DNA of 64,000 bases from Bacillota bacterium (GTDB taxonomy: Bacteria; Bacillota; Clostridia; Oscillospirales; Oscillospiraceae): the NCBI GenBank assembly GCA_030529825.1, contig JAUMWD010000003.1, forward strand, positions 119,641 to 183,640, read 5' to 3'. Shown here piece by piece: positions 1 to 64,000 of the stretch (position 1 is the first letter of the stretch; every line of letters begins with the position of its first letter). Both the position numbers and the translations under genes were made by a program. The notes under the pieces are model-generated. The model saw nothing but the letters and a program-made list of their open reading frames with translations. It made no database searches and was not told where the DNA came from.

Positions 1-1
1 A

Positions 2-808
2 CTTGCTTATCCTGAATTCCGCGCAGGCTTCGGAAAGGACAATCTGAACGCCCTGCTGACATCTATGGAAAACTATATTGCAGACGGCTATTCTCCCGAT
101 GCCTTCTTTTACAGGACTGCTCTGAGTGCGCTGAAGGCATATCAGGACAAGAACGCAGAATATGACTGCGTGAATGAAGAACTGAACGACCGCATCTCAA
201 AGCTTCCCGGCACTCCGAACGAGGTCGGAGGCGCTGTTAACTCCGGAATAATCAGTCAGGAGCAAGTGAAGCAGTTGGGATATGCCGACTTTATCCATAG
301 CCGCCACAGTATGCGCCATTTCTCCGAGGAGCCTCTGGATAAAGAGAGTCTTGAACGCGCGATAGCACTCGCCCAGCATACACCTTCCGCTTGTAACCGT
401 CAGGGCTGGCAGGCAAGAATAATTCTTGACAAGATACTGATTGACAAGGTGCTTGCCAATCAGAACGGAAACAGAGGCTTCGGGCATGAATTTACCGGCC
501 TTATTCTCGTTACGGGTGATTTGCGGTGCTTTAACAGAGACCGCGAGCTGTATCAGGTATATATTGACGGCGGTATGTATGCACAGAGCATTCTGAATGC
601 GCTCCATTATGAGCACATTGCATCTGTACCGCTTAGTGCGTCTCTGATTTCAACACAGGAAGAGAATGTAAGAAGATTGCTCAAAATCGGCAATTCTGAA
701 GAGCTTATTATGTTTATCGGCATCGGCAACTATCCGGAAGACGGTCTGACGGCAAGAAGCGAAAGAAGAGAAGCAGCTCCGATTTATTATTGCGGTGCAG
801 ATAAATAA
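2..808 (+). CDS. Nitroreductase-family protein, 5' end outside window
   Basis: The frame is open to the left edge, so the start codon lies upstream and 268 residues are visible. The middle holds a nitroreductase (FMN-dependent NAD(P)H oxidoreductase) fold: an Arg-rich 'SRHSMRHF' start, 'TPSACNRQGWQ' for FMN contact, 'YIDGGMYAQSILNAL' helix and a closing 'FIGIGNYPED'. About 80 residues precede the fold, a longer N-terminal extension than in stand-alone nitroreductases. Such extended forms occur in surface polysaccharide clusters, which fits the acyltransferase 59 bases downstream. Substrate cannot be read from sequence. Confidence 0.85.
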   Translation, partial: LAYPEFRAGFGKDNLNALLTSMENYIADGYSPDAFFYRTALSALKAYQDKNAEYDCVNEELNDRISKLPGTPNEVGGAVNSGIISQEQVKQLGYADFIHSRHSMRHFSEEPLDKESLERAIALAQHTPSACNRQGWQARIILDKILIDKVLANQNGNRGFGHEFTGLILVTGDLRCFNRDRELYQVYIDGGMYAQSILNALHYEHIASVPLSASLISTQEENVRRLLKIGNSEELIMFIGIGNYPEDGLTARSERREAAPIYYCGADK

Positions 809-867
809 TAAATATAAAAAGTAATGAAACGGCAAAAAGCGATTTGCTGTGAAAAAGGATAAAAGAT

Positions 868-1971
868 ATGGCACAAAGCTTAAACAGAGCAAATAATAAG
901 CGGAATTCCAGCATTGAACTGCTGAAGCTTATTGCTGTTTTACTGATTATCTGTTCTTCATCGTTACCGTTCGGTGTAACTTACGTGGGCGGCCACGATG
1001 ATGTATATGTAAATCTGAACAATACGCAGTTTTCGGCAACTCATATTATCTTTACGTTGTTCAGATGGTTCGGACAGATTGGAGACACACTGTTTATAGT
1101 GTGCTCTGCATGGTTTTTGTGCGATAGCCGCAGATTCAAACTGAATAAAGCGGCGAAGATGGTTGCTGACTCATGGATAATCTCTGTTGTCGGCCTGATT
1201 GCCGCGCTGCTTTTGCTGTCCCCCACAGTTTCCGAAATAATCAAATCGCTGTTTCCGGTAACCTTCCAGATGAACTGGTTTGTCGGGTGCTATATTATCT
1301 ATTATCTTATTCATCCGCTCCTTAACAAAGCGGTTGAAGACCTGAACGACAAAGCGTTCAGACGGTTCGTAATAATACTGTTTGTCGCATATAGCGTAGT
1401 CGGCACAGCCCTGAAGCTTTATTACTTTACAAATCTTGTCGCGTTTATCTGCATTCACTATTTTGTTTCATATTATAAGAGGTACGGCAGAGATAAACTC
1501 AGCCAAAATAAAGATTATCTGATTGTATCGGTTTCCGCCGCAGTGATTATAGGGTGGATTGTATGCGTCAATTATCTCGGAGAACGCATCAGCATAGTAA
1601 GCACAAAAAACCTTTTCGGATGCACATTCATAAATCCGATAATCGTGCTGCTTGGAATCGCGGCACTTGACCTGGCGGTAAGAAAAGAATTCCACAATCG
1701 CGCAATAAATGCAATCGCAAAATACTCCCTGCTCATTTATCTTTTCCATGCTAATTACTTCTGGCTGACATACGGTAAGTATCATCTGCAGGAAGCTCTG
1801 CTCGACTTAGGTATTGGAAGGCTTGGCATTGTTTTGATTGTCATTGCGATTTATTCCGTAGCTACAGTGCTTCTGTCAGCCGCATATGAGATTAGTGCAG
1901 GCAAAGTCACTGCCGCACTATCTGTGAAAATTGCGGCGAAGGACCTGAGCTGCGCCGGCAATGTAAAATAA
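868..1971 (+). CDS. Acyltransferase 3 family membrane protein
   Basis: A 367-residue polytopic protein with about ten hydrophobic segments and the acyltransferase 3 (OafA/WecH-like) start 'NSSIELLKLIAVLLIIC', a short basic stretch running into the first helix. Members move acetyl or other acyl groups across the membrane onto sugars or other surface molecules. The conserved His often found in the first helix is not obvious here (ICSSS occupies the place), so activity is uncertain. It lies between a nitroreductase and a metallophosphoesterase; the stop is followed one base later by the next start, so the two are probably co-transcribed. Confidence 0.8.
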   Translation: MAQSLNRANNKRNSSIELLKLIAVLLIICSSSLPFGVTYVGGHDDVYVNLNNTQFSATHIIFTLFRWFGQIGDTLFIVCSAWFLCDSRRFKLNKAAKMVADSWIISVVGLIAALLLLSPTVSEIIKSLFPVTFQMNWFVGCYIIYYLIHPLLNKAVEDLNDKAFRRFVIILFVAYSVVGTALKLYYFTNLVAFICIHYFVSYYKRYGRDKLSQNKDYLIVSVSAAVIIGWIVCVNYLGERISIVSTKNLFGCTFINPIIVLLGIAALDLAVRKEFHNRAINAIAKYSLLIYLFHANYFWLTYGKYHLQEALLDLGIGRLGIVLIVIAIYSVATVLLSAAYEISAGKVTAALSVKIAAKDLSCAGNVK

Positions 1972-1972
1972 T

Positions 1973-2830
1973 ATGAAGAAAAAATATGTAATGATAATAA
2001 TTGCTTCGATAATAGCGTTGTGCGCAATACTGATGTCGGTATCTGCTGTTGTGTGCTCACAATCTCTGAAGGTAACTGACTATAGTATATCGGCAGAGGG
2101 ACTTAACAGCGAGCTGAAAATTGTATGCATTTCCGATTTGCACAGTAAAGAGTACGGCAATGCCAATGAAAAGCTGTTAAGCCTGATAGCAGAGCAAAAG
2201 CCCGATGCAATATTTGCAAACGGCGATATGATAAACCGCGATGCAACGGAAGCTGAAATACAGCAATTCCTTGATTTGCTGACAGCGCTTATAAAAACCG
2301 CTCCCGTATTCTATTCCACGGGCAACCACGAGGTTGACTATATGGCGGAGCACGGCGATGCACTTCTTGACCGAATTGCCGAAACGGGAGCAACAGTTCT
2401 GTATGACAATTATGTTGAGACTGAAATAGCAGGGAATACTATACGCATCGGCGGTACCAGCGGGCATTACCGTGATTTGAACTGGGAAGAGCAGCTTGAC
2501 TATGCAATGCAGGAGGAGATAGGAAATACGGACATTCCGGCAGTAGTAATGATGCATATGCCCGAAAATGTTGTTATGGATTGCGCGCGTGAAAATTGGA
2601 ATGCCGATTTGTATATCAGCGGGCACACCCACGGCGGAGTGATGAGACTTCCTCTTGTCGGCGGAATTGTTGCACCCACGCAAGGATTGTTTCCAAAATA
2701 TGATTACGGTCAGTATCTTATAGACGGGCGGCTTAATCTGATAATATCGTCCGGCCTTGCGGGCTACAACTGGATACCGAGAGTGTTTAATAAGCCTGAG
2801 ATTTGTGTTATTTCACTTTCACCGACATAA
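1973..2830 (+). CDS. Membrane-anchored metallophosphoesterase (YkuE-like)
   Basis: A 285-residue calcineurin-like phosphoesterase. An N-terminal hydrophobic helix (about residues 5-28) should anchor it at the membrane with the catalytic part outside. The metal-binding motifs are complete and in order: 'ISDLH', 'NGDM', 'TGNHE', 'MMHMPE' and 'SGHTHGG'. Family members include YkuE/LpxH-like enzymes acting on phosphoesters in the envelope. It begins one base after the acyltransferase stop and ends just before a strong terminator, so it closes this operon. Confidence 0.88.
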   Translation: MKKKYVMIIIASIIALCAILMSVSAVVCSQSLKVTDYSISAEGLNSELKIVCISDLHSKEYGNANEKLLSLIAEQKPDAIFANGDMINRDATEAEIQQFLDLLTALIKTAPVFYSTGNHEVDYMAEHGDALLDRIAETGATVLYDNYVETEIAGNTIRIGGTSGHYRDLNWEEQLDYAMQEEIGNTDIPAVVMMHMPENVVMDCARENWNADLYISGHTHGGVMRLPLVGGIVAPTQGLFPKYDYGQYLIDGRLNLIISSGLAGYNWIPRVFNKPEICVISLSPT

Positions 2831-2837
2831 GCACAAG

Positions 2838-2870
2838 AAGCACACTGAGTAAACAGTGTGCTTCTTTTTT
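2838..2870. terminator. Bidirectional intrinsic terminator
   Basis: Perfect 10-bp stem AAGCACACTG / CAGTGTGCTT with a short loop and a following T run. It ends the phosphoesterase operon and, read the other way, lies just past the stop of the minus-strand cassette. Confidence 0.85.
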
Positions 2871-2879
2871 GCTATTGTA

Positions 2880-3056
2880 TTATTCTTCTTCCTCGGGCTC
2901 GGCTACCTCATACCAGCCGTCAACAATATCCACATCTACGCAACCGAAAAAATCTGTTCCGTTTTGTGTAAGCAGATATCCCGCATCTGCAAAAAGGCGT
3001 GTTTTGTTTACGGTCTCTCCGGTGCCGAGAGTCCAGGTCGCATTCTTTATTCGCAT
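2880..3056 (-). CDS. Small acidic protein of a phage tail-fibre cassette
   Basis: A 58-residue frame starting ATG at 3056 and ending in a Glu-rich tail (EPEEEE). The text contains 'GTGETVNKTRLFADAG' and 'TQNGTDFFGCV'. It starts 8 bases after the stop of the leucine-rich-repeat gene on the same strand, so it is the third gene of that cassette. Similar short proteins follow tail-fibre genes in Clostridia phages; this placement is from general knowledge and no function is assigned. Confidence 0.6.
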   Translation of the reverse strand: MRIKNATWTLGTGETVNKTRLFADAGYLLTQNGTDFFGCVDVDIVDGWYEVAEPEEEE

Positions 3057-3064
3057 AGTTCACC

Positions 3065-3883
3065 TCACGGATTACTTGTAATTATTGTTTCGCCTGCGCT
3101 GTAGTTAACACCTGCATAAGCTGTGTCTTCGCTTGCCTTAATTATGATTGTGGCATTAGCTGCACCGCTTCGCAATCCGGTCAGGCAGACATTGGCATAT
3201 GCGCCGCTGCAATAGGCGGTTATGACAAGCTCTTCCTGAGTGCAGTCTCTTGCGGGCTGACCTATTTGCGTGATGCCATAACCTTCGGAGCCCAACTGAA
3301 CTTCAGTCAATGCGGTTGCGCCTCTGAATGTGCCGTATGACGAGTTCGTGTGGTATTTTACCGCGAAGGGTAAAAAAAGACTTGTAAGATTTGCACCTGA
3401 AAAAACGGTTTCGGAAGCACCGCTCAAATCGGAAGCATAGCAGGTGATTGACGAAAATCCGCACAATTTGAAAGCTCCGCTGCCTACTGAGGTGCAGGAT
3501 ATTGGAAGTTCAATAGGAAAGTGATTTGCCGCATTGCGCCCGCAGGTCATAAAGGCATACGGAGCAATGGCGGTTAAGGTGCTTTTGAATGCAATCTTTT
3601 CAAGCCACGATGACCATATGCGCGCATTTACATCGGTTCGGGAGCTGCCAAATTGATACTGCTCAACTGATGTTCCATAAAAATCTACCTCTGTTGCGCA
3701 GCCGTCAGAATCTCTTGCGGTCACAACAATTCCATCGGAAACGGAAGCATCTCCGCCGTGGATAGAATGGATTTTCTCCGCAAGCAGACCGGATGTAATA
3801 GGACAATTGCTGCCGGTTTTGATTCTCAATTCATTGCATGCATTTTCATAGTCGGAGTAGGGCATCACTGCATACCTGTTCAT
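3065..3883 (-). CDS. Leucine-rich-repeat tail-fibre-like protein
   Basis: A 272-residue protein. The N-terminal 45 residues ('YAVMPYSDYENACNELRIKTG') match the short attachment segment that starts many Clostridia phage tail-fibre or baseplate proteins. The rest contains degenerate BspA-type repeats of the form 'LTAIAPYAFMTCG', 'CTSVGSGAFKLCG' and 'ATALTEVQLGSEG'. There is no signal peptide or anchor. Its start overlaps the stop of the collagen-like gene by four bases, showing translational coupling. Adhesion or receptor recognition is a reasonable inference, not a demonstrated role. Confidence 0.65.
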   Translation of the reverse strand: MNRYAVMPYSDYENACNELRIKTGSNCPITSGLLAEKIHSIHGGDASVSDGIVVTARDSDGCATEVDFYGTSVEQYQFGSSRTDVNARIWSSWLEKIAFKSTLTAIAPYAFMTCGRNAANHFPIELPISCTSVGSGAFKLCGFSSITCYASDLSGASETVFSGANLTSLFLPFAVKYHTNSSYGTFRGATALTEVQLGSEGYGITQIGQPARDCTQEELVITAYCSGAYANVCLTGLRSGAANATIIIKASEDTAYAGVNYSAGETIITSNP

Positions 3884-4560
3884 GCGCCCACCTCCGAAAC
3901 ATCAACAAAATTAGACAGAACCTCGTTGACAATGTATTCCTTATCTGCATCAGTCCAGTAATCAACATCTCGCACGGGAGTGTAACCATTTTCACCATCG
4001 GCACCATCGTGGCCGTTGATGCCGTTAGCCCCGTCGGTGCCGTTAATGCCGTCTTCACCCTTCAAAGATGCGAGCCATTCGGTAACGGTGCCTTCGTAGC
4101 CGTTTTCTACAGCAAGCTCATATGCGGATTTGCCGTTTGAACCGCCGGTCCCGCTGCCGCTGTTGTTCTTCAGCTGCTCGACATCGTCCACAAGGGTGTC
4201 GATGACATCGGGAGTTGCTTCGCGTTGCTCGGCGACGATAGCTGCTGCAAGGCTTGGCTTCACATTGCCGATTAACGCGTTTTCGGTGCAGAGCACAAGC
4301 TCACCGCCGGAAGTCGTGCCGCGAAGAGACACATACAGTTCGCCTGCTTCCTGCAGCACCTCCCAGGGAATGGGGCAAATGTCACTGTCAAGTAAAACAG
4401 ATACACTGTTGCTGCCGTTTTTAAATATGGCTGTTTTGGCCAATCTGTCCCAACCATCGAGAAAGCGGAAGCCTACCGAAAGAGAATTGACATTTCCTGC
4501 CGCAAGAGTATCACGACTTGATATTTGCAGCGAAGTTTTGTTAATACTTATCTTAGTCAA
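3880..4560 (-). CDS. Collagen-like phage baseplate/tail-fibre protein
   Basis: A 226-residue protein with a TTG start preceded by AGAGGTGAT about 8 bases upstream. Residues 1-130 resemble the N-terminal domain of phage upper-baseplate proteins, residues about 145-165 are the phage tail segment 'SAYELAVENGYEGTVTEWL', and a run of about nine Gly-X-Y triplets follows (GED GIN GTD GAN GIN GHD GAD GEN GYT). The C-terminus 'DVDYWTDADKEYIVNEVLS' is also typical of tail fibres. It heads the cassette. No other phage structural or lysis gene is nearby. Confidence 0.7.
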   Translation of the reverse strand: MTKISINKTSLQISSRDTLAAGNVNSLSVGFRFLDGWDRLAKTAIFKNGSNSVSVLLDSDICPIPWEVLQEAGELYVSLRGTTSGGELVLCTENALIGNVKPSLAAAIVAEQREATPDVIDTLVDDVEQLKNNSGSGTGGSNGKSAYELAVENGYEGTVTEWLASLKGEDGINGTDGANGINGHDGADGENGYTPVRDVDYWTDADKEYIVNEVLSNFVDVSEVGA

Positions 4561-4701
4561 ATTTTATCACCTCTCACCCATAGTCTACATTGGAACCAAA
4601 CTTGCACGTTTGCGTACAACAAAAAATGTTTACAATAGGAAAACTTGCGAAATCGGGGCGTAGAGGATATAATTAGACAAATCTATAAGGACGGTGAAGT
4701 A

Positions 4702-5652
4702 ATGAAACCTTCACTCTATATCGTAATTCCCTGCTATAACGAGCGGGAGGTGCTGCCCATAACGGCACCCATGTTTCTGAATAAACTTACGCAGCTTGTC
4801 GCCGAGGACAAAATTTCCGATGACAGCCGCATAATGTTCGTCAATGACGGCAGCAAGGACGATACATGGAATATAATCTGCGAGCTTGCTAAATCCGACG
4901 AGCATTTCATCGGCATATCCCAGAGTCGCAATCGAGGCCATCAGAACGCCGTTCTTGCGGGCCTCATGGAGGCGAAGGACAAATGCGATATAACCATATC
5001 CGTTGACTGCGACGGCCAGGACGATATTAACGCCATGGACAAAATGGTTGAGGAATATATTGGCGGCTGCGAGGTGGTTTACGGCGTGCGCTCAAGCCGC
5101 GAAAAGGACACGTTTTTTAAGCGCACCACCGCCCAGGGCTTTTACAGATTCCTATCTGGCATGGGCGCAGAGGTGGTGTACAACCACGCGGATTACCGCC
5201 TCATAAGCTCAAAGGTGCTGCAGGAGCTTGCAAATTTCAAAGAGGTCAATCTGTTTCTTCGTGGCATGATTCCCCTTGTGGGCTTTAAGAGCACTACTGT
5301 GGAATATGCCCGCACCGAAAGGCTGGCAGGAGAGAGCAAGTACCCCTTGAGAAAAATGCTGTCCCTTGCCGTTGACGGTGTCACAAGCCTTTCCGTAAAG
5401 CCCCTGAGGCTTATTACGGGCTTTGGCGTGATTGTGGCATTAATCAGCTTTGTCGGCTGCCTCTGGGCGCTCATAACGGCACTGTGCGGCAAAGCGGTAG
5501 CAGGCTGGGCGAGCATGACCTGCATAATCTGCTTCGTCAGCGGCGTGCAGCTGATCTGTCTGGGCATCATCGGTGAGTATATCGGAAAAATTTATATGGA
5601 AACAAAAGGCCGTCCGAGATATATTATCTCCCAGCGGACATGGGAAGAATAG
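4702..5652 (+). CDS. GtrB-like polyprenyl-phosphate glycosyltransferase (GT2)
   Basis: A 316-residue family 2 glycosyltransferase that should load a sugar from a nucleotide donor onto polyprenyl phosphate at the inner membrane face. It starts 'LYIVIPCYNEREVLP' and carries 'FVNDGSKDDTW', the metal-binding 'SVDCDGQDDI' and two C-terminal transmembrane helices (about residues 225-250 and 260-290), the GtrB/DPM1 arrangement. I chose ATG 4702 because the family begins just before 'YIVIPCYNE'; the frame is open further upstream without a family match. The GtrA partner lies immediately downstream on the opposite strand. Confidence 0.88.
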   Translation: MKPSLYIVIPCYNEREVLPITAPMFLNKLTQLVAEDKISDDSRIMFVNDGSKDDTWNIICELAKSDEHFIGISQSRNRGHQNAVLAGLMEAKDKCDITISVDCDGQDDINAMDKMVEEYIGGCEVVYGVRSSREKDTFFKRTTAQGFYRFLSGMGAEVVYNHADYRLISSKVLQELANFKEVNLFLRGMIPLVGFKSTTVEYARTERLAGESKYPLRKMLSLAVDGVTSLSVKPLRLITGFGVIVALISFVGCLWALITALCGKAVAGWASMTCIICFVSGVQLICLGIIGEYIGKIYMETKGRPRYIISQRTWEE

Positions 5653-5660
5653 GATAATAA

Positions 5661-5690
5661 AAGCAGACCTGATAAAAGGTCTGCTTTTTG
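5661..5690. terminator. Intrinsic terminator between convergent genes
   Basis: Stem AGCAGACC / GGTCTGCT with an 8-base loop and T5 on the plus strand. It sits between the GtrB-like stop and the GtrA-like stop and can serve both. Confidence 0.85.
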
Positions 5691-5691
5691 C

Positions 5692-6105
5692 TTATTGTTC
5701 AGTTTTCTTAAATGCAAAAAATCTCTGCCCAAGGTAATTGAGAAGTGTAAACAACACCATTCCCACAAGCATGGCGACGTTTTCCTGAATTGACACACTT
5801 GCACCCGAAAGCAGATGCAATACCAGCGGCTTTGCAATGCCGTAGGCGATGAGATAGCACAGCAATATGTTCAGCACGAACCTGCCGATTACGCCCCAGC
5901 TGCGCTCCTTATATCTGAAGGTGTAATATTTATTTAGGAAGTAGCTGAGGATGCTGCCGAAAAAGTAATTTGATGCCGAGGAAAACCAGTAGCTAAGATG
6001 AAAAAGATTATAGAAGGTGAACATTATGGCGGCACCGAACAGAGTGTTAATGATGCCTACGAGAATGAATTTCCAGAATGTTTTGTCCAAAAGCTTTTTC
6101 AGCAT
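5692..6105 (-). CDS. GtrA-like membrane protein
   Basis: A 137-residue protein with four hydrophobic helices, starting 'KTFWKFILVGIINTLFGAAI' and containing 'SYFLNKYYTFRYKERSWGV', the family signature of a basic loop after helix 2. GtrA proteins are thought to flip lipid-linked sugars made by a GtrB-type enzyme. It lies tail-to-tail with such an enzyme (4702-5652), so the pair probably decorates a surface glycan, though they are not one transcript. Confidence 0.82.
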   Translation of the reverse strand: MLKKLLDKTFWKFILVGIINTLFGAAIMFTFYNLFHLSYWFSSASNYFFGSILSYFLNKYYTFRYKERSWGVIGRFVLNILLCYLIAYGIAKPLVLHLLSGASVSIQENVAMLVGMVLFTLLNYLGQRFFAFKKTEQ

Positions 6106-6260
6106 GACCGTACCTCAGAAAATAATCTGCTATTATTATACTACACTTGTCAATAAAAAACGCACCGCCGCCAAATGCCCGCATTGACTAAAATGTGCTT
6201 ACGCAATATAATTAAATCGATATGAAGCAATGCAAGTAATACACTGCAGGAGTGAAACAG

Positions 6261-7430
6261 ATGATAAATGAAGTTCTGCTAAACTGCATATCTGCGTTTC
6301 TCAGGGGAGAGAAGCTGACCGCCGAGCTGCGCGATGATGAGTGGCAGGAGCTTATTGATAAATCTGCCCAGCAGAAGGTAACGCCCATGGTATATGAGGC
6401 CCTCGGAAATGCAATGCCCGACGGATTGAAAAAGGCGTGCAAGTCAACAGTCCTGCAAATTGTTGCGGGGCAGCTGCAGAAAACTGCAGAGTTTTTGAAT
6501 GTGTATAAGCAGCTTGCCGAAACGGGCATTACTCCGCTGGTTGTCAAGGGTATAATCTGCCGCTCGGTTTATGATAAGCCCGAATACCGCAGCTCCGCTG
6601 ACGAGGATTTATTCATCCCGCTTGAGCAGTATCCTGCGTTCCATGAAAAGATGCTGGAGCTAGGCTTCAAGGCAAATGAGCCTGATTATAAAAATGCTCA
6701 TGAGGAGCGATATATGAGGGGCTGCCTGCTGGCTGAGGGACATTGGGAGCTGTTCCCCCAGGAAAACGATGCCCTCAACGCCCTTAATGCCTATTCCGAG
6801 AGCTTCTGGGCAAGAGCCTGCACACAGACGGTTGAGGGCGTGGAGATGAAAGTCCCCGAGCCCACGGACCACATGATTTTTCTGCTCCTCCATACCTATA
6901 AGCACTTCATTTCCTCCGGTGTGGGTGTGCGGCAGATATGCGATATTGCTCAATGGTCAAAGCATTACGAGCTTGACTTGACGCGCATCCGTGAGGCAAT
7001 GAAATCCATGCATGGCGAATATTTTGCCGCGGCGCTGTTCGACGCAGGGGAGAAGTACTTCGGAATGACCTTCCCCGAGGGCTGGGAGCGGGCGGACAGC
7101 ACCGAGCTTCTGAAGGATGCCCTTGACGGCGGCATATACGGCTCGGCTGATATGAGCCGAAAGCACAGCGGAAGCATCACTCTGGGCGCGGTGGAATCAG
7201 CGCATAAGGATAAAAAAGGTATTCCCCTTATGAGCGCCTTGTTCCCCAACAGAGCGATTATGGAAATGAGCTATCCCTGGGTGAAGAAAAGCGGAGCTCT
7301 TCTGCCCGTGGCCTGGGGCGCGAGGATTATCCGCTATATAGGCGAGAGAGGCAATGACAACACCGCCGCCGAGAGCATGAAAATCGGCAGCGAGCGCCTT
7401 GAATTGCTGAAAAAATACAGGATTATCTGA
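6261..7430 (+). CDS. NTP_transf_5-type nucleotidyltransferase-fold protein
   Basis: A 389-residue protein of the uncharacterised nucleotidyltransferase family NTP_transf_5. Visible signatures are 'VTPMVYEAL' near residue 40, 'TPLVVKGIICRSVYDKP' near 100 and the acidic 'RSSADEDLFI' that forms the putative metal site, then 'HWELFP' and 'PTDHMIFLLLHTYKHF'. A GTG nine bases upstream is in frame, but AGGAG is correctly spaced for ATG 6261. Members occur in polysaccharide and peptide-modification loci; substrate unknown. Confidence 0.78.
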   Translation: MINEVLLNCISAFLRGEKLTAELRDDEWQELIDKSAQQKVTPMVYEALGNAMPDGLKKACKSTVLQIVAGQLQKTAEFLNVYKQLAETGITPLVVKGIICRSVYDKPEYRSSADEDLFIPLEQYPAFHEKMLELGFKANEPDYKNAHEERYMRGCLLAEGHWELFPQENDALNALNAYSESFWARACTQTVEGVEMKVPEPTDHMIFLLLHTYKHFISSGVGVRQICDIAQWSKHYELDLTRIREAMKSMHGEYFAAALFDAGEKYFGMTFPEGWERADSTELLKDALDGGIYGSADMSRKHSGSITLGAVESAHKDKKGIPLMSALFPNRAIMEMSYPWVKKSGALLPVAWGARIIRYIGERGNDNTAAESMKIGSERLELLKKYRII

Positions 7431-7473
7431 GGCACTTGAAAAATAAGTGAAGGCTTGTTAATTCACATACAGC

Positions 7474-7504
7474 AAAAGGCAATCACGAAAGTGTTTGCCT
7501 TTTT
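7474..7504 (+). terminator. Intrinsic terminator
   Basis: Near-perfect stem AAAAGGCAATCAC / GTGTTTGCCTTTT capped by GAAA, followed by a T run. It ends the NTP_transf_5 transcript. Confidence 0.8.
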
Positions 7505-7535
7505 GATTAACCATGCGCCTGCGGCATGGTTAATC
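7505..7535. repeat. 12-bp inverted repeat
   Basis: GATTAACCATGC and GCATGGTTAATC form a perfect 12-bp stem with a 7-base loop, directly after the terminator. No T run follows. From here to 7790 I see no gene; one short frame (7622-7822) has neither a ribosome site nor recognisable protein content. Confidence 0.6.
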
Positions 7536-7791
7536 TGATATGCTTCCAGTGAGATATTTGTCAAAAAATTTAGGTTTCTTCACATGAGTAATCGTCATCA
7601 ATATGTACATAACCTGCGCCTGTGCGTTGTTCAATTTGCATAAGAATTAGGGCGGTTTCTTCGAAAGGTGACAATGGGGCCTGTAAGGGGTCATTACTGA
7701 GGATTTTTGTGGTTATTGAGGAAAATTGTAGAAAACCATTGAAAATACAGGCTTTTTTAATAATTGATAATTCACATCAAGAACGTCAAGA

Positions 7792-7809
7792 TTTGCCGAT
7801 ATCGGCAAA
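7792..7809. promoter_or_regulatory. 18-bp perfect palindrome, candidate operator of fic
   Basis: TTTGCCGATATCGGCAAA is its own reverse complement. It lies 28 bases upstream of the -35 box of the fic promoter, and its half TTTGCCGAT recurs at 7845-7853 inside the promoter spacer. The arrangement suggests repressor binding at two sites. Confidence 0.55.
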
Positions 7810-7837
7810 AACATTCAAATGACAACGCTAAATATAA

Positions 7838-7866
7838 TTGATATTTTGCCGATAATTTGCTATACT
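7838..7866 (+). promoter_or_regulatory. Sigma-A promoter of the fic gene
   Basis: TTGATA and TATACT are separated by exactly 17 bases, 28 bases before the chosen start codon. The -10 box runs into a second small inverted repeat, TACTAT-GT-ATAGTA (7863-7876). Confidence 0.75.
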
Positions 7867-7894
7867 ATGTATAGTAATGAAAGCGAGGCGTGCT

Positions 7895-8791
7895 ATGAAA
7901 TTCATATCTGTTGCAGAAGCGGCAAAAAAATGGGGAATATCTGAGCGAAGTGTGCGAAACTATTGTTCCGAAGGAAGAATTAAGGACGCGTTTCTTACCG
8001 GAAAGACATGGAATATTCCAGAAACCGCTGTTAAGCCTGACCGACTCAATAAGCATATTGAAACGCCTAAAACACTTTTGGATGTACTGAAAGCAGAAAA
8101 GATTACAAAATTGAGTGGCGGTATTTATCATAAAACACAGATTGACTTAACCTATAATTCCAACCACATTGAAGGCAGCAGACTCACCCATGACCAGACA
8201 CGATATATCTTTGAGACGAATACCATCGGCGTATCGGATATGACTGTGAAAGTAGATGATGTGGTAGAGACGGCTAATCACTTCAAATGCATTGATATGA
8301 TTATTGACAGCGCCGCCTATGCTCCCAGCGAGACATTTGTTAAGCAACTTCATGCTGTGCTGAAAAATGGAACATCCGATTCCCGCCTCGATTGGTTTGC
8401 AGTAGGTGATTACAAAGTGCTTCCTAACGAGGTCGGCGGTGTAAGTACAGTTGCACCTGAAGAAGTCAGCGCACAAATGAAGAAGCTGCTTTCCGAATAT
8501 AATGCAATTAAGGAAAAAACATTAGACGACCTGCTTGATTTCCACTACCGATTTGAACGCATTCACCCCTTTCAGGACGGAAACGGAAGGGTAGGCAGAC
8601 TGATACTTTTTAAAGAGTGTCTAAGGAACAACATTGTGCCGTTCATAATTGAGGACGATCTCAAATTATTCTATTACCGGGGATTAAAAGAATGGCAGAA
8701 CGAGCGAGGATATCTGAGAGATACTTGCTTGTCGGCACAGGATAGATTTAAGAAATATCTCGATTATTTCAAGGTGCCGTATGAAGACTAA
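7895..8791 (+). CDS. Class II Fic protein with N-terminal HTH
   Basis: A 298-residue Fic-domain protein, expected to transfer AMP (or a related group) from a nucleotide to a protein hydroxyl. Residues 1-50 form a MerR-like helix-turn-helix ('VAEAAKKWGISERSVRNYCSEGRI'). The catalytic loop HPFQDGNGRVGR is at 224-235, complete with the His and the anion-binding segment. An inhibitory motif S-N-H-I-E-G (89-94) fits the class II consensus [S/T]xxxE[G/N], so the enzyme should be self-inhibited. The ATG at 7895 is chosen over 7877 because the domain and the spacing from GCGAGG fit. The HTH plus upstream palindromes suggest autoregulation. Confidence 0.85.
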   Translation: MKFISVAEAAKKWGISERSVRNYCSEGRIKDAFLTGKTWNIPETAVKPDRLNKHIETPKTLLDVLKAEKITKLSGGIYHKTQIDLTYNSNHIEGSRLTHDQTRYIFETNTIGVSDMTVKVDDVVETANHFKCIDMIIDSAAYAPSETFVKQLHAVLKNGTSDSRLDWFAVGDYKVLPNEVGGVSTVAPEEVSAQMKKLLSEYNAIKEKTLDDLLDFHYRFERIHPFQDGNGRVGRLILFKECLRNNIVPFIIEDDLKLFYYRGLKEWQNERGYLRDTCLSAQDRFKKYLDYFKVPYED

Positions 8792-8805
8792 AATATAAAG
8801 CATAC

Positions 8806-8839
8806 AACCACGGACAGGTCCATCACCTGCCCGTGGTTG
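8806..8839 (+). terminator. Hairpin after fic
   Basis: ACCACGG-A-CAGGT pairs with ACCTG-C-CCGTGGT, one mismatch, followed by a weak T-rich stretch. Confidence 0.65.
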
Positions 8840-8882
8840 TGCTTTTGTGCTGCAGTATTATAAAAACATTGTTGAATGCTAA

Positions 8883-10520
8883 TCAGGTTGAGGCTTCGCG
8901 TCTTAATCTCTTTCCAAGTTCGACAATATAGTTTTCTAATTCTTCACTTAGCTTCTGATTATATTTTCCGAGAGCCTGGAGGACTTCAAATGTATCATAG
9001 TCATATTCAATGGTAACAAACGGCACAGCTTTTTCTTTACGCAAAAAAACGATAATTGAAGTGCGATCCATAACATAATCAAAGTATCTGCATTTAAACA
9101 CACAGTTGTGCTGCTGCTGACCTTCAAATTTAAACTCCTCTATGGTTTTCGGAACCATAATAAAATATCCGTTTTCTTCGCGGTCTATCCAGGATAATTC
9201 TTTGGCAACATCAGCATAGTATTTCGCATCATCGTTACTGTACCAGACATTTTTGTCCATCAGCAAATCGGTGAGTCTTTCATTGTAGTCTTTATCGAAA
9301 AAATCGTTAATTGTAATTCCTTGCTGACGGTCAAGCTCAAATATGTAATCCCAATAAACACCTATATTGAGATTGCTGGTTCTTTTCGAAAAATCAATCA
9401 ATCTTTTGCATAAATCCGTGTGATCGAATCCGCGTTTTGCGAACATTTTTTTCAGCGTACCGTATATGGAGTTGTAATATTTTATTTTCATTATCTCTTC
9501 CATCTTGCGCAGAACATCAAGGTCGCGAATACCGTAATCCTTGATAACCGGAAGAGCATTTATAACATTGTTGCGGCTTGCAAAGTCAATTTGCTTTGAG
9601 GTGAATGGTTCCAGATATCCGATTAAATCTTTAATACGGTAGGTAGACAAGTACAGTTTGTTCTTAAAAACAATTTCGGCTTTGTTGTTATAAAGCGCGG
9701 GAAAAAGGAGATGTGCGTACAGGTAAGAATCTACATCTTTTACCTCTATGTAATCATTCAGATAATTGCAATCGCATTTTCTGACTACCTCATTAATGAG
9801 AATGCAGTTCTGCAACCGTGCTTCTTGCCACCTGCTGTTTTTCGTGGTAAGGGTGACGTGTCCCCAAGTGTTCTTCACATTTTTGAAAAAGGCGTAAAAA
9901 CGGCCTTTCACCATCAAAAAACGCATAACCTCCGCATTATAGCTCTCCAAAAGGGTGACGCCGGCACGAACACCTTTTTTATAGATGTCATTTCGCCAAA
10001 AAACCCTGAGCACGTAGGTGTCCCGATATTTTGTCAGAAATCCGATGCTGTACTTGCTTCTGGCCTTTGAAGTGTTTTTAGGATACTCCATCTTAGGCTC
10101 AAATGAATCATACAATGCTTTGGTTTCGTTGTCGCATTCTATGAAAATTGCTCGCAGCAGGTCTTGCTCGTCTTTTGGTAAGCCCGCTAAATTCGGCAAA
10201 GCACGGTCATAACTGAAATGTACTTTAGTCTTTTCGACATTACAGACGGGTACATTTACCATTGATCTTGTCAGCCATTGCTTTTGGGCTTCGGCAGCGC
10301 GATGCTCTTCGGCTTCTTTATCGACTTCGGCTTTCTTCGCTGACTGACTCTGCAATTGCGCATTCTCATACTTGATAAAGCCCTTTTCAAACGCATTCGG
10401 CAGCAGCTTTACGGAACGGGTGCCATAATCTACATAAATAAAACTATCGTCCGAAGAAATAATTGTACCTGTTTCTCCTTGTTTATTTATAACCTTTTCC
10501 CCGATAATAATATCAAACAT
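8883..10520 (-). CDS. PcfJ-like protein with N-terminal SH3/KOW-like domain
   Basis: A 545-residue protein. Residues 1-60 ('GEKVINKQGETGTIISSDD...VDYGTRSVKLLPNAFEKG') have the pattern of a small beta-barrel seen at the start of many Clostridia proteins. Residues about 65-95 are charged and probably helical. The C-terminal 110 residues carry the PcfJ signature 'EGQQQHNCVFKCRYFDYVMD', 'IIVFLRKEKAVPFVTIEYD' and 'VLQALGKYNQ'. PcfJ comes from conjugative plasmid pCF10 and its function is unknown. No conjugation genes are nearby. It faces the fic gene tail-to-tail. Confidence 0.72.
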   Translation of the reverse strand: MFDIIIGEKVINKQGETGTIISSDDSFIYVDYGTRSVKLLPNAFEKGFIKYENAQLQSQSAKKAEVDKEAEEHRAAEAQKQWLTRSMVNVPVCNVEKTKVHFSYDRALPNLAGLPKDEQDLLRAIFIECDNETKALYDSFEPKMEYPKNTSKARSKYSIGFLTKYRDTYVLRVFWRNDIYKKGVRAGVTLLESYNAEVMRFLMVKGRFYAFFKNVKNTWGHVTLTTKNSRWQEARLQNCILINEVVRKCDCNYLNDYIEVKDVDSYLYAHLLFPALYNNKAEIVFKNKLYLSTYRIKDLIGYLEPFTSKQIDFASRNNVINALPVIKDYGIRDLDVLRKMEEIMKIKYYNSIYGTLKKMFAKRGFDHTDLCKRLIDFSKRTSNLNIGVYWDYIFELDRQQGITINDFFDKDYNERLTDLLMDKNVWYSNDDAKYYADVAKELSWIDREENGYFIMVPKTIEEFKFEGQQQHNCVFKCRYFDYVMDRTSIIVFLRKEKAVPFVTIEYDYDTFEVLQALGKYNQKLSEELENYIVELGKRLRREAST

Positions 10521-10590
10521 ATAATTGAATCCTTTTGTGTTCTATAATATTTATGCTTTAGGGTCGGACTGTTGCGATATACCATGCAAG

Positions 10591-11142
10591 CTACAGTTTA
10601 ATTCCTACTACCTCATTGAGCTTCTCCCACACCTTTACCATTGCAAAGGTATCCAACCCACAATAATTCAGCAGGTGTGTTCTATAGGCTTCCAACTCAT
10701 CCCGGGACATTGCAGCCATTCTCTTGAAGGTAGCAGATGCCTCGGAGCCGTTATGGACACCCTCGAGGTTGTGGTAGTCAAGCGAGGGGTCATCAGGAAA
10801 CAGCGCGGGCAGGACATACTTAATGGAGTAAGAGCCTTGCATTGCCCTGTCGTAATAATACTTCTTCTGGAATGGTATCATAAGGTCTTGTATGTTGTCG
10901 TGTATATCCATTAAGTGCTCTGCCAGGTCGGGATAGATTTCGGCAAGCCCCTTTATGCGCCCCTTCTCAAAACCCATGTTATATGCTGTGGTGCATACGC
11001 CTCTTGGAATATCTCTGCATAATTGCTCCGCTAATGCCCTGCGCGGGTCTTTACCGGGGTAAGCTAAAAACTCGGTATGCTTCAGGTCACCGCCCTTATG
11101 CTCAATAGAACAGTATTTGGATTTGGAAAGATTAAGCGCCAT
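10591..11142 (-). CDS. Internally deleted DUF2779 protein
   Basis: A 183-residue frame with a good ribosome site (AGGGGGG, 5 bases before ATG 11142). The first residues 'MALNLSKSKYC' resemble the N-terminus of full-length DUF2779 proteins, which normally continue into a Cas4/RecB-like nuclease domain. Here the text jumps at once to the C-terminal region ('LKHTEFLAYPGKDPRRALAE', 'AYNMGFEKGRI', 'DLMIPFQ', 'GSYSIKYVLPALFP', 'YHNLEGVHNGSEAS'). Full-length members are roughly 500-700 residues, so a few hundred seem missing in frame. The retained part resembles an RNase H-like exonuclease fold. Whether the remnant works is unknown. Confidence 0.65.
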   Translation of the reverse strand: MALNLSKSKYCSIEHKGGDLKHTEFLAYPGKDPRRALAEQLCRDIPRGVCTTAYNMGFEKGRIKGLAEIYPDLAEHLMDIHDNIQDLMIPFQKKYYYDRAMQGSYSIKYVLPALFPDDPSLDYHNLEGVHNGSEASATFKRMAAMSRDELEAYRTHLLNYCGLDTFAMVKVWEKLNEVVGIKL

Positions 11143-11323
11143 ATTAGCCCCCCTGCATAAATCATAAGAATACATTAATACGCCGATGGGCTGCGTTGTT
11201 GTTCCAGAGAAGACATTTACAATAATTTTACAGCACAACCAAGCCAAATGCAACTGATGAGACTTAACCTTTTGCCCCAAGTTGTATAAAAATAAAAATC
11301 CTTGGAAATAAAACACGCTGTTC

Positions 11324-11352
11324 TTTACATCACTTGGTAAATAGAGTATAGT
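11324..11352 (+). promoter_or_regulatory. Promoter with CACTTGG spacer element (copy 1)
   Basis: TTTACA and TATAGT are 17 bases apart. Between them lies CACTTGG followed by nine bases to the -10 box, the same layout as at 12217-12245. A further CTTGGAAATA stands at 11301-11310. Confidence 0.55.
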
Positions 11353-11406
11353 ATCTATGTAATACTGAATCTCAATCGATACCCTTTGCAGATACGGAGG
11401 TTTGCT

Positions 11407-12090
11407 GTGAATAGAATTGATGAAATGATAAACTGGTATAAAGAGAATGAGACCAGACGCGAGCATACTGTTATTAAAGCCAAGCTTAAATTAATCAGGA
11501 GCATATATGAAGAAATTGAAAATTCAGAAGACAGAATCTTTATGGATGAAATCATTGATAATTTCGCAGACATAATGGCGCTTCACCGCGATGTAATTAT
11601 GGATAAGGAAATGGAACTGGAAAGCTGCGCTGCGGCAGGCAGCGGCTGCAATACAAGCAGCTATATTGCGTTAAGACAGGACGGCTTTCGGGACGATAAA
11701 CAGCTGCAGGCCGCTTTTGCAGACTATCTTTCAAAAAAGAAAAAGAAACCGCTGTCCAGCTACACCATCAACGATTACTGTTCCCGAATCCGAAATGTCT
11801 GGAAATCCTTTTACGCGGACTATCTCGACGGCTCACTCCAGAAAGAGCTGGCTGAAAATGTTGAGATAGTCAATGCAGATAACCCGCTTGTTAACACCCT
11901 CAACAATATTGAAGAACTGTGTTGCTATGCTGAAATGTGCATGCATTCCGAAAACGGCAGGAATTGGGCCAATGCCATCGCTGCCTTAAATAACTTTGCC
12001 GATTTTGCAGCAGAGAGCAGCAAAAATGCGGCGGAGAACACAGATCCACTCGCTGTATTTTGCGGAAATCCTTGCGATTTGATTTATTGA
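11407..12090 (+). CDS. Protein of unknown function, helical
   Basis: A 227-residue protein starting GTG at 11407, seven bases after GGAGG. It is not recognised. Residues about 1-75 are charged and probably helical. Residues about 100-135 ('FADYLSKKKKKPLSSYTINDYCSRIRNVWKSFYADYL') look like the SAM-like core-binding domain of tyrosine recombinases, but no catalytic recombinase domain follows. A strong hairpin terminator closes the gene. The neighbouring gene at 12284 has a matching promoter element, so the two may be regulated together. Confidence 0.65.
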   Translation: MNRIDEMINWYKENETRREHTVIKAKLKLIRSIYEEIENSEDRIFMDEIIDNFADIMALHRDVIMDKEMELESCAAAGSGCNTSSYIALRQDGFRDDKQLQAAFADYLSKKKKKPLSSYTINDYCSRIRNVWKSFYADYLDGSLQKELAENVEIVNADNPLVNTLNNIEELCCYAEMCMHSENGRNWANAIAALNNFADFAAESSKNAAENTDPLAVFCGNPCDLIY

Positions 12091-12092
12091 AC

Positions 12093-12122
12093 GCACCGGA
12101 GCTTTACTCCGGTGCTGTTTTT
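12093..12122 (+). terminator. Intrinsic terminator
   Basis: GCACCGGAG / CTCCGGTGC with a 5-base loop and a T run. Confidence 0.85.
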
Positions 12123-12216
12123 ATCAGCGCATAGATACAAGAACGTTCAGCAAAAAATCAGTCTGATTTTACACATTTTACTAAATCGTTTGCCGATTTT
12201 TGTGCAATATTACCCC

Positions 12217-12265
12217 TTTCTTTCACTTGGAAATAATGCTATAATCCAAACATCACTTGGAAAAA
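12217..12265 (+). promoter_or_regulatory. Promoter with paired CACTTGG elements (copy 2)
   Basis: TATAAT (12240-12245) lies nine bases after CACTTGG, with a weak TTTCTT at the -35 position. A second CTTGGAAAAA (12256-12265) follows the -10 box and forms TCCAA-N7-TTGGA with the bases before it. The layout matches the promoter at 11324. Confidence 0.5.
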
Positions 12266-12283
12266 CAATGCGGAGGGTACGTT

Positions 12284-12577
12284 ATGGAGCTTAAAGAATT
12301 CATCGGCAAGGTAGTCATCTCAACCGAAACAAATCAGCGTTTAATCATCGAGCGCATTACATCTCCCGAAATCAAAGTGGCCACGGAAAAGCCAGGTAGC
12401 TTCGGATATCCGCAGCACTATGTTTACAGAACAATTAATGGTGACCCGATTTCCAACGGTACGCTGGTCTTTGAAGACTCTTCACTGACTGAGCCCTTCA
12501 AGGCGGCCTACAGTGCCTATTGCCGCACAAAGGCTGCTTACTACGAGGAGATGGGCTACTGGATGAGACTTGATTAA
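12284..12577 (+). CDS. Small protein of unknown function
   Basis: A 97-residue protein starting ATG 12284 after GGAGGG. I do not recognise it. The first half ('FIGKVVISTETNQRLIIERITSPEIKVAT') reads as beta strands and the last 30 residues as a helix ('KAAYSAYCRTKAAYYEEMGYWM'). It is followed after 16 bases by a DUF1810 gene, with which it is probably co-transcribed. Confidence 0.6.
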   Translation: MELKEFIGKVVISTETNQRLIIERITSPEIKVATEKPGSFGYPQHYVYRTINGDPISNGTLVFEDSSLTEPFKAAYSAYCRTKAAYYEEMGYWMRLD

Positions 12578-12593
12578 GAAAGGAGCATGCGCT

Positions 12594-13061
12594 ATGGATT
12601 ATGATTTCGGGCGTTTTCTGCGGCGGCAGGAAAACGTATATGAAAATGCCTTACGGGAATTGAAAGCAGGCAAGCCGCAAATGCGTTATCTTCTGTTTAT
12701 CTTTCCCCGGATGCGAGGCTTGGCCGGAAGCCGCAAGTCCTTTGTTTACGGTCTCCGCGATTTGAATGAGGCGAGGGTGTACTTAGATCACCCTGTTTTA
12801 GGTCCTCGGCTGCTAGAATGCTGTGAAGCAATGCTAATGCACAAGGACAAAACGGCGGAGGAAATTTTCGGAGGAACGCAGGCGGCAAATCTGCAGTCCT
12901 CTATGACGCTGTTCTCTCTCGTGAGTGAGGAAAACTCCATATTCCATAAGGTGCTGGAGCAGTTTTTTGACGGAGAGGCCGACCCTGTAACATCAGGCCT
13001 TGCCGACGGCAGCATCGTGGACATATCTTATAGAAAATATGCGTTTGAGGTCGATTTTTAA
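12594..13061 (+). CDS. DUF1810 family protein
   Basis: A 155-residue protein of the DUF1810 family. Signatures in order: 'DFGRFLRRQENVYENALREL', 'FIFPRMRGLAGSRKS' (the usual FIFPQ..GLG.S), 'EARVYLDHPVLGPRLLEC', 'AEEIFGGTQAANLQSSMTLF' and 'VLEQFFDGEADPVT'. Length equals the family norm. Function is not established. AAGGAG precedes ATG 12594. Confidence 0.85.
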   Translation: MDYDFGRFLRRQENVYENALRELKAGKPQMRYLLFIFPRMRGLAGSRKSFVYGLRDLNEARVYLDHPVLGPRLLECCEAMLMHKDKTAEEIFGGTQAANLQSSMTLFSLVSEENSIFHKVLEQFFDGEADPVTSGLADGSIVDISYRKYAFEVDF

Positions 13062-13097
13062 AATAACAACAAAAACAATTTTAAAGGAGATTATATT

Positions 13098-13262
13098 ATG
13101 ACTTACACATGGAAAATCGTTTACAACCCTGTAGTTATGAACGGAGGCATCAGAGGTGTTGCCCTTGTGGAAGCTGACACTGAACAGTGGGCTATCAAGA
13201 CCTTTATGGAACAGTATGCAGGTCAGTATTCTACCATAGACTCTGTTACAAAGCTTGGCTGA
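13098..13262 (+). CDS. 54-residue small protein
   Basis: Starts ATG after AAAGGAG at a good distance and ends in TGA. The text includes 'YTWKIVYNPVVMNGGIRGVALVE' split by beta-like hydrophobic alternation. Not recognised. It is the last gene before a strong terminator. Confidence 0.6.
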   Translation: MTYTWKIVYNPVVMNGGIRGVALVEADTEQWAIKTFMEQYAGQYSTIDSVTKLG

Positions 13263-13281
13263 TAACTGACTAAAATGAAAA

Positions 13282-13322
13282 CCGGCACGGACCCATGCGT
13301 AACAAGCCGTGCCGGATTTTTT
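13282..13322 (+). terminator. Intrinsic terminator
   Basis: Perfect 9-bp stem CCGGCACGG / CCGTGCCGG followed by ATTTTTT. It separates the small-gene operon from the PolC-like gene. Confidence 0.85.
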
Positions 13323-13359
13323 GCCGTTTCAAAATCAGAGATTTCGGAGGGGAACCAAA

Positions 13360-15504
13360 ATGAAGGAACCGAACACAGCGCGCGTGGAACTGAAATTACA
13401 TACCACAATGTCGGAGAGCACTTCGGTAATTACCTCCGAAATTGCCGTGAAGGAGGCAGTGTCACACGGGATGAAGGCTATTGCCGTCACCGACCGCAAT
13501 TCGGTGCAAAGCTTTCATGAGCTTGCCCGTTGCCGAGAGAAATACGGTAAAAATCTGAAGATAATCTACGGCGCAGAGCTTTTAAACTCAACGGTGCTGG
13601 TAAAAAATCAGAAAGGCCTGAAGCCCTTGTATAAGCTCATTTCTGGGAAAACAATCACTCCTCAGGAGCGGGAACACCTGCTGTTTGGTGCTAATTGCTG
13701 CGGGCCTTTGCACAAGGCTGCCTGCAATGGCGCGGATATCGAAATGCTGCATCACTTGGCTGCGGACTATGACTACATCGAACTTGGAATAATAAATGAC
13801 CTTCCCCATGACCGTGATATGAATCTGCGGCTTTATGACCTGGGAAAGAAACTGGGCAAGCCGGTGGTAGCTGTGGGAAACTGTCACTATATTCATCCGC
13901 ATGAAAAGGTTTGCACATCTGTGCTTGATACCTTGAAGGGCAATTGTGCCAAAACGGAAGAACTGCACCTGCGCACAACGGAAGAAATGCTTGAGCAGTT
14001 TGCGTATTTGGGAGAAGAGGCAGCCTGCAAGGTCGTGGTCACAAACCCGAACTGGATTGCGGACGAAATCAAGCAGATTGACCCAAGAGAAATCGACGGA
14101 CCGGCCTTTGCTCTACCTGATGCAGCTGCTACGGTACGCCGAGTCTGTGAGGAAAAGCTGACGGCCCTTTACGGTGAGCAGCCTTTGATCAGAAAACGGC
14201 TTGAGCAGGAGCTTATGCGTCTGGGTAAGAACGCGTCCATGTTCTTGCTGTGCCATTTGCTTGCCACGCATCTGAGGGAAAAGAATACACTATACGGCTT
14301 GCGTGGAACCTTAGGCTCAACCTTGATTGCCTATCTGCTGGATATTTCCGACATCAATCCTTTGCCTGCCCACTATCGTTGTCCTGCCTGCAGGCACACG
14401 GAATTTTCAGAGGCAGATTCCGGATATGACTTGCCGAAAAAGAACTGCCCCTGTTGCAGAAAAACCATGGTCAGTGACGGTCACAATATACCCTTTGAAA
14501 CCTGCATGGGTATCGATGGGGAGTTTTGTGCGGATATAGAGCTTAATGTGGCCGACGATATGCGAGCTGAAGCAGTACAATTTTTAGCTGACCTGCTTGG
14601 ACGGAAGAGGCTGGCTGCCGGCGGAACTATTAACACCTACAGTCCCCAATTGGCGGATGCCAGCCTGCAGGATTACGCCGATATAAGCGGTGAGGAGATT
14701 ACAGAAGCGGACAAGGCGTGGATTGCCGATATGATTTGCAATGTAAAAAGCAGCGACGGCATACAGCCGGGTGGCGTTTTGCTGCTGCCGGAAGGAATGG
14801 AGTGGGAGGATGTAACTCCTGCGCGTTCAGTTGACGGTGACGGCTGCAAATTTGCAACGCACCTTGAGTATTACCATATCGCAGAGGCGATACCGAAGGT
14901 GGGAATTCTTTCTTCCGACTACTACGGGCGGCTGCAGAAAATGCTTGCACTTACAGGCGCTGCCCTTGAGGATGTTGACTATCATGACCCCAAGGTCTAT
15001 GCGATGATTCAAGATTCTGATACCGGCGGCATACCGGAGTTTGACGGGAAATATACACAGAGACTGCTTGGAAAGCTGAATACAATTTCCTTCAGTGACC
15101 TGATTAAGGTAATCAGCCTGGCTCACAGTACATTTTCATGGCATGAAAATACGGAAGACATGATGCAGGAGCATCCCTTCAGAGAATTGATAGGCAATCG
15201 GGATGATGTTTTTCTGACATTGCGCAAATACGGCGTGGACCGAGAGACAGCCCATACAGCTATGACGGCTGCCCGCAAGGGTAAATTGCACAGCAATTGG
15301 CGCAAAAACGAAGCCATGCTCGAAGGCTTACAGCAAGCCGGAGTGCCGGAGTGTTACTTGGAAGCTATGCAAAACGCCAGGTATCTGTCCTCAAAGGCCC
15401 ATGTTGTTCACTATGTGAAGCTGGCATACATGGCAGCTTGGTTCAAGGTTTACTATCCTGAGACTTTCTGCAAAGTAACCCTTGAGGCGATGGATACATC
15501 GTAA
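13360..15504 (+). CDS. PolC-like protein with altered catalytic residues
   Basis: A 714-residue paralogue of Gram-positive replicative polymerase PolC (normally about 1,430). Residues 8-185 are a PHP domain ('VELKLHTTMS', 'AVTDRNS', 'YGAELL', 'GNCHYIHPHE') without the exonuclease inserted in PolC. The polymerase part follows: 'GLRGTLGSTLIAYLL', a Zn site Cys341/344/363/366, 'GHNIPFETCMG', then the palm. PolC has DIDLN at the first two catalytic aspartates; here it is D392-I-E394. The third, in PolC 'THFDFHS', reads 'THLEYYHI' (Glu503). The C-terminal tens-binding and helix parts ('GIPEFDGKY', 'SSKAHVVHYV') remain, but the OB domain and PolC tail are absent. Start chosen after GGAGGGG. Confidence 0.8.
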   Translation: MKEPNTARVELKLHTTMSESTSVITSEIAVKEAVSHGMKAIAVTDRNSVQSFHELARCREKYGKNLKIIYGAELLNSTVLVKNQKGLKPLYKLISGKTITPQEREHLLFGANCCGPLHKAACNGADIEMLHHLAADYDYIELGIINDLPHDRDMNLRLYDLGKKLGKPVVAVGNCHYIHPHEKVCTSVLDTLKGNCAKTEELHLRTTEEMLEQFAYLGEEAACKVVVTNPNWIADEIKQIDPREIDGPAFALPDAAATVRRVCEEKLTALYGEQPLIRKRLEQELMRLGKNASMFLLCHLLATHLREKNTLYGLRGTLGSTLIAYLLDISDINPLPAHYRCPACRHTEFSEADSGYDLPKKNCPCCRKTMVSDGHNIPFETCMGIDGEFCADIELNVADDMRAEAVQFLADLLGRKRLAAGGTINTYSPQLADASLQDYADISGEEITEADKAWIADMICNVKSSDGIQPGGVLLLPEGMEWEDVTPARSVDGDGCKFATHLEYYHIAEAIPKVGILSSDYYGRLQKMLALTGAALEDVDYHDPKVYAMIQDSDTGGIPEFDGKYTQRLLGKLNTISFSDLIKVISLAHSTFSWHENTEDMMQEHPFRELIGNRDDVFLTLRKYGVDRETAHTAMTAARKGKLHSNWRKNEAMLEGLQQAGVPECYLEAMQNARYLSSKAHVVHYVKLAYMAAWFKVYYPETFCKVTLEAMDTS

Positions 15505-15572
15505 TATGAGACCGTTAGCACGAGAAGCTACAGAAGCTCCGGATGCCTGACAAATGATGATTTTCGTTCCTG

Positions 15573-15605
15573 TTGCCGCATAACATTCCATTTTTGTGGG
15601 AAATA
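15573..15605 (+). repeat. Repeated leader element, copy 1
   Basis: Begins TTGCCGCATAACAT and continues with a pattern (C.ATTT.TG..GAAAT) shared with 16754-16785. It lies just upstream of the coiled-coil gene at 15641. Confidence 0.5.
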
Positions 15606-15640
15606 ATGACGCTGATTATATTATTAAGGAGGCAATATAT

Positions 15641-16141
15641 ATGCTATACACATCTTCCGAGGCAAACAAGCTTCTGACCGCCATCAAGCAGGAGATAGAC
15701 CTCATAACCGCTGAAGAGGAGCAGGTAAAGACCTTCGTCTGCGCTACCGTCGAGAATGTCGATGATGTGCGCCCTGCTTACGACTACAACAAGACTCAGC
15801 AGAAAATCGACGAGCTCTATGCAAAAATGCGCAAGATAAAGCACGCAATCAACTGCTTCAATGTCACGCATGTAGTGGACGGCCTGGATATGACAGTCGA
15901 CCAGGTTCTTGTCTACCTTCCGCAGCTGACGAAGAAGGTCAAGAAACTCAAGGAAATGAGCTCTACTCTGCCCAAGACAAGAGCACGATCTGGCTTAGGC
16001 GATATAATCGAGTATTCCTATGCCAACTATAATCCCGCGCAGGCTGCCGATGACTACCGTCGCTGCTCGGAGGAGCTCGCAAGAGTTCAGACGGCGCTGG
16101 ATGTTGCAAACAATACCGTCAGGTTTGAGATAGACATCTGA
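15641..16141 (+). CDS. DIP1984-like helical protein
   Basis: A 166-residue, strongly helical protein with an ideal AAGGAGG site before ATG 15641. The layout, a helical hairpin with 'KIDELYAKMRKIKHAINCFNV', then 'GLDMTVDQVLVYLPQL' and a final long helix, resembles the DIP1984/septicolysin family ('RINRTN...G.TLTDAL'). The match is in pattern rather than in many identical residues. Role unknown. Confidence 0.6.
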   Translation: MLYTSSEANKLLTAIKQEIDLITAEEEQVKTFVCATVENVDDVRPAYDYNKTQQKIDELYAKMRKIKHAINCFNVTHVVDGLDMTVDQVLVYLPQLTKKVKKLKEMSSTLPKTRARSGLGDIIEYSYANYNPAQAADDYRRCSEELARVQTALDVANNTVRFEIDI

Positions 16142-16865
16142 GCCTGACAGAGTTTTCCGTCATACCTGAAATATATCGAAAGGTATATTCTGCATCAAAT
16201 AACCCTTATTAGAATCTGTTTATGGTTAATGTTTTCCGTTATTACTTGTTATCAGTTAATGGATGAATGTTCAGTGTTCCTGATGAGCGTTATTGCTATT
16301 TTGAATTTCAAAATATGATGACAGCAGGTATGAAAAAACCGCTTTCTTCGCACAGCCGGGTTCGGTTTCGGCTGCGTGTGCCATATCTCGTCTGAAATGT
16401 TGTATATGCAGCCGGCGAGTGATTCGACTTCATGATGACAACAATATTCACATAGCGCAGGAAAGCTGATTCGTATAAATAAAGCCCGATGGAATTCCAG
16501 ACAGGAAAACCAACGGGCTTTATTTGTTCAGCGCCAAGGCAGTCATGCATGGCAAAAGATGACTTGCGTTACGCCCTGCAGCATTGCTTCGGTACTGTAT
16601 ATGATGCGGAGAAAGGGGTGAAGCTAGCACTGTCAGAGCTTAAGGAGGAATAGGGAATCAATCTGCAGCCGGAGCCTTGCGAAGACTCGGGTTCGGACAA
16701 ATCTGCCGGCATGCAGCTTACCATAATTATGTTCTGACCGGATGCGGCTCCGATTGCCGCATAACATACGATTTATGATAGAAATGCTTTGCTTCATTTT
16801 ACTTTTGTGATATTATCCTTGTAAAATGTAGTACGTTGTTAAGGAAACAAAAAATGGAGGTTGTG
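16142..16865. other. Gene-poor gap with remnants
   Basis: No supported gene in this 720-base stretch. It holds a hairpin AAAGCCCG...CGGGCTTT followed by TATTTG (16481-16526) that could be a terminator, a 34-residue frame without a ribosome site (16549-16653, 'DLRYALQHCFGTVYDAEKG') that looks like a fragment, and the second copy of the leader repeat. A promoter for the next gene probably lies near 16790-16830 but two alignments of its boxes compete. Confidence 0.5.
16754..16785 (+). repeat. Repeated leader element, copy 2
   Basis: Shares TTGCCGCATAACAT and the following spaced bases with 15573-15605; here it lies about 80 bases upstream of the gene at 16866. Confidence 0.5.
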
Positions 16866-17537
16866 ATGAAAAAAACTGTTGATAGCTACCAGGAATTCAT
16901 TGACTATTTTCACATTAGTAAAAACGATTTATATATGTATGGCTTATCGGCTGTTATTTCCGTAGATGAAAAAACTGCCACAGAGCAATATCATATTATA
17001 AAAGAAAAGCTTCTGGGTAATGAGGAACTATATATTCGCGGCTATGGGAGAAACGGCATAAATACCAGGCTGTATTTAGACTTGTACAATATGCTGTTTG
17101 ACAATAACAAAATAAAAATTGACCCGACTAATAATATGGTACCAAGAAGAAACATATCGAAAAATACCGGACATAAAATCAACGAAGATATTCTCAATTA
17201 TCAGGTATCACATATTTGGGGAAAAACTAAAAACCCTATATTGTTTGAGTCTGTATGGAATATTTGCTTTATCCCGAGACTGTATGATCCATTCACCGGA
17301 CATGAGTGCAAAGGCGGCTGGAATGAAGAATTTACCGTCCTGCTGAATCACTACATCTATGACAAGTATGAGAGTATTATTTCAGACTATAATCAGTTCC
17401 TGTCGGATAATGATATTAAAAACAAAATAAACAGTTTTGTTGATTTGCAGATTAAACAAAATCAATACGACATTTCTACGCTTGAACGCTTCAAAAATGA
17501 TGCTCCGAATGAATGGGAAACAATAAAACGCCTTTAA
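16866..17537 (+). CDS. HNH-like protein of unknown function
   Basis: A 223-residue protein starting ATG after TGGAGG. The stretch 'VSHIWGKTKNPILFESVWNICFIPRLYDPFTGHE' has the His...Asn...His spacing and flavour of an HNH-type nuclease core, as found in some restriction endonucleases. This is a tentative reading; metal ligands cannot be confirmed by eye. The gene is visibly more AT-rich and lysine/isoleucine-rich than its neighbours, a sign of transfer. A disrupted frame overlaps its 3' end. Confidence 0.6.
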   Translation: MKKTVDSYQEFIDYFHISKNDLYMYGLSAVISVDEKTATEQYHIIKEKLLGNEELYIRGYGRNGINTRLYLDLYNMLFDNNKIKIDPTNNMVPRRNISKNTGHKINEDILNYQVSHIWGKTKNPILFESVWNICFIPRLYDPFTGHECKGGWNEEFTVLLNHYIYDKYESIISDYNQFLSDNDIKNKINSFVDLQIKQNQYDISTLERFKNDAPNEWETIKRL

Positions 17538-17802
17538 TGAGTGGCTTGAAAGCTCTGGTTACAGTGTGCTGCACAATCCCTTTCGCTGGGCATTTAATCC
17601 ATCGGGTAATCTTTGCGGTGTTTAGAGAAAACATGCAAATTCAGAACTTCATTCTACTGCAACATCGAATTTTTATTTAAACTCTCAATGGCCAAAGGAG
17701 AAAAAAGAACTCCTGATTAAATGGAGTGTAGATTGGGTGGCAGCTAACGGGGGTAATATTAAATATCAAACGAGGCCGGCAGGTAAAACTGGCGGCCATT
17801 AG
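17530..17802 (+). pseudogene. Frame with one internal stop
   Basis: A 90-codon frame overlapping the end of the HNH-like gene by 8 bases. It reads 'NEWLESSGYSVLHNPFRWAF', meets TAG at 17623, then continues 'NSQWPKEKKELLIKWSVDWV' to TAG at 17800. Apart from that one stop the frame is clean and protein-like, so it looks like a recently broken gene. Family not recognised. Confidence 0.45.
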
Positions 17803-17928
17803 TTTTATTGGACTAATCTTTCTGTATGACTGGGGATTTGATGTTATGCACAAAACCGATGGTGTTTTGCTGCTATATGAAAATATAATATGAAGTTAAG
17901 AGAACAGATGATATAAACGCAATGTAAA

Positions 17929-17958
17929 TTGCGCGACGGACGGAGTATGTGCTATAAT
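17929..17958 (+). promoter_or_regulatory. Sigma-A promoter
   Basis: TTGCGC and TATAAT with 18 bases between, 34 bases before the start of the chimeric gene. Confidence 0.65.
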
Positions 17959-17992
17959 AATGCCATACTTGATACATAACGAGGGTTATGCT

Positions 17993-18865
17993 ATGCATTA
18001 CCAGACAAGCCGAGCCGAACGGGCAAGCTACAGCGCCTACTTTGTCGGGCAGAATATCTTCTATATGCTGGTTACCGGCTTTATTGCCCTGTTTCTGATG
18101 AACCGCGGAATCAGTGAGGCGGCAATCGCAGGTGTTCTGCTGGCACCGAAAATCTGGGATGCGGTAAACGATCCGATTTTCGGCATCATTGTGGACCGGT
18201 CCCATCTGAAGGGCGGAAAATTCCTGCCCTGGCTGAAGCTTAGCTGGGTGCTTATTCCGGTTTTCACGGTGTTTCTTTTTGCGATGCCGGAGCATATCGG
18301 CTACGGAGCAAAGGTGGCCTGGGCGGCTACGGGCTATGTGCTGTGGTCCATGAGCTATACAGTCTGCGATGCGCCCATTTTTGCACTGCCTACGGCCATG
18401 ACGAGCAATGTGGACGAGCGTACATCCATCCTGTCCATAGGCCGCCTGTTCGCCACCATAACCAGCGTTGTGATAACGCTGGTGGTAGAGGCGGTTTATC
18501 TGTCCACGGGTTGGCTTCTGCTGGCCGTTGTGCTGTCTGCCGCTGCAATGGGGTGCATGCTGCCCATCCTGCTGCTTGCAATTCCGGTGCGTGTGATTGC
18601 AGTGCTTGTAAGAGTAAAGCTTGGCAGCCCAGTGCTGTACAGCGCTACACGCATCGGCAAGGGAGAAAAGCCCTTTAAGATGTACAAGTTCCGCAGTATG
18701 ACAAATGAGCGCGACGAAAACGGTGAGCTGCTGCCCGATGCACAGCGCATGACAAAGTTCGGAAGTTTCCTGCGCGCTACATCAGCAGACGAATTGCCCG
18801 AGCTGTTCGCAATTCTCAAGGGCGATATGGCGTTCATCGGACCGCGCCCCATGCCAATAAGCTAG
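17993..18865 (+). CDS. In-frame chimera: GPH/MFS transporter N-half plus sugar transferase core
   Basis: A 290-residue frame made of two unrelated parts. Residues 1 to about 188 are the first half (about six helices) of a sodium:sugar symporter of the GPH/MelB type ('AYFVGQNIFYMLVTGFIALF', 'KIWDAVNDPIFGIIVDRS'). From about 189 ('LPILLLAIPVRVIAVLV') the text is a polyprenyl-phosphate sugar-1-phosphate transferase: 'GSPVLYSATRIGKGEKPFKM', 'YKFRSMTNERDENGELLPD', 'DELPELFAILKGDMAFIGPRP', then a stop. The transferase lacks its N-terminal basic segment and about 60-80 C-terminal residues. Neither half looks functional alone, but a strong promoter and GAGGG site remain. Confidence 0.75.
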   Translation: MHYQTSRAERASYSAYFVGQNIFYMLVTGFIALFLMNRGISEAAIAGVLLAPKIWDAVNDPIFGIIVDRSHLKGGKFLPWLKLSWVLIPVFTVFLFAMPEHIGYGAKVAWAATGYVLWSMSYTVCDAPIFALPTAMTSNVDERTSILSIGRLFATITSVVITLVVEAVYLSTGWLLLAVVLSAAAMGCMLPILLLAIPVRVIAVLVRVKLGSPVLYSATRIGKGEKPFKMYKFRSMTNERDENGELLPDAQRMTKFGSFLRATSADELPELFAILKGDMAFIGPRPMPIS

Positions 18866-18874
18866 GAGTAAGCC

Positions 18875-19012
18875 ATGAAAGGGATATTCGACAATTTATT
18901 CGACTTTGACGGCGACGGCAGTCTGGACATTATTGAGCAGGCTGCGGAGCTTGCGTTTGTTGTGAATATTGCTAATGATAAAGAAAACGAGGACGATGAC
19001 GAGGACGAATAA
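18875..19012 (+). CDS. EF-hand-like mini-protein
   Basis: A 45-residue protein. Residues 8-20 'LFDFDGDGSLDIIEQ' form a single calcium-binding-type loop (D-x-D-G-D-G-x-x-D-x-x-E), and the C-terminus is a run of Glu and Asp. The ribosome site TAGGAG overlaps the stop of the chimera. Similar short DFDGDG proteins are common in Ruminococcaceae. Function unknown. Confidence 0.65.
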   Translation: MKGIFDNLFDFDGDGSLDIIEQAAELAFVVNIANDKENEDDDEDE

Positions 19013-19118
19013 ATATAAGCACTTGCTTTGGGATTATCAAGGACAGAATCTATGCTCCTCATGAGATTCCGAGTATACAAGCAGTCTCATTAACGAGGGA
19101 GATGAACGGAGGTACACT

Positions 19119-20144
19119 ATGCCACTGCAGATAATACACAAAGATATTACGACGATGGACTGCGATGCCATAGTCAATCCCACCGACAGCTATTTCTCGG
19201 GCGGCGGCGGAACGGACCGTGCGATACACACCGGGGCAGGGCCCGGGCTTTCTGCGGAATGCGAGCGCCTTGAGCCACTCAGCTTCGGCGAGGTTGCGGT
19301 AACGGGCGGATACAAGCTGCCCTGCAGATACATAATCCACACCATGGGTCCCGTATGGAACGGCGGATACAATTGCGAGAGCGTGCTGCTGCGCAGCTGC
19401 TATATGAACGCGCTTTTCAAGGCAAGCGAGCTGGGAGCAAAATCCATTGCGTTTCCCCTTATCTCCTCAGGCACCTTCGGTTTCCCCAAGGATAAGGTGC
19501 TGCGGATTGCCATAGACGCAATTTCCGACTACATATCCAACACGGACAAGGAAATCTTTGTAACCGTATGTGTTCACGACAGAGAAGCTTTTGTCCTGAG
19601 CAAGGAAATTGCTCTGAAGGAATACATTGACGAGCACACAAAGCCCCGCTTCAGATACGAGGCGCATACCGTTGCGATGGCACCCATGCATTCGTGTAAC
19701 GGACCTGAGGAGATGGATGCCTGCTGTGCAAGCTATAGCGTCTCCAGTATACCTACCGCAAAAGCACCCTCACGCGAAGACCTTTCCAAGTGGATTAAGA
19801 AGCAGGATGACACCTTTGCGGTGATGTTGCTGAAGCTCATTGACGAAAAGGGCATGACCGATGTGCAGTGCTACAAGAAGGCCAATGTAAGCAAGGGCAC
19901 CTTCTGGAAGATAAACAACGACCCCAATTACAGGCCCAGCAAGGCCACCGTGCTCGCCTTTGCCATTGCTCTGGAGCTGAGCATTGAGGAAACAGAACAG
20001 CTTCTGAGAACCGTGGGTCTGGCACTGTCCCACAGCAATCTGTTCGACCTCATAGTTGAGTTCTACATCACAAACGGCAACTACGATATCTACGAAATCA
20101 ACGCCGCCCTTTTCAAGTACGACCAGGTCTGCATCGGCTGCTGA
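19119..20144 (+). CDS. Macro-domain protein with C-terminal HTH-like domain
   Basis: A 341-residue protein. Residues 1-175 are a macro domain, the ADP-ribose-binding and often deacylating fold: 'CDAIVNPTD', 'GGGGTDRAIHTGAGP', 'SFGEVAVTGGYKLPCRYIIHTMGPVW' in parts, and 'AFPLISSGTFGFPKDKV'. Residues about 215-341 ('DLSKWIKKQDDTFAVMLLK', 'YKKANVSKGTFWKINNDPNY', 'PSKATVLAFAIALELSIEE') resemble an XRE-type helix-turn-helix followed by a helical tail. This fusion is known from Clostridia genomes. It heads a run with a VWA protein and an ADP-ribosylglycohydrolase. GGAGGT precedes the ATG. Confidence 0.85.
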   Translation: MPLQIIHKDITTMDCDAIVNPTDSYFSGGGGTDRAIHTGAGPGLSAECERLEPLSFGEVAVTGGYKLPCRYIIHTMGPVWNGGYNCESVLLRSCYMNALFKASELGAKSIAFPLISSGTFGFPKDKVLRIAIDAISDYISNTDKEIFVTVCVHDREAFVLSKEIALKEYIDEHTKPRFRYEAHTVAMAPMHSCNGPEEMDACCASYSVSSIPTAKAPSREDLSKWIKKQDDTFAVMLLKLIDEKGMTDVQCYKKANVSKGTFWKINNDPNYRPSKATVLAFAIALELSIEETEQLLRTVGLALSHSNLFDLIVEFYITNGNYDIYEINAALFKYDQVCIGC

Positions 20145-20248
20145 TGCGGTATCTCACTGAGAGACCAAAAGTTAAAATCAATCTCCTATAATAAGGCTGT
20201 AAGTCAGGCAAGGCTCACAGCCTTATAGAATTTTTAGGAGGATTTATT

Positions 20249-20872
20249 ATGAAAAACAACATCACCGAACTGGTATTCATCCTTGACAAGAGTGGCTCCA
20301 TGGCAGGTCTCGAGTCCGACACCATCGGCGGCTTCAACGCCATGATTGAGAAGCAGAAGAAGCTGGACGGCAGGTGCTATGTTTCCACCGTGCTGTTTTC
20401 CAACACGGCGGAGGTCATTCACGACCGCGTGGACATCAGCGAGGTAAAGCCTTTGACCGAAAAGGAGTATTCCACCTACGGCTGCACCGCGCTTTTGGAC
20501 GCCCTGGGCGGTGCAATCCACCACATCGGCAATGTCCATAAGTACGCACGCCCCGAGGATGTTCCCGAGCATACCATCTTTGTCATCACAACCGACGGCA
20601 TGGAAAACGCAAGCTGTCACTATTCCGACCGCGAGGTCAAGCAGATGATTAAAAAGGAAGAGGAAAAGTACGGCTGGGAGTTTCTGTTCCTCGCGGCGAA
20701 CATCGACGCAGTTGAGACCGCGGAGCGCTACGGTATCCGCAGGGAGAGAGCCGCAAACTACAACGCCACCAAGGAGGGAACGGGTGCTATGTATGCCTGC
20801 ATGAGCATGGCGGTTGAAAGCATTCGCAGTGCTGATGATCTTCAGGACAACTGGGCAGATGAGCTTATTTAA
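20249..20872 (+). CDS. Von Willebrand factor A-domain protein
   Basis: A 207-residue, single-domain VWA protein without signal peptide, so cytoplasmic. The metal-ion-dependent adhesion site is complete: 'FILDKSGSM' (DxSxS), a Thr in 'YGCTALLDAL' and Asp in 'FVITTDGMENAS'. VWA domains hold protein partners through a metal. It follows the macro gene by 104 bases, including an inverted repeat AAGGCTGT/ACAGCCTT (20192-20224), and precedes the glycohydrolase by 14 bases. Confidence 0.9.
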   Translation: MKNNITELVFILDKSGSMAGLESDTIGGFNAMIEKQKKLDGRCYVSTVLFSNTAEVIHDRVDISEVKPLTEKEYSTYGCTALLDALGGAIHHIGNVHKYARPEDVPEHTIFVITTDGMENASCHYSDREVKQMIKKEEEKYGWEFLFLAANIDAVETAERYGIRRERAANYNATKEGTGAMYACMSMAVESIRSADDLQDNWADELI

Positions 20873-20886
20873 CAGGGAGCAAGAAA

Positions 20887-21921
20887 ATGACCGATTATAT
20901 TAAAGGCAGCATTTGGGGGCTCATTGTGGGCGATGCACTGGGAGTACCCGTGGAGTTTGAGGACAGGGAGGCATTAAAGCAGAATCCCGTTACGGGTATG
21001 AGGGGCTACGGCACCTATAATCTGCCCGAGGGCACATGGTCTGATGACAGCAGTATGACGCTTTGCACCATTGCCGCCCTCTGCAAGGGCAAAATCGACT
21101 GCGAGGACATAATGTCAAGATTCGCGGCATGGCGCTATAAGGGCAGATATACCCCCTACGGCAGGTGCTTTGACTGCGGCGGCACAACAAAGCGCGCCAT
21201 TGAAAAATACCGCCGCGGCATACTTGCCGAGGAGTGTGGCGGAATGGACGAACGGGATAACGGCAACGGCGCGCTTATGCGCATTCTGCCCGTGGTGCTG
21301 TACCAGTTTGAAAAGTATCAGCATTTTAAATGCTGCGACCGCCATGCCATCATTAAGCCAATCTGCAGAGTGGCAGCTCTTACCCACGTACATCCTATAA
21401 ATCAGATAGGCTGTGCCTTATATGCGCAGCTGCTGGGCGAGCTCATTAACTACAAGCATTACAATGAACCCACAAAGCCCTGCGACAACTTGTTTGATGT
21501 GGTGGCTTTGGCAATGAAAGGCGATTTCCGTTGGCGTGCTGACTGGAATTTTGGCCGCCGCAGTTATGGTACGAGTAAACATCAGCGCCCCTATAGCCGT
21601 CTTAAAGATATCCGAGCCTTTGCGGCCTTGCCCGAGGAGGAGATTAAAAGCGGCGGCTATGTTGTCAACACCCTTGAGGCGGCAATATGGTGCTTCCTGA
21701 ATACCGAAAGCTACGCCGATTGTGTGCTGAAGGCGGTAAACCTGGGCAACGATACCGATACCACCGCTGCTGTTGCAGGTGCAATAGCCGGTGCGTACTA
21801 CGGCAGTTCAGCCATTCCCGCCGAATGGCTGAACTGCCTCGCAAGAAAAGAATGGCTTGCGGGAATGATAGACAAATTCGAAAAAATCTGCGTCGGCATG
21901 CGATGCGGAGATGCTGAATAA
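20887..21921 (+). CDS. ADP-ribosylglycohydrolase (DraG family)
   Basis: A 344-residue DraG-family enzyme, which removes ADP-ribose from proteins or small molecules with two magnesium ions. The sites are present: 'GLIVGDALGVPVEF', 'GTWSDDSSMTLCTI' (first metal ligands), 'DNGNGALMRILP', and C-terminal 'VNLGNDTDTTAAVAGAIAGAYYG' (second metal ligands). A short insertion around residues 190-240 ('WRADWNFGRRSYGTSKHQRPY') distinguishes it. It is 14 bases after the VWA gene, so both are one transcript. Confidence 0.9.
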   Translation: MTDYIKGSIWGLIVGDALGVPVEFEDREALKQNPVTGMRGYGTYNLPEGTWSDDSSMTLCTIAALCKGKIDCEDIMSRFAAWRYKGRYTPYGRCFDCGGTTKRAIEKYRRGILAEECGGMDERDNGNGALMRILPVVLYQFEKYQHFKCCDRHAIIKPICRVAALTHVHPINQIGCALYAQLLGELINYKHYNEPTKPCDNLFDVVALAMKGDFRWRADWNFGRRSYGTSKHQRPYSRLKDIRAFAALPEEEIKSGGYVVNTLEAAIWCFLNTESYADCVLKAVNLGNDTDTTAAVAGAIAGAYYGSSAIPAEWLNCLARKEWLAGMIDKFEKICVGMRCGDAE

Positions 21922-22012
21922 GCCGTACACCGTCGCTGACTATGAAGGCCCTTCGGCCGGCAGCCGGATTTTTACCCTTATCCGCGGCTGCATCGAAAAG
22001 CACGGCAAATAA
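21911..22012 (+). CDS. Short overlapping frame of unknown status
   Basis: A 33-residue frame from ATG 21911, overlapping the end of the glycohydrolase by 11 bases. It reads 'NKPYTVADYEGPSAGSRIF' and ends 'CIEKHGK'. The protein-like text could be the remaining C-terminus of a lost gene or a small partner. The ribosome site is weak. Confidence 0.35.
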   Translation: MLNKPYTVADYEGPSAGSRIFTLIRGCIEKHGK

Positions 22013-22079
22013 TATGTTTGACATCGAGCTGCGCCTTTGCTATTATATCGCACGGACATTTCAGCAAAGGAGAAAGCAT

Positions 22080-22277
22080 ATGGAGAAATTTGTTCCCTAT
22101 GAGAAGCTCTCGAAGAAAAAGCAGCGTGAGCTCAATGCCATGAAGCGCGGAAGCTGGGGCGGCCTCAATCCCGTAACCCGCAAGAGCGCAAACCCGAAAG
22201 CATATAACAGAAAAACGGCTCGAAGCCGGAAATTTGATTCCGACTTTGAGCCGTTTTGCTATGCTTTATCAAGATAA
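22080..22277 (+). CDS. Small basic protein (65 aa)
   Basis: ATG 22080 follows AAAGGAG. The text 'KFVPYEKLSKKKQRELNAMK' and 'WGGLNPVTRKSANPKAYNRK' is a recurrent small-protein family in Clostridia, of unknown function. The last 20 residues do not fit the family and run through a hairpin AAAACGGCTC / GAGCCGTTTT (22212-22257), so the natural 3' end may have been replaced by a terminator-like sequence. Confidence 0.6.
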   Translation: MEKFVPYEKLSKKKQRELNAMKRGSWGGLNPVTRKSANPKAYNRKTARSRKFDSDFEPFCYALSR

Positions 22278-22494
22278 TACTACATCTAATCCAATTGCAA
22301 TGGCAACATTCATTATTTTCATTCTCGGCACCGTTCTCCTGCCCATGAGCCCCGGCTCCATAATCTGGCCCAGCGAATACATTGTTATCGCAGCCCTTTA
22401 CATTTTAGGTGTAATACTGTATCTGCGCCGTGACAATAGCATCACCGTTGAGGATCAGAAGAAGATGATTATCGGTGAGCCGAAAGAAGTATAA
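22261..22494 (+). CDS. Small two-helix membrane protein
   Basis: A frame of 77 residues with two hydrophobic segments ('MATFIIFILGTVLLPM' and 'YIVIAALYILGVILYL') and a charged C-terminus. The start is uncertain: neither ATG 22261 nor ATG 22300 has a clear ribosome site. It overlaps the previous gene by 17 bases. Confidence 0.4.
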   Translation: MLYQDNTTSNPIAMATFIIFILGTVLLPMSPGSIIWPSEYIVIAALYILGVILYLRRDNSITVEDQKKMIIGEPKEV

Positions 22495-22539
22495 GTATTG
22501 TAAAATGCAAATAAATCATTTTTAGAAAGGAGAAACCCT

Positions 22540-22831
22540 ATGTTTACCAAAAACGCTACTGCCACCCCTCAAGAAAGTTATGTGCAGCCCGCCTACTTAT
22601 CTGCAGCTGCAGCCCATCAAGCCTGACCAAAAAGAGCTCTCCGAGATGACTGTGGAAGAGGCTGAGAAGTATGCCGCAGAAGGGCAATTTGCTCCCGGCT
22701 CCATGCTTCCCAAAGTCCGAGCAGCAGTGCGTTTCGCCCGCTCCAAGCCAAATCGTCGCGCAATTATTAGTTCTCTCGATAAGGCCACCCTGGCAATGTC
22801 CGGGGAGAGCGGCACTGTGATAAAAGGATAA
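22540..22831 (+). pseudogene. Carbamate kinase C-terminal remnant behind an unrelated start
   Basis: ATG 22540 has a good AAAGGAG site but its frame stops after 28 residues. The +1 frame then carries 'KPDQKELSEMTVEEAEKYAA', 'GQFAPGSMLPKVRAAVRFA' and 'RRAIISSLDKATLAM', the C-terminal ~65 residues of carbamate kinase (ArcC). The N-terminal ~240 residues, with the ATP and carbamate sites, are missing. The gene cannot be functional. Confidence 0.7.
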
Positions 22832-22962
22832 ATGTTATACTGCACACTTGGCAGATGTAAAACACAGCTTCCGGGTGTGAAGAATAATCAGCTTATACCA
22901 AAGCTCCCGATGAGCACGCCGAAAGTATGGCGGCAGTATTAAAGCTCCGTGCTGAAAAGCTA

Positions 22963-23021
22963 ATCGGTGTAGACATTTGAGCCTGTGTATTCAGGAATTC
23001 AAGGTCTGCACCGATTTTTTG
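22963..23021 (+). terminator. Long-loop terminator
   Basis: ATCGGTGTAGAC pairs with GTCTGCACCGAT (one wobble) over a 29-base loop and is followed by T6. Bases 22832-22962 hold no recognisable gene. Confidence 0.6.
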
Positions 23022-23113
23022 TATATATTACAGCGCAAAACGTGTATAAAGCACTTGACCAAGTAGGTAAAATTTATTAAAATTGGTTATAAAGTCAGTA
23101 AAGGAGTGAGGAT

Positions 23114-24082
23114 ATGGGCATAAAAGAAATAGCCGAGGCGGCAGGAGTATCGCAGGCGACCGTATCGAATGTACTTAATGGCCGCAAAAACGTGGGTGAA
23201 GAAACACGCAAACGAGTTCTTGAGATTTGTGAGGAGCTGGGCTATGAGGGTTTGGCAAAGCATCGCCATGTTGACAAAAACCGCACCATACTGTTTAATT
23301 TTTCTGATTTTGACCGCCAGTTTTATCTGAAAATAATTCAGGGCATAAGCGATTGTGCCTACGCAAACGACTATGATCTTATCATTTGCACATCTCGCTC
23401 CTGCGAGCGCTTCATGTCGAAAAAAATCACCAGCGGATGTATCATGCTTGACCGCCATTGCCCCGACCAGCTGCTTTGGGATAGTGCGGAGAGAGACTAT
23501 CCCATACTTGCAATGGACAGAATTATGGACCAGCGCTGTATAAAAAGCCTGGTCGTCAACAACTACAAGCCCATGGCCGAGCTGACAGAGGAGCTCGTTG
23601 CCCGCGGCTACCGGTCCTTTGCCTTCCTTGCGGGCCTTGATACCAGCGATACGCAGGAACGCTTTAAGGCGTTTAAAAATGTGCTTGAAAAACACAATAT
23701 TCCATTTAACCGTTCTGACTACCTGCTCGGAGACTTTCGGGAAAAGAGTGGCTATAAGGCAGCAAAGCTTATGATGCTTTCCGAAAAGCTTCCGCAGGCG
23801 CTGGTATGTGCAAATGACAATATGGCTATCGGTGCCATGCGCGCTTTCCGCGAGGGCGGAATCAGAGTTCCCCAGGATATCGCGGTTACGGGCTTTGACG
23901 GCACGCCCCTTGCAGCAGAGCTGGATCTTACCACCGTGGATATTCCCAATTACGAGCGCGGCTATCTTGCGGCGCAGCAGCTTATTGCTCTGCTTGAAGG
24001 CAGCGAAGATTACAGCACATTTATGCTGTCGGCATCGGTGCATTTGAGGGGCTCTGTGCTTACAAAATGTCCTCAAAAGTGA
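23114..24082 (+). CDS. LacI-family transcriptional regulator
   Basis: A 322-residue repressor-type protein. Residues 1-50 are the LacI helix-turn-helix ('IKEIAEAAGVSQATVSNVLN') and hinge, followed by a periplasmic-binding-like effector domain ('RTILFNFSDFDRQFYLKIIQG', 'FAFLAGLDTSD', 'ALVCANDNMAIGAMRA', 'VTGFDGTPLA'). It stands directly upstream of and co-oriented with a disaccharide uptake and phosphorolysis operon, so that operon is its likely target, with the imported sugar or its phosphate as effector. Confidence 0.9.
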   Translation: MGIKEIAEAAGVSQATVSNVLNGRKNVGEETRKRVLEICEELGYEGLAKHRHVDKNRTILFNFSDFDRQFYLKIIQGISDCAYANDYDLIICTSRSCERFMSKKITSGCIMLDRHCPDQLLWDSAERDYPILAMDRIMDQRCIKSLVVNNYKPMAELTEELVARGYRSFAFLAGLDTSDTQERFKAFKNVLEKHNIPFNRSDYLLGDFREKSGYKAAKLMMLSEKLPQALVCANDNMAIGAMRAFREGGIRVPQDIAVTGFDGTPLAAELDLTTVDIPNYERGYLAAQQLIALLEGSEDYSTFMLSASVHLRGSVLTKCPQK

Positions 24083-24091
24083 TGCGTCATA

Positions 24092-24133
24092 AAATTACCT
24101 CAATTTTTACTAAAATATTGAGGTAAATTTTTT
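24092..24133 (+). terminator. Intrinsic terminator after the regulator
   Basis: AATTACCTCAAT pairs with ATTGAGGTAAATT and is followed by a T run. It separates the regulator from the transport operon. Confidence 0.8.
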
Positions 24134-24180
24134 GCGATTTAAGTAAAATAATGCTGTTATTCATCCTATTTAGACAATCG

Positions 24181-24276
24181 CGAATACGGTGATTTGGGTA
24201 TATCAGAGAAAAAAACGGACATGTATATACAAAACGGTGCTCATGGTATAGCATAGTATACAGATAGCCGTATTCG
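24181..24276. promoter_or_regulatory. Inverted 9-mer pair upstream of the sugar operon
   Basis: CGAATACGG (24181-24189) and CCGTATTCG (24268-24276) are exact reverse complements about 78 bases apart in the leader of the binding-protein gene. Two distant sites could support looping by a tetrameric LacI-type protein. No clean -35/-10 pair was settled on. Confidence 0.35.
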
Positions 24277-24312
24277 GCTTACGGAAAAACTATATTATTT
24301 GGAGGATAACTT

Positions 24313-25536
24313 ATGAAGAAGTTTGCAAAAGTCATTGCTCTGATGCTTACTCTCTGCATGGTATTCTGCCTCTGCGCCTGCGGTGCAGACAAGGACACCA
24401 AGTCCGAGAAGAAGATTACAATTTTCCAGCAGAAGGCTGAAATTGCAGAGCAGCTCCAGGCACTTGCCAAAGAGTATACCAAGGAAACCGGCGTTGAAGT
24501 CGAAGTCTGGGCACAGGCAGGCGATGATTACTACGCCAACCTGAAGACCAGCCTCTCCAGCGAGTCCGGTCCCACCATCTTCACCCTGAACTCTGACGCA
24601 GAGATCACCGAGGTTAAGGATTACCTCGCAGACCTCTTCGCACTCAGCTTCATCGGCGATATCGACAGCACCCTTCTTGCTGTCCGCGATGAAAAGACCG
24701 TAGGCATCCCCATGACCGCAGAGGGCTTCGGCCTTGTTTACAATGCCGATCTCGTTGATCCCGCTGCACTCACCGATATGGACGCCCTTTGCGCAATGAT
24801 CGCAGAGAACGGCAAGGGCCTCACCACCGTAGGTCTCTCCCAGGAAGACTACTTCCTTGCAGGTCATATGTTCAACTTCCCGTTTGCACTGCAGAAGGAT
24901 CCCGTTGCATTCTGCCAGCAGGTAATGGCAGGCGAGGTTAAGCTCGCCGACGTTCCCGAGTTCCAGCAGTACGCAAAGCTTCTCTCCGCAATCCGTGCAA
25001 ATCAGGTAAACCCCGTTGAGGTTACCTATGATAACAACTGCGGCGACTTCGCCACCGGCAAGACCGCAATGGTACATCAGGGCAACTGGGCATACGGCGT
25101 TATCAAAGACTTTGAGCCCGCATTCGAAATGGGCATCACCGGCGTCCCCATCAACGGCAACGACAAGATCGCCGTCGGCGTTCCCAGCGTATGGGCTGTA
25201 AACGCAGACGCATCCGACGAAGAGCAGCAGCTGGCAATGGACTTCCTGAACTGGCTCTACACCTCCGAAACCGGCATCCACTACATGATGGACGAGTTCG
25301 GCTTCATCCCCGTTGTCAAGGGCATGGAAAATGAGAACATGGATCCCCTCTCCGCAGCAGTTGCAGAGAAGATTTCCACCGGCGATATTCTGCCCTGGAC
25401 CTTCAACACCGAATGGCCTGCAGGCATCATCAGCGTTGACCTGGCACCCATCACTCAGGAGTTCTTCACCTCTGACATGAGCGAGGCTGACTTCCTGAAC
25501 GCAATCAACGACGCATTCCTGAAGTACGCCGAGTAA
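24313..25536 (+). CDS. Sugar ABC transporter substrate-binding lipoprotein
   Basis: A 407-residue family 1 solute-binding protein. The signal peptide (residues 1-23) ends in the lipobox LCAC, so the mature protein is lipid-anchored outside. Typical text follows: 'KITIFQQKAEIAEQLQALA', 'TIFTLNSDAEITEV', 'GIPMTAEGFGLVYN', 'AVWGNWAYG'-like 'HQGNWAYGVI' and 'PLSAAVAEKI'. Codon use is strongly biased, as expected for an abundant protein. It is the first gene of a disaccharide operon; a hairpin after its stop should raise its level over the permeases. Confidence 0.92.
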   Translation: MKKFAKVIALMLTLCMVFCLCACGADKDTKSEKKITIFQQKAEIAEQLQALAKEYTKETGVEVEVWAQAGDDYYANLKTSLSSESGPTIFTLNSDAEITEVKDYLADLFALSFIGDIDSTLLAVRDEKTVGIPMTAEGFGLVYNADLVDPAALTDMDALCAMIAENGKGLTTVGLSQEDYFLAGHMFNFPFALQKDPVAFCQQVMAGEVKLADVPEFQQYAKLLSAIRANQVNPVEVTYDNNCGDFATGKTAMVHQGNWAYGVIKDFEPAFEMGITGVPINGNDKIAVGVPSVWAVNADASDEEQQLAMDFLNWLYTSETGIHYMMDEFGFIPVVKGMENENMDPLSAAVAEKISTGDILPWTFNTEWPAGIISVDLAPITQEFFTSDMSEADFLNAINDAFLKYAE

Positions 25537-25552
25537 TTGAAACTGTTAATAA

Positions 25553-25579
25553 GAGACCGTCGCCTATGGCGGCGGTCTC
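25553..25579 (+). promoter_or_regulatory. Intercistronic hairpin
   Basis: GAGACCGTCGCC / GGCGGCGGTCTC with a 3-base loop, between binding protein and permease, without a T run. Such hairpins protect upstream mRNA or cause partial termination, giving more binding protein than permease. Confidence 0.6.
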
Positions 25580-25600
25580 GGTATATATGGAGTTTTGCCA

Positions 25601-26470
25601 ATGAAAATCAATAAGAAATGGTACATTGTTTTTGTTGTACCTATCCTTATCCCGTTCATTTTTACGGTTATTCTTCCGTTCTTTCAGGGCATAGAATTCT
25701 CCTTCGTGAAATGGAACGGCCTTGCGAAGGCCGAAAAGGTGTTTGTGGGTCTGCAGAACTTTAAGGATGTTCTGCATGACGACAGATTTATGACATCTCT
25801 CGGCAGAACAAGCTTGTTTACTCTTATAACGGTTGTTCTCGTCAATGTTATTGCCCTTGCCTTCGCAACATGGGTAACATCGGAAATAAAATTCAAAAAC
25901 ACCGGCAGAGCAATGCTGTTTATGCCCTACCTCATCGGCGGCCTTATTCTGGGCTATGTCTGGAAATATGTCCTCGGTCAGGGCATGACTCTTCTTGCCG
26001 CAAACACCGGCAACGAATCGCTTTTCTTCAACTGGCTTTCTGATCCGCAGTATGCCTTTATTGCAATGATCGTTGTTGCAACATGGCAAATGGCGGGATA
26101 CATGATGGTCATATATATTGCAGGTCTTGAGGCCATCTCCGGCGATGTGCTGGAGGCGGCAAAGATGGACGGCGCCAACGGTTGGAAGGAATTTATCCAC
26201 ATCAAGCTTCCTCTTCTCATGCCGAGCATCACCATCTGCCTCTTCCTGACGCTCTCCAACTGCTTCAAGATTTACGATGTGAATGTTTCCCTCACGGGCG
26301 GCGGTCCTGCCAACTCCACGGAGATGATTTCGCTGAACATCTATAATGAGATATTTGTTCAGTCCAACTTCGGTCTCGGACAGGCTAAGGCCATTGTATT
26401 CTTCCTCATCGTAGCGGTTATAACCTTCCTGCAGGTTCGCCTGACCAGCAAAAAGGAGGTCGAGATTTAA
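25601..26470 (+). CDS. Sugar ABC permease, MalF type
   Basis: A 289-residue inner-membrane protein with six helices, starting 'WYIVFVVPILIPFIFTVILP'. The coupling EAA loop is 'EAAKMDGANGWKEFIHIKLPL', which contacts the ATPase. ATG 25601 is preferred over an in-frame TTG because ATGGAG stands at a suitable distance. Its stop overlaps the next start by one base. Confidence 0.92.
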   Translation: MKINKKWYIVFVVPILIPFIFTVILPFFQGIEFSFVKWNGLAKAEKVFVGLQNFKDVLHDDRFMTSLGRTSLFTLITVVLVNVIALAFATWVTSEIKFKNTGRAMLFMPYLIGGLILGYVWKYVLGQGMTLLAANTGNESLFFNWLSDPQYAFIAMIVVATWQMAGYMMVIYIAGLEAISGDVLEAAKMDGANGWKEFIHIKLPLLMPSITICLFLTLSNCFKIYDVNVSLTGGGPANSTEMISLNIYNEIFVQSNFGLGQAKAIVFFLIVAVITFLQVRLTSKKEVEI

Positions 26471-27312
26471 TGCATAAGACAAGAAAAGGAGTATCCTCCG
26501 TCTTGCTGGTGCTTGTCAGTCTTATCTGGCTTGCACCCATCTACATCATTCTGACAAACTCCTTCAAGTCAAGAGATGAGATGTACGCAAACGCACTTGC
26601 GCTGCCGAAGGATTTTTCCCTCGGCTATTATCTCGATGCCATGGGAAGACTCGACTTCTTAACCGTGTTTAAAAACTCGCTTATTCTCACTGTGGTGAGC
26701 GTGCTCCTGCTTGTTGTTCTGTGTGCCATGGCATCGTGGATGCTGGCGCGCTCCAACGGCAAGCTGTCCAAGCTCATTTATGCGGTGCTGATACTCACCA
26801 TGCTTATACCCTTCCAAACACTCATGATGCCTCTCATGCAGGAGATGAACAATATCACCAAGGCCACGGGACTGCAGATGAAGGACTCCCTCGGCGGACT
26901 TATCTTCATGTATCTGGGCTTCGGCGCGGGCATGGGAATTTTCCTGGGCTATGGCTTCGTAAAGGGCTCGATTCCCAAATCCCTTGAGGAGGCGGCAATA
27001 ATTGACGGCTGCAACACATGGCAGCTGTTCTGGCATGTTGTATTCCCAACCATGAAGCCCGTGCTCATCACTCTGGCAATCCTGGATGTCATCTGGATCT
27101 GGAACGACTACCTGCTCCCCAGCCTGACGCTGAGAAGCGCGGCAAACCAGACCATACCCATCGGAACGCAGATGTTCTTCGGTCAGTACACGATTGAATG
27201 GAACCTTGCGATGGCGGCTCTTATGCTGACCATAATCCCCGTAATTATATTCTATCTCTGCGCACAGAAGTACATCGTCAAGGGTGTTGCGGCAGGCGCT
27301 GTCAAGGGATAA
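26470..27312 (+). CDS. Sugar ABC permease, MalG type
   Basis: A 280-residue second permease with six helices. It starts 'VSSVLLVLVSLIWLAPIYIIL', has 'NSFKSRDEMY' after helix 1 and the EAA loop 'EEAAIIDGCNTWQLFWHVVF'. It forms the channel with the MalF-type subunit; the shared base at 26470 couples their translation. Confidence 0.92.
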   Translation: MHKTRKGVSSVLLVLVSLIWLAPIYIILTNSFKSRDEMYANALALPKDFSLGYYLDAMGRLDFLTVFKNSLILTVVSVLLLVVLCAMASWMLARSNGKLSKLIYAVLILTMLIPFQTLMMPLMQEMNNITKATGLQMKDSLGGLIFMYLGFGAGMGIFLGYGFVKGSIPKSLEEAAIIDGCNTWQLFWHVVFPTMKPVLITLAILDVIWIWNDYLLPSLTLRSAANQTIPIGTQMFFGQYTIEWNLAMAALMLTIIPVIIFYLCAQKYIVKGVAAGAVKG

Positions 27313-27338
27313 GACCTCAATACCGAAAGGAGCATGAG

Positions 27339-29612
27339 ATGAAAAAGATATACCGCTTAAAGGACTTTCCCATAGACGAAAAAGCGCTGATGCTCCAGGA
27401 AACCCTGTTTCATAATGCTAACGGATATCTCGGTGTGAGAGGCAACCTTGAGGAGGGACTTCCGCAGGAATTCAACACCATGCGGGGTACCTATCTGAAT
27501 GGTTTTTACGATGTCATCCCCATGAAGCAGTCGGAGAGCCTTTGCAATCTTGTCGAGGAAAAGGACACCATGCTGAATGTGGCAGACTTCCAGAGCATTG
27601 AGATTTTCTTCGACGGTGAGCGTTTCTCCATGCTTGACGGAAGGGCAGAGCAGCTTTGCAGAACTCTGGACATGGATGCAGGTATTACGGAACGAAGCCT
27701 TGCATGGCATACAAATAGCGGAAAGCATATTCAAATATGCTTTAGGAGAATGGCAAGCTTTGTCCGAAAGAATATGTTTACGATCGAGTGCAGACTCAAA
27801 TGCCTCGATGCCGATTGCGGCCTCGATATTCATTCTCATCAGAAGGCTCTTGTGCGCAATTATTCAAACCCCGCCGATCCACGTGTGGGGCAGAACAACA
27901 AGCTTCTGCTTCATCCCACGGTGCATCTGCTCGAAAACGGCACAAGTGTGCTTGAGTGTGAAACCACTGTGAGCAGTCTCAAAGTCTGCACGGCGGTGCA
28001 GCATGAGCTTTCTCGGAAAATGAGGGAGAGCATAAGCTATGACGAAATTGAGCATAGCTGCACCGCAAGCTATTCGGGAAGCCTGAAAAAAGGCGAGGAG
28101 CTTCGGCTTGTGAAATATATCGCCGTGTGCGATTCCCGCAGAGAGGCTGAACCCGTAAAGGCGGCGCTTTCATATCTCGGGGAAAGCTTCGGCGAGCTGG
28201 ATGAGCTTTACGAGGAGCAGGCTGAATATCTGGAAAGCTTCTGGGAACGCTCACTTCTTCACATCGAGACCGATGACGACAGCGGCCTTGCGATGGTTTT
28301 CAATCAGTATCAGCTTCTGCAGTCCGTGGGCAGCGACGGCATCTGCGGAACGGCATCAAAGGGGCTCTCGGGGGAGGGCTATGAGGGACATTATTTCTGG
28401 GATACGGAAATATATATTCTGCCCTTTTTAAGCTGTACAAATCCCGAGCTTGCCCGCTGCCAGCTGGGCTACAGATATGCTACCCTTGAGCTTGCCCGTG
28501 AAAACGCAAAGCTTCTCGGACACAAAAAGGGCGTTTTGTTTCCGTGGCGCACCGTCTCCGGCAGAGAGTGCTCCGGCTTTTTCCCCGCAGGCTCGGCGCA
28601 GTATCACATAAACGGTGATATTGCCTACGCCGTGGTACAGTATTATCTGATGACCGGCGATTTTGAGTACATGGCAAAAGAGGGCGCGGAGATTCTCATA
28701 GAAACCGCGAGACTCTGGATGGATGTGGGCAACTACAGCAAGGGAAAATTCGTTATAAACGATGTTACGGGTCCCGATGAGTACACCTGCATCGTAAACA
28801 ACAACTATTACACTAATGCCAGCGCAAAGTATAACCTCACATGGGCGGTGAAGGCGGCAAGGCTTCTTTCTGACCGCGGTATGTGGCAGGAGCTTGAAGC
28901 CCGATTGGGTGTAAGCAGCGAAGAGCTTGAAGGCTTCGGCAAGGCGGCAGAGGCAATGCTCCTTCCTTATGATGAAGCGCTGGGCATTAATCCGCAGGAC
29001 GATTCGTTCCTGTCCAAACCGATTTGGGATTTCGAGAATACACCCAAGGAAAACTATCCTCTGCTTCTGCACTATCATCCTCTTTGTCTGTACAGGCATC
29101 AGGTGTGCAAGCAGGCGGACACCGTGCTTGCGTATTTCCTTTTTGACGGCATTGAATCGCGGGAAACCATGCTTTCCTCCTTTGAGTACTATGAAAAGCT
29201 GACAACTCACGATTCCTCTCTGTCAAACTGCGTTTTCAGCATCGTTGCGGCTCGTTTGGGACTTAAGGACAAGGCGAGAAGCTACTTCGGTGACAGCATA
29301 AGAAGTGACTTGGTTAACAGCTACGGCAACACCGGTGACGGCATCCACACCGCAAACATGGGCGGCAGCTATATGACTATCGTCTACGGCTTCGCGGGCA
29401 TGACGGTTACCGAGTCCGGCATAGGCTTTGCTCCGAGCATTCCCGATGACTGGCGCTCCTACAGCTTCAGAATCGGCTACATGGGACGCAGTCTGGAGAT
29501 AAGCGTTAACACGGAAAAGGCATCGGTTCGGCTTCTTTCCGGCGAGGCGCTGGATATAAGGCTCTTCGGACAGCTTGTTCGACTGAACGATAAAACGGAG
29601 GTAAGCATATGA
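27339..29612 (+). CDS. GH65 disaccharide phosphorylase
   Basis: A 757-residue glycoside hydrolase family 65 protein, which splits an alpha-glucosyl disaccharide with phosphate to beta-glucose-1-phosphate plus glucose. Signatures: 'YLGVRGNLEEG', 'GYEGHYFWDTEIYILPF', 'FPWRTVSGRECS', the catalytic acid in 'VTGPDEYTCIVNNNYYTNASA' and the C-terminal 'GIHTANMGGSYM'. The sugar (maltose, trehalose, kojibiose or nigerose) cannot be told by eye. The neighbouring beta-phosphoglucomutase, overlapping by four bases, consumes the product. Start chosen after AAAGGAGCATGAG. Confidence 0.9.
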   Translation: MKKIYRLKDFPIDEKALMLQETLFHNANGYLGVRGNLEEGLPQEFNTMRGTYLNGFYDVIPMKQSESLCNLVEEKDTMLNVADFQSIEIFFDGERFSMLDGRAEQLCRTLDMDAGITERSLAWHTNSGKHIQICFRRMASFVRKNMFTIECRLKCLDADCGLDIHSHQKALVRNYSNPADPRVGQNNKLLLHPTVHLLENGTSVLECETTVSSLKVCTAVQHELSRKMRESISYDEIEHSCTASYSGSLKKGEELRLVKYIAVCDSRREAEPVKAALSYLGESFGELDELYEEQAEYLESFWERSLLHIETDDDSGLAMVFNQYQLLQSVGSDGICGTASKGLSGEGYEGHYFWDTEIYILPFLSCTNPELARCQLGYRYATLELARENAKLLGHKKGVLFPWRTVSGRECSGFFPAGSAQYHINGDIAYAVVQYYLMTGDFEYMAKEGAEILIETARLWMDVGNYSKGKFVINDVTGPDEYTCIVNNNYYTNASAKYNLTWAVKAARLLSDRGMWQELEARLGVSSEELEGFGKAAEAMLLPYDEALGINPQDDSFLSKPIWDFENTPKENYPLLLHYHPLCLYRHQVCKQADTVLAYFLFDGIESRETMLSSFEYYEKLTTHDSSLSNCVFSIVAARLGLKDKARSYFGDSIRSDLVNSYGNTGDGIHTANMGGSYMTIVYGFAGMTVTESGIGFAPSIPDDWRSYSFRIGYMGRSLEISVNTEKASVRLLSGEALDIRLFGQLVRLNDKTEVSI

Positions 29613-30244
29613 TAAAGGCTGTAATATTCGACCTTGACGGAGTTATCTGCTCCACGGACGAGTTCCACTATGAGGCATGGAAAACTCTTGCGGACAGACT
29701 CGGAATTTATTTCGACAGAAAGATAAACGAGCGCCTTCGCGGAGTAAGCCGCATGGATTCTCTGGACATCGTTCTGGAACGGTCGGATAAGGCCTATACC
29801 CCGGAGGAAAAGCTGGAGCTTGCCACTGAAAAGAACGAATGCTACAAAAAGCTTCTCATGAAGATGAGTCCCGCAGACCTCAGTGATGAGGTAAGGGAAA
29901 CCCTTCTCGCTCTGCGGGAAAAGGGATACCCCATGGCCATCGGCTCATCCTCAAAGAATACAAAGCAGATTCTTAAAAACATCGGACTTGAGGGCTTCTT
30001 CAATGCCGTTTCCGACGGAACGAATATCAGCCGTTCAAAGCCCGACCCCGAGGTTTTCCTCTGCGCGGCAGAGTACCTCGGGCAAAAGCCCTGCGATTGC
30101 CTTGTGGTTGAGGACGCGGATGCCGGCATCATTGCCGCCAAACGGGGCGGAATGAGCGCGGCAGGCATAGGTCCCGCCGCAGAGCATCCCGAGGCAGATT
30201 ACCGTCTGGACAGTTTTTCGAAGCTTAAGGAAATATTGTTTTAA
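29609..30244 (+). CDS. pgmB: Beta-phosphoglucomutase
   Basis: A 211-residue HAD-superfamily enzyme converting beta-glucose-1-phosphate to glucose-6-phosphate. It has the nucleophile motif 'FDLDGVICSTDEFHYEAW', the cap signature 'RLRGVSRMDSLDIVLE', 'AIGSSSKNT' (motif II), Lys in 'RSKPDPEVF' and 'VVEDADAGIIAAK'. Overlap with GH65 gives a fixed pair: phosphorolysis then isomerisation, feeding glycolysis with one ATP saved. Confidence 0.93.
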   Translation: MIKAVIFDLDGVICSTDEFHYEAWKTLADRLGIYFDRKINERLRGVSRMDSLDIVLERSDKAYTPEEKLELATEKNECYKKLLMKMSPADLSDEVRETLLALREKGYPMAIGSSSKNTKQILKNIGLEGFFNAVSDGTNISRSKPDPEVFLCAAEYLGQKPCDCLVVEDADAGIIAAKRGGMSAAGIGPAAEHPEADYRLDSFSKLKEILF

Positions 30245-30417
30245 TCCCTAACTACGGCCGTGCGCCCTACTCCACCTAATAGGGCGTGCGAGTCAAAGAA
30301 AAGGAGGAAAAATCCGCAAGACCTGCGGTGCGGCAGTGTGGAGACCTGTCGTAATGCGTGCTGCAATGCAGGCGCGAGACCGTTTTTGCGGAGGCAAAGC
30401 GGTTAAGGTCAGAATTT
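30245..30417 (+). promoter_or_regulatory. Structured leader before the ATPase gene
   Basis: A GC-rich 173-base gap with several possible stems: CGCCCTA / TAGGGCG (30263-30288), CTGCA-A-TGCAG near 30366, and CCGTTTTTGC / GCAAAGCGG (30380-30402) just before the weak ribosome site. AAGGAGG occurs at 30302 with no frame behind it. No known riboswitch was recognised. Confidence 0.4.
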
Positions 30418-31581
30418 ATGGCAGAAGTAAAACTCGTAAATCTTAAGAAAGTCTACCCCAACACAGAGAAGAAAAAGAAAGCCAAAAAGGGCGAGGAAGA
30501 AAAGAAGATTAATCTTCAGATTACCGATGAGGGCGTAGTCGCCGTTCAGGAGTTTAACCTGGACATCAAGGACCAGGAATTCATTGTCCTTGTCGGTCCC
30601 TCCGGCTGCGGCAAATCCACCACCCTGCGTATGATTGCAGGTTTGGAGGAAATCTCAAGCGGCGAATTGTACATCGGCGACAAGCTGATGAACGATGTTG
30701 AGCCCAAGGACAGAGATATCGCAATGGTATTCCAGAACTATGCGCTTTATCCTCATATGACCGTGTATGAAAACATGGCATTCTCTCTGAAGCTGAAGAA
30801 AACTCCTAAAGATATAATCGACCAGAAGGTGCGCGAGGCAGCAGAGATACTTGATATTACTCAGTACTTAGACCGCAAGCCCAAGGCACTGTCCGGCGGT
30901 CAGCGTCAGCGTGTTGCAATCGGTCGTGCAATCGTCCGCGCACCGCAGGTTATGCTCATGGACGAGCCTCTGTCAAACCTCGATGCAAAGCTGCGTAATG
31001 AGATGCGCGCGGAGATAATAAAGCTGCGTCAGCGAATCAATACCACCTTCGTGTATGTTACCCACGACCAGACCGAGGCTATGACTCTCGGTGACCGCAT
31101 CGTCATTATGAAGGACGGCTTTATTCAGCAGATAGGCACACCGCAGGAGGTCTTTGACCACCCCGCAAATCTGTTTGTTGCAGGCTTCATCGGCACTCCG
31201 CAGATGAATTTCTTTGATGCAAAGCTCGTAAAGAAAGACGGCAAGTATGCGGTCGAGGCAGGCGGCATTACCGTTGAGCTCAGCGAGGATAAGCAGGCAC
31301 GCCTTGCAGCCAACAATGTTGAGGCGCAGGATATAACCCTCGGTGTGCGCCCCGACCATATCGTTCTGTGCGAAAACGGCATCAGGGGCAGAGTCGATGT
31401 AAGCGAGCTTATGGGCTCCTCTGTTCATCTTCACATCTCCGCAGAGGGCAAGGACATTATCGTAATCGTTCCTACCAACGGTGCAGCGGCCTCCTTCCCC
31501 ATGGGCAGCGAGGTAAACCTCACCTTCGGCGGCAACGTAGCCCATGTCTTCGACAAGGACGGCAAAAACCTCGAGTGGTAA
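30418..31581 (+). CDS. msmX: Multi-sugar ABC transporter ATPase (MsmX/UgpC type)
   Basis: A 387-residue ATPase with Walker A '[10 protein letters not shown]', signature '[14 protein letters not shown]', Walker B '[14 protein letters not shown]', and switch His in '[12 protein letters not shown]'. The C-terminal regulatory OB part ('NFFDAKLV', '[10 protein letters not shown]') is typical of MalK/MsmX. Residues about 12-40 contain a lysine-rich insertion ([13 protein letters not shown]) between the first two strands, often seen in Clostridia homologues. It lies after the phosphorylase genes and probably energises this and other sugar permeases. A 3' fragment of a second copy exists at 34823-35008. 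Confidence 0.93.
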
Positions 31582-31667
31582 CGGCAAAGGCTACATCAAA
31601 AAGGTCGGTACGCCATAGAGACTAACAGTCCTTGAACGGCCATTTCCCGACTGTGCATCATAAAAAA

Positions 31668-31700
31668 TCCGGCAATGCAACAGCATTGCCGGACTTTTTG
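31668..31700 (+). terminator. Intrinsic terminator of the sugar operon
   Basis: TCCGGCAATGC / GCATTGCCGGA, loop AACA, then CTTTTTG. Nearly the same stem occurs at 45419-45450. Confidence 0.88.
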
Positions 31701-31744
31701 TTATATTGTCTTTTTGCTAATCTGTCGCTAAAAGCAGCTCTGAT

Positions 31745-33016
31745 TTATTCTTCTATAAGCTTGCTTGTGTTGCAGCAGGTGTATTCAGGCGGAAAATCAA
31801 ATTGATAGAGCTCGTATGCGATTTCGCGCTTTTTCAAAACCTTGCGAAGAGAGTCCATAAAGCAATCATTTCGGGTGCACTGATGGATAGTAAGACTAAC
31901 CTTTGAGTTGATTGTAACCCCGGAAACGGCGATAAGTCCTTCGTGTATTGCGTTGAAATCCATGTGTATATCCCGGACCTTTTCCGACAGCTCTTCGGAA
32001 AATCCCGGCTTTGTGATATGCGTGTAAATAATTTCTGCCGCCGAATTCTCTGTTGTCTCGCTCTCCATAAGCTTCCGGAAGTCCTCGGGATCGGCTTTCA
32101 TCTGTTCCAAAAGGCCGGCATCCACATTTAAAAACTGTGTCAGATTGGACTTATCCGTCCAAAGATCGAGCTGGCTGCGAAATATGGTTTCCACCTTTGC
32201 ATCCGGCATGTTTTTCATGCGTTCAGTCACATAGCAGAGAGAAAATCCCTGAACAAAATTTCGGTCAGTCACAGTCGGGAAGAAGCGGCGAAGATTCACG
32301 GGAACTCTGACATAAATGTTGCCGGTTTCAATGTTGAATGCATCCGCCACTGTCCTTGCCAGGATGCAGGCAACAACGGAAAAAATGCTGGTTTCGCTCT
32401 CCTTCGCAAAGCGCCGCACTTCCATCAAGGGAATTTCCAGTCTCCAGGGGCGCTGGTCCTTTAGCTCGAACCAATAGGAATCAATATTCACGGGCTGATT
32501 CGATTTTGGACTGCAAAGCGCTTCACAAGCAGGGTCAGCATAGCGAAGGAAGCCGTTTTCCAAGGTTTGCTCCGGACTGCCCGCGGGAAAATCCGTTACG
32601 GTATCCGAAAACGCCGCGCCTGCGAGCCGAAAATATGTATGGAGGACGGTCTTGCAAAAGCTGAACATACCGGAGCCATCTGTGAGCACATGAGTTGAGT
32701 ATAAAAGCATTCGGTTGTCCTGAATCACTATAATCCAGGGATAATGATTGTTTTCGTCAGTGCCGTATATTATGGGCGCATCGTCCGCGGTGAATATTAC
32801 GGGCGGCTCCGGATTTTCCTCAAAGCAATACTGTCCGTTTTCAAAAATTATACGGGTCCCGAACAGAGGATGATAAGCGATGGCCTCTTTGACGGCGATT
32901 AGCATTATACCTGCATCAATGGCTTCATACAGGTCAACCGTTAAATGCGCGCCCGCAAGATTTATCAGTGCATATATACTTTCCTTGCCGTTCATTTCGT
33001 ATCTTTTTAAATCCAT
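31745..33016 (-). CDS. Condensation-fold acyltransferase (PapA/AAT-like)
   Basis: A 423-residue protein of the condensation/alcohol-acyltransferase superfamily. The catalytic motif HxxxDG is H109-V-L-T-D113-G114, in the expected place, and a second half contains 'YVRVPVNLRRFFP' and 'SVVACILARTVADAF'. Such enzymes join an acyl thioester to an alcohol or amine. It follows the MATE exporter by 53 bases on the same strand and has a good AAGGAG site. A protein of equal size and fold lies at 39815. Confidence 0.78.
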   Translation of the reverse strand: MDLKRYEMNGKESIYALINLAGAHLTVDLYEAIDAGIMLIAVKEAIAYHPLFGTRIIFENGQYCFEENPEPPVIFTADDAPIIYGTDENNHYPWIIVIQDNRMLLYSTHVLTDGSGMFSFCKTVLHTYFRLAGAAFSDTVTDFPAGSPEQTLENGFLRYADPACEALCSPKSNQPVNIDSYWFELKDQRPWRLEIPLMEVRRFAKESETSIFSVVACILARTVADAFNIETGNIYVRVPVNLRRFFPTVTDRNFVQGFSLCYVTERMKNMPDAKVETIFRSQLDLWTDKSNLTQFLNVDAGLLEQMKADPEDFRKLMESETTENSAAEIIYTHITKPGFSEELSEKVRDIHMDFNAIHEGLIAVSGVTINSKVSLTIHQCTRNDCFMDSLRKVLKKREIAYELYQFDFPPEYTCCNTSKLIEE

Positions 33017-33069
33017 AGGAAGTCTCCTTAATATTTATAAGCAGCGCACACGCATCCTCGTTTTCGGCT

Positions 33070-34437
33070 TTAAGCTTCAGCCTGTAATCGCAGAAGCCGA
33101 TTTGCCCAATGGGACTTATAGTACAGAAGCAGTGCAACGGCCCCAAGTCCCCAGCTGACAGTGAATGCAAGAGAAACGGAAATCGGTGTGATGGAGAAGA
33201 AGGCGGAAAGGACAATCAGGAAGGCAAGGCGGAATCCGACATAGAATATCAGCTTGATTCCTGTCGGACCCTTTGAATCGCCCATTCCTGTCATGGCACG
33301 GGTCAGATTTTCGGTGATACAATAGTAGAGCATTGACATGACGACCCAACGGATAAATATTACACCAAATCGAATAGCTTCTGCATCTTCCGTAAATATG
33401 CCGATGAGCGATTTCGCGAAAATAAACATACCCACGGAAATCACGGCAGAAACGGCGAAGCTCAGAACGTTTGCCTTGTGTATTCCCTCTTTGACTCTGC
33501 TATATTGCTTTGCCCCGAAATTCTGGCTCGCAAAAGCGGCGGAAGCGGAGGAGAAGGAATCTACGGGCATCATGGAAACGCCCAGCAGCTTATTGAAGCA
33601 GCTCCAGCCGGCCATGCAGGCAGAGCCCAGCATGTTTATATATGTCTGTGCCAAAAGATTTGTAAATGCGGTAATCACCGATTGGATACTTGAGGGCAAG
33701 CCGATTGACAGGATGGTTTTCAGTTGGGAAGAATTGATATGTATGCCGCGCCAATCCAGCCGATAGACCTCCTGTGTTTTGGTCAGGACTATAACGACCT
33801 GAATCGCAGCTATAAACTGGGAAATTGTCGTTGCCCATGCGACACCGGCCACTCCTGCGTCGAAAACAACGACAAAAACAATATCGAGTACAATGTTTAT
33901 GGCACTGGATACTGTCAGGAAAATCAACGGCATAGTAGTATTTCCTACTGCCCGGAGAATTTCGCCGCCGATATTGTAAATGATCATGCCGGAAATGCCG
34001 ATGAAATAGATATGCAGATATGTTGACGCAAAGGAAAAAACATCGTCGGGGGTTTTCAGCAGCCTGAGTATGGGATTTGAAAGAGGATATCCGATAACCG
34101 TCAGAGCCGCGCAAATAATCAGAGAAAACGCAATGATCGTCTGAATTGCATCATGAAGAGCGTTCTTTTCCTTCGAGCCGAAGATTTGCCCCACCAGAGT
34201 GCCGGCTCCGACAGAAAAGCCCAGGAAGAGGTAAAGCGTAATATTGGTTATCATACCGGTTGCGCCAACAGCCGCCATAGCTTCAGTACCGATAAAGCGA
34301 CCGACAACGATAGTGTCCACGATGTTATAAAGCATCTGCATTATACGGCCAAGGAAGACCGGTACGGAATATGCTATCAGATGCCTGTAAATATTTCCGC
34401 TTGTCATGTTTCGGACTTTTCCGGATTTTCGGAACAT
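33070..34437 (-). CDS. MATE-family efflux transporter
   Basis: A 455-residue membrane protein with twelve helices in two repeats of six. Signatures are 'SVPVFLGRIMQMLYNIVDTI', 'VGRFIGTEAMAAVGAT', 'GFSVGAGTLVGQIFGSKEK' and, in the second half, 'AFASQNFGAKQYSRVKEGI'. MATE proteins export drugs or metabolites using sodium or protons. It heads a two-gene operon with the condensation-fold enzyme, suggesting export of an acylated product. Confidence 0.9.
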   Translation of the reverse strand: MFRKSGKVRNMTSGNIYRHLIAYSVPVFLGRIMQMLYNIVDTIVVGRFIGTEAMAAVGATGMITNITLYLFLGFSVGAGTLVGQIFGSKEKNALHDAIQTIIAFSLIICAALTVIGYPLSNPILRLLKTPDDVFSFASTYLHIYFIGISGMIIYNIGGEILRAVGNTTMPLIFLTVSSAINIVLDIVFVVVFDAGVAGVAWATTISQFIAAIQVVIVLTKTQEVYRLDWRGIHINSSQLKTILSIGLPSSIQSVITAFTNLLAQTYINMLGSACMAGWSCFNKLLGVSMMPVDSFSSASAAFASQNFGAKQYSRVKEGIHKANVLSFAVSAVISVGMFIFAKSLIGIFTEDAEAIRFGVIFIRWVVMSMLYYCITENLTRAMTGMGDSKGPTGIKLIFYVGFRLAFLIVLSAFFSITPISVSLAFTVSWGLGAVALLLYYKSHWANRLLRLQAEA

Positions 34438-34777
34438 ATATAATCACTTCGCTTCGTTTCGGTGTTTTTTACGTGCGTTGGTATGCTTGCTTTTCCTCGT
34501 CGTACACATTTTGCCTTGGTGTTTTTCAAAATAGCCCCACAGATTGTGTTCTGCAGGGCTGCTTATCCTATCGTAAATTCCATAGCAATGCGGCTGAAAA
34601 AGTCAAATAGGCTTTTCCGATGAACACATTATAAAATGAAAATGGTAAAAATTCAAGATGCTGCGGCTGAACGGAAACACATACCCATACTCTCACGCCG
34701 CAAAGCAAAGAGCAGGCCCGGTATCCCGGCGTGGCTGCCATTTAAGAACGGTACCTATAAATGCACATAAAGTGCAT
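34438..34777. other. Non-coding gap
   Basis: I see no supported gene. It contains a small inverted repeat ATGCAC-ATAAA-GTGCAT (34760-34776). A promoter for the MATE operon is expected here but was not resolved. Confidence 0.4.
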
Positions 34778-34809
34778 AAAATCTCCGCAGTAATAGCAGC
34801 GGAGATTTT
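34778..34809 (-). terminator. Terminator of the decayed second msmX
   Basis: AAAATCTCCGC / GCGGAGATTTT hairpin 13 bases past the stop of the msmX fragment, with a T run in both directions. Confidence 0.75.
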
Positions 34810-34822
34810 ACGTGTTATTTAC

Positions 34823-35008
34823 TTACCACTCGAGGTTTTTGCCGTCTTTGTCGAAGACATGGGCGACATTGCCGCCGAAGGTGAGGTTTACCTCGCTTCC
34901 CATGGGGAAGGAGGCCGCTGCACCGTTTGTAGGCACGATAACGATGATATCCTTGCCCTCTGCGGAGATGTGAAGATGAACAGAGGAGCCCATAAGCTCG
35001 CTTACATC
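34823..35008 (-). pseudogene. 3' fragment of a second msmX gene
   Basis: Read on the minus strand this encodes the last 61 residues of MsmX, from '[20 protein letters not shown]' to 'GKNLEW' and the TAA stop, identical in protein to the end of 30418-31581. The DNA differs at several third positions, so it is a diverged paralogue rather than a recent copy. The rest of the gene is absent: similarity stops sharply at 35008. Confidence 0.85.
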
Positions 35009-35851
35009 AAGCCTGAGCCCGAAGAGGATACAGAGGAAGAATTCAAGCTTTCTGATGTGCAGCCTGTAATCAAAGCGGGCAGGTATCAGTACAATCCTTA
35101 TTTGCTGTCAAAGGAAGCCATTCGCTCCTTTGGCGAAGACTTTTCGGCGTTTTATAAGGGCTTCCTGACTGCTTACATGAATTACGAAACCAGCTGCTAT
35201 TGCCCCGATGTGGAGTGTGCGCGGCGTATCTGCATGATTTTGACCTATGAGTGCCCCTTCTATGCCGACGGGGACATTGACCTAAACTGGGCTGCAAACT
35301 ACGATTATTCTGCAGACCGATTGAGCTGGACATATCAGGTTGACAAAAACACGCTTCAGACGCGCATTCGTCAGATTGCAGATATCATGCAGAGCTTCCT
35401 GAATCAAATTAAGCCTACCGACGACGAAGCAGATAAAATCCAGACGCTGTATCATGCTTTCTGCCCTCTGATGAGCTATGATTATGACCGCGCAGTAACT
35501 CGCGAAAAAACAGACGGCTGTTACGCACTTCTGGAGCACCGCGGTATCTGCGTTACCTTTTCTTATGTGTTTGCGCAGATTCTCGCACAGTCGGATATTG
35601 ATGCCGCCATTGCAAGCGGAGTGATGAGTGACGGTGAAAGTCATGTCTGGAACTATGCTTGCATTAATGGGCAGTGCTATTTCTTCGATACCACATTTGA
35701 GCTGAATTACCACAGCGGCAATGCCTTTGTCTATTATGGCATGACTCTTGACGAGCGCCTTGCCAGCGGCGCACAGGCAGATCTCACATGGTTGGGACGC
35801 TACCAGGATTATAAGCTCGCAACGGCGGAAATCCATCTGAACCTGCGCTGA
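35009..35851 (+). pseudogene. 5'-truncated transglutaminase-like protein
   Basis: The plus-strand frame is continuous across the msmX fragment, but recognisable protein begins at 35009. About 280 residues remain. The transglutaminase core is intact: Cys in 'HRGICVTFSYVFAQIL', His in 'GESHVWNYACING' and Asp in 'YFFDTTFE'. A short Pro/Glu-rich stretch ('PEPEEDTEEE') precedes it, as a linker after a lost lipoprotein signal would. No start codon or ribosome site suits the remnant, so it is probably silent unless read from the antisense msmX segment. Confidence 0.7.
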
Positions 35852-35945
35852 TATTATAAAACAATCCAAACCACAATGCGTGAATACGGGAAATGACGGA
35901 TAAAAATGCGGAGCGCTGTCCGCAAAACATGGTTTTCCTTTTCTT

Positions 35946-35975
35946 CGGAGCAGGTGTTATGCCTGCTCCGTTTCA
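35946..35975 (+). terminator. Intrinsic terminator
   Basis: CGGAGCAGG / CCTGCTCCG with a 7-base loop and following T-rich tract, after the transglutaminase remnant. Confidence 0.75.
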
Positions 35976-35990
35976 TTTGACTCATAGAAT

Positions 35991-36026
35991 GCGACAAACG
36001 CCCGGATTTCTCCGGGCGCTTGTCGT
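35991..36026 (-). terminator. Hairpin after the permease gene
   Basis: GCGACAAACGCCCGG pairs with CCGGGCGCTTGTCGT across a 6-base loop, 23 bases past the stop of the minus-strand permease. Confidence 0.75.
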
Positions 36027-36049
36027 AAATAGAAAGGATTCATAATTGC

Positions 36050-37402
36050 TTACATACACCGCAAGCAAAGGAAAACGGTAGAAATGGCGATCGCGATGAC
36101 GGTTGCGGGAATCATAAGCTTGCAATACTTGCCCCAGCCGATGCTGTAGCCTTCCTTGTTTGCAATTGAGATACCCACCACATTTGCGGATGCGCCGATG
36201 GGCGTTGCACTGCCGCCCAGGTCGGTGCCCATTGCGAGAGACCATGCCATAAGGGGCAGGTCGATTCCCGCTGACATGGAGATGCTTCTGATTACGGGAA
36301 TCATAGTTGCGGCAAAGGGAATATTATCAACGAATGCGCTTGCTATTGCGGAAACCCATACAATGATGATGACGGTGAGTACAACGCTGCCGTTGCTGAA
36401 GCTCTGAATCATTGCCGCAATAGATTCAAGCACGCCGGTCTGCTCAAGACCGCCGATGACTATGAACAGTCCGATGAAGAACAGCAGAGTCTTGTAGTCG
36501 ATGTTCTTAATCAGACGGATTGCGTCCTTCGGCTGAATAAGAGAGGTGAGGATTGCCACGATAACACCGATTGTGGCAACGGTGAGTCCCAATGCTGCGT
36601 GGTTAATCAGCAGTACAACGGCAACTGCAAATACGAAGCTGCTGCAGATGAACTTTTTCTTATCGGTAATTGCGTTTTTGGGGTTGATGTCAACGCCCGT
36701 AAGATCCGCAATACCGTTTTTCTTTATCTTTTTGCCCAGCACCAGATAGAAGTATATAATAATTGCAACCGCCGCAGCAGCGGCAATGATGCCGGTATTG
36801 GATACGAAGTCACCAAAGGTGTAGCCCAGTGAGGTTCCGATTATGATGTTGGGGGGGTCACCGCACATGGTTGCGCTGCCGCCCAGATTTGCGCAGAAGA
36901 TCTCCGCCATTATAAAGGGTATGGGGTCAAACTGCAGAAGTCTTGCAAGCTCGATGGTGACTGCGGCAAGGAACAGTATTACGGTAATACTGTCGATAAA
37001 CATGGAGAGAACACCCGCAAGAATCATAAAGGTAAGGAAAATCGCTATGGGCTTGTAGTTTACGAGCTTGGCAATTCTCATGCAAAGCCATCTGAAGAAG
37101 CCTGCCTCGGACATACCCTCCACCATTATCATCATACCCGCGATGAAGATGATGGTTTCCCAGTTGATGCCGCCGGAGCTGCCCGCCTCTGTACCCTTCT
37201 GATACCAGAAGCTCGGCTCGACCAGTTTTGAAAGATTCAGTGTTTCGGAAACAGCGGTCATGCTGTGCATACACAGACCGAATACAACAATAAGGGTGAG
37301 CGCACCCGCAATAAGCGTAACAATATGACGCTCAAGCTTGCTGGCCACTATCATTACAAACATAACGACAAATATTATTGCCGCAATTATTTCTGCTACC
37401 AT
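36050..37402 (-). CDS. ArsB/NhaD-family ion permease
   Basis: A 450-residue protein with eleven or twelve helices. Both halves carry the family re-entrant motif: 'ANLGGSATMCGDPPNIIIG' and 'GTDLGGSATPIGASANVVGI', with 'FIDSITVILFLAAVTIELAR' and 'VDNIPFAATMIPV'. Members exchange sodium, arsenite or organic anions; the ion is not determined by these motifs. ATG 37402 is chosen because AAGGAG stands 6 bases before it. It stands alone in its transcript. Confidence 0.85.
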   Translation of the reverse strand: MVAEIIAAIIFVVMFVMIVASKLERHIVTLIAGALTLIVVFGLCMHSMTAVSETLNLSKLVEPSFWYQKGTEAGSSGGINWETIIFIAGMMIMVEGMSEAGFFRWLCMRIAKLVNYKPIAIFLTFMILAGVLSMFIDSITVILFLAAVTIELARLLQFDPIPFIMAEIFCANLGGSATMCGDPPNIIIGTSLGYTFGDFVSNTGIIAAAAAVAIIIYFYLVLGKKIKKNGIADLTGVDINPKNAITDKKKFICSSFVFAVAVVLLINHAALGLTVATIGVIVAILTSLIQPKDAIRLIKNIDYKTLLFFIGLFIVIGGLEQTGVLESIAAMIQSFSNGSVVLTVIIIVWVSAIASAFVDNIPFAATMIPVIRSISMSAGIDLPLMAWSLAMGTDLGGSATPIGASANVVGISIANKEGYSIGWGKYCKLMIPATVIAIAISTVFLCLRCM

Positions 37403-37903
37403 ATGCATCTCCTTCATCGATATTTACAAAAAGCCGCAATATTCTACATAAAATATAATCACAGATTTGCTGAATTGTACAATACAAATTACATATATGT
37501 GTCATAAGAGTTGTTTATTTGTCAATAGGTTGTCCGACAATATGCAAAAAACTGTCGGATTAAACGCTTTTCTCGCCGCTTTTTCTGTTTTGACCGCTTT
37601 AGAAATTCAGCTCTCTTTTTTCGACTTTATGAAAAAACGGTGCTAAAGACAAAGACTTTAGCGCCGATTTGCAATTGTTCGCATTGAGCTGTTTGCCGAA
37701 AAGTGATTAGATTCTATGACAGTATTTCCCTAATACAGCGAAAGCAGCAGCAACCGTTCCGACGATATGGTTTGGATTTCGGGAGGTGCTCGAATAATTA
37801 TAAAAAGATTCCTGTATCGAAACTGTCGCTGTTGAGATTTCATGCTGCCGATGATACAATGTGACCGAGAACAATAAACACAATGCTTGTAAGGAGAAAA
37901 GAC
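37403..37903. other. Intergenic region between divergent genes
   Basis: No gene is supported. It holds the promoter regions of the permease and the STAS-ligase, a palindrome TTGTCCGACAA (37530-37540) with a related CTGTCGG 11 bases on, and a stem GGTGCTAAAG / CTTTAGCGCC (37639-37665). Confidence 0.45.
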
Positions 37904-39784
37904 ATGAAAGTATCGGTTAACAACGATGCCGGAAAGCTTATAATCAAGGTTGAGGGTAGACTTGACACATCTACATACTCACAGCTGCAGGACATTATTG
38001 ACGGTCTTGATTTTGCATCCGCTGATGTGCTGTTTGATTTTAAGGAGCTCCGGTACATTTCCTCTGCGGGCCTGAGGGTTCTTCTTGCAGCGAGAAAAAA
38101 GGTTAAGGACGGCAATATGAAGATTGTCAATGCGAACGAGGACGTTTTTGATATATTCAAAATGACCGGCTTTGACACGATAATGGACATTGAGCTTGCT
38201 CAGGCAAGCGCCTCACCGGAGGAGTATATGTCCATGTCCTTCAAGGAGGTTATCGCAAAGCTGGCCTCCGATTTCCCGGACAAGGTTTTTCTCAAGCACA
38301 GAGGAATAACATATACTTGGCAGGAGATTGACCGGTGCTCCGAGATAATTGCCTCCGACCTCAGAAAGCTCGGTGTTAGGAAGGGCTCACATGTGGGTCT
38401 CTGCACCACTAACTGCGCAAACTGGGCATTCGCTTTCTTTGCAATTCAGAAGCTCGGTGCAGTTGCCTGCCTGCTCAACTTCAACTACACCGCCGAGGAG
38501 CTTAAGCTTGTTTCCAAGGTGGGTGATATAACTCACCTTTGCTATGGTGATATTAGCCTTGCACGCGATGGCTCGGGTTTCCCGGACAATGTTCTGAACA
38601 GACCGGACAGTATGCTCACCCACGCATACGATATTCGCACGAACATAGATTTCAGACAGCGCCTCTCGGAATACGACAGTATTGAGGACAAAAAAGGTCC
38701 CGCGGTATCCTCTGATGATGTCTGTGTAATGATATACACCTCCGGCTCTACGGGAACCCCCAAGGGAGTGCTCCTCTCGGCATACAACATTTTGAACTCA
38801 TCTGAAATCCGTGCAAAGACAGTAGGCATAAACTCCTCGGATAAGCTCTGCCTTATTCTCCCTCTGTTCCACACCTTCGGCATTTCTGCGGGATTTTTCT
38901 GCAATGCGCTTCACGGCGGCTCAATAGTCATTCCCGATAACGGTCATGTTCACACTGTTCTTGAAACAATTGAAAAGGAAAAGTGTACGCTTTTCCATTC
39001 TGTTCCCACAATGATTCTGGCACTCATGGGGAATAAAGAATTCACTCCCGAGAAGGTGTCGTCTTTACGCTGTATCAATGTCGGCGGCGCGTCCTTCTCC
39101 AAGGCACAGTTTATTAATGCAAGCAAGGCGTTCCCGAATGTTCACTTCATCGTAAGCTACGGTTTGTCCGAGGCAACCCCGTCAACTCTGACCGAGTACA
39201 ACGACGGTATTGACCGCATCTGCGACTCTGTAGGTAAACCCATCGACTGTGTTGAGCTTAAAGTAGTAAATCCCGAAAGCGGCGAGGAATGCCCCACCGG
39301 CGCTGCGGGCGAAATTATGATTCGCGGTCTTAATCTCATGTGCTCATACTACAAGCTGCCGCTGGACAAGCAGGCGATTGATGAATACGGCTGGCTGCAC
39401 AGCGGCGATATGGGCTGCCTTGACAGCGACGGTTACCTGCACTTCCTCGGAAGATACAAGGAGCTCATCATCCGCGGCGGCGAAAACATTATGCCCAACG
39501 AGGTAGGAGCAGTCATCTCACAGCACGAGGATGTACAGGATGTAAAGGTCGTGGGCGTTCCTGATTATTTTTACGGAGAAGCGGTATGTGCCTGCATTTC
39601 GATGAAGGAGGGCCGCAGCTTCAACGAAAATGAGATGAGAGCCTTCCTTGACGGGAAGCTTTCAAAGCACAAGATCCCCGCATATTTCCTCGTCTATGAT
39701 TCTCTGCCCAAGCTCGCTAACGGCAAGCAGGATGCGGTCAGAATGAAGCGCGAGGCAGCCGAAAAATTTGCAAAGCAGGATTAA
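37904..39784 (+). CDS. STAS domain-acyl-CoA ligase fusion
   Basis: A 626-residue fusion. Residues 1-100 are a STAS domain of the anti-sigma-antagonist type ('GRLDTSTYSQLQDIID', 'FDFKELRYISSAGLRVLL'), with Ser53/Ser54 at the place phosphorylated in SpoIIAA. Residues 108-626 are an AMP-forming acyl-CoA ligase: 'MIYTSGSTGTPKG' (P-loop, 277-289), 'YGLSEATPS', 'GWLHSGDMGCLDSDG' and 'GRYKELIIRGGENI', ending with the catalytic Lys in 'LANGKQDAVRM'. The AAGGAG site fixes the start. Next downstream is a condensation-fold acyltransferase. Phospho-control of ligase activity through STAS is inference. Confidence 0.88.
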   Translation: MKVSVNNDAGKLIIKVEGRLDTSTYSQLQDIIDGLDFASADVLFDFKELRYISSAGLRVLLAARKKVKDGNMKIVNANEDVFDIFKMTGFDTIMDIELAQASASPEEYMSMSFKEVIAKLASDFPDKVFLKHRGITYTWQEIDRCSEIIASDLRKLGVRKGSHVGLCTTNCANWAFAFFAIQKLGAVACLLNFNYTAEELKLVSKVGDITHLCYGDISLARDGSGFPDNVLNRPDSMLTHAYDIRTNIDFRQRLSEYDSIEDKKGPAVSSDDVCVMIYTSGSTGTPKGVLLSAYNILNSSEIRAKTVGINSSDKLCLILPLFHTFGISAGFFCNALHGGSIVIPDNGHVHTVLETIEKEKCTLFHSVPTMILALMGNKEFTPEKVSSLRCINVGGASFSKAQFINASKAFPNVHFIVSYGLSEATPSTLTEYNDGIDRICDSVGKPIDCVELKVVNPESGEECPTGAAGEIMIRGLNLMCSYYKLPLDKQAIDEYGWLHSGDMGCLDSDGYLHFLGRYKELIIRGGENIMPNEVGAVISQHEDVQDVKVVGVPDYFYGEAVCACISMKEGRSFNENEMRAFLDGKLSKHKIPAYFLVYDSLPKLANGKQDAVRMKREAAEKFAKQD

Positions 39785-39814
39785 TATCAAAAACTGCTTT
39801 TCGGGAGACAATAC

Positions 39815-41101
39815 ATGGATTTTAGTAATTATGAAGCAAAAGTAACCTCTGAGATTCCTTATTTCTTTATGGGAAAGGGATCCCGCTTTTCAACGGTTAA
39901 ATTTACCGTTGTTATGAAAGATGAGGTCGACGGGGAAATCCTGCGCCACGCTGCCCACAAGGCTGCTGCGCGCTTTCCCTATCTTTCGGTTAAGCTCGAC
40001 CTTCGACAAGACGGCTTGTACCTTGTACATAATCCCCTGCCGTTGGCTGTCATCTGCACCGAGGCACCGGTCAAGCTGTGTGCCGAGGAGACAAATTATC
40101 ATTTGCACGCCGTAACCTACACCAAGCACACCATTCAGATTCCCGCCCTGCACGCTCTGTATGACGGCCTCGGCGGAACACGCTTCCGTCAGACGCTTCT
40201 GTACTACTACTGTCAGGAGAAATATGATGCAGACCTCAAGGCGCCCGACGGTGCATACCTGCTCGGCAATGAGATCGACGAAGGCGAGTACGAAAACCCG
40301 TTTGCAAGCGAAAAGCTGAAGGGCATTTCAGCACCTGCATCGGCTGCTGATGGCGAGGGAATGGCATACACGGTATTTTCGGATAATGAGCTGACGGAAA
40401 CTGACCACAGATGCCTTCTGCTGAAGATAAACGAGTCGGATTTCCAGTGCTTCTGCAAGCAAAACGGTACTTCTGTTTTTGCGATGTCGATAATTCTGTA
40501 TGCAAAGGCAATAAACAGCTTTAGGACTGATAAAAGTAAGCCGATTGTCATCGGATATCCGACTAATGCCCGAAATGTATTGGGTGTTGAAAAAACCGTG
40601 CGTCCTGCGGTAGTGCCCTGCGGCATTGCACTCACCGACAGTCAGCTCAATATGACGCTCCCGGAGCTTGGCGAATATGTGAAGGCATCTGTCAAAAAGA
40701 GCATCAGCGAGGATGTGCTGATGCGGTCTGCTGCCAAAACAAAACAGGACTATGACGGGATAGCAGATATTCCGGTGAAGGAGGTTTATGAGAAGGTCGG
40801 CAGACATATGAGCTCGGCTGACTCCCCTCTGATAAGCTACATGGGCAGACTGCAGTGGGGAGATATGCTCCGCTACATAAAATACGGCTTCTCCACAGGC
40901 AACTTCCCCAGCTCAATAATCTGCCAGGAAAACTCCATGAACGGATATCTGACGATGTCTTTTAATCAGACAATATTGGAGGATAAGTATGTCAGAGCGA
41001 TATGCGCCGAGCTTGATAAAAACGGCATAGGCTACGAGCTCGAAGCACTTGAAGCTGACCCCATTGCATACGCAGACCAGATATTTGACTTCGAAAACTG
41101 A
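39815..41101 (+). CDS. Condensation-fold acyltransferase, second copy
   Basis: A 428-residue protein of the same superfamily as 31745-33016. HxxxDG is H113-A-L-Y-D117-G118. Further parts are 'YFFMGKGSRFSTVKF' at the start, 'IVIGYPTNARNVLGVEKTVRP' and 'ISYMGRLQWGDM'. It begins 30 bases after the STAS-ligase and shares its terminator, so the ligase may supply acyl-CoA or acyl-AMP and this enzyme transfer it. The acceptor is unknown. Confidence 0.78.
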   Translation: MDFSNYEAKVTSEIPYFFMGKGSRFSTVKFTVVMKDEVDGEILRHAAHKAAARFPYLSVKLDLRQDGLYLVHNPLPLAVICTEAPVKLCAEETNYHLHAVTYTKHTIQIPALHALYDGLGGTRFRQTLLYYYCQEKYDADLKAPDGAYLLGNEIDEGEYENPFASEKLKGISAPASAADGEGMAYTVFSDNELTETDHRCLLLKINESDFQCFCKQNGTSVFAMSIILYAKAINSFRTDKSKPIVIGYPTNARNVLGVEKTVRPAVVPCGIALTDSQLNMTLPELGEYVKASVKKSISEDVLMRSAAKTKQDYDGIADIPVKEVYEKVGRHMSSADSPLISYMGRLQWGDMLRYIKYGFSTGNFPSSIICQENSMNGYLTMSFNQTILEDKYVRAICAELDKNGIGYELEALEADPIAYADQIFDFEN

Positions 41102-41110
41102 TGAAAAAAA

Positions 41111-41146
41111 GACTCCGCTGCCCTATTGGGCAGCGGAGTCTTTTTT
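41111..41146 (+). terminator. Intrinsic terminator
   Basis: Perfect 13-bp stem GACTCCGCTGCCC / GGGCAGCGGAGTC then T6. Confidence 0.9.
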
Positions 41147-41170
41147 GAGATTTGGAGCTTGAATTGTATC

Positions 41171-41344
41171 CTATCCGCGTTTGCTTTTCCTCGTCTTAAT
41201 TATGACTGCGGTGACTAAAGCTGCAGCTATAGCTGCGACAATAATCCAGGGCAGAGCGCATTCAAATGAATGCATGCCTTCAGCCGCGTCCTTTGCGTTT
41301 TCAACGGTTTTACTGCCGGAGTCGGCGTCTTCGGCACAGGTAAA
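41171..41344 (-). pseudogene. C-terminal membrane-anchor fragment of a surface protein
   Basis: 57 codons without an upstream start. The text runs 'DSGSKTVENAKDAAEGM', a hydrophobic helix 'LPWIIVAAIAAALVTAVII' and a basic tail 'KTRKSKRG', the layout of a C-terminal anchor. An in-frame TGA at 41345 cuts it from anything upstream. It is a remnant of a secreted, anchored protein. Confidence 0.5.
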
Positions 41345-41449
41345 TCAACTCTGCCGCGTCTGATGAACGCTTTGGAACACACGCAAGCATACACGCGCCT
41401 TTGTAAACAAGATGATTGTTCTCCCGTGCAAGCCTGACGATATCGTTTA

Positions 41450-41983
41450 TTAATACCGCCTGAGCCTGTCAACATAAATATCGCAGATCATATTAGCAAG
41501 CTCTGCGGGGTCATCCCTCATACCGCTTATTACCCACTCGGACATGATGCCGAAAAGAGTGTTGGCATATGCGATGAAAAGATAACGCGAATGCCTGTCC
41601 TTTTCGCTCACGAGGGAAAGCCCGAGCTCGCTGCGTATGATTGCATCGCGGATATACCAACCGAGATTATTAGACAGCAGGCAGGCGGCAAGATCGTTGT
41701 AGCGGCGGAAGTACTCAAAGCCGAGCAGAACATTTTCGTATCTTATGAACGAGGCGTGCTTTGCGTTGGCATATACTTCCTTGTGGTAGTTGTCGAAAAT
41801 GCTGTTAATATACTTTTCGAGGATATCTTCCTTTGAACTGAAGTTTCGGTAATAGGTCATTCGGGAAACACCCGCCTTCTGCGCAATTTCGGCAACAGAA
41901 ATTGAAGAAAAGGGTTTTTCTTTCAAAAGCTCTATGAGAGCCTTTGCTATGCATTCGGTAAAGAAAGTGCTTGAATTATTCAT
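41450..41983 (-). CDS. TetR-family regulator
   Basis: A 177-residue regulator. Residues 1-50 are the TetR helix-turn-helix: 'IAKALIELLKEKPFSSISV', 'EIAQKAGVSRMTYYRNF', 'SKEDILEKYI'. The C-terminal helical domain ('YIRDAIIRSELGL', 'FIAYANTLFGIMSEWVISGM') should bind an acyl or related ligand. It is divergent from the CoA-transferase gene across a 214-base region holding a TGTAAC array, its likely operator. Confidence 0.88.
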   Translation of the reverse strand: MNNSSTFFTECIAKALIELLKEKPFSSISVAEIAQKAGVSRMTYYRNFSSKEDILEKYINSIFDNYHKEVYANAKHASFIRYENVLLGFEYFRRYNDLAACLLSNNLGWYIRDAIIRSELGLSLVSEKDRHSRYLFIAYANTLFGIMSEWVISGMRDDPAELANMICDIYVDRLRRY

Positions 41984-42006
41984 AGGCCACCATCCTCTGA
42001 ACAGTT

Positions 42007-42129
42007 TGTAACACATAACAAATAAAAGTGTAACATGAAATCCAAGTTGTGTAACTCTTGCGGTTTCCTGTGTAACTATCTATGCACAATTGCTTGTAAA
42101 CAAATTGACAATGCGATACAATTTGTAAC
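42007..42129. promoter_or_regulatory. Phased TGTAAC direct-repeat array
   Basis: TGTAAC occurs at 42007, 42029, 42050, 42071 and 42124. The first four are 21-22 bases apart, two helix turns, and the last is 53 bases on, five turns. All face the same way. TTGACA (42105-42110) lies between the fourth and fifth copies and could be the -35 box of the CoA-transferase promoter, but no well-spaced -10 was found. Confidence 0.5.
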
Positions 42130-42197
42130 ATCAATATATACAATTTTCGGCAAAATGGCAAGAAGTTTTTTATCATTTATACTAAGGAGGAAGCAAA

Positions 42198-43823
42198 ATG
42201 GCTAAAAAATCTCTGGACGCAAGACTTAAGCAGGCGTGTGATACACGCATTGCGGAAGAAGGCAAAATCAACATCTACGAAGAATTTGAAAATGTGGTAA
42301 ACGAAATCGGACTCAGCTCCGAGGATGCAGGCGGCAAAATTACCTTTGAGGGCGCAGACCCTATCGTAGACAGCACCATCGCTCTGGGCACCGGCTCATC
42401 TATCTGCCTCATGGCAAAATCTCTTGCAGCCACTAAAATCTGGCGTATGCGCGGCGGCGAGGGTCAGGATATGTCAATTGACATTTCCAAGGGCATAAGC
42501 AGACTCAGCGCACTGTATAAGATGCAGGAAATGCTCAACGGCTACAATCCCGATGTACCCGATGTTAACCTGGGCGGTCTTATGCTGCTGATGCGCACTG
42601 CCGACGGCAGCTTCGTATGCCCCGATAACAATATGCCCAAGCTGCGCGACAGAATGCAGGACATGATTGGCTGCAACAACAATATACCCAGCGTTGTAAA
42701 GAAGTTGCTGTTCAAAAACGGCACAAAGCTCGAGGAAAAATGCGCAAAAGAGGGTATCATCATGGGCAGATTGCGCACACTGCAGGAGTTTATGCAGGAG
42801 CCCGTTTACACCGATTATCTGAGCAAGCTGCCTCTGGTTGAAATTGAGAAGATAGGCGAGAGCGAGCCCGAACCTCTGTCAATGAATCCGAAAACACCTC
42901 TCGAGGGTGTCCGCGCTCTGGGTATGGGCCATATCATTGCCGGTGCCGGCCTCGGCCGCGCACTTGCCTGCCACGGCGCAGATGTTCTGAATATCTGGAA
43001 GCCCGATGAATTCGAATACGATTCCACCTACATCTCTGCAGATGTCGGTATGCGCTCCTGCAGAATTCAGTACAAGGAGGAGAAGGGCCAGAAGCAGGTC
43101 AAGGAGCTGCTGAAGGATGCCGACATCTTCTTTGCAAACCGTCGTCCCAAGCTCATGGAGAAGGTTGGTCTTACTGCAAAGGAATGCGCAGAGATAAGGC
43201 CCGGCATAATCTACTGCAATACCTCCTTCGCAGGCGATGCAGGTCCCTGGAGAGATCGTGTGGGCTATGACCAGGTTGCAGGCTGTGTAACCGGTATGGC
43301 AATGTTCGAGGGCACTCCCGAGGAGCCCCGTCTGCCTGTAATTAATGTTGTAAACGACTTCCTCGTCAGCTGGCTTGCCGCCGCAGGCGTTATGGAAGCA
43401 CTTGCCCGCAGAGCAAAGGAAGGCGGCAGCTACCGCGTTCAGGTTTCTCTGTGCCGTGTTTCTCTGTGGCTTATGAGCATGGGTATCTTTGATAAGGACT
43501 TTGTAAAGGCAAACTTCGGCAAGGGCATCCATGAGGAGAAGGATCCTGATCTGTTCCACGCAAAGACTTCCCTGGGCTACTATCAGGGCTACACCGACCA
43601 AGTGCATATGTCTGTGCTGAAGGAAGAGTATAACCCCGTTCTCGTACCTCGCGGCTCAAGTGCTCCGGTATGGCTTGTTGACGGCAAGGAGCCGGATTGG
43701 ATTCCTCTTGACGCAATGGAAAACATTAAGATTACACCCGTAGAGGCATATCAAAATCAGATATACGATACCTACCGAAAGCTGCCTAAGATTCTGTTCA
43801 AGGCACTGAAGCTGTTTAGCTGA
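42198..43823 (+). CDS. Family III (CaiB/BaiF) CoA-transferase
   Basis: A 541-residue protein of the formyl-CoA/carnitine CoA-transferase family. An extra N-terminal region (about 1-225) precedes the usual start 'NPKTPLEGVRALGMGHIIAGAGLGR'. Further signatures are 'LNIWKPDEFEYD', 'ADIFFANRRPKLMEKVGLT', 'YCNTSFAGDAGPWRDRVGYD' with the catalytic acidic residue, and 'GGSYRVQVSLCRVSLWL'. It moves CoA between carboxylic acids. Total length exceeds the usual 400, matching the two-domain forms. AAGGAGG precedes the ATG. Confidence 0.85.
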   Translation: MAKKSLDARLKQACDTRIAEEGKINIYEEFENVVNEIGLSSEDAGGKITFEGADPIVDSTIALGTGSSICLMAKSLAATKIWRMRGGEGQDMSIDISKGISRLSALYKMQEMLNGYNPDVPDVNLGGLMLLMRTADGSFVCPDNNMPKLRDRMQDMIGCNNNIPSVVKKLLFKNGTKLEEKCAKEGIIMGRLRTLQEFMQEPVYTDYLSKLPLVEIEKIGESEPEPLSMNPKTPLEGVRALGMGHIIAGAGLGRALACHGADVLNIWKPDEFEYDSTYISADVGMRSCRIQYKEEKGQKQVKELLKDADIFFANRRPKLMEKVGLTAKECAEIRPGIIYCNTSFAGDAGPWRDRVGYDQVAGCVTGMAMFEGTPEEPRLPVINVVNDFLVSWLAAAGVMEALARRAKEGGSYRVQVSLCRVSLWLMSMGIFDKDFVKANFGKGIHEEKDPDLFHAKTSLGYYQGYTDQVHMSVLKEEYNPVLVPRGSSAPVWLVDGKEPDWIPLDAMENIKITPVEAYQNQIYDTYRKLPKILFKALKLFS

Positions 43824-43859
43824 AGCTGAACAAGGGAAGCGGTAATCCTGTTTTTCATG

Positions 43860-43895
43860 ACACCCCTTGGGCGCACCGCCCAAGGGGTGTCTTTT
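43860..43895 (+). terminator. Intrinsic terminator
   Basis: CACCCCTTGGGC / GCCCAAGGGGTG then TCTTTTC. Confidence 0.88.
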
Positions 43896-44055
43896 CATCG
43901 GCAGCATTAGGCTCCGTATGAAAAGACCGATCTGTGTGTCGGTGTCTGTGCCCATGGGACTTGAGAATTTTTGCCGTTTTTAAAGCCAGCGGACAGAAAA
44001 ACCGAATTACCTCGGCAAAGCGGCAATATGCTAAAACGAGGAGGGATGAAAGTCT

Positions 44056-45354
44056 ATGACTAATACTCATCTTAAAAATGCTCGTTTTATCTGCACCTTG
44101 CTTTTAGCCCTTTGCATACTTCTCGGCTGCCTGACAGGCTGCTCATCCGATACATCATCCGAGACTCCGTCTGATACACCGTCCGGGTCCCGGGAGAGCA
44201 TCCGACCGGAGCTCACACAGCTTGCCGATAATCTTTACGAAACCACCTTCACCACGGATTTTAACTGGGACAAATCCGGCACATCGGAACTGCCGGGTGC
44301 TGCTTGCTCCGGTGTGCAGAACGGGCAATACCGCGGCAGAAACTATGACTGGATTTTCGCTGACACCGACATTTGCGTTGTCCACGCAGCCGCAACTGAA
44401 AACCGCCCTCACGCAAGTGTGGGCGTTTCGGATATGAGCTTCATAACGGATGAGGACGGCACTTACGATTATGAGCTGATTCCTTTTTTCACGGTTGACG
44501 GCATTAACGACGCAGGCATCTGTATTCAGGTGAATGTCATGCCCTACGGTGAAAACGGCGAGCTGACTCACACGAAGGCGGCAGAGGATGACCTTGATGG
44601 CGGCAGCGTCGTCAGATACATCCTCGATAATGCCGATTCCGTTGAAAGCGCTCTTGCGCTTTTGAAGGATAAGGACATTCACTCCGAAATGGGAGAAACT
44701 GAGGAACTCCACTGGATGCTCTCCGGCCCCGCAAGCGGCACTGACAGCAGAATCAAAACCGTAGTCATTGAGGTGTTCCCCGACGGACTCCATGTCACAG
44801 AGAGCTTCGTGGACGATAAGCCCATTATGACCAATTTTAATGTGGCTAACTTTGACGGCTCTGCGGAGTCCGTGGGCATGGGCCTCGGCTACGAGAGATG
44901 GCAGCTCCTTGACAAATACTACAATCAGGCGGACTCCGTCATGGGTACCTTTGACCTCATGGAAAAGGTGTACTACTCCAAGAACTATGACCTTTACGGT
45001 GAGCTTTTCTGGTATTCCGAATGTGCAGGAGTTGACCTCACGAAGTACTATGATGAGGAAACTCTGAAGGAGCTAATAGGTGAGGAAACCTATAACTTCT
45101 ATATGGAAAAGTACGGCGGTGTTTATTACAGCATGGCACTTCGTGACGGTGAACCGGCTGTTAACGGCGACATTTCCGAGACCGGCATCCTCTCCGCCGT
45201 TGCGGAGCGCGAAATGGCGGCATACTGCGCACAAAATTCGGAGGACGGCAGCCTTTGGATTACTGTCCACACCTCGGTTTATGACCTTGAAAACCTGACA
45301 CTTGATATTCAGGTCAGAGAATCCCAGGACCATCTGCACTTTACAATTGACTAA
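44056..45354 (+). CDS. Ntn-hydrolase lipoprotein (choloylglycine hydrolase / penicillin V acylase-like)
   Basis: A 432-residue protein. Residues 1-28 are a signal peptide ending in lipobox L-T-G-C29, followed by a Ser/Thr/Pro linker. From 'PGAACSGVQNGQYRGRNYDWI' the sequence follows the linear amide C-N hydrolase family, where a Cys (C84 here) is the nucleophile and R95-N-Y-D lies in the substrate pocket. Later parts 'DGINDAGICIQVN' and 'MTNFNV' also fit. In the family this Cys becomes the new N-terminus by self-cleavage, which here would cut the protein off its lipid anchor. Substrate (bile acid, penicillin V, N-acyl amino acid) unknown. Confidence 0.78.
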   Translation: MTNTHLKNARFICTLLLALCILLGCLTGCSSDTSSETPSDTPSGSRESIRPELTQLADNLYETTFTTDFNWDKSGTSELPGAACSGVQNGQYRGRNYDWIFADTDICVVHAAATENRPHASVGVSDMSFITDEDGTYDYELIPFFTVDGINDAGICIQVNVMPYGENGELTHTKAAEDDLDGGSVVRYILDNADSVESALALLKDKDIHSEMGETEELHWMLSGPASGTDSRIKTVVIEVFPDGLHVTESFVDDKPIMTNFNVANFDGSAESVGMGLGYERWQLLDKYYNQADSVMGTFDLMEKVYYSKNYDLYGELFWYSECAGVDLTKYYDEETLKELIGEETYNFYMEKYGGVYYSMALRDGEPAVNGDISETGILSAVAEREMAAYCAQNSEDGSLWITVHTSVYDLENLTLDIQVRESQDHLHFTID

Positions 45355-45363
45355 AGAGCAAAT

Positions 45364-45396
45364 AAACTCCCGACAGGGGAAACCTGTCGGGAGTTT
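45364..45396 (+). terminator. Hairpin after the Ntn-hydrolase gene
   Basis: AAACTCCCGACAGG / CCTGTCGGGAGTTT, 14-bp perfect stem, 10 bases past the stop. Confidence 0.75.
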
Positions 45397-45418
45397 AGAC
45401 GCCCAAACCTTATAAAAA

Positions 45419-45450
45419 CACGGCAATGCGACAGCATTACCGTGTTTTTT
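45419..45450 (+). terminator. Intrinsic terminator between convergent genes
   Basis: CACGGCAATGC / GCATTACCGTG, loop GACA, then T6. The stem closely matches the terminator at 31668. Confidence 0.85.
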
Positions 45451-45485
45451 GCTATGCGCTGCGGCGGAAGTTGCCAAAAAGGTCT

Positions 45486-46253
45486 TTACCATTGCAGTGC
45501 GAGCTTAAAAAACAGAAGAGCAAGGACAAGCAGTAAAACGGGGCGAATCATTTTTGCGCCCTTTTTAATTGCGAGATTTGCACCGAGAAAATTTCCCGCA
45601 ATGTTAAATACCGTGGCGGCAAGTACTATGCGCCATATAACGAGGCCGGAAACCGCATATGTAAGGGATGAGCTCAAACAGGCAAAGGCCGAGACAAATC
45701 TTGCGGTGCCGGAGGCCTTAACAAGGTCGAGCCGTATGAGCATGGCAAGGGCAAGCATATATATCATGCCTGCACCGGGACCGTAAAAGCCCTGATATGC
45801 GCCGGCCAAAAGGCCTATGAGCGCAGCGCGTATAAACAGCCTGAATGCTGAAAGATCTGCGGAACGGTCCGCCTCACCGAAGTCTTTTTTCAGAAATACC
45901 ATGAGAGCAACAAGAGGCATCAGCAATATCATGACGGTTTCCAGATATTTTTCCGGAATTATCATGTTAAGCTCCGCGCCGATTGTGCCGCCTATGATTG
46001 CGGTCACCGCTGTTATAATACCCGAGCGGAAATGCACATTGCCCGTTCGGGCATATTTATAAATTGACGCAAAGCCGCCCATGAGCGCCGAGCATTGATT
46101 CGTGCCTGCAATATAGTGGGCCGGTATTCCGAGCGTCATAAGGGTGGGAACGGTGATGAGCCCGCCGCCTCCGCTGATGGCGTCAATAAGCCCTGCAAGA
46201 AAGTAGGCCGCACATATGACAGCACTCTGCCAGCTGAAAAAAGCAAATTCCAT
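45486..46253 (-). CDS. TauE/SafE-family permease
   Basis: A 255-residue protein with seven or eight helices. The family start 'AAYFLAGLIDAISGGGGLITVPTLM' and 'GTNQCSALMGGFASIYKYARTG' are present, with the second-half repeat 'GLLAGAYQGFYGPGAGMIYMLAL'. Members export sulfite, sulfoacetate or related small anions. ATG 46253 is chosen because the family starts there and GAGG is near; the frame is open 96 bases further upstream. Confidence 0.85.
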   Translation of the reverse strand: MEFAFFSWQSAVICAAYFLAGLIDAISGGGGLITVPTLMTLGIPAHYIAGTNQCSALMGGFASIYKYARTGNVHFRSGIITAVTAIIGGTIGAELNMIIPEKYLETVMILLMPLVALMVFLKKDFGEADRSADLSAFRLFIRAALIGLLAGAYQGFYGPGAGMIYMLALAMLIRLDLVKASGTARFVSAFACLSSSLTYAVSGLVIWRIVLAATVFNIAGNFLGANLAIKKGAKMIRPVLLLVLALLFFKLALQW

Positions 46254-46465
46254 TATTGATGGCCTCGTATAAGCAAATAGAAGCGCAAAAAAACGCAACA
46301 TTAGGATTTTACCACACTCACTTGCCCGCTTCAATATAGCTATTGACATATAATTTCAGCCTTTGTCCAATCATTATATTGACAAGAGCGACAAACACGG
46401 TCAAAATATGTATTATGCTGTTGAAGGCACAAGTCCGCTGCGCCAAAATTGTTAATTCTAACAAG

Positions 46466-46494
46466 TTGACTTTACCGCAAACTCTTGTTATACT
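46466..46494 (+). promoter_or_regulatory. Sigma-A promoter of the aromatic operon
   Basis: TTGACT and TATACT are 17 bases apart. Transcription should begin near 46501, about 30 bases before the leader peptide and 185 before the first enzyme gene. Confidence 0.85.
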
Positions 46495-46531
46495 TTAAAT
46501 CACGAAAGAGTATTGCTGAAAGGCGACTGTT

Positions 46532-46600
46532 ATGAAGATGAATGTTTATGGCGCATACTATTTTTACTTTACTATGAATTGTAGTAAGGCTGCTTTGTGA
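46532..46600 (+). CDS. Tyr/Phe-rich attenuation leader peptide
   Basis: A 22-residue frame with AAGGCGA ribosome site, ATG and TGA. It contains V-Y-G-A-Y-Y-F-Y-F, six aromatic codons within eight (UAU, UAC, UAU, UUU, UAC, UUU), just what the operon downstream makes. It lies between the promoter and the terminator hairpin at 46633. By analogy with the pheA leader of enteric bacteria, ribosomes stall here when charged Tyr- or Phe-tRNA is scarce. A role as a product is not expected. Confidence 0.8.
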   Translation: MKMNVYGAYYFYFTMNCSKAAL

Positions 46601-46632
46601 TGCGCAAAAACGAATTGATTCAGTAAATTCTG

Positions 46633-46665
46633 ATGCGGCACGGGTCAGCCTGTGCCGCATTTTTG
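46633..46665 (+). terminator. Attenuator terminator of the aromatic operon
   Basis: ATGCGGCACGG pairs with CTGTGCCGCAT (46650-46660) and is followed by TTTTTG, 22 bases before the DAHP synthase start. AGGCTG at 46587-46592, inside the leader peptide frame past the aromatic codons, is complementary to CAGCCT (46646-46651) in the loop and 3' arm, a possible antiterminator. Confidence 0.75.
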
Positions 46666-46686
46666 TTATTCTACGGAGGCAGAAAA

Positions 46687-47691
46687 ATGATTGTTATTCT
46701 GAAACACAACACCAAGGAAGAAAAACGAAACCAGCTCATCGACTGGCTTAAAAAGCAGGGCGTTGATGTCCATGTTTCCCAGGGTGAATATCAGACCGTT
46801 CTCGGTATGATTGGCGATACAAGCAAGATTGACAAGGACCTTGTTGCAAGTCTTGAAATCGTTGATTCCGTAAAGGTTGTAACCGACCCATTCAAGTGCT
46901 GCAACAGAAAGTTCCATCCTGAGGACACCGTAATTCAGGTGGGTGATGCAAAAATAGGCAGCGGCAGCTTCTGCATGATTGCCGGTCCCTGCTCCGTGGA
47001 GAACGAGGAGCAGATTGTGGGTATCGCAAAGGCGGTTAAGGCCTCCGGTGCAAATATGCTCCGCGGCGGCGCCTTCAAGCCCAGAACCTCTCCCTATGAT
47101 TTCCAGGGCCTCAAGGCAACCGGACTTGAGCTGCTTAAGATTGCAAAGGCGGAGACCGGCCTTCCCATTGTCACCGAGGTCATGGGCGTAAACGACCTTC
47201 CTCTCTTTGAGGATGTTGATGTCATTCAGATCGGCGCAAGAAATATGCAGAACTTTGACCTGCTGCGTGAGGTGGGCAAGCTCAGAAAGCCCATTCTTCT
47301 CAAGCGCGGCCTTGCCAATACGGTCAAGGAGCTCCTCATGAGCGCGGAGTACATTATGGCCGGCGGCAACGATCAGATTATTCTTTGCGAGCGCGGTATC
47401 CGCACCTTTGATGACTACACCCGCAACACTCTTGACCTTGCGGTTGTTCCCGTGCTTCACGAGCTGACACATCTTCCCGTCATTGTTGACCCCAGCCATG
47501 CAACGGGTGTCGCAAAGCTTGTGCGCCCCATGGCGCTGGCGGCGGCAGCCTGCGGCGCTGACGGTCTTATCATCGAGGTGCATAACGACCCTATGCACGC
47601 TTTGTGCGACGGCGCCCAGTCCCTGCTTCCCGAGGATTACCACAAGCTGGCAAGGGATGTTGAGCAAATTCGCGAGGTGATTGCAAAATGA
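46687..47691 (+). CDS. aroF: 3-deoxy-7-phosphoheptulonate (DAHP) synthase
   Basis: A 334-residue enzyme joining PEP and erythrose-4-phosphate, the first step to aromatics. It is the type I-beta form: residues 1-70 form a ferredoxin-like regulatory domain ('[20 protein letters not shown]'), which in Thermotoga-type enzymes binds tyrosine, and the barrel carries '[13 protein letters not shown]', '[15 protein letters not shown]', '[19 protein letters not shown]', '[14 protein letters not shown]' and 'VDPSHATG'. CGGAGG precedes ATG 46687. First enzyme gene of a nine-gene operon; overlaps tyrA by four bases. Confidence 0.95.
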
Positions 47692-48521
47692 CGGCAGGCA
47701 TTGTTGGTCTCGGACTTATCGGCGGCTCCTTTGCAAAGGCATACCATGCCGCAGGGGAGAAGGTGCTTGCCTTCAATCGCAGCCGCGACACTCTTGATTT
47801 TGCCATGCTCAGCGGCGCTGTGGACGGTGAGCTTACAAAGGACAATATCGGCGAATGCGACATTGTCATCATTGCGGTTTTTCCCGAGGCGGCGGCAAGC
47901 TTTCTTGAGCAGATGGCTCCCTACATCGGCAAAAAGCCCATTGTAATCGATGCCTGCGGCACAAAGCGCAAGGTCTGCGAGCTGTGCTTCCCCATTGCGG
48001 AGAAATACGGCTTCACCTATATAGGCGGGCATCCCATGGCCGGCACCCAGTATTCCGGCTTCAAGCACGCAAGGGCAAACCTTTACCACGGCGCGCCCAT
48101 GGTGCTTGTGCCTCCCACCTTTGACGACATTGAGCTTTTGGAAAAGGCGGAAAAGCTTTTATCCCCCGTGGGCTTCGGCAAATATTCCGTGACCACGGCG
48201 GAGAAGCATGACGGGATGATTGCCTTCACCTCCCAGATGCCGCATATCATCTCCAACGCGTATATTAAAAGTCCCACGGCAGGCACCCACAAGGGCTTCT
48301 CCGCGGGAAGCTACAAGGACCTTACCCGTGTTGCATGGCTCAATCCCAATCTCTGGGCAGAGCTTTTCATGGAAAACAAGGACAATGTTTTAAATGAGCT
48401 TAACCTCTATATAGACAGCCTCCAGAAATACCGCGATGCCATCGAAAACGATGACACCGATGAGCTTGTTGCCCTTCTTTACGAGGGCAAAAAGCGCAAG
48501 GAGGAGGTTGACGGACGATGA
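47688..48521 (+). CDS. tyrA: Prephenate dehydrogenase
   Basis: A 277-residue NAD(P)-dependent enzyme oxidising prephenate to 4-hydroxyphenylpyruvate. The Rossmann motif is 'GIVGLGLIGGSFAKAYHAAG' and the catalytic His region 'GGHPMAGTQYSGFKHA', with 'FTSQMPHIISNAY' later. There is no C-terminal ACT domain, so direct tyrosine inhibition is less likely; control would fall to the attenuator and the first enzyme. Overlaps both neighbours by four bases. Confidence 0.93.
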   Translation: MTAGIVGLGLIGGSFAKAYHAAGEKVLAFNRSRDTLDFAMLSGAVDGELTKDNIGECDIVIIAVFPEAAASFLEQMAPYIGKKPIVIDACGTKRKVCELCFPIAEKYGFTYIGGHPMAGTQYSGFKHARANLYHGAPMVLVPPTFDDIELLEKAEKLLSPVGFGKYSVTTAEKHDGMIAFTSQMPHIISNAYIKSPTAGTHKGFSAGSYKDLTRVAWLNPNLWAELFMENKDNVLNELNLYIDSLQKYRDAIENDDTDELVALLYEGKKRKEEVDGR

Positions 48522-49561
48522 GCAAAATTCATGTTGCGGCCTCCTGTAGCTATGATGTAACCGTGGAAAGCGGGATTATAAGCCGCGTAGGCGAAGAAGC
48601 CGCAAGGCTTATGAAGCCCTGCAAGGCCGTTGTAGTCTCCGGAGAACGGGTTTTCCCCCTGTACGGCGAAACCGTAGTCGGCTCTCTGAAAAAGGCCGGC
48701 TTTGAGGTCTTGAGCTTTATCCACAAAAGCGGTGAGGAGGCAAAAAGCCTTGAGGTCTACGGCGCTCTTCAGAGCTTTCTCTGCGAAAACCACATAAGCC
48801 GATCCGATGCGCTCTTTGCCTTAGGCGGCGGAGTCACCGGCGACCTTACAGGCTTTGCCGCCGCCACCTATCAGCGGGGCATGGCATTTGTGCAGATTCC
48901 CACTACGCTTCTCGCAATGGTGGATTCCTCCGTTGGCGGCAAAACCGCCGTCAATCTTGCGGCGGCGAAAAATCAGTTGGGCTGCTTTTATCAGCCCAAG
49001 GCTGTTTTCTGCGACCCCGATGTGCTGAAAACTCTTTCCGATGAGGATTACCGCTGCGGCTGTGCCGAGGTCATAAAATACGGCGTTTTAGGCAACGCGG
49101 AATTCTTCTCCGAAATCGAAAAAAACCACATCCGCAATCAGGAAGAGCAGGTTATCACCACCTGCGTCACTATGAAGCGGGATATTGTGAAGGTTGACGA
49201 GTTTGACAACGGTCTGCGAAGACTTTTAAACCTCGGTCACACCATCGGTCACGCTGTGGAAAAATGCAGCGGCTTTGAAATAAGCCACGGCGACGCCGTT
49301 GCCATGGGACTTGCGGCAATCATGCGCGGTGCCTCCGCCCGCGGCATTTGCAGCGTCAGTGATTTCGAAAGAGTAATTGCCGTTCTCAGAAAGTACAATC
49401 TGCCCACGGAGCTTTGCTTCGGCAGTGAGGAGCTGCTTGAGGCCTGCAGGGCAGACAAGAAAATATCCGGCGGCAAGCTGCACCTTGTTGTTCCCGAGAA
49501 AATCGGTGCCTGCCGCATAATTCCCATTGAAATTGACGAAATTCAAAGTTGGTTAAACTGA
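48518..49561 (+). CDS. aroB: 3-dehydroquinate synthase
   Basis: A 347-residue NAD- and metal-dependent cyclase acting on DAHP. Signatures: 'ALGGGVTGDLTGFAAATYQRG', 'PTTLLAMVDSSVGGKTAVN', the metal ligands in 'CAEVIKYG', 'LNLGHTIGHAVE' and 'HGDAVAMGL'. Length is normal. It sits third in the operon, one base before aroA. Confidence 0.95.
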   Translation: MSKIHVAASCSYDVTVESGIISRVGEEAARLMKPCKAVVVSGERVFPLYGETVVGSLKKAGFEVLSFIHKSGEEAKSLEVYGALQSFLCENHISRSDALFALGGGVTGDLTGFAAATYQRGMAFVQIPTTLLAMVDSSVGGKTAVNLAAAKNQLGCFYQPKAVFCDPDVLKTLSDEDYRCGCAEVIKYGVLGNAEFFSEIEKNHIRNQEEQVITTCVTMKRDIVKVDEFDNGLRRLLNLGHTIGHAVEKCSGFEISHGDAVAMGLAAIMRGASARGICSVSDFERVIAVLRKYNLPTELCFGSEELLEACRADKKISGGKLHLVVPEKIGACRIIPIEIDEIQSWLN

Positions 49562-49562
49562 A

Positions 49563-50822
49563 ATGACAGAAATTAAGCTGTTGCCGGGACAGCGCGGCGG
49601 TGTCGCCGCGGCTCCCTCATCAAAATCTCATGCCCACCGTCTGCTGATTTGCGCCGCCCTCGGAAGCGATAGGGTCCGCATTGACTGCGGCGATATTTCA
49701 AAGGACATTGCCGCCACGGTAAAATGCCTTGAGGCACTTTGCGCGGACATAAGCGAGGAAAACCGTGGTTTGCTGTGCGTTGAGCCCCGTCGCAGATACA
49801 CTGCGGATGCAAAGCTCCTTCTCTGCGGTGAAAGCGGCTCAACCCTCCGTTTTCTGATTCCTGTGTGCGGCGCTCTCGGCGAAAGTGTTATATTCCCCAT
49901 GGAGGGCCGTCTTGCAGACCGGCCTCTTGCGCCTTTGGACAACCTTTTGCGCCAGCAGGGCATGAGCATTGAAAAGCGCGGCAGCAGCCTTTACTGCAGC
50001 GGAAAGCTCCGCAGCGGTATTTTTGAAATTCCCGGGGACATCTCCTCCCAGTATATTTCGGGACTTCTCTTTGCCCTGCCTCTGTTAGGGGGCGATAGCG
50101 TAATCCGCATTACGGGCAAAACGGAGTCCTCCGCCTACATTGCCATGACGGAAAGCGCCCTGCGCGCCTCGGGCATAGACTTTGAGCATATCGGAAACGA
50201 ATACAGAATTCCCGGCAATCAGCATTATAGACTGAAGGGCAACTGCACCGCCGAGGGTGACTACTCCAACGGCGCCTTTTTCCTCTGTATGGGAGCCCTT
50301 TCCGAAAGGGGAATAACAGTTAAAAACATGCCCGAAAATACCCTGCAGGGCGACAAGGCGGTCATTGACATTCTCCGCCGCTTCGGTGCGGAGCTGAACA
50401 TCTGCGGCAGCGAAATTACCGTAAAGAAGGGCGAGCTTCGCGGCTGTGAAATCGATGCCTCGGGCATACCCGACCTTATCCCCGTGCTGTCCGTCATCGC
50501 GGCGGCGGCAAAGGGAGAAACACGCATTATAAATGCCGCACGCCTGCGGCTTAAGGAATCGGACAGGCTTGCCGCCACCGCCGCACTTTTGAAGAACCTC
50601 GGCGGCTGTGTAACGGAGCTTTCCGACGGGCTTATTATAAACGGCGGCGGTAATTTAAAAGGCGGCACCGCGGACTCCTGCAACGACCATCGCATCGCCA
50701 TGTCTGCGGCGGTGGCGGCCTGCATATGCACAGAGCCGGTCACGGTCCTTAACCCCGAATGTACAAGCAAGTCCTTCCCGCGGTTTTGGGAAAACTTTGA
50801 ACAATTGGAGAGATTTTTATGA
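49563..50822 (+). CDS. aroA: EPSP synthase (3-phosphoshikimate 1-carboxyvinyltransferase)
   Basis: A 419-residue enzyme condensing shikimate-3-phosphate with PEP. It has the N-terminal Lys/Ser site 'APSSKSHAHRLLICAAL', 'LCGESGSTLRFLIPVCGALG', 'DISSQYISGLLFALPLL', 'EGDYSNGAFFLCMGAL', 'RLKESDRLAATAALL' and 'DSCNDHRIAMSAAV'. Overlaps aroC by four bases. Confidence 0.95.
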   Translation: MTEIKLLPGQRGGVAAAPSSKSHAHRLLICAALGSDRVRIDCGDISKDIAATVKCLEALCADISEENRGLLCVEPRRRYTADAKLLLCGESGSTLRFLIPVCGALGESVIFPMEGRLADRPLAPLDNLLRQQGMSIEKRGSSLYCSGKLRSGIFEIPGDISSQYISGLLFALPLLGGDSVIRITGKTESSAYIAMTESALRASGIDFEHIGNEYRIPGNQHYRLKGNCTAEGDYSNGAFFLCMGALSERGITVKNMPENTLQGDKAVIDILRRFGAELNICGSEITVKKGELRGCEIDASGIPDLIPVLSVIAAAAKGETRIINAARLRLKESDRLAATAALLKNLGGCVTELSDGLIINGGGNLKGGTADSCNDHRIAMSAAVAACICTEPVTVLNPECTSKSFPRFWENFEQLERFL

Positions 50823-51829
50823 GCAGCAGTTACAGCGGAAATATAAAATTCACCATTTTCGGTCAGTCCCATTCTCCCGCCATCGGTGTTACGGTGGAGG
50901 GATTTCCCGCGGGCTTTGCTCCTGATTTTGAGGAGCTTGCGGCCTTCATGGCCCGCAGAGCACCGGGGCAGAGCGAGCTTTCTACACCCCGTAAGGAGGC
51001 GGACACGCCCGAGTTCGTATCAGGCCTCTTCGAGGGCAAAATCTGCGGCGCACCCCTCACCGCAATCATAAGAAATACCAACGCACGCTCAAAGGACTAT
51101 TCCGAGCTTCTTGCAAAGCCCCGTCCCGGTCACGCTGACTACACCGCAAACGTAAAATACGGCGGCGCCCAGGACTACACCGGCGGCGGTCACTTTTCAG
51201 GCAGGCTCACGGCGCCGCTGTGCATTGTGGGCGGTCTGTGCAAGCAACTGTTAAAGAAAGAGGACATCAGCGTTGATGCCCGCATAAAGGAAATCGGAGG
51301 CATTGAGGATGAGACCGCCATGAAGGAGGCCATTCTCAAGGCAAAGGCCCAGGGCGATTCTCTCGGCGGCATTGTAGAATGCGTTGTAAGCGGCGCACCC
51401 GCAGGCTTGGGTGAAACCATGTTCGGCGGTATGGAATCCCGCATTTCCCAGCTCGTCTTCGGAATTCCCGCCGTAAAGGGCGTCGAATTCGGCGCAGGCT
51501 TTGCCGCGGCAAGGCTTCGCGGCAGCGAAAACAACGACCCCTTTGAAATGATAGACGGCAAGGTCGTCACAAAAACTAATAACTGCGGCGGTATTCTCGG
51601 CGGCATTACAAACGGCATGCCTCTTGTGTTCAGAGTCGCAATCAAGCCCACGCCCTCAATTGCCAAGGAGCAGGACACCGTCAATCTGCTTACAGGGGAA
51701 AACACGAAGCTTTCCGTTGTGGGCCGCCATGATCCCTGCATAGTTCCCCGTGCCGTTCCCTGCATTGAAGCCGCGGCGGCAATCACAATTTACGATGCGC
51801 TTTTGGAAGCCGGAAAGGTAAACGCATGA
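50819..51829 (+). CDS. aroC: Chorismate synthase
   Basis: A 336-residue FMN-dependent enzyme making chorismate from EPSP. Signatures: 'TIFGQSHSPAIGVTVEGFPAG', 'KPRPGHADYTANVKYGGAQD', 'GGHFSGRLTAPLC', 'KTNNCGGILGGITNGMPLV' and 'VVGRHDPCIVPRAVPC'. Slightly shorter than the common 350-390, as in other Clostridia. Overlaps pheA by four bases. Confidence 0.95.
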   Translation: MSSSYSGNIKFTIFGQSHSPAIGVTVEGFPAGFAPDFEELAAFMARRAPGQSELSTPRKEADTPEFVSGLFEGKICGAPLTAIIRNTNARSKDYSELLAKPRPGHADYTANVKYGGAQDYTGGGHFSGRLTAPLCIVGGLCKQLLKKEDISVDARIKEIGGIEDETAMKEAILKAKAQGDSLGGIVECVVSGAPAGLGETMFGGMESRISQLVFGIPAVKGVEFGAGFAAARLRGSENNDPFEMIDGKVVTKTNNCGGILGGITNGMPLVFRVAIKPTPSIAKEQDTVNLLTGENTKLSVVGRHDPCIVPRAVPCIEAAAAITIYDALLEAGKVNA

Positions 51830-52968
51830 CGCTTGACGAACTGAGACTTGACATAGACCGAATCGACAACGAAATGGTTGCGCTTTTTCAGCAGCGCATG
51901 GATGTTGCGGCGCAGATTGCGCAGTTTAAGCAGGAAAACGATCTGCCTGTGCTTGACCCCAAACGTGAGAGGGAAAAGCTCCACTGCGTCACATCAAAGC
52001 TCCCGGAGGAGCTGCAGGAATACGGCTATGCGCTGTACTCTCTGATTTTTGAGCTTAGCCGCAGCAGTCAGAACCGCATTATGAATAAGGGCGGCGAAAC
52101 CTCATCAAAAATACGCAAGGCTCTGGAGGATACTCCGGAAACTCTGCCCTTTGCACCCAGTGTGGCTTGTCAGGGTGTGGAGGGAGCTTACTCCCAGCTT
52201 GCCTGCCAGCGGGTTTTCACAAATCCCGATATATTTTACTTTTCAAGCTTTGAGGAGGTTTTCACCGCAATTGAAAACGGTTCCTGCCGCTACGGTGTTA
52301 TCCCCCTGGAAAACAGCACCGCAGGCTCTGTGAACAAGGTCTATGACCTTATGCAGAAGCACAACTTCAGCATTGTCCGCAGCACACGCATAAAGGTTGA
52401 CCACAACCTGCTTGCAAACCCGGGAACAAGGCTTGAGGACATTAAGGAAATCTATTCCCACGAGCAGGCAATAAATCAGAGCAGCGAATTCCTCCGGTCT
52501 CTCAAGGGCGTTAAGGTAACTGCCTGCGATAATACTGCCTTGGCGGCAAAAATGGTTTCCGAATCCGGCAGAAAGGACATTGCCGCCCTTTCAAGCCGCA
52601 GCTGCGTCAGACTTTACGGTCTTGATTGCCTTAAGGAATCCGTGCAGAATCAGGGCAACAACTACACCCGCTTCATCTGCATTTCCAAGGATTTGGAGAT
52701 ATATCCCGGTGCTGACCGCACAAGCCTTATGATGGTTCTTCCCCATACCCCCGGCTCACTTTACAAGGTGCTGTCAAGGTTCTATGCTTTGGGGCTGAAT
52801 CTCAACAAGCTTGAAAGCCGTCCTCTGCCGGAGCGGGATTTCGAGTTCATGTTTTACTTCGACCTCGAAGTACCCGTATATTCCCCCAAGTTCCTTCAGC
52901 TTATGGACGAGCTGAAGGACATCAGCGACAAATACAGCTATCTCGGAAGCTACAGTGAGGTGATTTGA
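51826..52968 (+). CDS. pheA: Bifunctional chorismate mutase / prephenate dehydratase
   Basis: A 380-residue P-protein. Residues 1-85 are an AroQ-type mutase ('LDELRLDIDRIDNEMVALFQ', 'QIAQFKQENDLPVLDPKRE'). Residues 110-290 are the dehydratase ('VACQGVEGAYSQLACQRVF', 'GVIPLENSTAGSVNKVYDLM', 'NNYTRFICIS'). Residues 300-375 are an ACT domain with the phenylalanine-binding 'NLNKLESRPLPERDFEFMF' (ESRP motif), so feedback by phenylalanine is expected. It also supplies prephenate for tyrA. Confidence 0.95.
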   Translation: MTLDELRLDIDRIDNEMVALFQQRMDVAAQIAQFKQENDLPVLDPKREREKLHCVTSKLPEELQEYGYALYSLIFELSRSSQNRIMNKGGETSSKIRKALEDTPETLPFAPSVACQGVEGAYSQLACQRVFTNPDIFYFSSFEEVFTAIENGSCRYGVIPLENSTAGSVNKVYDLMQKHNFSIVRSTRIKVDHNLLANPGTRLEDIKEIYSHEQAINQSSEFLRSLKGVKVTACDNTALAAKMVSESGRKDIAALSSRSCVRLYGLDCLKESVQNQGNNYTRFICISKDLEIYPGADRTSLMMVLPHTPGSLYKVLSRFYALGLNLNKLESRPLPERDFEFMFYFDLEVPVYSPKFLQLMDELKDISDKYSYLGSYSEVI

Positions 52969-54191
52969 TGCTTAAATGCGGACTTTTGGGACGCAAGCTC
53001 GGCCACAGCTACTCTCCGCAGATTCACTCCATGTTAGGCGACTACGAGTATCTGCTTTACGAAAAGGAGCCCGAAGAGCTTGAAGCCTTTCTGAAAAGCG
53101 GCGAATTTGACGGGCTGAATGTGACCATCCCCTACAAGAAAAGCGTTTTGCCCTATTGCGCGGAGCTTTCGGACATTGCAAGGTCCATCGGCAGTGTCAA
53201 CACCATTGTGAAGCGCCCCGACGGTACCCTTTTCGGCGACAACACCGATGCCTTCGGCTTTGAAAGCCTTGTGCGCAGCAGCAAAATCGCTGTTGCAGAC
53301 AGCAAGGCCCTTGTGCTGGGCAGCGGAGGTGCCTCCGTCACCGTTTGCGCGGTGCTGAAAAATCTGGGCGCGAGGGAAATTGTCGTCATCTCCCGCAGCG
53401 GTGAGAACAACTACGAGAATATTTCCGTGCACGCGGACGCGGAAATAATCGTCAACACCACACCCGTGGGCATGTATCCCCGCAACGGCGAAGCGGCGCT
53501 TGATTTGAGTATTTTCAAGAGGTGCCGCGGTGTTCTTGACGTTGTTTACAATCCCGCACGCACGGCGCTTCTTCTGCAGGCGGAGGAGCTTGGCATTCCC
53601 TGCGCCTGCGGACTTCATATGTTAGTTGCCCAGGCAAAGCGCAGCAGCGAGCAGTTTATGGGTGCAAGCATTGTCGACGGCGAAATATCCCGCATTGAAA
53701 ATGCTCTCGGCAGACAGATGCAGAACATAATCATCATCGGTATGCCCGGCAGCGGCAAGACCACGGTTGCAAACCGTTTGGGTGAGCTTACGGGCAGAAG
53801 AGTCTGCGACACTGACGCGGAAATCGTTTCACGCGCAGGCATGAGCATTCCCGAGATTTTCGAAAAATTCGGCGAAGAGCATTTCAGGAGCCTTGAAACA
53901 GAGGTTATGAGTGACATGGGCAAGCAGGGCGGACTTATAATTTCCACCGGCGGAGGCTGTGTTACAAGGGATGAAAACTACCCTCTGCTTCATCAGAACG
54001 GCACCCTTGTCTGGATAAAGCGTGACCTTGAAAGCCTTGAGCGCAGCGGCAGACCCATTTCCATGCGAAGCGACCTCAAGGAGCTTTACGAAAAGCGCCG
54101 TCCCATGTATGAGCGCTTTGCAGACCTTTGCGTTGACAACAACGGAAGCCCCGAGGAAACCGTATCCCGTATTATGGAGGCATTACAATGA
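52968..54191 (+). CDS. aroE-aroK: Fused shikimate dehydrogenase-shikimate kinase
   Basis: A 407-residue two-enzyme fusion. Residues 1-245 are shikimate dehydrogenase: 'GLLGRKLGHSYSPQIHSML', catalytic Lys in 'LNVTIPYKK', Asp in 'FGDNTDAFGFESL', nucleotide site 'VLGSGGASVTVCAVL'. Residues 255-407 are shikimate kinase: P-loop 'IIGMPGSGKTTVANRLGELT', 'DTDAEIVSRAGMSIPEIF', 'STGGGCVTRDENY'. The fusion makes two consecutive steps one polypeptide. ATG 52968 overlaps the pheA stop in TGATG, after GAGGTGAT. Confidence 0.93.
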   Translation: MLKCGLLGRKLGHSYSPQIHSMLGDYEYLLYEKEPEELEAFLKSGEFDGLNVTIPYKKSVLPYCAELSDIARSIGSVNTIVKRPDGTLFGDNTDAFGFESLVRSSKIAVADSKALVLGSGGASVTVCAVLKNLGAREIVVISRSGENNYENISVHADAEIIVNTTPVGMYPRNGEAALDLSIFKRCRGVLDVVYNPARTALLLQAEELGIPCACGLHMLVAQAKRSSEQFMGASIVDGEISRIENALGRQMQNIIIIGMPGSGKTTVANRLGELTGRRVCDTDAEIVSRAGMSIPEIFEKFGEEHFRSLETEVMSDMGKQGGLIISTGGGCVTRDENYPLLHQNGTLVWIKRDLESLERSGRPISMRSDLKELYEKRRPMYERFADLCVDNNGSPEETVSRIMEALQ

Positions 54192-54628
54192 AATTTCTCA
54201 TTATAAACGGCCCTAATATCAATATGCTGGGCATAAGAGAGCCCTCGGTTTACGGCAGGCAGGATTACGCTGCGCTCAAGCAGTTTATTTCCGATACCTG
54301 CTCTGAAAACGGCATTGAATGCGAGCTGTTTCAGTCAAATCACGAGGGAGCAATCGTGGACAGAATTCAGAGTGCCTACGGCGTGTTTGACGGCATTGTG
54401 ATTAATCCCGCGGCATATACCCACACCAGTATTGCCATTTTAGATGCCCTGAAGGCTGTGGCAATTCCCGCCGTTGAGGTGCATATCTCCGATGTGTCCG
54501 CGAGAGAGGATTTCCGTCAGATCTCCTACGCAGGCATGGCCTGCATAAAGACCTATATGGGCCTTGGCTTTGAGGGCTACAGGCAGGCTGTTATTTATCT
54601 CAAAAACTATTTGGAGGCAGATAAATGA
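54188..54628 (+). CDS. aroQ: Type II 3-dehydroquinate dehydratase
   Basis: A 146-residue small type II enzyme removing water from 3-dehydroquinate. Signatures 'LIINGPNINMLGIREPSVYG' (with the catalytic Tyr), 'GIVINPAAYTHTSIAILDAL' and 'EVHISDVSAREDFRQISY'. It supplies the substrate of the fused AroE. Four-base overlaps on both sides. Confidence 0.95.
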   Translation: MKFLIINGPNINMLGIREPSVYGRQDYAALKQFISDTCSENGIECELFQSNHEGAIVDRIQSAYGVFDGIVINPAAYTHTSIAILDALKAVAIPAVEVHISDVSAREDFRQISYAGMACIKTYMGLGFEGYRQAVIYLKNYLEADK

Positions 54629-55812
54629 TATCCGAAAAATACATCAGCTGGGGCAACGCAGGCTCCACCATAAGAGAGCTTGCCGCCTACGGCGCGGAGC
54701 GGGCAAAAATCGTGGGCAGAGAAAATGTTTATGACTTCACCATCGGGAGCCCCAGCATTGCGCCTCCCAAGGCACTGCTTGACACCGTTTCCCGCCTCTG
54801 CGCCGAAGCCGACCCCACGCAGCTTCACGCCTACGCCCCGGCGGCAGGCATTGAATCCGTGCGAGAAAAAATTGCCCGTGAGCTCAACGAAAGCTTCGGC
54901 GCAGATTACGATGCAGGGGATATTTACATGACTCACGGCGCATCCTCCGCCCTTGCAATTCTTTGCGCGGCGCTTTTGTCAGAGGGTGACGAGGCCCTTG
55001 TTATCGCACCCTACTTCCCCGAGTACAAAACCTATATTGAGCAGACAGGCGCGGTCATGACCGAGGTGCTCTGCGACCTTGAAAGCTTTCAGATGGACAT
55101 GGGTGCATTCGCCGGTAAAATCACGGAAAAGACCGCAGCAGTTATCATCAACTCACCCAACAATCCCAGCGGCGTTGTGCTTTCCGAGGGCAGCATAAGT
55201 GCCATTGCCGCCGTGCTGAACAAAAAGGCGGAGGAATACGGCCACCCCATTTACATTATCGCTGATGAGCCCTACAGAGAGCTTGTTTACGGCGGAATTG
55301 AGGTCCCCTTTATTCCCGGACTCTATGCCGACACTCTCTACTGCTATTCCTTCAGCAAATCCGTTTCCCTGCCCGGTGAGCGCATAGGCTACATTGCCAT
55401 ATCAAAGGCCATGGCAGATTATTCAAATGTGAAAGCCGCGGTGTACGGCGCCGCCAGAGCCCTGGGCTATGTCTGTGTTTCTCCGCTGTTTCAGCTTGCC
55501 GTTGCGGAAACTCTGGGCGAGCTTTCCGACATTTTTCTTTACGACGAAAACAGAACGCTTCTCTATGATGCTCTGCAAGAAATGGGCTACCGCTGTATTA
55601 AGCCCGACGGTGCGTTCTATCTCTTCATCAAAACTCCCGTCAGCGACTCAAGGGCCTTCTGCCGCAAGGCAATGGAAAAGGACCTGCTTCTTGTTCCCGG
55701 TGATGACTTCGGCTGCCCGGGCTTTGCCCGACTTGCCTATTGCGTTCCCGTGGAAAGAATAAAAAAATCCCTGCCGGCGTTCAAATGGCTGGCAGAGGAA
55801 TACGGCTTGTAA
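54625..55812 (+). CDS. PLP-dependent class I aminotransferase
   Basis: A 395-residue fold type I aminotransferase. Visible are 'FTIGSPSIAPPKALLDTV', 'MTHGASSALAILCAALLSEGDEA', 'IINSPNNPSGVVLS', 'IADEPYRELVYGG' and the PLP lysine in 'YSFSKSVSLPGERIGYIA'. Last gene of the aromatic operon, so it probably aminates phenylpyruvate and 4-hydroxyphenylpyruvate; aspartate-aminotransferase annotation would be equally natural from family alone. Confidence 0.88.
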   Translation: MISEKYISWGNAGSTIRELAAYGAERAKIVGRENVYDFTIGSPSIAPPKALLDTVSRLCAEADPTQLHAYAPAAGIESVREKIARELNESFGADYDAGDIYMTHGASSALAILCAALLSEGDEALVIAPYFPEYKTYIEQTGAVMTEVLCDLESFQMDMGAFAGKITEKTAAVIINSPNNPSGVVLSEGSISAIAAVLNKKAEEYGHPIYIIADEPYRELVYGGIEVPFIPGLYADTLYCYSFSKSVSLPGERIGYIAISKAMADYSNVKAAVYGAARALGYVCVSPLFQLAVAETLGELSDIFLYDENRTLLYDALQEMGYRCIKPDGAFYLFIKTPVSDSRAFCRKAMEKDLLLVPGDDFGCPGFARLAYCVPVERIKKSLPAFKWLAEEYGL

Positions 55813-55818
55813 GAAACG

Positions 55819-55852
55819 AAAAAAGCAAGGTACGTTGTACCTTGCTTTTTTT
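55819..55852. terminator. Bidirectional terminator
   Basis: AAAAAGCAAGGTAC / GTACCTTGCTTTTT, 3-base loop, ending the aromatic operon and the convergent oxidoreductase gene. Confidence 0.9.
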
Positions 55853-55863
55853 CGTTTGGATAG

Positions 55864-58503
55864 TTATTTCTTGATGTACTTTACCTTGTTGGCAACGACC
55901 TTGCCGATTTTTGCGGGAGCACCTGCGTAGATGCTGCCGATGTTCTTAAAGTAGGCCTTGCCGCAGGCATCGGTGACGCGCTCCAGATGGATTGCATCAA
56001 ACCTGCACTTGGTGGTGCAGATGCCGCAGCCAACGCACATATACTCATCAATGACAACTGCGCCGCAGCCGAGGCAGCGGTCGGCTTCCTTCTTGATCTG
56101 TTCCTCGGTGAAAGTGCCGCGGAGGTCCTTGAAGGTCTTCTTTGCTTCCTCAACGGAGCCTGCAGCGGCCTTCTGTCTGGGCGTCTGGTCGAAGGAGGTG
56201 GAGGAGAATGCAACATTTTCCTTGTTAAGTGCCTTATAGTCGCGGTTGTCGCGGCCGAAGGTAAGAGTCTGACCCTCGTGGACATAGCGATGGATGGAGA
56301 TAGAGGCTTCCTTACCTGCCGCAATGGCATCGATTGCAAACTTGGGGCCGGTGACTGCATCACCGCCGGCAAAGATATCGGAAATGCTGGTCTGATAGGT
56401 CTTTGCGTTTGCGAGAACATTGCCCTTTTCGCCGGTCTTTACGCCAAACGCGGAGACATCAATCTTCTGACCGATGGCAGCGATGACACTGTCAACCTCG
56501 CACTCATCGCCCTCACAGATGAGCTTCACGGCCTTGCCGTTTTCGCCCTTGATTTCAACGGGCTTGTGCTCAAAGAGGAACTTTACGCCCTCGGCCTTTG
56601 CTTCGGCGACCTCCGCAGGATCGGCGGGCATGTCTTCTTCCTTTCTGCGGTAGCAGACGGTGACATCGGCACCGAGACGGACAGCTGCGCGGGCAACATC
56701 AATGGCAACATTGCCGCCGCCGATGACAACGCATTTCTTGCCGATTTCGGGCTTCTCACCGAGGTTGACTGCCTTCAGGAAGTCAATGCCGGAGAATACG
56801 CCCTCAAGCTCTTCGCCTGCAACACCCAGCTTGGAGCCCTTCTGTGCGCCCACGGCAAGGTAGAATGCCTTGTAGCCCTCTGCACGGAGTGCATCGAGAG
56901 TGATGTCCTTGCCCACTTCAATGCCGCACTTGAACTCAACGCCCAGCTCCTTGAGAACATCAATCTCGGAGTTAATAACATCCTTTTCAAGACGGAAGGA
57001 AGGGATACCCAGAGTGAGCATACCGCCCAGGGCCTTTTCCTTTTCAAATACGGTTACGGGGTAGCCCTTGACAGCAAGATAGTATGCGCAGGAAAGACCT
57101 GCAGGGCCTGCACCGATGACGGCGATCTTTTCGGAATATGCTCTGCCAATCTGATTGAGCATCTTGGGAACGAAGCGTGTTGCGGAGTCAAGGTCCTTCT
57201 CGGCGATGAACTTCTTGATGTCGTCGATTGCGACAGCCTCGTCAACGGAGGCACGGGTGCAGGCCTCTTCGCACTTCTTGTTGCAGATGCGTCCGCAGAC
57301 TGCGGGGAAGGGGTTTTCCTTCTTGATAAGCTCCAAAGCCTCGGTGTAGCGGCCCTCGGAGGCAAGTCTTAGGTAGCCCTGAACGGAAATGTGTGCGGGG
57401 CAGGCGGTCTTGCAGGGGGCGGTACCGGTGGCAACAACATCGGAGCGATTCTCGCGGTAGTCCACATTGTAGGTTTTCTTATTAATGAAAGCCTTCTTCT
57501 CGGGGATGTGCTCATCCTTGAGCTCAACGGGCTTAATCTCGCAGAGCTTGGCACCTAACTTCAGAGCATTGGTCTGGCAGTTTTCAACACACTGGCCGCA
57601 GGCAACGCACTTTTCCTTCTCAATGACTGCCTTGTAGTTGGAACGGATGCCGTCGGGCTTGCGGAACATATTTGCAATTCTTAAGGAGTAGCAGGAGCAG
57701 CCGCAGCAGTTGCAGATTGCGCCGGGTGCTTCGTTGAAGCCCAGAGTCTGGTCAACCTCGTGAACAAGACCGTTGTCCTCTGCGTTCTTGAGAATTTCAT
57801 AGGCCTCTTCCTTGGAAATCTGACGGTGCTTGCCGGACTTGATGTAGGCAAGTGCATTCTCGTTGAGGTAGATGCACATATCCTCTTCAAGGTGTCCGCA
57901 GCCCTCGCCCATAAGTCTTCTGGAACGGCGGCAGGAGCAGGGACCCACGGAAATGGTGCTTGCGTTTTCCACAAGACGGTATACCTCGTCATACTCTGCC
58001 CTGCGGGTTTCGGATTTGATTGCGGAATCAACGGGCATTACACGCATGAAGCACATGCCGCGGTCCAGCATGGGAGCGAGAACGGAAATTCTCTTTCTGG
58101 TGTATTCCTCGAAGCACTCGCCCAGAATGGGGTACTTTTCGCAAAGCTCGGTGTTGCCCAGAACATCTTCCATAATGCCGGGTACCCATACGGTGTAGTG
58201 ATACTTCAGAACGCCGTCGGACTCGGTCTCGCGGATCGCGCCCACCCACAGCAGCTTCTTGACCTGCTCGGCGGTGTATGCAATGTCTTTCTTTGCCCTG
58301 CGGGCGATTTCCTCAACAGTTCTGGGGGTTTCCAGCTTGAGGTGCATCATCACCTCGCACATATCGTCGTCAACGATGGTGTCGAACATTACATACTCGG
58401 AATCGTTGTAGGTGATACCGGTGTAGGTGAGGCTCTCAAGACTAATCTTGGTGCAGAGCTTCAGAATGTTTGGTCTTTTATAATCATGTGTTCTGTGTTG
58501 CAT
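55864..58503 (-). CDS. GltD-type FAD/Fe-S NAD(P)H oxidoreductase
   Basis: An 879-residue fusion. The N-terminal ~300 residues have a winged-helix-like start and Cys clusters ('GPCSCRRSRRLMGEGC', 'CNCCGCSCYSL'). A ferredoxin-like site 'CVACGQCVENCQTNAL' follows. The core is the glutamate synthase small-subunit module: 'CKTACPAHISVQGYLRLA', 'VCGRICNKKCEEACTR', FAD motif 'VIGAGPAGLSCAYYLA', NAD(P) motif 'VIGGGNVAIDVARAAV' and 'DIFAGGDAVTGPKFAIDAI'. The C-terminus has another pair of clusters ('CLGCGAV', 'CVGCGICTTKC'). It probably shuttles electrons between NAD(P)H and ferredoxin-like partners. Start fixed by AGGAGG. Confidence 0.87.
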   Translation of the reverse strand: MQHRTHDYKRPNILKLCTKISLESLTYTGITYNDSEYVMFDTIVDDDMCEVMMHLKLETPRTVEEIARRAKKDIAYTAEQVKKLLWVGAIRETESDGVLKYHYTVWVPGIMEDVLGNTELCEKYPILGECFEEYTRKRISVLAPMLDRGMCFMRVMPVDSAIKSETRRAEYDEVYRLVENASTISVGPCSCRRSRRLMGEGCGHLEEDMCIYLNENALAYIKSGKHRQISKEEAYEILKNAEDNGLVHEVDQTLGFNEAPGAICNCCGCSCYSLRIANMFRKPDGIRSNYKAVIEKEKCVACGQCVENCQTNALKLGAKLCEIKPVELKDEHIPEKKAFINKKTYNVDYRENRSDVVATGTAPCKTACPAHISVQGYLRLASEGRYTEALELIKKENPFPAVCGRICNKKCEEACTRASVDEAVAIDDIKKFIAEKDLDSATRFVPKMLNQIGRAYSEKIAVIGAGPAGLSCAYYLAVKGYPVTVFEKEKALGGMLTLGIPSFRLEKDVINSEIDVLKELGVEFKCGIEVGKDITLDALRAEGYKAFYLAVGAQKGSKLGVAGEELEGVFSGIDFLKAVNLGEKPEIGKKCVVIGGGNVAIDVARAAVRLGADVTVCYRRKEEDMPADPAEVAEAKAEGVKFLFEHKPVEIKGENGKAVKLICEGDECEVDSVIAAIGQKIDVSAFGVKTGEKGNVLANAKTYQTSISDIFAGGDAVTGPKFAIDAIAAGKEASISIHRYVHEGQTLTFGRDNRDYKALNKENVAFSSTSFDQTPRQKAAAGSVEEAKKTFKDLRGTFTEEQIKKEADRCLGCGAVVIDEYMCVGCGICTTKCRFDAIHLERVTDACGKAYFKNIGSIYAGAPAKIGKVVANKVKYIKK

Positions 58504-58546
58504 AGTACTCCTCCTTGATATTTGATTAACAAACACGCTTGCTTTA

Positions 58547-58575
58547 AGTATACTTGTATCAGAACGGAAATTCAA
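58547..58575 (-). promoter_or_regulatory. Sigma-A promoter of the GltD-type gene
   Basis: On the minus strand TTGAAT and TATACT are 17 bases apart; the -10 box is 44 bases before the start codon. Confidence 0.75.
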
Positions 58576-58714
58576 GCATTTGTTTTAGCGATTTCCCTAT
58601 TTAATTCTGTTTCAGAAGCAAATCTGACAGATTATAACTGTTTTGCCTTTATATGCATTTGGCTGCTTCACGAATATTCAGCTTGTCAATTCTGCCGCCG
58701 TGTGGGGAAATGAA

Positions 58715-58749
58715 AATTCCGGTAATACATTAGCAGTATTACCGGAATT
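58715..58749. repeat. 14-bp perfect inverted repeat
   Basis: AATTCCGGTAATAC / GTATTACCGGAATT with loop ATTAGCA, then TGTTG. It has the shape of a terminator, but no gene ends nearby on either strand. Confidence 0.6.
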
Positions 58750-59013
58750 GTTGTACCTTGCGTACAGGGGAATTTCAGAAGGCAGCAGCCCTTTCAGCGT
58801 GCTGTTAGGTAAGAACACATGTTAATGCTCGCCGATGTTTATTACCGTAACACAATTATACAATGTTGAGGGAAGGTTACAAGTCCGGTTGGCAGTTTAA
58901 TGTAGAAAATTAATAATTGACTTTGTATATGGTGTACAAAAGACCAAGCATTCTTTCGAATTCCCGGTCCTGCATTGCTTATGCCATGCCGCGGTACATA
59001 AGAGTGCCGCAGA

Positions 59014-59045
59014 AAAAATGTGCCTGAGCAAAAGCACTCAGGCAC
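59014..59045 (-). terminator. Intrinsic terminator
   Basis: On the minus strand GTGCCTGAG / CTCAGGCAC with an 8-base loop, followed by ATTTTTT. Confidence 0.85.
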
Positions 59046-59079
59046 ATTGAATATCAGATTTTATGTTGCGATGCCGTGA

Positions 59080-60282
59080 TCAGATCTGTGCAAAGGCCTG
59101 CTCAAAGTCGGCGATAATGTCGTCTGCGTTCTCAAGACCTACGGAGAGACGGATGAGGCCTGCGGAGATGCCGGCTGCCTTCAAATCCTCGGGACCGTAG
59201 GTGGAGTGAGTCATGGATGCGGGATGCTCGATGAGGGTTTCTGCGTCGCCCAGAGAAACAGCGATGGTGCAGAGCTTAAGAGCATTGCAGAACTTCATGC
59301 CTGCTTCCTTGCCGCCCTTGACCTCGAAGGACATCATGCCGCCGAAGTCCTTCATCTGGCGCTTTGCAATCTCGTGACCGGGATGAGAGGGAAGTCCGGG
59401 ATAATTGACGACCTCGACCTTTTCGTTGTTGTAGAGGTACTCGGCAATCTTCTTTGCGCTTTCGGTGTGGCGTGCAACGCGCAGCTCGAGAGTCTTGAGA
59501 CCGCGGAGAATGAGCCATGCTTCGAAGGGGCCCATGGTTGCGCCGGTCATGTCCTTGAGACCGAACATCTTTACCTTGGTGATGAATTCAGCGGAGCCAA
59601 CAACGAATCCGGCAATGACATCGCCGTGACCGTTGAGATACTTGGTGGCAGAGTGAACAACAACATCAGCGCCCAGCTTCAGAGGATTCTGAAGTGCGGG
59701 AGAAGCGAAGGTGTTGTCGCAGACGACCTTGATGTCCTTGTTGTACTCGTGTGCGGTCTTTGCCAGAAGCTCGATATCGGTGATTTTCAGGTTGGGGTTT
59801 GCGGGAGTTTCGAGGTAAACAGCAACGGTGTTTTCCTTCAGATTTGCCTTGAGGTTCTCAATCTTGCTCAGGTCGGTGAAGGTTACCTCAACGCCGTACT
59901 CGGTCATGCCGTGATTCAGAAGAGCAAAGGTGCAGCCGTACAGGGTTTCGTCAGCAACAATGTGCTTGCCGGCGCCTGCGATTGACCACAGGCAGGCGGA
60001 AATTGCGCCCATGCCGGAGGCAGCTGCCGCGCAGGCTTCGCCGCCCTCAAGAGCTGCAATCTTGTTCTCGAGAACAGTGGTAGTGGGGTTGCCCAGACGG
60101 GTGTAGATGTAGCCGCCCTCTTCACCTGCGAATCTGCGGCCGCCCTGCTCGCAGCAATCGAAGTAGAAGGTGGAAGTCTGGTAAATAGGCATGGTAAGAG
60201 AACCGTACTGGGTGTCTCTTATGTTGCCGGCGTGTACTGCCTTGGTACCGAAGCCTACTTTTTCGAGCATTTCTTTGTCCAT
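59080..60282 (-). CDS. Cys/Met-metabolism PLP enzyme (methionine gamma-lyase / cystathionine gamma-lyase type)
   Basis: A 400-residue enzyme of the Cys/Met metabolism PLP family. Signatures: 'FGTKAVHAGNIRDTQYGSL', 'IYQTSTFYFDCCEQGG', 'YTRLGNPTTTVLENKIAALE', 'AAASGMGAISACL', 'VCDNTFASPALQNPLKLGAD', the PLP lysine in 'VHSATKYLNGHGDVIAG'. Length and the 'GCTFALLNHGMTEYG' segment resemble methionine gamma-lyase, but the family cannot be split with certainty by eye. It stands alone with its own consensus promoter and terminator. Start fixed by GGAGAG; the frame is open 144 bases further upstream. Confidence 0.88.
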   Translation of the reverse strand: MDKEMLEKVGFGTKAVHAGNIRDTQYGSLTMPIYQTSTFYFDCCEQGGRRFAGEEGGYIYTRLGNPTTTVLENKIAALEGGEACAAAASGMGAISACLWSIAGAGKHIVADETLYGCTFALLNHGMTEYGVEVTFTDLSKIENLKANLKENTVAVYLETPANPNLKITDIELLAKTAHEYNKDIKVVCDNTFASPALQNPLKLGADVVVHSATKYLNGHGDVIAGFVVGSAEFITKVKMFGLKDMTGATMGPFEAWLILRGLKTLELRVARHTESAKKIAEYLYNNEKVEVVNYPGLPSHPGHEIAKRQMKDFGGMMSFEVKGGKEAGMKFCNALKLCTIAVSLGDAETLIEHPASMTHSTYGPEDLKAAGISAGLIRLSVGLENADDIIADFEQAFAQI

Positions 60283-60336
60283 AGTTTTCTCTCCATTCGT
60301 ATTTTTTTTTGTGCAGTTTGCTGATAATTTAACAAT

Positions 60337-60365
60337 ATTATACAGTATTCTGTAACATCTGTCAA
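60337..60365 (-). promoter_or_regulatory. Consensus sigma-A promoter
   Basis: On the minus strand TTGACA - 17 bases - TATAAT, a perfect match to both consensus boxes, 55 bases before the PLP enzyme start. Confidence 0.88.
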
Positions 60366-60447
60366 TGATGACGGGGTGTTTGACTGCGCCAAAAATCGCC
60401 TTTGATTTTTGTGTGCTTTGTCGCAAAACGGCTGCCGCATATACAAT

Positions 60448-60475
60448 ATCCCCGGGGCTTGATTGCCCCGGGGAT
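60448..60475 (-). terminator. Hairpin after guaA
   Basis: ATCCCCGGGGC / GCCCCGGGGAT, 11-bp perfect stem with a 6-base loop, 50 bases past the guaA stop. The T run is weak. Confidence 0.65.
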
Positions 60476-60524
60476 TAAGCTGATTATAGGTATTTGCATC
60501 AAGTTTTCAGGACAGACAAGGGAC

Positions 60525-62054
60525 TTATTCCCATTCCACTGTCGCAGGCGGCTTGCTTGTAATGTCGTAGGCAACACGGGTGACAGAGCCCACCTCGTTT
60601 GTGATGCGGGAGCTTGCCGCGGAAAGCACCTCATAGGGCAGACGGGCCCAGTCGGCGGTCATGAAATCGTCAGTGGTGACAGCGCGGAGAATTACGGTAT
60701 AGCCATAGGTGCGGGCGTCGCCCATAACACCCACGCTTCTGCTGCTGTCCAGCACCGCAAAGTACTGGCTCGTGCAGGTGCCGAGACCTGCGGCGGCGAG
60801 CTCTTCGCGGAAAATAGCGTCAGCCTCACGAAGAATGCCGAGCTTTTCCTCGGTTATTTCACCGAGAATGCGAATGGCAAGTCCGGGACCGGGGAAGGGC
60901 TGGCGGGAAACCAGATACTCGGGAAGTCCCAGCTCTCTGCCGAGCTGGCGCACCTCGTCCTTAAACAGCAGGCCCAGAGGCTCAATAATTTCTCTGAAAT
61001 CCACAAAATCGGGAAGTCCGCCAACATTGTGGTGACTCTTTATGGTTGCCGAAGCGCCCAGACCGGATTCGATAATGTCGGGATATATGGTGCCCTGGGC
61101 AAGGAAGTCCACAGCACCGATTTTCTTACCCTCTTCCTCAAAAACGCGGATGAACTCTTCGCCGATGATTTTTCTCTTTCGTTCGGGCTCTGTTATGCCC
61201 TTAAGTCTGGCGAGGAAGCGTGCCTGCGCGTTTACGCGCACAAAGTTGATGTTCCAGGGAGCAAAGGCTCTTTCCACCTCGTCACCCTCGTCCTTGCGCA
61301 TAAGACCGTGGTCAACGAAAACACAGGTGAGGCGGTCACCGATTGCTTCGGCAAGAAGCGCGGCGCATACGGAGGAATCCACGCCGCCGGAGAGGGCGAG
61401 AAGCACTCTGCCGCTGCCGATTTTTTCGCGCAGAGAGGCAACTGCCTTGACGCAGTAGTCATCCATACTCCAGTCACCCTTGCAGCCGCAGATGTCAAAA
61501 AGGAAATTGTGCAGAAGCTGCGCGCCGAATTCGGTGTGGGTTACTTCGGGATGAAACTGAACGCCGAAGAGCTTTCTGCTTTCGTCGCACATGGCGGCAC
61601 AGGGGCAGTGATCGGTGTGGGCAACGATACGGAAGCCCTCGGGTGCGGTTTTTACATAGTCGGTATGGCTCATCCAGCAAATGCTGGTTTCGGGGATGCC
61701 GCTGAACAATACGCAATCGTCAGTATAAAGCTCGGTCTTGCCGTATTCACTGATGCTTCCGGCAGAGCAGATTTCACCCTTGCCCATCCATGCTAACAGC
61801 TGGCAGCCGTAGCAGATGCCCAGTACGGGGATTCCCGCGTTGAGTATCTCGGGGTCAAAGTGAGGAGATGCTTCGTCGTATACACTGTTTGGGCCGCCGG
61901 TGAAAATAATACCCGAATAGCTGCCTGACTTCAGCTCGTCAAGACTGATCTTGTTATAGGCTTTTACTTCAGCGTAAACCTTATGCTCGCGTACTCTGCG
62001 TGCAATAAGCTGATTATACTGGCCGCCGAAATCCAGTACGATAATCTTATCCAT
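60525..62054 (-). CDS. guaA: GMP synthase (glutamine-hydrolysing)
   Basis: A 509-residue enzyme converting XMP to GMP. The glutamine amidotransferase half has '[13 protein letters not shown]', nucleophile Cys in '[12 protein letters not shown]' and '[14 protein letters not shown]'. The synthetase half has the PP-loop '[21 protein letters not shown]', '[15 protein letters not shown]', and the C-terminal dimer domain '[18 protein letters not shown]' to 'KPPATVEWE'. Full length. GGGAGG precedes the ATG. Confidence 0.97.
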
Positions 62055-62124
62055 ATATCCTCCCGTCAGAGTGAAATTTCAGAATTACCCGTATTTGCTT
62101 CGTCTGTCACAGAACGGAGTATTT

Positions 62125-62853
62125 TTAAAAGCTGTCTTTGTGCTCTCCGTACCAGCTGAGAATATCCTTCAGCCCGTCCTCTGAAACACGGTTTTCACCG
62201 TGAGCCATAAGCTCCAGCATTTCCTCATCCTCCGCGGTGCGGTCCTTCTTATCCTCAAGACCTTTTCTTGCGGCCTGCATCATCAGCTTAAGGATGCCTC
62301 GGAGCTTCTCTGCTTCAAAACCGCCCTGCAGCGTGAAGAGAGGCAGGCCTGCGGGGATGCCGTTTGCCTTGCGAATATCGGTATACTGCTTCTCACCGGA
62401 AGTCATGCCGACACCGCACAGTGCTTTGATGTCGAAATATTTTCTTGCCTTTTTGCAGCCCCTGACCGTTCCTGCCATTACCCAGCCGAGATATATAATC
62501 CCGGAGCCCTTGGGAAGCGCCGACCTTGCTTCCTTAAGATCGTAAACGGGCAGACCTGATTTGCTGCCCAGAAGCACGGCGTATTCTTTTGTATGCCCTG
62601 CGTTGGAGGTGTAAACAATGGCGGGCGTCGCGCATTTTCCTTTACAGAGCTTTTTCTTGAGAATGTGTCCCGCGGCAATGCAGGCAATTGCGGGAAGAAT
62701 GAACTCCGCGAAGCGCTCTATGATGTAAAGGTAAAACGGGGAAGAGCCAAGCTCGTAATTATAAAAATAGTCTGCGCCGAGCCGTATTGCAAATCCGATC
62801 ACCAGCAATGCGGCGGTGATATATAAAAACAAACTGTATTTTTCTTTTTTCAT
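62125..62853 (-). CDS. Membrane-anchored flavodoxin-like protein
   Basis: A 242-residue protein. Two N-terminal hydrophobic helices (about residues 7-27 and 38-62) precede a flavodoxin-type domain ('AIVYTSNAGHTKEYAVLLGS', 'GSGIIYLGWVMAGTVRGCKKA', 'CGVGMTSGEKQY'). The first loop, TSNAGHTKEY, resembles the FMN phosphate loop. The last 60 residues are helical and charged. Start uncertain: ATG 62853 fits the membrane helix; ATG 62934 would add 27 basic residues. Its promoter holds a palindrome (62970-62998). Confidence 0.68.
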   Translation of the reverse strand: MKKEKYSLFLYITAALLVIGFAIRLGADYFYNYELGSSPFYLYIIERFAEFILPAIACIAAGHILKKKLCKGKCATPAIVYTSNAGHTKEYAVLLGSKSGLPVYDLKEARSALPKGSGIIYLGWVMAGTVRGCKKARKYFDIKALCGVGMTSGEKQYTDIRKANGIPAGLPLFTLQGGFEAEKLRGILKLMMQAARKGLEDKKDRTAEDEEMLELMAHGENRVSEDGLKDILSWYGEHKDSF

Positions 62854-62969
62854 CAAAGTATCACGGCTTTCTTTAAAGAATGAAAAGTGCGTGTACAGTC
62901 TTCTGTATGCGTAACGAACCCGGCGTATAGTCATTCGAACAAGCGAATGGCGACCAAGTGATGCTGTGC

Positions 62970-62998
62970 ATTATAGTGACCGAACGGTTACTTGTCAA
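62970..62998 (-). promoter_or_regulatory. Sigma-A promoter with operator-like inverted repeat
   Basis: On the minus strand TTGACA - 17 bases - TATAAT, both perfect. The spacer is filled by GTAACCG-TT-CGGTCAC, an inverted repeat with one mismatch in 14, placed where a TetR- or similar-type repressor would block polymerase. Confidence 0.8.
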
Positions 62999-63058
62999 GT
63001 TGTTTTGAAAACTGCAGTATAACTTCGAGCTTTTTATTTAACTGCGGCTCAGGTGTGA

Positions 63059-64000
63059 TTATTTGCTGGCGTTATGAGCGTAAATGGAGTCACGGATACG
63101 CTCCATGCCGGTTTGGATGATGCTGCGGGGCATGGCAAGATTCAGCCGTATATAGCCCTCTGCGTTGCCTACGAAGAGACCGTTTCCGCCCTCGAGGAGT
63201 ACGCCGGCCTTGTTGGCAAAAAAGTCGCAGTGGTCTTCTATGTCGGGGATACATCTGCCGATGTTAACCCATGCCAAATAGGTTGCCTCGGGTATGGCCA
63301 TCACTGCCTCGGGCAGATATTCGGAAAGGAAGCTCTTTACATAGGCAAAGTTGTCATCAAGATATGCCTTCAGCTCCTCGAGCCAGGGACCGCAGTGCTC
63401 ATAGGCGGCCTGATGTGCGGCAACGGACAGGGGATTGACGAAGCCCACGGTCTTGTCACGCTCACAGAATTCACGGCGAGTGGCTTCGTCGCGGATAATG
63501 ATGTCGGACATCATGAGACCTGCCATGTTGAAGGTCTTGCTGGCGGACATACAGGTGATGAGCTTGGGGTAGTCGGGCATGATTTTGCCCATGGGAATAT
63601 GCACCTTGCCGCATCTGATAAGGTCGCAGTGAATCTCGTCGGAGATAAGCCAGAGATTGTACTTCTCAACAATGGCGGCGATTTTGCCCAGCTCCTCTGC
63701 GGTCCACATTCTGCCGCTGGGGTTGTGGGGATTGCAGAGAACGACCAACTTCATTTTGGTGTCGGCGCACTTGCGCTCAAAGTCCTCAAAATCTATGGAG
63801 AAGCTGCCGTCCTCGGCGATACGCAGGTCGCTGTGAACAAGCTCAACATTGTTGTATTCCGCGGTGTGAAGGAAATATCCGTAGGCGGGGGTAAAGGTGA
63901 GCATTTTCTCATCCTTTGCCACTAATATTTCCGCGAGCTGATACAGAGCCGGGATAATGCCGGGGGAGAATACCAGTTCCTCCTTGAGGAAGCTCCAATC
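63059..64000 (-). CDS. MalY/PatB-type aminotransferase, 5' end outside window
   Basis: 314 residues are visible; the frame is open to the right edge, starting within 'FLKEELVFSPGIIPAL'. It is a PLP fold type I protein of the MalY/PatB (cystathionine beta-lyase) group: 'FTPAYGYFLHT', 'LVVLCNPHNPSGRMWTAEEL', 'ISDEIHCDLIRCG', PLP lysine in 'CMSASKTFNMAGLMMSD' and 'RLNLAMPRSIIQTGMERI'. It probably cleaves cystathionine or a related C-S substrate, complementing the PLP enzyme at 59080. Confidence 0.9.
   Translation of the reverse strand, partial: DWSFLKEELVFSPGIIPALYQLAEILVAKDEKMLTFTPAYGYFLHTAEYNNVELVHSDLRIAEDGSFSIDFEDFERKCADTKMKLVVLCNPHNPSGRMWTAEELGKIAAIVEKYNLWLISDEIHCDLIRCGKVHIPMGKIMPDYPKLITCMSASKTFNMAGLMMSDIIIRDEATRREFCERDKTVGFVNPLSVAAHQAAYEHCGPWLEELKAYLDDNFAYVKSFLSEYLPEAVMAIPEATYLAWVNIGRCIPDIEDHCDFFANKAGVLLEGGNGLFVGNAEGYIRLNLAMPRSIIQTGMERIRDSIYAHNASK

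Follow-up and report, generated by a model that had tools for sequence, protein, structure and literature searches.

In its textbook form, partner switching controls gene expression through the sequestration of sigma factors. The locus studied here raises the question of what a STAS domain of the anti-sigma-antagonist type does when it is carried by an acyl-CoA ligase. The window (the whole stretch of 64 000 nt that was analysed, G000:C28:119641-183640) lies within a 1.93-Mb draft genome. An earlier note had described the fusion, placed it in one cluster with three neighboring genes and suggested that a phospho-switch may gate acyl activation. Coordinates of the features are given in Table 1.

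Table 1. Features of the STAS-ligase locus and its surroundings (positions within the window)
Feature	Position	Strand	Evidence or remark
Ribosome-binding site AAGGAG of STAS-ligase	37891..37896	+	7 nt 5' of ATG 37904; from sequence
STAS domain, anti-sigma-antagonist type, P0001 residues 1-100	37904..38203	+	PF01740 1.1e-12, PF13466 6.5e-8; PDB STAS matches; AlphaFold pLDDT ~80-88
Ser54 codon, at the SpoIIAA Ser58 (phosphoacceptor) position	38063..38065	+	Alignment; kept in 14/15 fusions
AMP-binding core, acyl-CoA ligase, residues 121-483	38264..39352	+	PF00501 6.9e-77
AMP-binding C-terminal domain with catalytic Lys608	39500..39727	+	PF13193 4.4e-12; K608 invariant, 15/15
P0002, partner gene, condensation fold (CoA-dependent acyltransferase superfamily); HALYDG at 40151-40168	39815..41101	+	AlphaFold model; locus homologues
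Intrinsic terminator closing the two-gene operon	41105..41146	+	Perfect 19-bp stem, 4-nt loop; from sequence
TetR	41450..42016	-	Profile match
CoA_transf_3 (CaiB)	42198..43823	+	Profile match
Second, distant condensation-fold protein; possible associated unit	31745..33016	-	Weak homology to P0002 and L007 condensation-fold protein, E ~1e-7 to 5e-8; PapA_C 0.004
MATE exporter without HATPase domain, 455 aa; possible associated unit	33070..34437	-	MatE 1.1e-52

The fusion itself is confirmed. In the Pfam profile search, protein P0001 (626 aa, 37904-39784) has the domain order STAS, AMP-binding, AMP-binding_C. The PF01740 match covers residues 8-99 and scores 48.1 bits, above the curated cut-off of 22.6; the STAS part alone matched solved STAS structures (4hyl at 2e-8, RsbV 6m36 at 1e-6 and SpoIIAA 1th8 at 4e-5). 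The AlphaFold model shows a secondary-structure order of the STAS type, with S54 opening helix 54-66. The Pfam score, the matches to solved structures, the model and the conservation across fusions rule out a chance annotation of the STAS domain. A chance ORF or an assembly chimera is excluded by the existence of 15 full-length fusions in many genomes of several phyla. The ligase part has the makeup of an ANL acyl-CoA ligase: a complete core, a C-terminal domain (match at residues 533-608) and the catalytic motifs including Lys608; residues T279, S280, K287, Y419, E423, D502, R517 and K608 are invariant in the alignment of fusions. No named substrate-specific ligase family was reached, as the best NCBIfam score was 359.6 bits against a cut-off of 476 and none of the best 25 matches passed. 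The full-protein AlphaFold model (pTM 0.54) did not place the STAS-ligase interface.

The second gene, P0002, starts 30 nt after the end of the STAS-ligase gene, and the two were shown to form a two-gene operon (37904-41101). No sequence match to P0002 was found in Pfam (PF00668 included), NCBIfam or PDB. A Foldseek search with its AlphaFold model (mean pLDDT 66) returned PapA5 (1q9j, E 2e-14) as well as TRI101, plant HCT and NRPS condensation domains, with TM of 0.57-0.63. The HALYDG motif (H113 and D117, both invariant in 7/7 relatives) and the predicted two-lobed fold identify P0002 as a member of the CoA-dependent acyltransferase/condensation superfamily, in agreement with the HxxxDG transferase that had been noticed from the sequence. 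P0002 homologues adjoin the STAS-ligase gene at three other loci (L002, L007 and L045).

The TetR and CoA-transferase genes are indeed present nearby, but they do not belong to the same unit, and we rejected them as members of the system: the terminator separates them from the operon, they form a divergent pair with repeated TGTAAC elements in between, and CaiB was found at none of the other STAS-ligase fusion loci. The operon has a GC content of 0.48-0.49, similar to that of its surroundings, and thus its GC gives no sign of recent transfer. A role in anti-phage defence was also considered and dropped, with no PADLOC match.

The STAS-ligase fusion is rare. The 15 full-length fusions come from Clostridia, Bacilli, Coriobacteriia and Synergistia. 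A Bacilli MAG, a Coriobacteriaceae MAG, Fretibacterium, Parasporobacterium and one genome of the same order as ours encode full-length relatives that share 40-53% identity with P0001; further fusions came from more genomes of the Fretibacterium and Parasporobacterium families and from one more genome of our order. In the class, the fusion is present in 2 of 391 genomes, and in the order in 2 of 394. The Fretibacterium family has it in 5 of 83 genomes, in one of which an IS element interrupts it; for the Parasporobacterium family the figure is 5 of 387. In the Coriobacteriaceae order a single genome of 259 has the fusion and carries two copies of it, whereas it was found in none of the five other genomes of the own genus. 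Plasmid-borne spread was rejected, since the best plasmid matches were ligases without STAS.

All 15 complete fusions fall into one clade of the ligase tree (support 100/100), along with the STAS-less L004 located beside L003. Hence there was one fusion event and one nested loss of STAS (L004), with STAS kept in 15 of 16 clade members. Mean pairwise identity is 35% for the STAS part versus 50% for the ligase part; given this lower conservation, we do not claim any special constraint on STAS. Ser54 aligns with Ser58 of SpoIIAA and is replaced in a single fusion, that of L202, by Leu; the 1tid chain used for comparison has Ala at the place of Ser58 and presumably is the S58A variant. A serine at this position is common among STAS domains generally, so that conservation of Ser54 is weak evidence.

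Condensation-fold proteins adjoin the STAS-ligase gene in the window and at L002 (two), L007, L045 (two), L195 (three) and L199; acyltransferase-3/HGSNAT membrane proteins are present at L057, L200 and L201, and a GNAT-type protein at L001. These neighbors thus represent three unrelated folds (condensation, acyltransferase-3 and GNAT). Occurrence of differing acyltransferase folds in the same neighborhood suggests that the STAS-ligase provides an acyl donor. The survey of STAS plus AMP-binding architectures, which the earlier note had put forward as a check, gave 15 full-length fusions in one clade and recurrent acyltransferase neighbors.

Genes for the other parts of a partner switch were found at several of the relatives' loci. 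At L199 (condensation-fold protein, HAMP-SpoIIE, STAS-ligase) the SpoIIE gene is directly upstream of the STAS-ligase gene, with overlapping ends. At L200 SpoIIE precedes STAS-ligase with a gap of ~5 nt, followed later by an acyltransferase, SpoIIE and HATPase_c_2. At L201 a STAS gene adjoins the STAS-ligase gene, and a HATPase-SpoIIE pair lies at a distance of ~5 kb; a HATPase-like sequence at L201:7475-8107, recognized by eye and having no Pfam match, was left out of the counts. A short sigma-like ORF, also seen by eye only, is located at L201:6937-7413. The L002/L129 locus has the order STAS-APH, two condensation-fold proteins, isoamylase-like protein, STAS-ligase, two ABC proteins, SpoIIE and a second STAS-ligase; at L002 SpoIIE is 3.9 kb downstream of STAS-ligase. 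No kinase or phosphatase gene was present within the DNA read at L003, L007, L196 and L202. The loci are few. With an adjacent switch gene at 3 of ~11 of them, the binomial tail is ~0.0002-0.001 under an assumed rate of 1-2% per locus, but the loci are related to each other.

Genes of the Rsb-type set (HATPase_c_2 kinase, PP2C/SpoIIE phosphatase) are linked to the fusion at L199-L201 and L002, but not in the window. The part of the window that was examined contains no kinase or phosphatase gene, and every match to HATPase_c_2 or SpoIIE in this genome falls on a contig other than that of the window. RsbW-type kinase genes, whose co-occurrence the earlier note had put forward as a check, are linked at L200 and L201; the candidates in the own genome are on other contigs. 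This genome carries spoIIAA and spoIIAB (and the start of sigF, read from sequence). Its contig C10 encodes a HAMP-SpoIIE-HATPase protein; contig C11 encodes STAS-APH, STAS and HATPase-SDF proteins. The C10 protein is a full-length homologue (44%) of the G804 protein directly preceding STAS-APH there, and the STAS-APH of C11 is 61% identical to the one in G804. The N-box, G1 and G2 motifs look intact in these SpoIIE-HATPase proteins.

Taken together, switch genes near the relatives, the kept serine and the usual acyltransferase neighbors make a gated acylation step the best reading. We propose, with a probability of about 0.5, that the operon encodes a signal-gated acylation pair in which the output of STAS partner switching is wired to acyl activation and not to a sigma factor (no sigma gene is present in the window operon). 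An RsbW-type HATPase kinase would phosphorylate Ser54 of the STAS domain, and a phosphatase of the SpoIIE type, reading a membrane signal, would take the phosphate off. The state of the STAS domain would then switch or relocate acyl activation (acid + ATP + CoA -> acyl-CoA), so that enzyme activity or location would be the output of the switch. A P0002-type acyltransferase may pass the acyl group to a sugar, alcohol or amine, and in relatives the product would probably exit via MATE, ABC or RND exporters. In our genome the controller would act in trans, with the HAMP-SpoIIE-HATPase of C10 as the best candidate. The phospho-switch suggested in the earlier note is therefore favored by the switch genes at L199, L200, L201 and L002, by the serine and by the acyltransferase neighbors; linkage in the window itself is missing. 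The single fusion clade, the kept catalytic residues of the ligase, the MATE-HATPase_c_2 gene next to the fusion at L195 and the STAS-APH kinases of the fusion genomes (both described below) also speak for the proposal.

Other readings of the STAS domain have to be considered. It may be a docking module that ties the ligase to an exporter bearing a HATPase (MATE-HATPase or HATPase-SDF) or to some other STAS partner, in a synthesis-and-export complex where phosphorylation would at most tune the tether. Indeed, at L195 (three condensation-fold proteins, MATE-HATPase_c_2 fusion, STAS-ligase, RND-like pump) the MATE-HATPase_c_2 gene is 20 nt upstream of STAS-ligase; a similar MATE fusion at L136 also passes the Pfam cut-off and one at L134 falls below it. 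Degenerate HATPase-like domains, recognized by alignment only, are found on SDF symporters of the own C11 (beside the STAS genes) and of G801. Several transporter-fused HATPases have lost the kinase motifs, and L202 is without Ser54. Yet the MATE protein of the window has no HATPase domain, Ser54 is otherwise kept, and genes of catalytic kinases and phosphatases are linked to the fusion at L199-L201; we consider docking as the main role unlikely, though still worth keeping in mind.

It is rather improbable that P0001 is an ordinary acyl-CoA ligase of catabolism or detoxification bearing STAS as an evolutionary ornament. Close STAS-less relatives at L204 and L206 do reside in catabolic-looking operons (ligase, acyl-CoA dehydrogenase, Etf, CaiB type), with a similar operon at L205 (no CaiB within the part read), and CaiB is near in the window. 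However, the fusions have acyltransferases as neighbors, with acyl-CoA dehydrogenase or Etf noticed beside none of them; the CaiB of the window is beyond the terminator, paired with TetR, and STAS was retained by nearly the whole clade. Even less credit is due to the STAS part being an allosteric or carrier-docking domain that would bind an acyl carrier or an acyl-CoA/nucleotide ligand without partner switching. The STAS domain of E. coli YchM binds acyl carrier protein, and the fusion partner here is an acyl-activating enzyme; still, none of the loci showed an ACP gene alongside, anti-sigma-antagonist STAS domains with the switch serine are the nearest in sequence, and SpoIIE/HATPase genes are linked.

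The proposed system resembles RsbU/RsbV/RsbW and SpoIIE/SpoIIAA/SpoIIAB of Bacillus in the STAS domain with a switch serine and in the putative HATPase_c_2 kinase and PP2C/SpoIIE phosphatase. It differs in having STAS on an acyl-CoA ligase, in the lack of a sigma factor in the operon and in the HATPase that may be fused to a transporter. SypA/SypE of Vibrio fischeri is a non-canonical case of a phospho-controlled STAS protein acting below transcription, on biofilm/exopolysaccharide (PMC10120452); SypA is a single-domain protein, whereas here STAS is carried by the enzyme itself. In Anabaena, the glycosyltransferase All4160 carries a STAS domain at its N-terminus (PMC8256260), and its gene is among those needed for synthesis of heterocyst envelope polysaccharide (PMC4390870). 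All4160 is similar in having STAS at the N-terminus of a cell-surface biosynthesis enzyme, but it is not a ligase, and the likeness is one of architecture. P0002 shares the predicted fold and the HxxxDG motif with PapA5, BAHD and NRPS condensation acyltransferases; unlike them, it has no detectable sequence family, stands alone and has a STAS-ligase as partner. In the literature searched, with most subscription journals outside its scope, we found no published account of a STAS-acyl-ligase fusion. If there is a family whose biosynthetic enzyme bears the switch domain and whose exporter bears the kinase domain, the logic of partner switching would reach further: in gut bacteria, acylation and export of small molecules would be under direct post-translational control. 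L199-L201, L195 and the window make a concrete test set, and an enzyme-fused STAS beside SpoIIE could serve as a handle for finding unannotated biosynthetic clusters.

A broader and more tentative idea, to which we would give somewhat less than even chances, is that a modular class of such systems is shared by several phyla of bacteria living in the gut and rumen. STAS would be placed on biosynthetic enzymes (acyl-CoA ligase, APH-fold kinase, NRPS condensation module) and an RsbW-type HATPase on exporters or symporters (MATE, SDF); SpoIIE input would assemble or release the enzyme-exporter complex, the direct output being metabolism and not transcription. The STAS-APH kinase fusion was present in 8/8 fusion genomes checked, against 24 matches (a few of which lack STAS) among 391 genomes of the class (~6%), a co-occurrence inflated by the shared gut/rumen habitat of the fusion genomes. 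Among the 26 STAS-APH loci of the class sample, six have a fused C-terminal HATPase and five more adjoin SpoIIE/HATPase genes. The L148 locus has in a row SpoIIE, STAS-Condensation, A-PCP-C and MATE.

STAS domains also occur joined to other enzymes. In seven loci (L136, L154, L155, L159, L160, L162 and L164) an STAS domain, an APH-fold kinase and an RsbW-type HATPase domain form a triple fusion (STAS-APH-HATPase); a single chain may hold a kinase-like enzyme together with both the substrate of the switch and an RsbW-type kinase. The window's own genome carries an STAS-APH gene on another contig, C11, and the HATPase part of the SDF symporter fusion in the gene row there is degenerate. At locus L134 (G805:C252) consecutive genes encode STAS, ATP-grasp, MATE, a GH3-family protein, the SpoIIE phosphatase, HATPase, STAS-APH, MATE-HATPase and STAS-APH; in genome G801 (L147) SpoIIE-HATPase adjoins HATPase-SDF.

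The gene order at locus L148 (G803:C120, 873-8359) is SpoIIE phosphatase, STAS-Condensation, A(C-term)-PCP-C and MATE. These genes apparently amount to an STAS-NRPS governed by a partner-switch phosphatase; the adenylation core seems to be absent.

At locus L005 (5948-9089) an IS element, which carries two transposase ORFs, splits the STAS-ligase gene.

Gene rows and protein architectures in the window and on contig C11
Location	Position	Feature
Window	13309-15504	PolC-like protein, 731 aa, about half the usual length; PHP match at N-terminus
Window	17960-18865	GPH/MFS transporter piece (28-199) and sugar-transferase piece (201-299) in a single ORF
Window	19119-21921	Consecutive genes: macro-domain, 207-aa gene without family, ADP-ribosylglycohydrolase
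Window	42198-43823	CaiB/BaiF protein; CoA_transf_3 match starts only from residue 235
Window	44056-45354	C45/choloylglycine-hydrolase-like protein; lipoprotein-type N-terminus, weak family scores
C11 (L043)	5393-11102	Same-strand row: HD_4, STAS-APH, STAS, HATPase-SDF, FMN dehydrogenase, DUF362

PADLOC gave zero matches for the three genes of the macro-domain row. The transporter and sugar-transferase ORF looks like a deletion fusion or an assembly join. In the CaiB/BaiF protein, the N-terminal stretch of ∼230 aa ahead of the CoA_transf_3 match has no family assigned.
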